DNA from: a virus
DNA: 23,327 nt
Direction: 5' to 3' (one strand)
Virus record (IMG/VR): IMGVR_UViG_3300037961_003782
Coordinates: 1-23,327 of that record
Shown here: one piece after another, positions 1 through 23,327 of the stretch
Layout: the number at the start of each line of letters is the position of its first letter
How positions within the stretch are numbered: the stretch's first letter is position 1
Made by a program: the position numbers and the translations under genes
The notes under the pieces: generated by a model
Seen by the model: only the letters and a program-made list of their open reading frames with translations
The model's database searches: none
Told to the model about the DNA's origin: nothing

Positions 1-1977
1 GCGATGAGTCATTCTTTAGATGTATCAGATGCCGCACCAAACACAAAAACATTTGCAAGTGTAGATACTAATGAAAATAGTTTAGGTTCTACTGATAGTA
101 TATCTGGATATTTACCAACAAATTATACTGCATTAAGTAATGCAACATTAAATTATTTAGTAACAAAAGGTTGGACTAGTGTAGGTGCAACAATTTTTAG
201 TGGTATCTCAGTTTATCACGATAATGGTCCTACTTACAAAATAGATTTTGATTCAAACTCAGGTGGTTCTACGATCGTAAGTTCATCTGCAGATAGTGAG
301 TTATTTGGTTTAGGTGGGTTAACAAGTGGTAACGCTACTGAGTTTAAAGTTAGAATTATTGCAACACAATCTTTTAGTGATGTATCTTCTAATTCAAATC
401 CAGATGAAGGTTCTAATAAATTTACAACCCAATCATTTCACGATATTACAACTACATCGTTTGGTACATCAAATGGTGTAACATTAGCTAAAATGGTAAC
501 TGCTCAACCAGCAGTAATTCCATCAGCATTTCAAGATGGTAAATTTGCTGATGTGGGTGGAACTACTATGAGTGGTTCTTTAACAAGAAGATTTTCTGGC
601 TCAAATGCAAGTCTAATGAATGATTTTACTTCAGTTTCAGCTAGTGGATATTACAAGTTTCACGATATGAAAGTTGGTATAGCAACTGGCTCTTCTGGTG
701 CATTTACTTTTGTAAATGGTTCAGATAAAAATAGATTTTGGGCTCCAGTGGATACTATAGAATCTGCTATTGGAACAAATTCACTTGCTGATTCAGAAAC
801 AACACATAGAAGTTTAACTGTAACATCAAGAAGTTTAAGTGGTGCTCCTTATATGTTAGATGGTACTTATGAAGTCTCAACTAAAATTACAGGATTATTT
901 AATCCAATGTATGCCGCATCAACAACTTTAGTTGATATGACAGCAGGTTCAGTTGGGGTAGGTAGTGTTTCAATAAGTGGTGATACAATTTCTACGAGCG
1001 GGGGAACAATTCAAACGAGTGGTAAAGTTTTCCAAAGTGATGGAACTACTGCAGTAAATAGTGGTGTTCCAAGATACAATGATATTGCAAAAATTACAGG
1101 TTCAGTTACATTTGATAGTGGTAATGATGATAATATTAATCAAAGTGGATTTTCAGATACATCATTTACAGTTGCTACAAAAGCGAGAAATAGAAATAGT
1201 TCACAATCCACATTAGATACACAAACTATTACATATCATACTGCTGGAACATTTGGACAACATACGGATAGTGGAAGTTTAGGAATATATGGAAGAGCTC
1301 AAGGATACGATGGTAATAGTTTACAAGATACTACAGAAACATTTAGTGGTGAAGATTTCAGAATAGTGATTGCAGATAATGTAACTGCATTTAATGGAGC
1401 ATACTTTACTACAGATTCTTATCAAACAAATGATGCTGGTAATTCTGTATTAGGTAATTATGATTTACAAGTTAAGCCAGGATTCTTAGTAGATCCAGGC
1501 GGTAGTTACAGATATTGGTTTAAAAATAACTTCGGTAGTGGTACATACAAATATTATATAAGAAGATTCCAAAAAACAAGTGGTACAAAAACAAGTATGA
1601 CTGTAAATTTAAGTAGTAAAACATTAGTAAATTGGAATTCTACTTCGGATGGAATAGCTTGTGCATTGATATTAAAAAGTGGTACGAGTGCAGGAACTAA
1701 TACAAGTATAAGCACCGCTAGATTATATGACCCAAGTGCAACAACAAGTAACTTGATAGAAGCAGGTGTGAGTGCAGATAACTTTAAAAATCCATTCTCA
1801 AGTGATATAGATTTATATGGTAATACGGGTGGTAGTGTAAATAGTGGAACTTACACAGTTCCAATAAGAAACGCAGATGGAATGTTTTTAGATGCGAGTG
1901 ATAATGAACTTTACGTGGTAGTAAGATATAAAGGTGACCCGGCACCTATATCAGCTATAACATTAAGCTATAGTTAA
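1..1977 (+). CDS. Large tail fibre/baseplate appendage protein, 5'-truncated
   Basis: The frame is open to the left edge (an Ala codon precedes the first Met at base 4), and no ribosome site can be seen. The first Met is probably internal and the gene starts outside the window. The visible ~658 residues are rich in Ser, Thr, Gly and Asn, have almost no Cys, and alternate short beta-type stretches with turns, as expected for a virion appendage. No signal peptide or membrane segment is seen. The end (about residues 480-657) reads like a compact beta domain ending ITLSYS. No S74 chaperone motif is present, unlike the later fibre genes. The next gene starts 8 bases after the stop, so the two are probably co-transcribed. 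Calling it a fibre or baseplate appendage rests on composition and on the run of fibre genes downstream; the exact role is unknown. Confidence 0.7.
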   Translation, partial: AMSHSLDVSDAAPNTKTFASVDTNENSLGSTDSISGYLPTNYTALSNATLNYLVTKGWTSVGATIFSGISVYHDNGPTYKIDFDSNSGGSTIVSSSADSELFGLGGLTSGNATEFKVRIIATQSFSDVSSNSNPDEGSNKFTTQSFHDITTTSFGTSNGVTLAKMVTAQPAVIPSAFQDGKFADVGGTTMSGSLTRRFSGSNASLMNDFTSVSASGYYKFHDMKVGIATGSSGAFTFVNGSDKNRFWAPVDTIESAIGTNSLADSETTHRSLTVTSRSLSGAPYMLDGTYEVSTKITGLFNPMYAASTTLVDMTAGSVGVGSVSISGDTISTSGGTIQTSGKVFQSDGTTAVNSGVPRYNDIAKITGSVTFDSGNDDNINQSGFSDTSFTVATKARNRNSSQSTLDTQTITYHTAGTFGQHTDSGSLGIYGRAQGYDGNSLQDTTETFSGEDFRIVIADNVTAFNGAYFTTDSYQTNDAGNSVLGNYDLQVKPGFLVDPGGSYRYWFKNNFGSGTYKYYIRRFQKTSGTKTSMTVNLSSKTLVNWNSTSDGIACALILKSGTSAGTNTSISTARLYDPSATTSNLIEAGVSADNFKNPFSSDIDLYGNTGGSVNSGTYTVPIRNADGMFLDASDNELYVVVRYKGDPAPISAITLSYS

Positions 1978-1985
1978 GGTAAGTA

Positions 1986-2915
1986 ATGGCGATAAATTTA
2001 GAAAAAAAATCAAATAGACTGTTAGGTGGAAGAAGATTTACAAGCGCTGATTTAAACGCTTCTCAAGAGGCATTTGCTTCAGTATTGGATATAAGAGCTA
2101 GTGAGGTTTACACTCAAGCTAGTCTTATACCTACAGGCTCTTTACCTTTTAGTGGTAGTTCACAAAGTGGTAAAACGTTTACAAGTGGTAGTGGTAATAA
2201 AGGTATAATGAAATATTATTTCAGACAAAAATTAACTCCATCTAACGTTGAAGAAGATGTATTCTTTTTTTCATATTCTACTTCACCACCACATACAGGT
2301 AGTGCTGCTGGTATTACACCTCAGTTGATAGATTCAAATCAACAAGGAAACTTTATATCACCAAAGTATTCTGATGTTTCATTAGCTAATGCAAATGCAG
2401 AAGATTCAACACCTGGCTACAACGTTCAAGTTTTAAAATCAACTTCTACGGATAGTGGTTCTTTAGGTAGTGGTGATGTTGTTTCAACGAATGATTATCA
2501 GTTTGATTACAAAACAGGTGTATTACAATTTGAAACCGCATTAAGTTCAAATGTAAATGTGTATATGACTGCTTATCAATACGTTGGTGAGACACTTGCA
2601 GATGGTTTAAGTTTAAGTGGTACGGGTTCGTTTGATTCCTTAGAGGCTAATACATTGACATTAGGAACATCTACTTTCAATAGTGATGGTTCTGATGTAT
2701 CTGTAACAGGTTCAAGTTTTGTTTTTAAGGCTACAGATAGTAGTGATTTACTAACACTACGTAATGATGATGATGAGTTGGTTCTTCAAGTAGATAATAA
2801 GGTAGTTGTTCTTGGAGCTAAAACAGGTGCTACACCTACTGCAGTAGCTGGAGGACTTTATTATAGTGGTTCAGACCATTGGTTCTTAGGATTTGAAGGA
2901 AGTGGACTACCATAA
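1986..2915 (+). CDS. Tail fibre-like structural protein (309 aa)
   Basis: The start at 1986 follows AAGGT at about 1975-1979, at good spacing. The N-terminal ~60 residues (MAINLEKKSNRLLGGRRFTS...) look helical and may be a baseplate-attachment head. The rest is Ser/Gly/Thr-rich beta sequence. Residues ~210-240 carry the 'TGSF-x-x-L' module that recurs in the fibre genes at 2974 and 4550, so it belongs to the same modular family. The C-terminus (GGLYYSGSDHWFLGF) resembles the end of a short display domain. A promoter-like octamer follows the stop, so this gene probably ends the first transcription unit. No enzymatic motif was found. Confidence 0.65.
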   Translation: MAINLEKKSNRLLGGRRFTSADLNASQEAFASVLDIRASEVYTQASLIPTGSLPFSGSSQSGKTFTSGSGNKGIMKYYFRQKLTPSNVEEDVFFFSYSTSPPHTGSAAGITPQLIDSNQQGNFISPKYSDVSLANANAEDSTPGYNVQVLKSTSTDSGSLGSGDVVSTNDYQFDYKTGVLQFETALSSNVNVYMTAYQYVGETLADGLSLSGTGSFDSLEANTLTLGTSTFNSDGSDVSVTGSSFVFKATDSSDLLTLRNDDDELVLQVDNKVVVLGAKTGATPTAVAGGLYYSGSDHWFLGFEGSGLP

Positions 2916-2930
2916 TTTGTATGAAAATAA

Positions 2931-2938
2931 TATTTATA
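2931..2938 (+). promoter_or_regulatory. Candidate late promoter TATTTATA before the 2974 fibre gene
   Basis: The octamer TATTTATA, followed by GATAGAC, lies 35 bases before the ATG at 2974. The same octamer or a close variant sits before most other unit starts in the window (14587, 17276, 20154, 21847). T4 late promoters use TATAAATA, so this may be a lineage variant. Promoter activity is an inference. Confidence 0.5.
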
Positions 2939-2940
2939 GA

Positions 2941-2957
2941 TAGACAGTTAATGTCTA
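2941..2957 (+). other. Small hairpin in the leader of the 2974 gene
   Basis: TAGAC at 2941-2945 can pair with GTCTA at 2953-2957 around a 7-base loop. It lies directly after the promoter-like octamer and before the ribosome site TAGGAGA. It could be a 5' stabilising hairpin. A 5-bp AT-rich stem may also be chance. Confidence 0.25.
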
Positions 2958-2973
2958 AATTTAGGAGATAACA

Positions 2974-3873
2974 ATGGCACAATGGCGTAAAGTAATAGTT
3001 TCGGGAAGTAATTCGGAACTACATCAGGTCACCTCAAGTGGTGGTATAGATATAGAAGGCACTAGTATAAGTGGTTCTTCAGTATCTACAGGTTCATTTG
3101 GGTACTTAAATGTACACGGTGATGGTGTATTTGGTGGAAACCTAACATTTGGTGATGCTAACACAGATTCAGTTAGTTTTGGTGCAGATATTGATTCTAA
3201 CCTTATACCAAATACAGATGATACCTATGATTTAGGTTCAGCAACCCAAGCTTGGCAAGATTTATTTTTAGAGGGTGATATTACACTTACTGATGCCGGT
3301 ACTGTAAAAACTTCAGCAGGTGCATTAACTATTGATGGTGCTGGTGGTGTAAATATACAAGAGGGTAGTGCTACTGTAATCTCGATTGATGATAGTCAAA
3401 ACCTTACATTGAATAATATTAGTGGTAAGACTGTAAGTATAGGACATTCAACTTCAGAAACTACTATTGGTGATAATTTGACTGTTACAGGTGATGCAAC
3501 AATAGGTGGCGACTTAGATGTAAATGGTACACTTACAACCATTGATACTACGAATTTAAGAGTTGCAGATAAATTTATTATTATGGCTAGTGGTTCAACA
3601 AGTGGAGATAGTGGTTTAATTGCTAGTACAGCAGCAAATGGTAGTGGTAGTGCATTTATGTTTGATGATAGTGCAACAAGATGGGGAATAACAGGAGTTG
3701 ATGAAGTAGGTGATTCACAAACAACTGCTGTACCAAGACAATATGTTACTACAGTATCACAATCAGCAGTTGACCCAACAGGAAATCCAAATGATTTTGG
3801 AGCTGATGCTGCAACACGTAGAGGTATGATTCATATCAATACTGATACAGGTGATATTTTTATATTCTCATAA
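2974..3873 (+). CDS. Tail fibre protein with YDLGS module (299 aa)
   Basis: The start is supported by TTAGGAGA about 7 bases upstream. The N-terminus (MAQWRKVIVSGSNSELHQVT) closely matches that of the 88-aa protein at 4269 (MPNWKKVVVSGSSAHLNHVT), which suggests a shared attachment head. Residues ~84-105 hold a 'P-x-x-D-x-x-YDLGS-x-T-x-x-W-x-x-L' module that also occurs twice in the 1191-aa fibre downstream. A 'STGSFG' linker is at ~residues 39-44. The middle is Asp/Gly/Thr-rich beta-repeat sequence, and the C-terminal ~60 residues (RRGMIHINTDTGDIFIF) look like a closing domain. There is no S74 domain. The role is probably a structural fibre or an adaptor. The family resemblance is to marine phage fibre proteins, and receptor specificity cannot be read from it. 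Confidence 0.75.
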   Translation: MAQWRKVIVSGSNSELHQVTSSGGIDIEGTSISGSSVSTGSFGYLNVHGDGVFGGNLTFGDANTDSVSFGADIDSNLIPNTDDTYDLGSATQAWQDLFLEGDITLTDAGTVKTSAGALTIDGAGGVNIQEGSATVISIDDSQNLTLNNISGKTVSIGHSTSETTIGDNLTVTGDATIGGDLDVNGTLTTIDTTNLRVADKFIIMASGSTSGDSGLIASTAANGSGSAFMFDDSATRWGITGVDEVGDSQTTAVPRQYVTTVSQSAVDPTGNPNDFGADAATRRGMIHINTDTGDIFIFS

Positions 3874-3889
3874 ACTTTAAGAGGTTACA

Positions 3890-4195
3890 ATGGCTGTAAA
3901 AGCTGGAAAGAAAAAAGTAGTTGTCGATGAGATGGCTAAGTTTGAAAAAATAGAAATAGAGTTTCTATTTGAGGTAATTAAAGAGGCGATGATACCTGGT
4001 AAATACTTACCTATAGCTACAAGGGCGGTAGATAAGTTAAGAAACCAATATCATTTGTTAGATAAGAAAGAGAGAATCTTAAATACTAAAAAAGGTAGTA
4101 GTGAGATTCTTAAAGAAAAGATTTCTAAAGCTCAAGATGAAATCGCTAAAACAAAAGAGATTGAAGGTGAGCTTTACTTGGAAGTAGATGAATAA
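3890..4195 (+). CDS. Small helical protein of unknown function (101 aa)
   Basis: The start follows AAGAGG at a normal distance, 16 bases after the previous stop. The protein is highly charged (Lys/Glu-rich) and appears almost wholly alpha-helical, with a likely coiled coil over residues ~50-100. A hydrophobic helix (EIEFLFEVIKEAMIPG) lies at ~residues 22-38. There is no signal peptide or obvious membrane segment. Its composition is wholly unlike the beta-rich fibre genes on either side, so it is more likely an assembly factor or connector than a fibre shaft. I do not recognise the family, and the fibre-assembly idea rests only on position. Confidence 0.6.
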   Translation: MAVKAGKKKVVVDEMAKFEKIEIEFLFEVIKEAMIPGKYLPIATRAVDKLRNQYHLLDKKERILNTKKGSSEILKEKISKAQDEIAKTKEIEGELYLEVDE

Positions 4196-4201
4196 CTTAT
4201 T

Positions 4202-4252
4202 GGCTCGATGTGTGGCAACGTTGGGAAGTGGGCTCGAAAGAGTAACCAACCG
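4202..4252 (+). ncRNA. Possible structured RNA element between genes
   Basis: This 73-base gap is more GC-rich and more structured than other spacers here. GCUC at 4232-4235, a GAAA tetraloop and GAGU at 4240-4243 form a hairpin. Outside it, GUUGG (4220-4224) can pair with CCAAC (4246-4250). GGCTCGA occurs twice (4202-4208 and 4231-4237), so alternative pairings are possible. The ribosome site AAGGAG (4254-4259) of the next gene follows at once, so folding could affect its translation. It does not match a riboswitch or ribozyme I can name. Confidence 0.35.
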
Positions 4253-4268
4253 TAAGGAGATAAAATAG

Positions 4269-4535
4269 ATGCCAAATTGGAAAAAAGTCGTAGTTTCGGG
4301 CAGTTCTGCTCATTTAAACCACGTTACCGCAAGTGGAAACGTAAGTGGTTCATCGGAATCAACAGCATCATTTGGAACATATTTCGGAGATGGTGGTAAT
4401 TTATCTGGTATAGATACTGGCTTATCTTTAGATACTTTAGAAAGAGGTATTGTTATTGGAGATGGAACTTTCATAGGTATGAAGTTCATTACATCTGCAA
4501 CTGATGGTGAAGTCATACTTGCTGAAGAATTTTAA
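4269..4535 (+). CDS. Mini-fibre protein with W-K-K-V-V-V-S-G-S head (88 aa)
   Basis: The start follows AAGGAG by 9 bases. The first ~25 residues are nearly the same as the head of the 299-aa fibre at 2974. After a Ser/Thr linker (GSSESTASFG) comes a short 'GDGGNLSGI' turn typical of phage fibre shafts, then a closing segment (GMKFITSATDGEVILAEEF). It is therefore a head plus a tiny tip with no shaft repeats. It could be a short spike or cap, a trimerisation adaptor for the large fibre encoded 14 bases downstream, or a reduced paralogue. No catalytic motif is seen. Confidence 0.65.
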   Translation: MPNWKKVVVSGSSAHLNHVTASGNVSGSSESTASFGTYFGDGGNLSGIDTGLSLDTLERGIVIGDGTFIGMKFITSATDGEVILAEEF

Positions 4536-4549
4536 CATAGGAATAAAAA

Positions 4550-7500
4550 ATGGCAAAACTACATAACGCCCTAACAGGAACAGATTTACACAATCCTAAA
4601 GGTATCGGAGTCGAGGGTACTAGTACGGTATTAGTTGTATCTCAATCAATTTACGCAGTGAGTGCAAGTGCGAGTATAGTACCTCACGCAGCTAACGAAT
4701 ACGACTTAGGAAGTGCTACAAGACCTTGGAAAGAATTATTTGTATCAACAAGTTCTATCAAATTTGTTACTTCTGACGGTGATGTCATATCAACAATGAA
4801 AGCTACAAAGGCTGGAGTTACCTTTACAAGTGGTTCTACAGGTGTATCAGCTGATGTTAGTGGTTCAACAATAAGTGGTTCAGCACTACATATAGAGGGT
4901 AGTGGAAAAATTACAGGTGATTTAACACTTGGTGGTAGTATCAATATAGGAGATGCCGATACCGATGATATCACACTTGGTGGTGAAATCAAATCAAATA
5001 TTGTTCCTGATGCAGATGCAACTTATGATTTGGGTAGTTCAACTAAAGGTTGGAATGATTTACACTTAGGTAGTGGTGGTGTAGTTAATTTTGATGGTGG
5101 AGATGTAACATTTACACATAGTTCTAATGATGTGGCTGTAGCTGGAGGAACTCTTACAGTAGATGGTGGTGTTAAAGTAGATAACATAACTATAGACGGA
5201 ACTGAAATAGATTTAAGTAGTGGTGATTTAACTATTGATGTTGCAGGTGATGTAATTATAGATGCAGATGGTGGAGATTTTAAAATTGATGATGCTGGAG
5301 TTTCATTGTTCGATGTATCCTCTACTAAGATTAGTGGTTCAGAAACCGCTACTGGCTCATTTGCTACAATAGAAACTGTTTCGAATGTAAGTTCTTCACA
5401 AAGTGCTACAGGTTCATTTGGTAGACTACAAACACATCAAGCTAATGCTAGTTTTGGTGGTAAAATATTAACGTTAGCTGGTAATCTAACCACATCAACG
5501 GGTGCTGGTACTATAGATTTTGCAGCTGATAAAACTTTAACTTTAAATGAAGATTTGACTGTTAGTGATGGACAGAATGTAGTATTAGCTGCAGCTGGAC
5601 AAGCAAACACTTTCACAATGAATGAATCATTCACGATTGGTGATGGAAATAGTGGTACACTAACATATAGTGGGGCATCTAAAACACTTACGGTTGAGGA
5701 TAACTCAACAATAAACCAAGATGTTACTTCAGATGCAAGTGTAACTTTTGGAGATGTAACTGCAGATGGTGGTGTGAGTATAGACAATATAACTATAGAT
5801 GGTACGGAGATTGATTTATCAAGTGGTGATTTAACCATAGACGTAGCTGGAGATTTGATTGTAGACGTTGATGGTGGAGACTTCAAGGTTGATGATGCTG
5901 GTGTACATTTATTCGATGTAACTGCAACAAAAGTTAGTGGTTCGGCTACATCAACTGGTTCGTTTGCTAGAATAGAGACAGATTCAACAATTAGTGGTTC
6001 ACAAGCATCTACTGGTTCATTTGGTAGATTACAAACTCATCAAGCTAACGCTAGTCTCGGAGGAAAGATAGTTACATTAGCTGGTAATCTAACAACCCAA
6101 AACAATAATTTAACAATCAATGCAGCAGATGCGGCTAGAACTCTAACGCTAACTGAAGATTTCACAATAGGTGGTGGAAATTCAGGAACGCTGACTTACA
6201 GTGGAGCAAGTAAAACTCTAACTGTAGCTGATACTACAACACTATCAGGTGGTGGTAACACACTTACATTAGCTGGTGATTTAACAACTCAAAATAACAA
6301 TGTTATTATTAACGCAGCTGATGCAGAAAGAACCCTTACTCTAACTGAAGATTTCACAATAGGTGGTGGACACGCTGGTACACTAACGTATAGTGCTGGT
6401 TCTAAAACACTTACAGTTGAGAATGATTCTGCTGTAAACCAAGATTTAACAAGTGATGCTAATCCAACTTTCGCAGGTGGTACATTAGGAAATATTCAAG
6501 TTGGTGTAACAGGCGATCAGGAGATAGATACTTCAAGTGGTAACTTGATATTAGATAGTGCTGGTGGAACGGTTCAAGTTACTGATACATTAGATGTTGA
6601 TGGAAACCAAACAATAAGTGGTAACTTAACAGCAGACCACGGTTCGAATAATTTCCAAATCACATCAACTAATGCAAGTGTTTTGGTTGAGGGTATAACG
6701 TTTACAGGAAACGATGTATTCATACCAGGTAATTTAACTGTATCGGGCTCACAAACAATAATTTCAAGTTCAGCTCTTGATGTTGTAGATATAAACATCA
6801 CGGTTGGAAGTGGTAGTGAATCAAGTGCGGCACTTGATGGTGCTGGATTAACATTTGGTAAAGCTGATATAGCTAGATTACAATATGACCATTCACTAAC
6901 AGCGATGAGTTCAAGTGTTGATTTCTACGCACCTAACGTTAGTGCTTCGATGGCTGGAACGGGTTCATTCGGAAGATTAGAAACTCATCAAGCTAATGCA
7001 GATTTAGGTGGTAAAATTGTTACTTTAGCTGGTAATCTAACAACTCAGAATAATAACCTAACTATTAATGCAGTTGATGCAGCTAGAACACTTACACTAA
7101 CTGAGGACTTTACAATAGGTGGTGGACACGCGGGTACTCTTACATTTAGTGCTGGCTCAAAAACCCTAACTGTAGAAAACACTTCAGCGGTTAACCAAGA
7201 CTTGACAAGTGATGCAAGTGTAACTTTCGGAGATGTAACAGCAGATGGTGGAGTTAGTATAGATAATATCACAATCGATGGAACTGAAATAGACTTGTCA
7301 TCAGGTGATTTGACAATCGATGTTGCAGGTGATGTTGAGATAAATGCTGATGGTGGTGATGTAATATTTAAAGATGATGCAGCAGATTTAGCTACTATTA
7401 ATGCAACTAAGGTTAGTGGTTCACAAGCATCTACTGGTTCATTTGGTAGGATTGAAACACATACTGCTGAGGTAAAAATAGGTGGTAATATTGTTACATT

Positions 7501-8125
7501 GGGAGGTGCTCTAACCACACAAAATAATAATGTAACTATAAATGCAGCAGGTGCGGCAAGAACTTTAACACTAAATGAATCTCTAACGGTTGGAGATGGT
7601 AATGATGGTACGGTTACATTTAGTGCATCTTCAAAAACATTAACGGTTGAAGATAATGCTACTGTAAGTCAAGATATGACTTCAGATGCTAACCCAACAT
7701 TCGCTGGTGTAACTGCTGGTAATGTTAAAGTTGGTGTTACTGCAGATGGTGAGATAGATACTTCAAGTGGTAACCTAACTATCGATTCAGCTGGTGGAAC
7801 TGTTACGATTGATGATGACTGTACGATATCTGGTACACTAACAGAATCCTCATCTGAAATATATAAGGAAAACATATCACAACTACAAAATGGATTGGAT
7901 AAAGTGTTGATGATGAGAGGTGTAGAGTTTGATTATAAATCAGATAAAAGTCATTCAATCGGTGTTGTAGCTGAAGAAATTTCTAAAGTAGAACCATATT
8001 TATTATCGGATGATAAAAAATCTGTTTCATATACTAGAATAGTTCCACTTTTGATTGAAGCAGTTAAATCATTAAACAATAAGGTTGAAGAACAAAACAA
8101 ATTAATTGAGAGTTTAAAGAATTAA
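4550..8125 (+). CDS. Long repeat tail fibre with C-terminal S74 chaperone (1191 aa)
   Basis: The start follows an AGGA ribosome site. Two 'YDLGS-x-T-x-x-W' modules lie at about residues 48-65 and 160-175. The shaft is built from two repeat types. Type A (DNITIDGTEIDLSSGDLTID and following residues) starts at residues 211, 412 and 905. Type B starts with 'TGSFGR-x-x-TH' and continues 'TLAGNLTTQNNN' and 'SKTLTVE'; it occurs four to five times. These suggest a long beta-structured, trimeric shaft. The last ~90 residues match the S74 intramolecular chaperone: Ser1101 and Lys1106 have the S-x4-K spacing of the self-cleavage dyad, then 'IGVVAEEISKVEP', 'VSYTRIVPLLIEAVKSL' and a coiled coil. In that family the C-terminal piece trimerises the fibre, then cuts itself off. 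The Ser-rich repeats are candidate acceptors for the sugar enzymes downstream (inference). Confidence 0.85.
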   Translation: MAKLHNALTGTDLHNPKGIGVEGTSTVLVVSQSIYAVSASASIVPHAANEYDLGSATRPWKELFVSTSSIKFVTSDGDVISTMKATKAGVTFTSGSTGVSADVSGSTISGSALHIEGSGKITGDLTLGGSINIGDADTDDITLGGEIKSNIVPDADATYDLGSSTKGWNDLHLGSGGVVNFDGGDVTFTHSSNDVAVAGGTLTVDGGVKVDNITIDGTEIDLSSGDLTIDVAGDVIIDADGGDFKIDDAGVSLFDVSSTKISGSETATGSFATIETVSNVSSSQSATGSFGRLQTHQANASFGGKILTLAGNLTTSTGAGTIDFAADKTLTLNEDLTVSDGQNVVLAAAGQANTFTMNESFTIGDGNSGTLTYSGASKTLTVEDNSTINQDVTSDASVTFGDVTADGGVSIDNITIDGTEIDLSSGDLTIDVAGDLIVDVDGGDFKVDDAGVHLFDVTATKVSGSATSTGSFARIETDSTISGSQASTGSFGRLQTHQANASLGGKIVTLAGNLTTQNNNLTINAADAARTLTLTEDFTIGGGNSGTLTYSGASKTLTVADTTTLSGGGNTLTLAGDLTTQNNNVIINAADAERTLTLTEDFTIGGGHAGTLTYSAGSKTLTVENDSAVNQDLTSDANPTFAGGTLGNIQVGVTGDQEIDTSSGNLILDSAGGTVQVTDTLDVDGNQTISGNLTADHGSNNFQITSTNASVLVEGITFTGNDVFIPGNLTVSGSQTIISSSALDVVDINITVGSGSESSAALDGAGLTFGKADIARLQYDHSLTAMSSSVDFYAPNVSASMAGTGSFGRLETHQANADLGGKIVTLAGNLTTQNNNLTINAVDAARTLTLTEDFTIGGGHAGTLTFSAGSKTLTVENTSAVNQDLTSDASVTFGDVTADGGVSIDNITIDGTEIDLSSGDLTIDVAGDVEINADGGDVIFKDDAADLATINATKVSGSQASTGSFGRIETHTAEVKIGGNIVTLGGALTTQNNNVTINAAGAARTLTLNESLTVGDGNDGTVTFSASSKTLTVEDNATVSQDMTSDANPTFAGVTAGNVKVGVTADGEIDTSSGNLTIDSAGGTVTIDDDCTISGTLTESSSEIYKENISQLQNGLDKVLMMRGVEFDYKSDKSHSIGVVAEEISKVEPYLLSDDKKSVSYTRIVPLLIEAVKSLNNKVEEQNKLIESLKN
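5180..7333 (+). repeat. Three copies of a 24-residue fibre repeat, same protein, different codons
   Basis: The copies at 5180-5251, 5783-5854 and 7262-7333 encode the same 24 residues (DNITIDGTEIDLSSGDLTID plus VAGD). Yet 14 of 24 codons differ between copies 1 and 2, and 12 of 24 between copies 1 and 3. Some are serine AGT-to-TCA switches, which cannot happen by one silent change. Flanking residues are partly conserved too. Confidence 0.9.
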
Positions 8126-9472
8126 ATGGCAGTATTACAATCATCACAGATTACTGGTAAATTTGCAGTTACAGGTTCTCGTGACCAAACTTTAGTTCTT
8201 AAAGATTATGATACCACACAGCGTAACTCTTTACAAGCTGCTGCAGGTGCTATGATTTTTAACAACACTACAAGTGGTGTAGAATTTTATACAGGTAATG
8301 CTTGGTCCTCTGCTATAGGTAGAACAGGACAAACAGGCTTAACGGGTGCTAAAGGTTCTCAAGGTAATCAAGGTGCCAAAGGTCCTGCTGGTGCTGATAG
8401 TAACCAAGCGGGTGCTAAAGGTCCTACTGGCGATAAAGGTCCTCAAGGAGCAGCTGGTCATCAGGGTTTTCAAGGTGCTACTGGTCCTACTGGGAACCAA
8501 GGTCCCCAAGGTCCTCGTGATGGTAATAAAGGTGGGCAAGGTCCTCAAGGTGTTCAAGGAGCTACTGGTCCTGCTAACAATCAAGGTGGCGCTCAAGGTA
8601 TTCAAGGTGCTAAGGGTCCTCAAGGAGCAGCTGGTCATCAAGGATTTCAAGGTGCTACTGGTCCAGCTGGACATCAAGGATTTCAAGGAGCAGGTGGTAA
8701 CCAAGGTCCTAAAGGTCCTCAAGGAGTTCAAGGTTCTCAAGGTGGTAAAGGTCCACAAGGTGTGCAAGGTGCAGGTGGTCCACAAGGTGTGCAAGGTGCA
8801 GGTGGTCCTCAAGGAGTTCAAGGAGCAGGTGGTCCTCAAGGAGTTCAAGGTGCACCTGGCTGGCCGTATCAAGGTTGTAGTACAACTGATTCACCTCAAT
8901 TTGCTTACATAGCAGTTGGACACGCACAAACAGGTGGTGGTGCTTATAGGTGTTGGATTGATGCTGATTATGCTGTACATCACTCTCAAATATATTCACC
9001 TAATAACTATGGTATGAATGGTAGAGCAAACAGCGCTTGTATGCAATTAAATAATTTAAGTGCGCAAACACAATTCGCTTTAAACAATAGTGGTAATGTT
9101 TACGCAGCTGGTAATAGATATTCTGATGAAAGAAAAAAGGTACAAATAGAACAATATACAGGAAGTTTAGGAGCAGATGGAAATGTATCAGGTTCTATGA
9201 TGGATAGATTATCCACCTTAAAACCAAAGAAATTTAGATTTGTAGGACAGACGGATGAAAAACCAAGACAAGTTGGTTTGATAGCACAAGATGTTAGATT
9301 ATCGTTTCCTGAATTGGTAGATGCTAGTAATGACGGAACAGGAAGTTTAGGTGCTGAAGATTATATGGCAGTAAATTATGTCGGAGTAAATGCAGTTTTA
9401 TTAGAAGCTGTAAGAGAAATAAAAGATACAATTAGTTCAATTTCAAGTCGTGTAGCGACTTTAGAGGGATAA
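8126..9472 (+). CDS. Collagen-like fibre protein A with S74 chaperone (448 aa)
   Basis: ATG follows the previous stop with no gap, and the ribosome site (GAGAG) lies inside the end of the fibre gene, so translation is probably coupled. Residues 1-64 form a small head ending in 'FYTGNAWSS', a motif common before phage fibre stalks. Residues ~65-246 are Gly-X-Y repeats rich in GPQ, GPK and GPT, with interruptions such as GPRDGNKG and GPANNQGGAQG. A 9-residue unit (GPQGVQGAG) is repeated four times at the distal end. A globular tip (~247-330) follows. Ser333 and Lys338 sit in 'SDERKK', the S74 self-cleavage motif, followed by 'VGLIAQDV' and 'AVNYVGVNAVLLEAV'. The likely role is a trimeric collagen-like tail fibre or adhesin. 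Bacterial-type collagen needs no hydroxyproline, and no hydroxylase is seen here. Confidence 0.85.
   Translation: MAVLQSSQITGKFAVTGSRDQTLVLKDYDTTQRNSLQAAAGAMIFNNTTSGVEFYTGNAWSSAIGRTGQTGLTGAKGSQGNQGAKGPAGADSNQAGAKGPTGDKGPQGAAGHQGFQGATGPTGNQGPQGPRDGNKGGQGPQGVQGATGPANNQGGAQGIQGAKGPQGAAGHQGFQGATGPAGHQGFQGAGGNQGPKGPQGVQGSQGGKGPQGVQGAGGPQGVQGAGGPQGVQGAGGPQGVQGAPGWPYQGCSTTDSPQFAYIAVGHAQTGGGAYRCWIDADYAVHHSQIYSPNNYGMNGRANSACMQLNNLSAQTQFALNNSGNVYAAGNRYSDERKKVQIEQYTGSLGADGNVSGSMMDRLSTLKPKKFRFVGQTDEKPRQVGLIAQDVRLSFPELVDASNDGTGSLGAEDYMAVNYVGVNAVLLEAVREIKDTISSISSRVATLEG
8750..8857 (+). repeat. 27-base tandem repeat in collagen stalk, 4 copies
   Basis: Four head-to-tail copies encode GPQGVQGAG; the last copy ends GAP instead. 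Copies 1-2 share 'caaggtgtgcaaggtgcagg', while copies 3-4 use 'caaggagttcaagg', so at least two duplication steps or later drift occurred. The unit is in frame (9 residues), so copy-number change would alter stalk length without breaking the protein. Confidence 0.85.
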
Positions 9473-9476
9473 AGAA

Positions 9477-10847
9477 ATGGCAGTATTACAAGCTACAGAA
9501 ATATCAGGCTCAGTAACTTTAGGTGCGCCATTAGTAGTACCAAATATAAGTAACACAGCTATTGGTAACCTATCAGGTACTGAAACATCTTTGGTGGTAC
9601 ATAGTTCAGGTGATGGAGATTTATACAGGCACAACGGAAGTAGTGTAGTTCGTGGATTTGGTATTCAAGGTACGATAGGTGCTAAAGGTAATACTGGTCC
9701 AGGTGGTGTTCAAGGTTCTACTGGTCCTCAAGGGGCTCAAGGATTTCACGGAACTACAGGTAACCAAGGTCCTCAAGGAAACCAAGGTCCACAAGGTCCA
9801 CGAGATGGTAACAAAGGTCCTACAGGAAACCAGGGGGTACAAGGAGCTACAGGTCCAGCAAATAATCAAGGTGGTGCTCAAGGTCCAGCTGGTCCTAAAG
9901 GTCCTACTGGCGCAGCGGGTCATCAAGGATTCCAAGGCGCTAAAGGTCCTACTGGTAATCAAGGTCCACAAGGTCCACGAGATGGTAATAAGGGTGGGCA
10001 AGGTAATCAAGGTCCTCGAAGTGGTGCTAAAGGTCCTCAAGGAGTACAAGGTGCGACTGGTAACCAAGGTCCTAAAGGTCCTACAGGCGGAGGTGGTAAC
10101 CAAGGTCCTAAAGGTCCTCAAGGAAATACAGGTGGTAAAGGTCCTCAAGGAGTTCAAGGTGCTAAAGGTCCTCAAGGTAGTCAAGGTCCTAAAGGTCCAC
10201 AAGGTCCTTCAAGTACAAATCAATCTATGAGTGGTGGTGATGCACCAAGCTTTTTAAGATTCGCTATCAATTCAAATAGTTGGCCATCAAGTGGTAGATT
10301 TCACGTAGCTAGAGCTGTAACTGATGCTGTTATTTTTGCAAACAGCACACCAAATGGTTTAAGGGTTGATGGTGGTGGTAATGGTGCTAATATTATTCAA
10401 TGTTTAGGTCCTATCCCATCACCTGCAAACAGACATTGGGTTACCAATATAGGACAATATTACCATTCAGGAAATCGTTCTTCTGATGCTAGAATTAAAA
10501 AAGATATTGAAGAGTATTCTGGTAGTATATTAAATAACATAAATCAATTTAAACCAAAAACTTTTTTATGGAATACCGCTCCTGATAATGATGTTTCACA
10601 TCAAAGATTAGGATTTATCGCACAAGATTATACAGCATCTAAATTTAGCGAGCTAGTAGATCGTGGTGAATTAAAACCAGGAGAAACTAAATCAACTGAC
10701 CAGAAAATAACCGATGGTAATAAAGAATACTCAGGAAGTTTAGGTTTCAATTATGATGGAGCAGCTGCTATACTGATAAAAGCTGTATCAGAGAGTAAAG
10801 CTATATTAGATGATTTAAATGCGAGAGTAACCACTTTAGAGGGATAG
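9477..10847 (+). CDS. Collagen-like fibre protein B with S74 chaperone (456 aa)
   Basis: The ribosome site (GAGGG) lies in the last codons of gene A; the gap is 4 bases. A short head (residues 1-61) precedes Gly-X-Y repeats over ~62-246, with two GPRDGNKG breaks and one GPANNQGGAQG break. The globular tip (~247-330) differs from those of A and C. Ser336 and Lys341 in 'SDARIK' carry the S74 dyad, followed by 'RLGFIAQDY' and 'AAAILIKAVSES', ending in a short coiled coil (LNARVTTLEG). It has a longer insert (residues ~396-415) in the chaperone than A. It is a tandem paralogue of A and C with almost the same stalk length. The likely role is a trimeric fibre; whether it pairs with itself or with A and C is unknown. 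Confidence 0.85.
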   Translation: MAVLQATEISGSVTLGAPLVVPNISNTAIGNLSGTETSLVVHSSGDGDLYRHNGSSVVRGFGIQGTIGAKGNTGPGGVQGSTGPQGAQGFHGTTGNQGPQGNQGPQGPRDGNKGPTGNQGVQGATGPANNQGGAQGPAGPKGPTGAAGHQGFQGAKGPTGNQGPQGPRDGNKGGQGNQGPRSGAKGPQGVQGATGNQGPKGPTGGGGNQGPKGPQGNTGGKGPQGVQGAKGPQGSQGPKGPQGPSSTNQSMSGGDAPSFLRFAINSNSWPSSGRFHVARAVTDAVIFANSTPNGLRVDGGGNGANIIQCLGPIPSPANRHWVTNIGQYYHSGNRSSDARIKKDIEEYSGSILNNINQFKPKTFLWNTAPDNDVSHQRLGFIAQDYTASKFSELVDRGELKPGETKSTDQKITDGNKEYSGSLGFNYDGAAAILIKAVSESKAILDDLNARVTTLEG

Positions 10848-10848
10848 T

Positions 10849-12204
10849 ATGGCGATATTAAGAAATAATAGTCAAATTGCAGGAATTACATTATCAGCTG
10901 ATGGAAACAGCGCTGGTTTAGTTGTTAATAAAGTAACTAATACCGAAATGGGTCAGATATCTTCACCCACAAAAGGTGCTATTATTTACAACACAACTGA
11001 TAATCAGTTCTATAGATATACAGGTAATGCTTGGAGTTCACAACAAGGTGGGCAGGGTGCTGTAGGTGCTACTGGTCCTCAAGGTGATAAAGGTCCTACA
11101 GGTGTTCAAGGGGCTCGAGGTAATCAAGGTCCTCAAGGTGTGCAAGGTGCTATTGGAGTACAAGGTGCTACAGGTCCTGCGAACAATCAAGGTGGTGCTC
11201 AAGGTCCAGCTGGTCCTAAAGGTCCTACTGGCGCAGCGGGTCATCAGGGTTTTCAAGGTGCTACTGGTCCTACGGGAAACCAAGGTCCCCAAGGTCCACG
11301 AGATGGTAATAAAGGTCCTACTGGAAATCAGGGGGTACAAGGTGCCACGGGTCCAGCGAACAATCAAGGCGGCTCTCAAGGTCCTCAAGGTCCTGCTAAC
11401 AATCAAGGTGGTGCTCAAGGTCCTAAAGGTCCTCAAGGAGTTCAAGGTGCAGGTGGAAATCAAGGTGCTCAAGGCGTTCAAGGTGCTACTGGAAATCAAG
11501 GTCCAACTGGTCCTGGTGGTAACCAAGGTCCTAAAGGTCCTCAAGGAAATCAAGGTCCTCAAGGAGGAGGTGGTAACCAAGGTCCAAGGGGAGTTTCACA
11601 ACCAAGTAATAATTTAGGAACAGCACCTCAAGGTAGTTACGTTAACTTTACTAGAATAGGTTTAAATGTAGGTCCAACAAATCAAGGTGTAGATGCTAGA
11701 GGTGGTAATAACGCTGCTATATTTAGTTCAAATAATTCCAACTCAGGTGGTGGTTGGAGACAATATGTTAACTCCAACCCATACTCTTGGCAATTTAGAG
11801 GTGACCAAAATCCAGGAGTTACTCTACACTATTGGAAGAGTAACGGACAATTCTATCATAAGGGTAATATATCATCAGACCAAAATTTGAAAAAAGAAAT
11901 TACACCTTACACTGCATCTGTATTAGAAACAAAACTTGGTGCTAAACATAGAGCTAGTAGTTTTATTATGATTGGAAATGAAGTTTCTAAATCAGAGTGG
12001 ACTGCTTCATCTACAGATAAAGCAGAGATTGGGTTTATCGCACAACACTATACTGCTAGTGCACCAGAGGTTGTAGATATGGTAGATACAGGCTCTTTAG
12101 GCATACAAGAAAGAGGTGTAACTGCTATGTTAACTAAAGCGTTTCAAGAAATATCAGAATCGCTGACTAACCTTAATAATAGGATAAAAACTTTAGAAGG
12201 ATAG
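10849..12204 (+). CDS. Collagen-like fibre protein C with S74 chaperone (451 aa)
   Basis: The start is one base after the stop of gene B, with the ribosome site (GAGGG) inside gene B. The head (residues 1-66) ends 'GAIIYNTTDNQFYRYTGNAW', clearly related to the head of A. Gly-X-Y repeats span ~67-249 with three GPANNQGG(A/S)QG breaks and one GPRDGNKG break. A globular tip (~250-340) is followed by Ser343 and Lys348 in 'SDQNLK' (S74 dyad), then 'IGFIAQHYTAS' and 'GVTAMLTKAFQEIS', ending in a coiled coil. The S74 core is more divergent than in A. The stalk DNA is a patchwork of stretches shared with B and with A (see findings). It probably ends this unit, since a promoter-like site follows. Confidence 0.85.
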   Translation: MAILRNNSQIAGITLSADGNSAGLVVNKVTNTEMGQISSPTKGAIIYNTTDNQFYRYTGNAWSSQQGGQGAVGATGPQGDKGPTGVQGARGNQGPQGVQGAIGVQGATGPANNQGGAQGPAGPKGPTGAAGHQGFQGATGPTGNQGPQGPRDGNKGPTGNQGVQGATGPANNQGGSQGPQGPANNQGGAQGPKGPQGVQGAGGNQGAQGVQGATGNQGPTGPGGNQGPKGPQGNQGPQGGGGNQGPRGVSQPSNNLGTAPQGSYVNFTRIGLNVGPTNQGVDARGGNNAAIFSSNNSNSGGGWRQYVNSNPYSWQFRGDQNPGVTLHYWKSNGQFYHKGNISSDQNLKKEITPYTASVLETKLGAKHRASSFIMIGNEVSKSEWTASSTDKAEIGFIAQHYTASAPEVVDMVDTGSLGIQERGVTAMLTKAFQEISESLTNLNNRIKTLEG

Positions 12205-12216
12205 AAAATAAAACGA

Positions 12217-12224
12217 TATATATA
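12217..12224 (+). promoter_or_regulatory. Candidate late promoter variant TATATATA before sugar cassette
   Basis: TATATATAGTAATAAGG resembles TATTTATATAGTAATGG at 14587. It lies 19 bases before the ATG at 12244, in a 39-base AT-rich gap. If used, it would transcribe the sugar-modification cassette as its own late unit. It differs from the main octamer at one position, so confidence is lower. Confidence 0.35.
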
Positions 12225-12243
12225 GTAATAAGGGATTTACTTA

Positions 12244-14568
12244 ATGGTTGTATACGATAACGGGTTTTATAAAATACATCTTGATTTTAATGATTCTTTT
12301 AGGCTAAACTTCGATACATATAATTTAGATGATGAATATAGTATTGAAGTTAGATATGGAGAAAAAGAATCTGAGCTAGAATCAATAAATTTTGATTTAT
12401 CAGAATCACATACTATTAATGGAGTTAAGAAATATTATATTGATTGGCACATTGAAGTATATGAAAATGGTAATAAAATTGTAGATTATGATTTAGATTT
12501 AGAAGATAAAGATGTTTTAATAGATTTTATTTCTAAAAATTTGGGAGACACTACAATGTGGATTCCATATGTTGAGGAGTTTAGAAAAAAACATAATTGT
12601 AATCTATATTTGTTAACTGTAAATCATAATCTATTCTTAGATGCATATCCGTTTATAACGTTTGTTTCACCAAAAGATACAATTCCAAATTCTTTTGCTA
12701 GTTACTATATTGGTCCGATGGATATTCCAAGAACAAATGGAAATCAAGTTGATAGATATCTACCGTTAAAAAGAGACAAAACTCATTTTCAAGAAATTTG
12801 TAGTAGTATTTTAGGATTAAAACACAAACCTAACTTAAAAGCTCCGTTAAAAGTCTACAAAAATTTTAAAAAGGTTACTGATAAACCATATGTTGCTATA
12901 GCACCACAAGCTACTGCCAGAATAAAAACTTGGAATTATAATGGAACTGAGGGTTGGCAATTATTAGTAGATTATCTTAAAGAGAAAGGATATGAAGTTT
13001 TATATTGTTCTAAGGAATACGATGGTGAACGTGGTTTTAAAATTCCAAAAGGAGTTATAGTAAAAGATTCAGATACTTCTATAGAAGAAAGAGTATTTGA
13101 TATACATCACGCTGAGTTTTTTATAGGAATAAGTTCTGGTTTATATTGGGTTGCTCACGCTTTGGGAAAACGTTGTATTATGATTACAGGACACACACAT
13201 AAATACTCTGATGGACACGATGAAAAAACAGAACGTGTTTCACTAGAAAGTAACTCTGATATCTGTACTGGATGTTGGGGTGATATAAGTCTTGATTGGC
13301 ACTTTGATAGTTGGTATTGTCCAAAACATCAAGAGGATGATTTTACTAATGAAGCAGATATGAGTGAGAGTTCAAGAAAGTGGGAGTGTACAAAAAGAAT
13401 TACTCCTCAAATGGTATTTGATGCAGTTGATAGGGTAGAATCTTTTACAAAAAAGGTAAAGGTAAAACAAGAAAACTTTATAAGTTTAGGTATTAATTTA
13501 GGACACGATGCTAGCGCAGCTTTGTGCGTGAATGGTGAACTTATTACTAATATAGCACAAGAGAGAATATCAAGAATAAAACACGATAAGAATGAGAATG
13601 AAATTCCAAAGCAAGCTGTAAAATATGTTTTACATAATTCTAATATTGACTTACATCAAGTAGATAAAATTGTTTACAATGGAGCTGGAGAGGGTTGGGG
13701 AACAAGATATGTTAACTCTCAACTAAAAAAGTTTGAGGATGCTAATTGGGGGATAGGTAAAATTACTTATGGATTACACCATTTAATGCACGCTTATTCA
13801 GCATATTATTATTTTGGTGGTGAAGAGGGCACTTCTTTAATTGTTGATAATGGTGGAGATGTTGGTTATAGTTGGAGAACCTCAAGAGAAAACTTTAGAA
13901 ATACAAACAATACTGAAGCAGAAAATGCATCGATATATGGAATAAAAGGTAATAAATTTGAAACCTTATATAAACACAATCACCAGTTTCTTGAACAAGA
14001 AGAAGATAGATTGGGATTTTCTTTAGGTGCATTTTATGATATTGCTTGTTCAATAACAGGCATAGGAAATGATGGATTTTCTGCTGGTAAGTTGATGGGG
14101 CTTACATCATATGGCGATGATAGTAAGTATTATGAAAAACTCTTACAGAAGTATATGTATGAGGAGTGTATCGTTATAGATAATAATGATTTTTATATAC
14201 CAAGAAATTATCATAATCAAATGTTACCAACTTGGAATGTTAATGGATTTTACAATTATAGAAACACTTGGTATAATATTAATTTAGAAAATTCAGAATT
14301 TCAAGATAAGGCAAACTTTGCTCTTTGGGTTCAAAAAGAATTTGAGAGAGCTATTATGTTTTTAGTTAAGAAAGCAAAGATATTAAATCCAAGTGATAAC
14401 TTGTATTTAGCTGGTGGTTGTTTTCTAAATTCAATAGTTAACCAAAAGATAACCGATAGTAATATATTTAAGAATGTACACGTGATACCTGCAGCAGATG
14501 ATACAGGTATAGCTATAGGATGTGCATACTATGGTTATTGGAATCAATTTCTACCAAAAAATAATTGA
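12244..14568 (+). CDS. TibC-like O-heptosyltransferase fused to N-terminal half of O-carbamoyltransferase (774 aa)
   Basis: Residues ~1-410 match bacterial autotransporter heptosyltransferases (TibC/Aah, GT9-like). There is an N-terminal beta domain, then 'LIDFISKNLGDTTMW' with Asp102 in the family's catalytic LGDT position, 'PYVAIAPQATARIKTWN', 'FFIGISSGLYWVAHALG', and four cysteines (341, 344, 359, 382) spaced like the family's iron finger, ending 'CTKRITPQMV'. Such enzymes transfer heptose from ADP-heptose to serines of repetitive beta-helix adhesins. Residues ~413-774 match the N-terminal Kae1-like domain of NodU/TobZ carbamoyltransferases: 'GINLGHDASAAL' (416-427), the metal-binding-type 'HHLMHAYSAYY' (512-522), 'LYLAGGCFLNSIVNQ' (720-734) and 'PAADDTGIAIGCAYYGY'. 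The usual C-terminal half is absent and lies in the next gene. The fusion is real within one open frame. Its target, protein or glycan, is inferred. Confidence 0.85.
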   Translation: MVVYDNGFYKIHLDFNDSFRLNFDTYNLDDEYSIEVRYGEKESELESINFDLSESHTINGVKKYYIDWHIEVYENGNKIVDYDLDLEDKDVLIDFISKNLGDTTMWIPYVEEFRKKHNCNLYLLTVNHNLFLDAYPFITFVSPKDTIPNSFASYYIGPMDIPRTNGNQVDRYLPLKRDKTHFQEICSSILGLKHKPNLKAPLKVYKNFKKVTDKPYVAIAPQATARIKTWNYNGTEGWQLLVDYLKEKGYEVLYCSKEYDGERGFKIPKGVIVKDSDTSIEERVFDIHHAEFFIGISSGLYWVAHALGKRCIMITGHTHKYSDGHDEKTERVSLESNSDICTGCWGDISLDWHFDSWYCPKHQEDDFTNEADMSESSRKWECTKRITPQMVFDAVDRVESFTKKVKVKQENFISLGINLGHDASAALCVNGELITNIAQERISRIKHDKNENEIPKQAVKYVLHNSNIDLHQVDKIVYNGAGEGWGTRYVNSQLKKFEDANWGIGKITYGLHHLMHAYSAYYYFGGEEGTSLIVDNGGDVGYSWRTSRENFRNTNNTEAENASIYGIKGNKFETLYKHNHQFLEQEEDRLGFSLGAFYDIACSITGIGNDGFSAGKLMGLTSYGDDSKYYEKLLQKYMYEECIVIDNNDFYIPRNYHNQMLPTWNVNGFYNYRNTWYNINLENSEFQDKANFALWVQKEFERAIMFLVKKAKILNPSDNLYLAGGCFLNSIVNQKITDSNIFKNVHVIPAADDTGIAIGCAYYGYWNQFLPKNN

Positions 14569-14586
14569 TTCTAAAATCTTTGATAA

Positions 14587-14594
14587 TATTTATA
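14587..14594 (+). promoter_or_regulatory. Candidate late promoter TATTTATA inside sugar cassette
   Basis: The octamer lies in the 51-base gap between the two halves of the carbamoyltransferase, 25 bases before the ATG at 14620. A small TAGG-AAA-CCTA hairpin just before the start overlaps the ribosome site. Its presence argues that the gene split is a real arrangement and not a sequencing error. Confidence 0.45.
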
Positions 14595-14619
14595 TAGTAA
14601 TGGTTATAGGAAACCTAAT

Positions 14620-16131
14620 ATGAAAAAAGATGCTTACTTAGGAATGGTTTACTCTGATGAACAGATTATGGGTGCTATTCAAAAATATTGTGGTAATACA
14701 ACCGATCGTTTTGGTGGTATTAATATGACATACGAAAAGTGTTCAGAAAAAACATTGTATAAAAAAGTAGCTAAACTTATTGCAGAACAAAATATAGTTG
14801 GATGGTTTCAAGGTGCATCTGAAACAGGTCCTCGTGCATTGGGTAATAGAAGTATTTTGGCTGATGCTAGAAGTTTTAGAATGAAAGATAGAATAAACGA
14901 TTCGGTAAAACATAGAGAATGGTATCGCCCTTTTGCACCAAGTTGTTTAGAAGAAGAAGCTGATAAGTATTTTACACATAGTACAGATAGTCCTCATATG
15001 TTATTGATATCCGATGTAAAGCACGAGTGGAGAAGTAGATTACCAGCTATTACACATATAGATGGAACCGCCAGATTACAAACAGTATCTAAAAAAACTA
15101 ATCCAAGATATTGGAAACTTATAAACGAATTTAAAAATATAACAGGCATACCAGTTGTTCTAAACACATCTTTTAATGATAATGCACAACCCATCGTAGA
15201 ATCACCTGAAAATGCTATAGATTGTTTTGAAAATACTCAAATGGATTACTTAGTGATGGGTAATTACATTATAAGTAAGATGGATAGAAAATGGTATACC
15301 GATTACGTAAAGCCAAAAGATAGAAAGAGGAGAGTGGGCGTAGTTTGTTTTAGTTACAATCGTTCAGAGTACCTTGAGAAAACTCTCGATAGTTTAGTAA
15401 AAACAATGGATAAACGAGATAAACTATTTTTACTTGAACAATCATCCGATGCTGAAGAAAAGAAAAAGTGTTTGGAATTAACTTATAAGGCTGCTGAAAA
15501 AATAGATATTCAAATTATGGATATGCCGTATAATCTTGGATGTAGGTTAGGAACTAATAGAGTTTGGGAAACAGGATTCTTTGATGATTGTGAATATTAT
15601 ATGAATATAGACCACGATATGGTAATCAGAGAACCTCTAACTACAGGTGTAGAAAAGTTAGATTCATCACCTTACATTTGGATGGTTTCATATCATAATA
15701 GTCCTGAACACGATGTTAAAAATGTAGATGGTAATTGGGTGTTAAAAGACCATACACGTGGTTGTCATATGATGTTAAGAATAAAAGATTTTTTAGATAT
15801 GATGCCTATATGGATGCATCATAATGGTGGACACGATAATTTAAATTGGCACGGTGGTTTAGATTGGTACTTAATGGATTACTCAGAGGTAGCTCCTGGT
15901 CCTGATATAAAAGAGATAATAGCAGTTTTGCCTGGCGCAAGTGAACATATAGGAAGAGATTCAGCTTGGCAAGGAGATTACGATGATGAGTATAGTGATG
16001 AAGTACAAAATTTATTTTTTAAAGCACAGAATGTAGAAGAGTTGTTAGAGTTTTACAGACCCGATAAGGTTTACGATGATGAATCTTATTGGTATGAGGA
16101 GGTGTATGCGGATATTATTAACAGGAGGTGA
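14620..16131 (+). CDS. C-terminal half of O-carbamoyltransferase fused to GT-A glycosyltransferase (503 aa)
   Basis: The start follows a weak TAGGA site. Residues ~1-222 match the C-terminal domain of NodU/TobZ-type carbamoyltransferases: 'DAYLGMVYSDEQI', 'GWFQGASETGPRALGNRS' (61-78), 'KDRINDSVKHREWYRPFAP', 'ITHIDGTARLQTV', 'GIPVVLNTSFNDNAQPIV' and 'MDYLVMGNYII'. This is the half missing from the preceding gene; together they give ~585 residues, about the normal length of the single-chain enzyme. Residues ~238-503 resemble a GT2-type GT-A glycosyltransferase: a starting strand 'VGVVCFSYNRSEYLEKTLDSL', a DxD motif (Asp331-His-Asp333) after 'YYMNI', and 'GGLDWYLMDY' later. Donor and acceptor cannot be read. 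The two fused halves could join both sugar transferases in one complex (inference). The last 26 bases overlap the start of the epimerase gene. Confidence 0.85.
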   Translation: MKKDAYLGMVYSDEQIMGAIQKYCGNTTDRFGGINMTYEKCSEKTLYKKVAKLIAEQNIVGWFQGASETGPRALGNRSILADARSFRMKDRINDSVKHREWYRPFAPSCLEEEADKYFTHSTDSPHMLLISDVKHEWRSRLPAITHIDGTARLQTVSKKTNPRYWKLINEFKNITGIPVVLNTSFNDNAQPIVESPENAIDCFENTQMDYLVMGNYIISKMDRKWYTDYVKPKDRKRRVGVVCFSYNRSEYLEKTLDSLVKTMDKRDKLFLLEQSSDAEEKKKCLELTYKAAEKIDIQIMDMPYNLGCRLGTNRVWETGFFDDCEYYMNIDHDMVIREPLTTGVEKLDSSPYIWMVSYHNSPEHDVKNVDGNWVLKDHTRGCHMMLRIKDFLDMMPIWMHHNGGHDNLNWHGGLDWYLMDYSEVAPGPDIKEIIAVLPGASEHIGRDSAWQGDYDDEYSDEVQNLFFKAQNVEELLEFYRPDKVYDDESYWYEEVYADIINRR

Positions 16132-16939
16132 GGGGTTTATAGGTAACGCTTTAAAAAAGTCTCTACTTAAAAAAGCTACACAAGTAAGTTCTATAGAACA
16201 AAAGTATTGTGAGTACAAAGGTTACGAAACAACTTTGTTTAAAGCTGTAGAAGATTGTGATATCATATATCACGTTGGTGCTATATCAGACACAATGGAA
16301 AAAGATGTTAATAAAATGATGTACTACAATGTTGAGTTTAGTAAAGTCTTATTTGATTTAGCTAGTATCCTAAATAAAAAAGTAGTATATTCATCATCTG
16401 CAGCTTGTTATGGTACTGATGGTGTTCCAAGTAACTTATATGGTTGGAGTAAATATATAGCAGAAATATATGGTGTATCCACTGTAAAAGATTTTATAGC
16501 CTTACGTTACTTCAATGTTTATGGTAAGGGTGAATCACATAAAGGAAAAATGGCATCAGTTGCTTATCAGGCTATGAATATGGTGAGTGGAAATAAGGAT
16601 AAAGAATTATCAAGGTATGCACAAAAAGAAAAGTTTAGATTATTTCCAGGCAATCCAAAAAGAGATTTTGTTTACATTGATGATGTGGTATCAGCGAATG
16701 TAAGATGTTTGGATGATGTACCAGCTGGAGTTTACGATGTTGGTTTGGGAAAGAGTAATAGGTTTGAAACTGTGTTAAAAACATTAGGGATTGATTATTA
16801 CTATCACAATAAAGATATGATACCGAAAGGTTATCAGTTTGAAACAAAAGCGAATAAAAATAAATTTTTACCAAAGTGGAAACCTAAATTTACTTTGGAA
16901 AAAGGATTAATCGATTATAAAAATAAGTTAGGAGTCTAA
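16106..16939 (+). CDS. hldD: ADP-L-glycero-D-manno-heptose 6-epimerase-like protein (277 aa)
   Basis: I place the start at 16106, giving MRILLTGGEGFIG. A strong AGGAGGTG site (16097-16104) lies inside the preceding gene, and the Rossmann strand begins at once. An in-frame ATG at 16076 would add ten residues not expected in the family. HldD converts ADP-D-glycero- to ADP-L-glycero-D-manno-heptose with bound NADP. Seen here are the glycine-rich nucleotide loop (residues 6-13), 'SSSAACYG' (96-103), catalytic Tyr112-x3-Lys116, and HldD hallmarks 'RYFNVYGKGESHKGKMASVA', 'KRDFVYIDDVV' and 'PKGYQFETKANKNKF'. At 277 residues it is shorter than E. coli HldD (310). Overlapping the glycosyltransferase gene and following a TibC-like enzyme, it probably supplies the donor sugar. 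A related epimerase specificity remains possible. Confidence 0.8.
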   Translation: MRILLTGGEGFIGNALKKSLLKKATQVSSIEQKYCEYKGYETTLFKAVEDCDIIYHVGAISDTMEKDVNKMMYYNVEFSKVLFDLASILNKKVVYSSSAACYGTDGVPSNLYGWSKYIAEIYGVSTVKDFIALRYFNVYGKGESHKGKMASVAYQAMNMVSGNKDKELSRYAQKEKFRLFPGNPKRDFVYIDDVVSANVRCLDDVPAGVYDVGLGKSNRFETVLKTLGIDYYYHNKDMIPKGYQFETKANKNKFLPKWKPKFTLEKGLIDYKNKLGV

Positions 16940-16941
16940 TA

Positions 16942-17235
16942 ATGGCTGATAAAGAAAAAAAAGTAGACAACATAACGTTTACTGATGAGGAAGTAAATAC
17001 ACTAAAGCAAATTAGTGCAAACTATGTTAACTTACAACAAGTGTTTGGACAGATTGAAGTTCAGATGCTTTTACTTCAGAATCAAATGGAAGATTTAGAA
17101 GTTAGTAAGGAAAAAACTACTCAAGAATACAAAGATAATCAAGAAAATGAAAAGAAATTGATGGCTGAATTGGAAAAAAAGTATGGTGAGGGTAACTACG
17201 ATCCAAAAACAAATACTTTTACACCAAATTCTTAA
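16942..17235 (+). CDS. Small coiled-coil protein of unknown function (97 aa)
   Basis: The start is two bases after the epimerase stop, with an AGGAG site inside that gene's last codons. The protein is charged. A long helix with coiled-coil character spans residues ~15-80 (LKQISANYVNLQQVFGQIEV, then further heptads), followed by a short polar tail with 'YGEGNYDPKTNTFTPNS'. It has no membrane segment or signal peptide. It is the last gene before the sheath leader. It could be a virion or assembly accessory protein, but I do not recognise it. Coupling to the epimerase suggests co-expression with the sugar cassette, though this may be accidental. Confidence 0.6.
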   Translation: MADKEKKVDNITFTDEEVNTLKQISANYVNLQQVFGQIEVQMLLLQNQMEDLEVSKEKTTQEYKDNQENEKKLMAELEKKYGEGNYDPKTNTFTPNS

Positions 17236-17242
17236 AAAAACT

Positions 17243-17319
17243 CTATAAATAGTTGTGTTTACAAAATTTACATACTATTTATAGGTAGAATTTTAGTTTT
17301 TCTAAAAAAATTTGTAAAC
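17243..17319 (+). promoter_or_regulatory. Structured sheath leader with interlocked inverted repeats and two promoter-like octamers
   Basis: CTATAAATAG (17243-17252) is the exact reverse complement of CTATTTATAG (17275-17284). GTTTACAAA (17257-17265) is the exact reverse complement of TTTGTAAAC (17311-17319). The order A-B-A'-B' is that of a pseudoknot or of two exclusive hairpins. A third stem, TTTTAG/CTAAAA (17291-17296 and 17302-17307), lies between. The first repeat contains TATAAATA (17244-17251), the T4 late promoter octamer. The second contains TATTTATA (17276-17283), the octamer found before other genes here. The ribosome site TAGGAG follows at about 17331. This leader precedes what should be one of the most abundant proteins. 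Confidence 0.5.
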
Positions 17320-17343
17320 CTCACTCACATTAGGAGAAAATAA

Positions 17344-19995
17344 ATGGCTGAACGAATTGTTAGTCCAGGTGTGTTTACAAGGGAGCGAGACTTATCCTTT
17401 TTACCTACGGGTGTTCAAGGGATAGGGGCAGTAGTTGTCGGAGCTACTGAAACAGGTCCTGCATTCACACCAACGGTTGTAACTTCCGTAACAGAATTCA
17501 ATGAGTTATTCGGAGATAACACAGAATCAAATATTAATTACTATGTACCTTTAGCTGCTAGAGAATACTTTAATGGTGGAGCTACTTCACTTACTGTAGT
17601 TCGTACATTACACTTAGATGGATACACCTATGGTAGTGGTCAAGTAAACTACTTGATGGCATCAAGCTCAATAGCTTACGCAGGCACTTTAAAGGAAAGT
17701 ACAGGATCACTTTCTGCCGCTGCAGGATTAGCTGCAGTAGCTGGAGATATAGATAACTCTTTCACTTTATCAGGCTCAGCAGGTATCCCTCAGGTATTAG
17801 CAGTTCTTGCACCAGCAGAGGGAACACATAATGCTACCAATATAAGTGCTGTTGCATCAACACAATATAGTGCTAGTAAATTCTCATTCAGTATGGCTAA
17901 TGGTGCATTTACTGATAATGATAATAAACTATCTTTTAATACAGGTGGTGCTACAGGTGGATATAGTTACATAGAAGATTTCTTTTCTAAGAATCCAAGA
18001 GCTACTAAGAATGGTGATAATAGCACGGCGTACTATTACTTACATAGTCATTTCCAATCTTCATCTGCTCACAGACTTAATTTTGACGGAGTTGTATCTG
18101 GATCACATCAAATAGTAAACTTAACAGGTTCATTGAACTTTACAAGTGGTTCTACTGGATTCAGTAATACAGGACAAGCTAACACTTGGACTGGTAATAA
18201 AGAGTTTAGTGCAGCTAGAACACCATATATCCAATCACAATTAATAGGTGGTGGACGTTCTAACTTGTTTAGAGTTTACACTCAAGGACACGGTACTCAA
18301 ATGAATAAGAAGTACTTTGTTGGTATTAGTGATATTAAGCCTGCTAGTGAAATAGCAAACTCAGATTATGGTACATTCTCAATACAAATCTTTGCAGCAC
18401 CAAAGGATGAGATGGATGATGACAGAAAAGCTCCTACCGCTAATAAGCAATTAGTACAAACAATTTCAAATTGTTCTATGGATCCTCTTTCTTCAGACTT
18501 CGTTGCAAGAAAGGTTGGTGATAAGTTTTTCACAACCGATTCAGCTGGTAAAGTATCTGAGTATGGGCAATATCCGCTAACACAAAATTATGTTCGTATT
18601 GGTGATTATGATGATTTAATTAATGATAACGTTCCAAAAGCAGCAGTTCCAATGGGATTTGATGCATTGAACATTACAGTTACACCACCAAGTTTGCATA
18701 TGACTAAACCTCAAGGTGGAGTGATGAGCTCAAGTCTTGCAACTGTACCTACTGCTAGTTTCAATAGACAGCAGTTAAGTAAGAAAGACGGACAACTAAG
18801 TAAGAATCCTGAGTACTATGGATTTAACTTCCACGACAATGATAACTTACCTTACTTCGCACCAGTTCCTTACGGAACAAGTGGTGCTTCTACAGGTAAC
18901 AACGTTACTATGTCTCTTGAAGATATGCTTGGAAGTGCAGATGTTGGTACGGTACAAGATACAAGCACATTCGCAAACGCAAGTACTAAAATTACTTTAG
19001 GGAATTCACACATCTCACAAAGGAGATTTGCAGTACCTATGCAGTGGGGATTTGATGGAAACAATCCACATACAGCAGTAAATACTGGTGTGGATATAAC
19101 TGGTACTAACACATTTGGATTTAATATTTCAAGTACATCAGCAGCTGGATATACTGCATTTAAGAGAGCAGTTGACACGGTAGCTGATCCTGAAATAGTA
19201 GATTTCAATCTATTGTTAATGCCTGGTGTAAATCATAACCAACACTCAGCTATCACAAACTATGCTATATCAAAAGTAGAGGATAGAGCAGATGCATTCT
19301 TTATCCTAGACCCATCAGCATATGGTGATTCAATATCAACCACAAAGACTACAGTACAAAATCTTGATACTAACTACGCAGGTTGTTACTACCCGTGGGT
19401 TAGAATGCAAGGTAATATTGGAAGTCAAGTTTGGGTTCCACCATCAGTTGTAATCGCACACGCTATCGCTAATAATGATGCTGTAGCAAGTGAGTGGTTC
19501 GCACCTGCTGGATTGAACAGAGGTGGTTTGTCAATGGTGGCTTCGGCTGAAACAAAGTTGAGAGGTCCTGAAAGGGATGATTTGTACGACAATCGTATCA
19601 ATCCTATTGCACACTTTACTAACATAGGGTATGCAGTATTCGGACAGAAAACACTTCAATCTGCTACATCAGCTCTTGACAGAATTAACGTAAGAAGATT
19701 GTTAATCAACGTTAAGAAGTTTGTGGCATCAAGTTCAAGATACTTAGTATTCGAACAAAATGATTTGACTACAAGAAACAGATTCCTAAACATTGTGAAT
19801 CCATATCTTGAATCAATTCAGCAAGCAAGAGGATTAAGTGCATTTAAAGTTGTTATGGATGATACCAATAACACACCAGATGTAGTTGATAGAAATCAGC
19901 TTGTTGGACAAATACTATTACAACCTACGAGAACTGCAGAGTTCATCGTATTAGATTTTGTTGTATTACCTACTGGGGCAGCATTTCCTGAGTAA
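17344..19995 (+). CDS. gp18: Contractile tail sheath protein, gp18-like (883 aa)
   Basis: The start is supported by TAGGAGA 9 bases upstream. The N-terminus 'ERIVSPGVFTRERD' followed by 'IGAVVVGATETGPAFTPTVV' and 'FNELFGD' is typical of T4-like sheath proteins. The C-terminal part from ~residue 767 is the most conserved: 'GQKTLQSATSALDRINVRRL', 'VFEQND', 'IVNPYLESIQQARGL', 'DVVDRNQLVGQILLQPTRTA' and 'FIVLDFVVLPTG'. This region forms the inner ring that contacts the tube and neighbouring subunits. T4 gp18 has 659 residues, so ~220 extra residues are probably inserted in the middle (Ser/Thr/Gly-rich, ~100-350), where surface-exposed domains sit in this family. It polymerises around the tail tube and contracts on infection. 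A strong terminator follows. Confidence 0.93.
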   Translation: MAERIVSPGVFTRERDLSFLPTGVQGIGAVVVGATETGPAFTPTVVTSVTEFNELFGDNTESNINYYVPLAAREYFNGGATSLTVVRTLHLDGYTYGSGQVNYLMASSSIAYAGTLKESTGSLSAAAGLAAVAGDIDNSFTLSGSAGIPQVLAVLAPAEGTHNATNISAVASTQYSASKFSFSMANGAFTDNDNKLSFNTGGATGGYSYIEDFFSKNPRATKNGDNSTAYYYLHSHFQSSSAHRLNFDGVVSGSHQIVNLTGSLNFTSGSTGFSNTGQANTWTGNKEFSAARTPYIQSQLIGGGRSNLFRVYTQGHGTQMNKKYFVGISDIKPASEIANSDYGTFSIQIFAAPKDEMDDDRKAPTANKQLVQTISNCSMDPLSSDFVARKVGDKFFTTDSAGKVSEYGQYPLTQNYVRIGDYDDLINDNVPKAAVPMGFDALNITVTPPSLHMTKPQGGVMSSSLATVPTASFNRQQLSKKDGQLSKNPEYYGFNFHDNDNLPYFAPVPYGTSGASTGNNVTMSLEDMLGSADVGTVQDTSTFANASTKITLGNSHISQRRFAVPMQWGFDGNNPHTAVNTGVDITGTNTFGFNISSTSAAGYTAFKRAVDTVADPEIVDFNLLLMPGVNHNQHSAITNYAISKVEDRADAFFILDPSAYGDSISTTKTTVQNLDTNYAGCYYPWVRMQGNIGSQVWVPPSVVIAHAIANNDAVASEWFAPAGLNRGGLSMVASAETKLRGPERDDLYDNRINPIAHFTNIGYAVFGQKTLQSATSALDRINVRRLLINVKKFVASSSRYLVFEQNDLTTRNRFLNIVNPYLESIQQARGLSAFKVVMDDTNNTPDVVDRNQLVGQILLQPTRTAEFIVLDFVVLPTGAAFPE

Positions 19996-20023
19996 TAACT
20001 TAATCTAAATTAATGTGTGCAAG

Positions 20024-20048
20024 AAACCCCTTTAACGAGGGGTTTTTT
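20024..20048 (+). terminator. Rho-independent terminator after the sheath gene
   Basis: AAACCCCT (20024-20031) pairs with AGGGGTTT (20038-20045) around the loop TTAACG, giving an 8-bp perfect stem. It runs straight into a T-rich tail (TTTTTTGTTTTATTT). It lies 29 bases after the sheath stop. It should end or attenuate sheath transcription and separate it from the tube gene, which has its own promoter-like octamer. Confidence 0.85.
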
Positions 20049-20075
20049 GTTTTATTTACTATTTATTTTATGAGT

Positions 20076-20119
20076 GATAGTAAGATAGTAAAACTATGAA
20101 AAAACTATGAAAAACTATC
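20076..20119 (+). repeat. Short repeat cluster between sheath and tube genes
   Basis: GATAGT occurs at 20076-20081 and 20084-20089. ACTATG or ACTATC follows three times (about 20093, 20104 and 20114), spaced 10-11 bases, the last (ACTATC) being the exact complement of GATAGT. The ~10.5-base spacing places them on one face of the helix, as for a protein-binding site. It could also be low-complexity AT sequence. The rest of the 197-base gap holds the terminator and the tube promoter-like octamer; no gene is seen. Confidence 0.35.
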
Positions 20120-20153
20120 AAGGTACAAATAACTGAAATTGTTAGATAGCTTA

Positions 20154-20161
20154 TATTTATA
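20154..20161 (+). promoter_or_regulatory. Candidate late promoter TATTTATA before tail tube gene
   Basis: TATTTATAGATAGA lies 31 bases before the tube ATG and matches the site at 2931 over 13 bases (TATTTATAGATAG). It follows a strong terminator, so the tube gene needs a promoter here. This makes it the best-supported site of the series. Confidence 0.6.
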
Positions 20162-20192
20162 GATAGAAGTAAATATAATTTGGAGATAAGTA

Positions 20193-20681
20193 ATGCCAGA
20201 CGTTTTATCAGCACAAGAAATATTTTTTACAACCTTTGAACCAAAGGTTAAAAATAGGTATATATGGTACATTGACGGAGTACCATCTTTCTTAGTAAAA
20301 GCTGCAAGTCGTCCAAGTGTACAGTTTGAAACTATCACACTAGACCATATCAATGTAAAGAGATACCTAAAAGGTAAAGCAGCTTGGCAACCAATCGAGT
20401 TGACACTATACGATCCAATCGTTCCAAGTGGCGCTCAATCAGTTATCGAGTGGATTCGTTTGTCTCACGAATCTGTAACAGGTCGTGATGGATATGCAGA
20501 TTTTTATAAAAAAGATGTAACATTTAATATGTTAGGTCCAACAGGTGATATTGTTGAAGAGTGGCAATTAAAAGGCACTTACATATCACAAGCTAATTGG
20601 AATACTTTAGAATATCAATCAAATGAAGTTGCTGATATCACAATTCAGTTAACTTATGATTACGCAATACTTAACTTCTAA
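20193..20681 (+). CDS. gp19: Tail tube protein, gp19-like (162 aa)
   Basis: The start follows TTGGAGA. Length is almost the same as T4 gp19 (163 residues). Features fit the contractile-tail tube family: 'NRYIWYIDGVPSFLVKAASRPSVQFETI', 'HINVKRYLKGKAAWQPIELTLYDPI', 'VIEWIRLSHESVTGRDGYADFYKKDVTFNML' and the final 'ADITIQLTYDYAIL'. It stacks as hexameric rings to form the inner tube around which the sheath assembles and through which DNA passes. Its place directly after the sheath gene agrees with this. The only separating elements are a terminator and a new promoter-like site, which may set the ratio of sheath to tube. Confidence 0.93.
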   Translation: MPDVLSAQEIFFTTFEPKVKNRYIWYIDGVPSFLVKAASRPSVQFETITLDHINVKRYLKGKAAWQPIELTLYDPIVPSGAQSVIEWIRLSHESVTGRDGYADFYKKDVTFNMLGPTGDIVEEWQLKGTYISQANWNTLEYQSNEVADITIQLTYDYAILNF

Positions 20682-20693
20682 TAGGAGATAATA

Positions 20694-20849
20694 ATGAGTG
20701 AATGGCTAGCGGCAAATTGGGAATATGTTTTGGTAGCATTTTATGCAATCGAGAAGATTGTTAAACTTACACCAACAAAATATGATGACATCTTATTTGA
20801 TGCAGTTCTCAAGCCAATCAAAGAAAAAATGATGCCAGGAAAAAAATAA
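20694..20849 (+). CDS. Small membrane-associated protein (51 aa)
   Basis: A strong AGGAGA site precedes the ATG, 12 bases after the tube stop. The sequence begins MSEWLAANWEYVLVAFYAIE, giving one short hydrophobic helix (residues ~4-22), then 'KIVKLTPTKYDDILFDAVLK' and a basic tail (KEKMMPGKK). The 'E-K-I-V-K-L-T-P-T-K-x-D-D' pattern recalls small single-helix membrane proteins common in marine phages. They are sometimes thought holin-like, but I cannot assign a function. The membrane helix is short and contains polar ends, so insertion is likely but not certain. Confidence 0.65.
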   Translation: MSEWLAANWEYVLVAFYAIEKIVKLTPTKYDDILFDAVLKPIKEKMMPGKK

Positions 20850-20872
20850 GTTTTTTTCAAGAATAACGGTTA

Positions 20873-20880
20873 TACTTATA
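20873..20880 (+). promoter_or_regulatory. Weak candidate late promoter TACTTATA before gp26-like gene
   Basis: TACTTATA differs by one base from the TATTTATA octamer and lies 31 bases before the ATG at 20912, the same distance as for the tube gene. GGTTATA is repeated on either side (about 20868 and 20884). It is offered only because of its position and resemblance. Confidence 0.3.
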
Positions 20881-20911
20881 ATTGGTTATAATTTAAATCA
20901 AGGAATCGTTT

Positions 20912-21652
20912 ATGGCTAATAGTAGCTTCCCTACGGAATTTGTAGACTTACCATCTCAAGGGCATTTTTACGCAAAAGATAACCCATTGTCAAGTGGTAA
21001 GGTAGAGATAAAATATATGACGGCAAAAGAAGAGGATATTCTTACGTCAGTCAATCTAATCCAACAAGGTACAGTCTTAGATGTTTTGTTAAAAGAACTC
21101 ATCGTAGATAAAAGTATTGACTTAGATACAATGTTGTTAGGTGATAAGAACGCACTTTTTATTAGTGCAAGAATTTTAGCGTATGGTAATGATTATGAAT
21201 TTAGTGTTGGTAATGAAACAGGCAAAGTAGATTTATCACAAATAAAAGCTAAAAAAGTAGATTTTTCTAAATACAAAAAAAATGTAAATACTTTTGAGTA
21301 TGAGATTCCATCTGCTAAAAGAAAATTAACTTACAAATTGTTAACTCAAGCTGATGATTCAAAGATTCGTGAAGAAATAGAATCTCTTAAAAAAGTAGGA
21401 ATGAGTGTTGATAGAGAAGTTAGTACAAGACTTAAATACCTTATAACTTCAGTAGATGAAAAAACTGATAAAAGTTACATAAATAATTTCGTTGATAACG
21501 AATTCTTATCACGAGATACACTTGCTTTCAGAAAACATATAATTAATATGACACCTGATTTAGATATGGAAGTTGAAGCTGAAATGTCAAGTGGAGAAAG
21601 GAGAAAGATAACGGTCCCGATGACCGTTTCGTTTTTTTGGCCTCAAACCTGA
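20912..21652 (+). CDS. Baseplate hub/tail assembly protein, T4 gp26/gp51-like (246 aa)
   Basis: The start follows CAAGGA at good spacing. The N-terminus 'FPTEFVDLPSQGHFYAKDNP' and 'LSSGKVEIKYMTAKEEDILT' is characteristic of the T4-type baseplate protein family annotated gp26 in marine T4-like phages. These proteins act in tail or baseplate hub assembly; some may be chaperones and not virion parts. The middle is mixed alpha/beta with 'ALFISARILAYGNDYEF', and the C-terminus 'ITVPMTVSFFWPQT' ends just after a T7 run. Within that run a change of frame would replace the last four residues by a 65-residue extension (next entry). Its position between tube and tape measure is that of tail assembly chaperone genes in many phages. 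The exact T4 counterpart (26 or 51) is uncertain. Confidence 0.75.
   Translation: MANSSFPTEFVDLPSQGHFYAKDNPLSSGKVEIKYMTAKEEDILTSVNLIQQGTVLDVLLKELIVDKSIDLDTMLLGDKNALFISARILAYGNDYEFSVGNETGKVDLSQIKAKKVDFSKYKKNVNTFEYEIPSAKRKLTYKLLTQADDSKIREEIESLKKVGMSVDREVSTRLKYLITSVDEKTDKSYINNFVDNEFLSRDTLAFRKHIINMTPDLDMEVEAEMSSGERRKITVPMTVSFFWPQT
21610..21638 (+). promoter_or_regulatory. Hairpin and T7 run: candidate frameshift site
   Basis: AACGGTC (21610-21616) pairs perfectly with GACCGTT (21622-21628) around a 5-base loop. Three bases later comes a run of seven T (21632-21638), read as TTT TTT T in the gp26-like frame. Slipping +1 (or -2) keeps TTT-TTT pairing and enters the downstream frame. An AAGGAG sequence (21598-21603) lies upstream. 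An upstream hairpin is unusual for -1 sites but compatible with other shift types. Confidence 0.5.
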
Positions 21653-21836
21653 TGATTCGGTAAACATACACGAAGAAATATTTCAACTAATCTTTAACAC
21701 CAATGGCGGCTTTACATTTAGAGACTGCTATAATCTACCCACCTATCTAAGAAAATTCTATCTTAAAAGAACTATAAAAGAATATAATGATAGAAATGCT
21801 GAAATTGAAAAACAGCATAAACAGATTCAAAAGTAA
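21624..21836 (+). CDS. Start-less extension frame of gp26-like protein, probably made by frameshift
   Basis: This frame is open for 70 codons from just after a TGA at 21621 and ends at TAA 21834-21836. It contains no ATG, GTG or TTG before the part that looks conserved. The product would read 'FFGLKPDDSVNIHEEIFQLI', then 'GGFTFRDCYNLPTYLRKFYL' and a charged helical tail. Plausible amphipathic, Asp/Glu/Lys-rich composition and the 'GGF...LP-x-x-L-R-x-F-Y' pattern suggest real coding. If reached by a +1 slip at the T7 run it extends the gp26-like protein to about 307 residues (308 for -2). This mimics G/GT-type tail assembly chaperones. A sequencing error of one T would give the same picture. 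Confidence 0.6.
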   Translation, partial: PFRFFGLKPDDSVNIHEEIFQLIFNTNGGFTFRDCYNLPTYLRKFYLKRTIKEYNDRNAEIEKQHKQIQK

Positions 21837-21846
21837 TCTTTCTTAA

Positions 21847-21854
21847 TATTTATA
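21847..21854 (+). promoter_or_regulatory. Candidate late promoter TATTTATA before the 21879 gene
   Basis: AATATTTATATTAAAC lies 24 bases before the ATG at 21879, in a 42-base gap after the frameshift extension. It is an exact match to the octamer seen at 2931, 14587, 17276 and 20154. Confidence 0.5.
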
Positions 21855-21878
21855 TTAAACAAACCGAAAGATTATTCT

Positions 21879-22121
21879 ATGTCCAAAAAACAAATTTCAG
21901 AAGGTATTATTGATAAAGTTCTTGAGAAAATCTTTGGTAGTATTGCCAAAGGTGCTCAATCAGCTGCTATCGGTAAACTAAAGAAAGACAATCCAGATTT
22001 AGCCAAAGACATAGAATTTGTAGAGAAAAAACAGAAAGAAATCAGAAAGAAGATGATTAAAAAGTATGGTAACTACGCTGATTATGATAAAGCTGTTTTG
22101 AGTAAGTATGGCATAAAATAA
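21879..22121 (+). CDS. Small basic helical protein of unknown function (80 aa)
   Basis: The ribosome site is weak (GAAAG, about 9 bases before the ATG), the poorest of the window, so expression may be low or depend on a close 5' end. The protein starts MSKKQISEGIIDKVLEKIFG, has an Ala/Gly-rich helix (SIAKGAQSAAIGKLKK) and ends in a Lys-rich coiled-coil-like segment (FVEKKQKEIRKKMIKKYGNY) plus 'YDKAVLSKYGIK'. It has no membrane helix. It lies 29 bases before the tape measure gene and may be a tail accessory or assembly factor. I do not recognise the family. Confidence 0.6.
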   Translation: MSKKQISEGIIDKVLEKIFGSIAKGAQSAAIGKLKKDNPDLAKDIEFVEKKQKEIRKKMIKKYGNYADYDKAVLSKYGIK

Positions 22122-22150
22122 ATTAATTAGGTTTTATCTTGGAATAAATT

Positions 22151-23327
22151 ATGGCAGATAATCTAAATGATACCAAAGATATTGTAGCAGAATTAGAAGA
22201 ACTTCTTGGTAAGAGTGTTGAACACGCTAAGAAGTTACCTATGTTTATGCGCAAATTATTGGGCATAACTGATGAAGTGGTTCAATTAGAGGAAGAAATA
22301 GCTAGGTTGAAAGAAGAGGGTGCTGAAGCGGCTGATGAAGAAACTGATTCTACAAAGAGAGGTATTGAAGGAAAACAGGCTGCTAGAGATTTGATACAAG
22401 GGCAACTACAATTTATGAGTGGATTTGTAGACCAATCTAAAGCTGCTGTAGCTACAATAACTAGGATGGTTGGAGGATTGGGTTTTGTAAATGCGGTATT
22501 GCTTGGAATAGTAGCTTACGCTGCTGATTTCTTACGAACTATGAGTAAAGTACGTGAGGAAATTGGTGGTAGTGTATTACAAGCAGCTGAACTGGCAGTG
22601 GAAATTCAAAGAGCACAAAGATTTAGTGCTTTACTATTCTTTGATGGTGAGTTAGTTAGAAAAACTGCTAAAGCTATTGTAGATGAATTTGGTACATTAA
22701 ATGCAGTTACTGCTACAAGTGTACAAAACATAGGTGAATTTGCAAAGTTAAGTGGCGCTAGCGTAACCGATGTTGTTAAGTTAGCCAGATTGTTTGATAC
22801 GTTAGCTATAAGTTCAGAGGATGCTGCTCAAAATCTAAAAGATGCATCGTTTGAAGCGGGTATATTAGTAGACCAGGCTTTTAATGAAATAGCAACTCAA
22901 GCAGAATTTTTTGCTACATTTACAGACGAGAGTGCTAAAAATATTCAGAACGCTTTAGTGTTTGCAAAACAATTAGGAACCACGTTAGAAGCTACAAATA
23001 GAATATCAGAAAAACTTCTTGATGTTGAAAGTGCTATAACAAATCAATTTAAGTTATCAGCTATACTTGGTAGACAAATAAATGTAGAGGAAGCTATAAG
23101 ATTAAACTTTCTTGGACAAACAGACAGAGCTCAAGAGGTAGTAGTTTCACAAATTAGACAGGCGGTTGCTGAGTTAGGTGGATTTAATAGATTATTACCT
23201 ATACAAAGAAGAGAATTAGCTACAACATTTGGACTAACTGTTCCTGAATTATTAAAAGTAGTAAGTGCAGATGTAGGTGGTACTGCTATAGGCGCAGTTG
23301 GAAGAACATCCGTACCTTTACAAGTTC
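22151..23327 (+). CDS. Probable tail tape measure protein, 3'-truncated (first 392 aa)
   Basis: The start at 22151 follows a TTGGA site. The frame stays open to the window end, so the protein is longer than 392 residues. The first ~100 residues are acidic and coiled-coil-like (VVQLEEEIARLKEEGAEAAD). A hydrophobic, membrane-type segment lies at about residues 108-128 (GGLGFVNAVLLGIVAYAADF). A long Ala-rich helical region follows, including 'INVEEAIRLNFLGQTDRAQE' and 'RRELATTFGLTVPELLKVVS', a pattern I associate with tape-measure-like structural proteins of T4-like marine phages. Tape measure proteins set tail length and leave through the tube on infection. Position after sheath, tube and gp26-like genes agrees. 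A different large virion protein cannot be excluded without the rest. Confidence 0.65.
   Translation, partial: MADNLNDTKDIVAELEELLGKSVEHAKKLPMFMRKLLGITDEVVQLEEEIARLKEEGAEAADEETDSTKRGIEGKQAARDLIQGQLQFMSGFVDQSKAAVATITRMVGGLGFVNAVLLGIVAYAADFLRTMSKVREEIGGSVLQAAELAVEIQRAQRFSALLFFDGELVRKTAKAIVDEFGTLNAVTATSVQNIGEFAKLSGASVTDVVKLARLFDTLAISSEDAAQNLKDASFEAGILVDQAFNEIATQAEFFATFTDESAKNIQNALVFAKQLGTTLEATNRISEKLLDVESAITNQFKLSAILGRQINVEEAIRLNFLGQTDRAQEVVVSQIRQAVAELGGFNRLLPIQRRELATTFGLTVPELLKVVSADVGGTAIGAVGRTSVPLQV

Follow-up and report, generated by a model that had tools for sequence, protein, structure and literature searches.

The window, by which we mean the whole stretch of viral DNA that was analysed (23,327 nt), carries three consecutive open reading frames on the plus strand, listed at 12244-14568, 14620-16131 and 16076-16939, with tail-fibre genes on one side and a tail-sheath gene on the other. 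The third of them starts at 16106, after a GAGGAGG at 16096-16102, and not at 16076. The nearest fibre gene ends 39 nt upstream of ORF1. A nearest-DNA search of the phage collection with the window returned no match. The features to which we refer below are:

4550..8125, plus strand: fibre of 1191 aa whose long repeats are rich in Ser/Thr, with an S74 domain; acceptor in the alternative
8126..9472, plus strand: collagen-like (Gly-X-Y) tail fibre with a C-terminal Peptidase_S74 chaperone, candidate acceptor
9477..10847, plus strand: second collagen-like tail fibre with an S74 domain, candidate acceptor
10849..12204, plus strand: third of the collagen-like tail fibres, with a sub-threshold S74 match, candidate acceptor
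12244..14568, plus strand: ORF1 (774 aa), a fusion of two parts: a protein O-heptosyltransferase of the BAHT (TibC/Aah) type and, after it, the Kae1-like N-terminal half of an O-carbamoyltransferase
12262..13437, plus strand: BAHT domain (ORF1 residues 7-398), made up of a TibC-type beta-barrel at the N terminus and a GT-B catalytic domain
13264..13389, plus strand: iron finger (cysteines 341, 344, 359 and 382 of ORF1)
13477..14538, plus strand: Kae1-like (Carbam_trans_N) carbamoyl-transfer domain (ORF1 residues 412-765) with HHLMHA, LIVDNGGD and AADDTG
14569..14619, plus strand: deletion scar of 51 nt, 3'-end remnant of a second Kae1-like gene
14620..16131, plus strand: ORF2 (503 aa), YrdC-like C-terminal carbamoyltransferase half fused to a GT-A glycosyltransferase
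14770..15279, plus strand: YrdC-like (Carbam_trans_C) carbamoyl-adenylate domain (ORF2 residues 51-220) with GPRALGNRS
15322..15987, plus strand: GT-A glycosyltransferase domain (ORF2 residues 235-456) with metal motif DHD (331-333)
16106..16939, plus strand: ORF3 (277 aa from its true start), HldD-like ADP-heptose 6-epimerase with YGWSK and SHKGKMASVA
17344..19995, plus strand: tail sheath, a gene upstream of which BAHT genes are found repeatedly in viruses

By sequence and modelled fold the N-terminal part of ORF1 is a genuine BAHT (TibC/Aah) domain, with heptosyl transfer as its predicted activity. Residues 7-398 match the profile TIGR04414 (hepto_Aah_TibC) with 217.8 bits, above the curated equivalog cut-off of 200 bits, and ORF1 finds TibC in the PDB with E=1e-39. 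Structure comparison of the ORF1 model (range 1-409) gave Z 38.2 with TibC (2.5 A over 370 residues) as against Z 21.3 with WaaF and 18.9 with WaaC (about 18-21 overall for LPS heptosyltransferases). The sequence match to the N-terminal barrel (TibC_1st) is below cut-off and the barrel is present by the fold of the model. An earlier note on this DNA had proposed a TibC/Aah-like O-heptosyltransferase domain, to be given up if residues 1-410 resembled ordinary LPS heptosyltransferases lacking the iron finger; these residues match TibC far better, the finger is present, and the LGD motif and cysteines 341, 344, 359 and 382 are where that note had placed them. The motif and the cysteines are invariant across phage relatives, and the four-cysteine finger was found in 73 of 73 viral clusters. 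In TibC, D110 is the catalytic Asp and T226, K230, R286 and W305 form the sugar site; all five are kept in ORF1 as D102, T224, K228, R283 and W302. At the stereoselectivity position (TibC P300, Aah S294) ORF1 has S297; this is the Aah-type residue, with which ADP-L,D-heptose is accepted, in keeping with the adjoining HldD-like gene.

The carbamoyltransferase is present as two halves. ORF1 residues 510-761 match Carbam_trans_N (PF02543; 96.7 bits, cut-off 24) with intact HHxxHA, VD and ADD motifs, which we take to be the metal site, and the model of the Kae1-like domain resembles GdmN (Z 22.1), NovN (Z 21.3) and TobZ (Z 20.4). ORF2 residues 51-220 match Carbam_trans_C (PF16861; 247.6 bits, cut-off 27; E=6e-74), an assignment made from the sequence since the ORF2 model is of low quality beyond its GT-A core (mean pLDDT 44.7). 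Scores with the NodU equivalog NF041651 were 47.5 and 137.9 bits, below its cut-off of 1000. The NodU/TobZ-type carbamoyltransferase previously proposed is thus borne out in both domains and in its motifs but not as a single gene: the two domains lie in separate ORFs with a gap of 51 nt between them. The HHxxHA, GPRALGNRS and DxD (here DHD) motifs noted before are all present.

The gap is in-frame, with a stop at its opening and more stops inside. It corresponds to the 3' end of a second Kae1-like gene that is intact in two related phage loci, L009 and L010; none of 500 shuffles reached the alignment score, and homology to that gene begins within the last codons of ORF1. We conclude that deletion of the second Kae1-like gene left the carbamoyltransferase divided between two genes. 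Readthrough or a sequencing error was considered as the source of the split and rejected, given the several stops, the deleted-gene remnant that explains it and the same split in an independent contig, L002, with near-identical genes. Comparison of the window with L002 shows purifying selection on all three genes, with dN/dS of 0.10 for ORF1 (over the shared part, which takes in the last portion of the BAHT domain and the entire Kae1-like half), 0.06 for ORF2 and 0.04 for ORF3. The shared split and these low values argue that the cassette is neither chance nor an assembly artefact.

The second domain of ORF2 has a clear GT-A fold (residues 235-445, Z 16.8) and both Asp of its DHD motif (331 and 333) are invariant. 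The glycosyltransferase proposed earlier therefore holds by fold and DxD motif, while its sequence match is weak: Pfam GT2 (PF00535) gave E=0.005 and 17.1 bits, below the gathering score of 23.3. The homologous domain of another phage locus, L013, reached 43.9 bits with the same profile.

For ORF3 the best family is the heptose 6-epimerase HldD (TIGR02197) at 169.7 bits against a cut-off of 274.6; the homologue in L009 scored 184.7 bits. ORF3 stands far from the HldD proteins with solved structures, and the segment past its first Rossmann motif is shortened, yet Y122, K126 and K156, in YGxSK and HKGxMASVA, align with those proteins and are presumably the catalytic Tyr and Lys motifs of HldD. 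The motif claim rests on the PDB matches. The suggestion of an HldD-like ADP-heptose epimerase accordingly keeps its family and hallmark motifs with a score below the curated cut-off. Neither HldE nor GmhA was found on the window's own 44-kb record, and the HldE adenylyltransferase domain was found in none of 16 BAHT-bearing virus records, so that the donor in these viruses must be supplied by the host. Two further BAHT phages do encode GmhA, one of them with a score above cut-off.

Phage BAHT domains are common. Scanning with a single protein found one viral locus only; alignment scans, used instead, found more than 570 IMG/VR stretches, in which tail genes are the usual neighbours and Ser/Thr-rich Gly-X-Y fibres are frequently close by. 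A tail sheath gene of the same orientation follows the BAHT gene, 0.1-7.7 kb downstream, in 33 clusters. We came across no published account of these phage enzymes. BAHT and carbamoyltransferase domains share one polypeptide in L009/L010, L011 and L013, of which L011 and L013 hold both carbamoyltransferase halves, and in L172/L175, on a separate branch of the tree, they are encoded by overlapping genes. In L009, too, a YrdC-like half is encoded separately, and the reading frames of this locus are uninterrupted. These fusions lend support to the earlier suggestion that heptosylation and carbamoylation act together; the deletion behind the split, the linkage in other phages and the abundance of phage BAHT domains are additions to what that note contained.

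Known BAHT substrates are beta-helix autotransporters and not collagens. NCBIfam profiles for autotransporters and acceptor repeats had no match in seven upstream proteins, and a strand-loop-strand repeat pattern of our own making gave no hits in viral loci, nor in bacterial BAHT loci, and is hence uninformative. The X and Y positions of Gly-X-Y fibres near viral BAHT genes are about 71% Ser/Thr. In the window's fibres, unlike the GTS repeats of relatives, Thr fills only about 17% of the Y positions and Ser is scarce. One cultured phage with a BAHT gene, Microcystis phage Mel-JY01, encodes GTS-repeat proteins. Against a first control of the tail-tube loci nearest the window, none with BAHT, Gly-X-Y fibres were enriched (16/23 versus 4/27, p=1e-4), in sets that differ in lineage. 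In a control matched for tail lineage, the strict criterion gave 6 of 25 BAHT-positive and 0 of 9 negative loci (p=0.16) and the soft one 8/25 and 0/9 (p=0.08), most of the positive loci having no Gly-X-Y fibre within the stretch examined. BAHT genes adjoin Gly-X-Y genes 12 times where 6.5 were expected (P=0.017). Gly-X-Y genes occur in 41 of 62 viral and 3 of 28 bacterial BAHT loci of at least 12 kb, a comparison in which virus and host effects are mixed. The link between BAHT enzymes and collagen-like fibres is suggestive. The proposal that the phage modifies its own fibres thus has gene position on its side, with a collagen association significant only in the loosely matched control.

Our preferred reading, held with moderate confidence, is that the cassette directs O-heptosylation, extension of the glycan and its O-carbamoylation, with the fibres of the phage itself as the target; starting from the domain identities, intact active-site residues, purifying selection and recurrent linkage and fusion observed above, we infer the reactions, their order, the sugars, the acceptor and the benefit. 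On this view the three genes, placed among the tail genes, would serve as a cassette for glycosylating virion proteins. ADP-D,D-heptose from the host would be converted to ADP-L,D-heptose by the HldD-like enzyme, and the BAHT domain would attach the heptose to the hydroxyl of Ser or Thr in fibre proteins, with the three collagen-like fibres just upstream as the likeliest acceptors, or else the large repeat fibre. The GT-A domain would add one more sugar. The YrdC-like half would make carbamoyl-adenylate and the Kae1-like half transfer the carbamoyl, so that the two-chain enzyme would place an O-carbamoyl group on the fibre glycan. With each half tied to a glycosyltransferase, glycosylation and capping may take place together on the fibre. 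The benefit could be fibre stiffness or hydration, protease protection or adsorption. The carbamoylated heptose glycan of the earlier note agrees with the enzyme families, and because a GT-A enzyme belongs to the set the product may exceed a single carbamoyl-heptose.

We think it unlikely that the same enzymes instead modify the host surface, either an autotransporter-like protein or LPS, for example to block superinfection. BAHT enzymes of bacteria do act on surface adhesins, and phage glycosyltransferases that alter host surface sugars are described in a passage of PMC12619734. The cassette has however a structural-gene position between fibre and sheath genes that is kept in many relatives, and ORF1 matches protein-acting BAHT enzymes far better than LPS enzymes. 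Quite improbable in our judgement is that heptosylation is real and the carbamoyltransferase has been non-functional since the deletion. One Kae1-like gene was indeed lost, and the two halves that are left belong to different proteins, but the dN/dS of 0.10 across the whole Kae1-like half and of 0.06 in ORF2, the intact catalytic motifs and the open genes of L009, with its own separate YrdC-like half, all speak for function. There is similarly little chance that the BAHT-like domain uses another ADP-activated sugar and ORF3 has another specificity, giving a glycan without heptose: the sub-threshold score of ORF3, its distance from solved HldD proteins and the HldE not found in BAHT phages would fit, whereas the heptose and ADP contacts of TibC are conserved in ORF1, the HKGxMASVA and YGWSK signatures are intact and two BAHT phages encode GmhA. 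That the carbamoyltransferase and GT-A domain belong to a DNA-hypermodification pathway, the BAHT fusion being incidental, is very improbable: phage-type carbamoyltransferases acting on 5-hydroxymethylcytosine exist (PMC8670742), but W62, G75 and R77 of ORF2 are the TobZ residues at positions 408, 421 and 423, by which DNA-modifying carbamoyltransferases are told apart and where the DNA enzyme has I, C and T (PMC8670742; aligned by eye), the fusion or overlap with a protein glycosyltransferase is recurrent and the cassette sits among tail genes.

Taken as a fibre-glycosylation cassette, the locus has relatives among several known systems. It shares with TibC (4rap, 4rb4) and Aah of E. coli a common fold, the iron finger, the catalytic Asp and the ADP-heptose contacts, but is phage-encoded and fused to a carbamoyltransferase half, and no beta-helix autotransporter was found beside its BAHT domain, collagen-like fibres adjoining instead. 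TobZ, NodU, GdmN, VtdB, NovN and Pseudomonas WapO have the same Kae1-like and YrdC-like domains with intact motifs, whereas here the enzyme is divided over two genes, and a glycosyltransferase domain is joined to either half. The LPS of Pseudomonas is known to contain O-carbamoyl heptose, with WapO as the putative carbamoyltransferase (PMC8005017). The likeness of ORF3 to HldD (ADP-glyceromanno-heptose 6-epimerase) lies in the best-scoring family and the two shared motifs, with a score under the curated cut-off. Homologous Nol-like carbamoyltransferases (PHROG 1601) occur in marine cyanophages, but among the matches listed for ORF1 no cyanophage match covers the BAHT domain. Virion proteins are likewise glycosylated in mycobacteriophages (Freeman et al. 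2023); in the passage of PMC12619734 that cites this work the capsid and tail tube are the parts modified, and that passage does not mention BAHT enzymes or carbamoyltransferases. The mimivirus collagen glucosyltransferase and Bacillus BclA, a glycosylated bacterial collagen-like protein (PMC8968730), are precedents for sugar on Gly-X-Y proteins as proposed here; in mimivirus hydroxylysine is modified, whereas we predict Ser/Thr heptosylation of BAHT type with carbamoylation.

BAHT enzymes are known as modifiers of bacterial adhesins. More tentatively, and as a possibility rather than an expectation, they may in phages form a widespread system that hyper-glycosylates Ser/Thr-rich collagen-like tail fibres into mucin-like structures, in the lineage of the window with additional O-carbamoylation by a carbamoyltransferase divided between two glycosyltransferase fusions. 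The more than 570 viral stretches that encode them, often by tail genes, would extend virion glycosylation by a new class. They would also point to candidate enzymes acting on Ser/Thr-rich Gly-X-Y fibres in phages, and would provide a compact set with which carbamoylated protein glycans could be made. Should the fibres be glycosylated, the prediction of host range and adsorption from fibre sequence alone would need to be revised.

The window, covering bases 1-23327 of a 44,153-base IMG/VR virus record, holds the tail region of a phage with a contractile tail, and three cassette genes sit between its fibre genes and its sheath gene:

8126-12204, collagen-like fibres with Peptidase_S74 matches, that of the third fibre below the cut-off
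12244-14568, plus strand, ORF1 (774 aa)
14620-16131, plus strand, ORF2 (503 aa)
16106-16939, plus strand, ORF3
17344-21652, tail sheath, tube and baseplate hub genes

A short N run immediately past the window's end at 23327 is a scaffold gap within a tail-region gene. At the end of the record an open TonB-dependent receptor gene with CarboxypepD_reg and Plug domains (L008, a further stretch of the record, 2973-4151; record 42973-44151) adjoins a B12-type ribonucleotide reductase. This gene could be phage-borne or a host junction, and is a possible hint to the host.

The earlier note had read the N-terminal domain of ORF1 as a TibC/Aah-like O-heptosyltransferase (BAHT), and comparison with LPS heptosyltransferases bore this out. 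The curated BAHT model TIGR04414 matches residues 7-398 at 217.8 bits (cut-off 200), LPS heptosyltransferase models reach at most 19.9 bits and all four iron-finger cysteines are present. TibC was matched at E=1e-39 in a PDB sequence search, and the predicted ORF1 structure (mean pLDDT 71.3) aligned to TibC with a Z score of 38.2 across 370 residues, versus 21.3 for WaaF and 18.9 for WaaC. In TibC, Asp110 is the candidate catalytic base and Arg286, Trp305, Thr226 and Lys230 bind the sugar (PMC4358343). Their window equivalents in the PDB alignment are D102, R283, W302, T224 and K228; R283 is invariant across the three fused BAHT domains compared and the others across four phage BAHT domains. 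Pro300 limits TibC to ADP-D,D-heptose while Ser294 of Aah permits both heptose epimers (PMC4358343). The window and its fused relatives carry a serine here (Ser297), consistent with the adjacent HldD-like gene.

Sequence and structure identify the remaining half of ORF1 as the Kae1-like part of a TobZ-type carbamoyltransferase (Z 20-22 versus GdmN, NovN, VtdB and TobZ), and the YrdC-like half forms the N-terminal part of ORF2 (E=6e-74). The carbamoyltransferase had thus been rightly named, its gene structure now being corrected to halves in two ORFs. The predicted GT-A glycosyltransferase is the C-terminal part of ORF2, with a weak sequence match and a clear fold (Z 16.8 versus a Leptospira glycosyltransferase, about 16 versus TarP and TarS). 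ORF3 keeps its proposed HldD family likeness at a score under the curated cut-off, and its start moves to 16106. Against L002, an independent contig with near-identical genes, dN/dS is 0.10 for part of ORF1, 0.06 for ORF2 and 0.04 for ORF3, so the epimerase is being kept, as are both carbamoyltransferase halves. That the carbamoyltransferase serves to modify DNA is unlikely because the window is TobZ-like at all three MetaGPA-defined positions that separate cytosine carbamoyltransferases.

Heptose as the donor is supported by GmhA, which two other BAHT phages encode. HldE domain II was absent from 16 of 16 BAHT-bearing records examined, and ADP-heptose must therefore come from the host. In the 636-kb phage LR756504.1 (L278, 430182-430640) GmhA exceeds its curated cut-off and is encoded 27 kb away from the BAHT gene.

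Two loci with the same gene order and an ORF1 57% identical to the window's (L009, L010) hold an extra, separate Kae1-like gene in the ORF1-ORF2 interval. Judged from sequence, this gene was deleted from the window lineage and left a scar, because the window's 51-nt gap aligns to its 3' end; the homology begins within the final codons of ORF1 (CAAAAAATAATTGATTCT onward), and 0 of 500 gap shuffles match the observed score. In two relatives with sister cassettes (L011, L013) the BAHT, Kae1-like and YrdC-like domains lie within a single protein, and the fused BAHT domains of the window, L009, L011 and L013 form one tree group with 97% support. On a different branch, in L172 and L175, the BAHT gene carries a fused group-1 glycosyltransferase and overlaps the gene of a complete carbamoyltransferase; a sheath gene follows downstream. 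There are therefore at least two separate physical linkages of BAHT and carbamoyltransferase; a carbamoyltransferase also lies inside the BAHT locus in L061, L173/L174 and L177. Further enzymes are encoded in the sister cassettes (L013 5722-11658, L011 15099-20969): a protein with a sulfotransferase domain in L013, a second, divergent carbamoyltransferase, and a protein combining GT2 with DUF5672. The glycan could accordingly be larger, or sulfated.

At least 571 stretches encode BAHT relatives in a viral scan. Grouping the fetched loci at 90% identity gives 73 clusters, each of which has the iron finger and a GD motif, and nine of nine further viral BAHT proteins score 213-335 bits on TIGR04414. 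Among phage records of the annotated collection only three distinct sequences match the BAHT domain, from Microcystis phage Mel-JY01 and two huge uncultured phages, one of which is present as two equal-length records.

Known BAHT acceptors are beta-helix autotransporters. At viral BAHT loci, collagen-like (Gly-X-Y) repeat genes are striking neighbours, often of GTS, GSS or GTN repeats, with Ser/Thr at about 71% of X and Y positions. Three such BAHT-linked genes are mostly GTS/GTN/GSS:

L058 11711-20965, 861 uninterrupted Gly-X-Y triplets (the maximum)
L177 11683-20976, 677 uninterrupted triplets
L040 5421-13979, 695 uninterrupted triplets

The association was significant with a loosely matched control (16/23 versus 4/27) and not with a lineage-matched one (6/25 versus 0/9, p=0.16; under a softer criterion 8/25 versus 0/9, p=0.08). 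In the window itself the fibre repeats are of G-P-Q/G-A-T type, and Thr occupies about 17% of their Y positions. For these two reasons collagen-like fibres as the acceptor are no more than an inference. A 1191-aa fibre at 4550-8125, with long Ser/Thr-rich repeats (TLTEDFTIGGGNSGTLTY...), might be beta-helical and an alternative acceptor. The collagen-like fibres could possibly be hydroxylated by 2OG-Fe(II) oxygenases, whose genes occur in the same phage as the window (L007, another stretch of its record, 9587-10237; record 29587-30237) and adjoining the L011 cassette (7044-9271).

Virion glycosylation is already known in mycobacteriophages, according to PMC12619734, as are O-carbamoyl heptose in Pseudomonas LPS (PMC8005017), a glycosylated Bacillus collagen-like protein (BclA, PMC8968730) and a glycosylated collagen-like protein in mimivirus. 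Full-text searches of openly licensed papers, judged mainly by titles and abstracts, turned up no account of a phage BAHT or of such a cassette.

The Mel-JY01 gene (L003 3403-7086; PP395634.1, WWT39291.1) is labelled methyltransferase FkbM, carries its BAHT domain at the C-terminus and lies near GTS-repeat genes. Taken together, the system would be BAHT protein heptosylation moved into phages and joined to a carbamoyltransferase. For the whole chain of steps we lean towards glycosylation of the phage's own fibres as the most likely function, and the BAHT gene of Mel-JY01 provides a culturable test case.

Follow-up and report, generated by a model that had tools for sequence, protein, structure and literature searches.

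A virus represented by the IMG/VR record IMGVR_UViG_3300037961_003782 very likely uses a programmed +1 frameshift to make two forms of a tail assembly chaperone of the T4 gp26 type from a single gene. Our analysis covered the first 23,327 nucleotides of this record, hereafter called the window, together with homologous genes from other phages, and the slip site, the frame of the extension, their conservation, the associated hairpin and the homology described below were read from these sequences.

A gp26-like gene followed by an open frame without a start codon

The zero-frame product of the gene, or short form, is matched over residues 5-243 by the PHROG_150 'baseplate hub' family in a profile search (E 4.2e-6), whereas Pfam and NCBIfam returned nothing useful for either the short form or the extension. 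The gene is placed between the tail tube gene and a candidate tape measure gene (Table 1), which is the location characteristic of tail assembly chaperones (TACs). Its 3' end reads ACG GTC CCG ATG ACC GTT TCG TTT TTT TGG CCT CAA ACC TGA. The extension, in the +1 frame, begins GGC CTC AAA at 21639 and consists of 65 codons and a TAA, with no ATG, GTG or TTG among them; 42 bases separate its end from the next ATG (21879). The −1 frame is shut after 8 codons in the window, and thus the site does not conform to the X_XXY_YYZ arrangement of −1 frameshifting.

Table 1. Features of the window that bear on the proposed frameshift (positions in window numbering)
Feature	Position	Strand	Evidence
Tail tube protein	20193-20681	+	Phage_T4_gp19, E 3.4e-7; phrog_4542, E 2.4e-26
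gp26-like short form (zero frame, 246 aa, ending SFFWPQT)	20912-21652	+	PHROG_150, homologues, AlphaFold2 model
Upstream RNA hairpin: 7-bp stem (21610-21616/21622-21628), 5-nt loop CCGAT	21610-21628	+	Synonymous-recoding test
Candidate +1 slip site TTT TTT TGG (T7 run 21632-21638)	21632-21640	+	Site counts and variants in 148 sequences; distant variants
Zero-frame TGA ending the short form	21650-21652	+	Stop 5-12 codons past site start in 83/83
+1-frame extension, 65 aa, GLKPDD...QIQK (TAA 21834-21836)	21639-21836	+	pN/pS; cyanophage profile match
Probable tape measure protein, start (runs off the window)	22151-23327	+	23% identity, E 3e-8, to annotated tape measure of Flavobacterium phage immuto

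A first-pass annotation of the same DNA had described a gp26-like gene ending just past TTTTTTT, an open frame of 65 codons that lacks a start, looks coding and stops 42 bases before the next gene, and a perfect 7-bp hairpin 3 bases upstream of the T run. The gene end was confirmed base by base, and the open frame and the hairpin were likewise found as described.

Several other features of the window were recorded. An N run at record position 23328-23337, just past the window end, breaks the probable tape measure gene, and because of this assembly gap the length of the tape measure cannot be read. Three fibre-like genes lie in tandem (8126-9472, 9477-10847 and 10849-12204); in the first, which was the only one searched, a Peptidase_S74 chaperone domain and collagen repeats were detected, and the other two seem similar on visual inspection. 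The N- and C-terminal domains of a carbamoyltransferase are found in adjacent ORFs (12244-14568 and 14620-16131), reflecting either a split gene or a sequence break, and in the first of these ORFs the carbamoyltransferase part is fused with a glycosyltransferase family 9 domain.

Conservation of the site and the extension

A scan of IMG/VR yielded 80 homologues of the short form with 46-58% identity. These homologues, as well as the genes of Flavobacterium phage immuto and Microcystis phage Mel-JY01, are all organized like the window (83/83): a site rich in T and C is followed, 5-12 codons from its start, by a stop in the zero frame, and the extension occupies the +1/−2 frame. The first-pass annotation had proposed conservation of the T run, the zero-frame stop and the extension frame among relatives as a check, and the alignment bears this out for the slip site, the stop and the frame. 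Given that all 83 sequences retain this open frame in conserved form, we consider the 65-codon open frame to be more than a chance occurrence, for which the estimate from stop-codon frequency at 36% GC is approximately 1% for a lone stretch of this length.

Further scans widened the set to 148 such sites, with Bacillus phage SP-15 as an addition. The sites read TTTTTTTGGCCT (73 sequences), TTTTTTTACCCT (41), TTTCTTTGGCCT (16) and TTCTTTTGGCCT (13), and there are five singletons. What is kept is thus a T/C-rich site; the T run itself, whose conservation had also been anticipated, is broken in TTTCTTT (16) and TTCTTTT (13). The same +1 plan recurs in distant phages, with TTT TTT CAC in SP-15, TTC TTT CGT in GXN1 and TTT CTA TTC in a 484-kb phage. 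Six of the eight matches to genome assemblies are in metagenome bins named Bacteroidota.

The extension, as judged from close pairs of sequences, is under strong purifying selection in its own frame, with a pN/pS of 0.07 and 880, 374 and 2390 substitutions at codon positions 1, 2 and 3, respectively, which backs the impression that it is coding. It is joined in frame to the slip site regardless of where the zero-frame stop lies (5 to 12 codons). Site, stop and extension together form the sequence signature of short and long products with a common N-terminus, and segment 21639-21836 very probably constitutes the C-terminal domain of the long form. In immuto (L082, 3836-3946) and Mel-JY01 (L083, 3743-3979), small genes annotated as hypothetical overlap the extension or form part of it.

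An upstream hairpin conserved beyond its coding sequence

The perfect 7-bp stem in the window stops 3 bases 5' of the T run. Its predicted stability stands out when the encoded peptide is recoded synonymously (z −2.77, p 0.004), and is only moderate against dinucleotide shuffles (z −1.52). Across 93 non-redundant homologues, the 33 nt located 5' of the site have a mean z of −2.16 against synonymous recodings drawn from codon usage pooled across the family, and 74 of the 93 fall below −1; three control windows farther upstream give z values of −0.15, −0.19 and +0.20, and the 45 nt downstream of the site reach only −0.82. A predicted fold of −5 kcal/mol or lower that ends within 4 nt of the site is present in 109 of the 148 sequences. 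The stems vary in sequence and register among subgroups, and the signal is seen both in the TGG subgroup (z −1.82) and, with other stems, in the TAC subgroup (z −3.18). Because the register shifts between subgroups, a fixed-column covariation scan of the hairpin found no helix over threshold, and the recoding test was used instead. The hairpin is thus conserved beyond its coding role and is probably part of the signal. The duplex near the P site that lies upstream of the RF2 slip site therefore has a counterpart here in the hairpin, and not in a Shine-Dalgarno (SD) duplex.

We think it unlikely, although worth keeping in view, that, next to a real frameshift, the hairpin has no stimulatory role and arises incidentally from a peptide repeat (TVPMTV). 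Two Thr-Val codon pairs do create the hairpin in the window, upstream structure is weak in three homologues (L048, L049 and L054) and in SP-15, and GXN1 (L085) has none. However, the excess of structure was measured against recodings of the same peptides, it holds in subgroups with other stems, and it becomes non-significant where the frameshift is lost. Published work with designed hairpins in 70S and 80S systems indicates that upstream hairpins stimulate +1 and attenuate −1 frameshifting, and that downstream hairpins do the reverse (PMC6321510).

Proposed mechanism and direction of the shift

From these features we infer that slippage occurs, with an efficiency that leaves the majority of ribosomes to terminate at the TGA at 21650 and release the short form. 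A minority would move by +1 on the pyrimidine-rich TTT TTT TGG, where a peptidyl-tRNA on [T/C]TT would re-pair with the overlapping TT[T/C]; in the window, P-site tRNA-Phe would re-pair from UUU to the UUU one base on, and GGC would be read next. Decoding of GGC CTC AAA and the codons that follow would then add the 65-residue extension and produce the long form. The 7-bp hairpin, on refolding behind the ribosome 2-3 nt from the site, would most likely push or hold the ribosome forward, an effect that we liken to that of the SD duplex at the RF2 site.

A codon capable of +1 re-pairing ([TC]TT_T or TTT_C) is available at every site examined. In L011, L055 and L084, re-pairing is possible at the first codon only, and therefore the slip codon appears not to be fixed and may differ between lineages. 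The codon in the A site encodes an amino acid (TGG in most sequences, otherwise TAC, CAC, CGT or TTC) and is neither a stop nor clearly rare; TGG is used 11.9 times per thousand codons in the genes of the window. The CCT codon that follows the site was also considered as a place for slippage, given that it is nearly invariant. This candidate was rejected: because the base after CCT is variable and the proline is retained in paralogues that have no frameshift, the conserved CCT looks like a feature of the protein.

The first-pass annotation had left the slip as '+1 or −2', and while the programmed frameshift that it proposed is supported, the −2 option fares poorly. A −2 slip at the same site would enter the same frame with one extra residue (SFFFGL in the window), it could re-pair at most sites (TTTTTTT) and would suit the second codon of TTT TTA in L011 well, and phage Mu is named as a user of −2 slippage in a passage of a 2016 review (PMC5009743). 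At TTC TTT TGG (13 sequences) and TTC TTT CGT (GXN1), however, it would put tRNA-Phe on UCU, and a hairpin on the upstream side should hinder a backward slip (PMC6321510). We consequently regard a −2 slip as improbable.

Relatives with a −1 frameshift

A related set of 85 genes, from phages S-PM2, P-SSM2, HTVC008M, phiM12 and LG08 and from 80 cyanophage-like IMG/VR loci, carries an in-frame T_TTT_TTC (83 genes) or T_TTT_TTT (2 genes) at the end of gp26, with the extension located in the −1 frame. No ATG is present in the first 12 extension codons in 30 of the 85. In S-PM2, P-SSM2, HTVC008M and phiM12, the annotation treats the extension as a gene of its own, named 'gp51' or 'baseplate hub assembly catalyst'. 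The annotated 57-aa 'gp51' genes of S-PM2 (L110, 1291-1464) and P-SSM2 (L111, 1318-1491) fit a −1 extension of gp26 with a downstream hairpin.

RNA structure in these −1 relatives is found downstream of the site (z −2.54) and not upstream (z −0.01). The side on which structure is located thus goes with the direction of the shift, given the upstream signal in the +1 set and the downstream signal in the −1 set, a pattern that fits the work on designed hairpins (PMC6321510). We see about an even chance that this is a natural family in which an upstream mRNA hairpin has replaced the SD duplex of RF2 as the driver of +1 slippage, and in which the direction switches with the side of the stimulator at a homologous site. 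The ribosomes of Bacteroidota hide their anti-SD sequence. If the hairpin-driven reading is true, the use of a hairpin would be explained by the presence of many relatives in Bacteroidota bins, where the anti-SD is hidden.

Lineages that have lost the frameshift

In a phylogenetic tree, the −1 sequences form one clade (support 100/98), and two lineages that lack the frameshift are nested inside the +1 clade. In one of these (L151 and L152), the short gene has TTC TTC TGG, and in L151 a full-length, in-frame long paralogue comes next. In the other (L177 and L182), an ORF that is separate from the short gene and starts at an ATG of its own encodes the extension; L177 is without a slip codon, and L182 keeps CTT_T with the extension in another frame. 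The upstream hairpin is non-significant in L151, L152, L177 and L182 (z −0.91, −0.72, +0.31 and +0.39, respectively).

The adjacent short and long gp26 paralogues of L151 (1501-3170, IMG/VR), with their inactive-looking slip site that is shared by L152, look like a duplication independent of the one represented by T4 genes 26 and 51. A further arrangement was noted in a 595-kb phage (L086, LR756511), where an extension-like ORF in the −1 frame has its own ATG overlapping the stop (TAATG), which suggests coupled translation.

These lineages bear on whether the extension could be a separate small gene, translated by reinitiation or from a non-ATG start near the zero-frame stop. An own ATG at or after the stop does exist in L177, L182 and LR756511, and the cyanophage 'gp51' is annotated as a gene in this manner. 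Against this, no ATG occurs in the first 12 extension codons in 145 of the 148 sequences, none of ATG, GTG or TTG occurs in the first 22 in 119, and, wherever the stop lies, the frame stays tied to the slip site. Moreover, the nested lineages with an own ATG combine a non-significant hairpin with an altered site or frame relation. A separate gene is thus very improbable. An extension with its own start codon, which had been named in advance as a finding that would speak against the frameshift, does occur, but it is confined to a single huge phage that is very distant and to derived lineages within the +1 clade in which the slip site or its frame relation is gone too.

Polymerase slippage on longer homopolymer runs is known, and the site in the window is a homopolymer, but neither such slippage nor misassembly of the T7 run can readily explain a frame that is kept in 148 sequences, is maintained where TTTCTTT (16) and TTCTTTT (13) cut the run to 3-4 T, and differs at the same place in the −1 relatives.

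Homology to T4 gp26 and gp51

Profile comparisons connect the family to T4 through the cyanophages. Over 270 columns, the fused +1 and −1 forms can be aligned, and their slip sites coincide (E 4.5e-15), the +1 extension matches the cyanophage extension (E 5.7e-8), the latter matches the C-terminus of T4 gp51 (E 7.8e-11), and T4 gp26 and gp51 are themselves paralogues (E 5e-20); reversed controls gave no matches in these comparisons. Directly compared, the window family and T4 gp51 give a weak match (probability 9.5%), and therefore the link to T4 gp51 rests on the cyanophages. PHROG_150, which covers positions 10-236 of T4 gp26 and 3-281 of gp51, found the cyanophage and T4 genes, whereas our profile A1 missed them.

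The AlphaFold2 model of the short form has a pLDDT of 92 and is matched by predicted viral proteins named baseplate hub subunits. A sequence search of solved structures found no relative, and a Foldseek search of the PDB with the short-form model returned nothing significant. The best two of 760 solved chains were YqbN (3klu; Z 5.3, 81 residues), which we take to be a protein of the tail assembly chaperone type, and the HK97 TAC (2ob9; Z 4.9, 76 residues), with Z scores that are low in absolute terms. The resemblance of the predicted fold to these two proteins is suggestive only.

The first-pass annotation had raised the idea that gp26-like proteins act in the manner of the lambda G/GT chaperones, and this gains support from the homology to cyanophage gp26 and 'gp51' and, through these, to T4 gp26 and gp51. 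The tape measure and tube proteins would probably be the targets of the short and long forms, as they are of gpG and gpGT in lambda.

Comparison with known systems

Chaperone genes of T4-like phages, including the T4 gp26/gp51 pair, were reportedly identified by Vladimirov, Gautam and Davidson in 2022 (Virology 566:9-15). The PRFect paper (PMC10885494) cites that study where it mentions phages that have a short gene and a fused long one, and the phage Adele paper (PMC12846349) refers to it on poly-T sites for −1 slippage among T4-like phages. Both the T4 gene pair and these −1 sites are therefore already in the literature. In its section on the G-T frameshift, a 2016 review describes it as widely conserved, T4 excepted (PMC5009743). 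In a literature search confined mostly to openly accessible papers, we came across no description of the +1 clade, of an upstream hairpin serving as a natural signal, or of the additional duplication seen in L151.

The window gene shares with T4 the PHROG_150 family, short and long forms with a common N-terminal part, and a probable role in hub or tail assembly. However, T4 has two paralogous genes, 26 (short) and 51 (long), where the window has one gene and a probable +1 frameshift. The −1 genes of S-PM2, P-SSM2, HTVC008M, phiM12 and LG08 have homologous forms and a homologous T-rich site at the end of gp26, but differ in their T_TTT_TT[C/T] heptamer, their direction, their downstream structure and their lack of an upstream hairpin. 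Lambda gpG/gpGT and other −1 TACs, as outlined in part of the 2016 review (PMC5009743), agree with the window in the location between tube and tape measure and, as predicted here, in having two products and a shift near the end of the short ORF. Here the shift would instead be +1, no sequence homology between the window family and lambda gpG was found, and the fold resemblance is weak and restricted to the HK97 TAC and YqbN.

According to the review's passage on RF2, CUU_U is the RF2 (prfB) shift codon and UUU_U is used by a small minority of RF2 genes (PMC5009743). Both systems would thus have a P-site CUU_U or UUU_U that re-pairs one base on, with an upstream duplex near the site, although RF2 relies on an internal SD duplex and a UGA in the A site, whereas the window has an mRNA hairpin and a sense codon. 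Listeria phages PSA, A118 and A500, along with HSTV-2, also have a +1 shift in a phage structural or assembly gene; in the literature consulted, the Listeria phages slip on the proline codon CCC close to a stop or a pseudoknot, and no upstream hairpin is described for them.

Implications

If these interpretations are correct, a single family has taken four routes to a short and a long chaperone, namely a slip by +1, a slip by −1, paired genes and a gene split in two, and where nested lineages can do without slippage, its signal has degenerated. The family would also offer a test, provided by nature, of how RNA structure on either side of a slip site determines which way the ribosome moves, a question addressed with designed hairpins in the work consulted. 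Annotations are corrected as well, since many marine phage genomes lack the extension in their annotation or list it as a gene of its own, either 'gp51' or hypothetical. The cultured phages Flavobacterium immuto and Bacillus SP-15 make the frameshift testable: in immuto, the predicted junction peptide is VSFLGLTPEYR if the +1 shift takes place at CTT_T, VSFFGLTPEYR if it takes place at the first TTT_C, and VSFLFGLTPEYR if the shift is −2.
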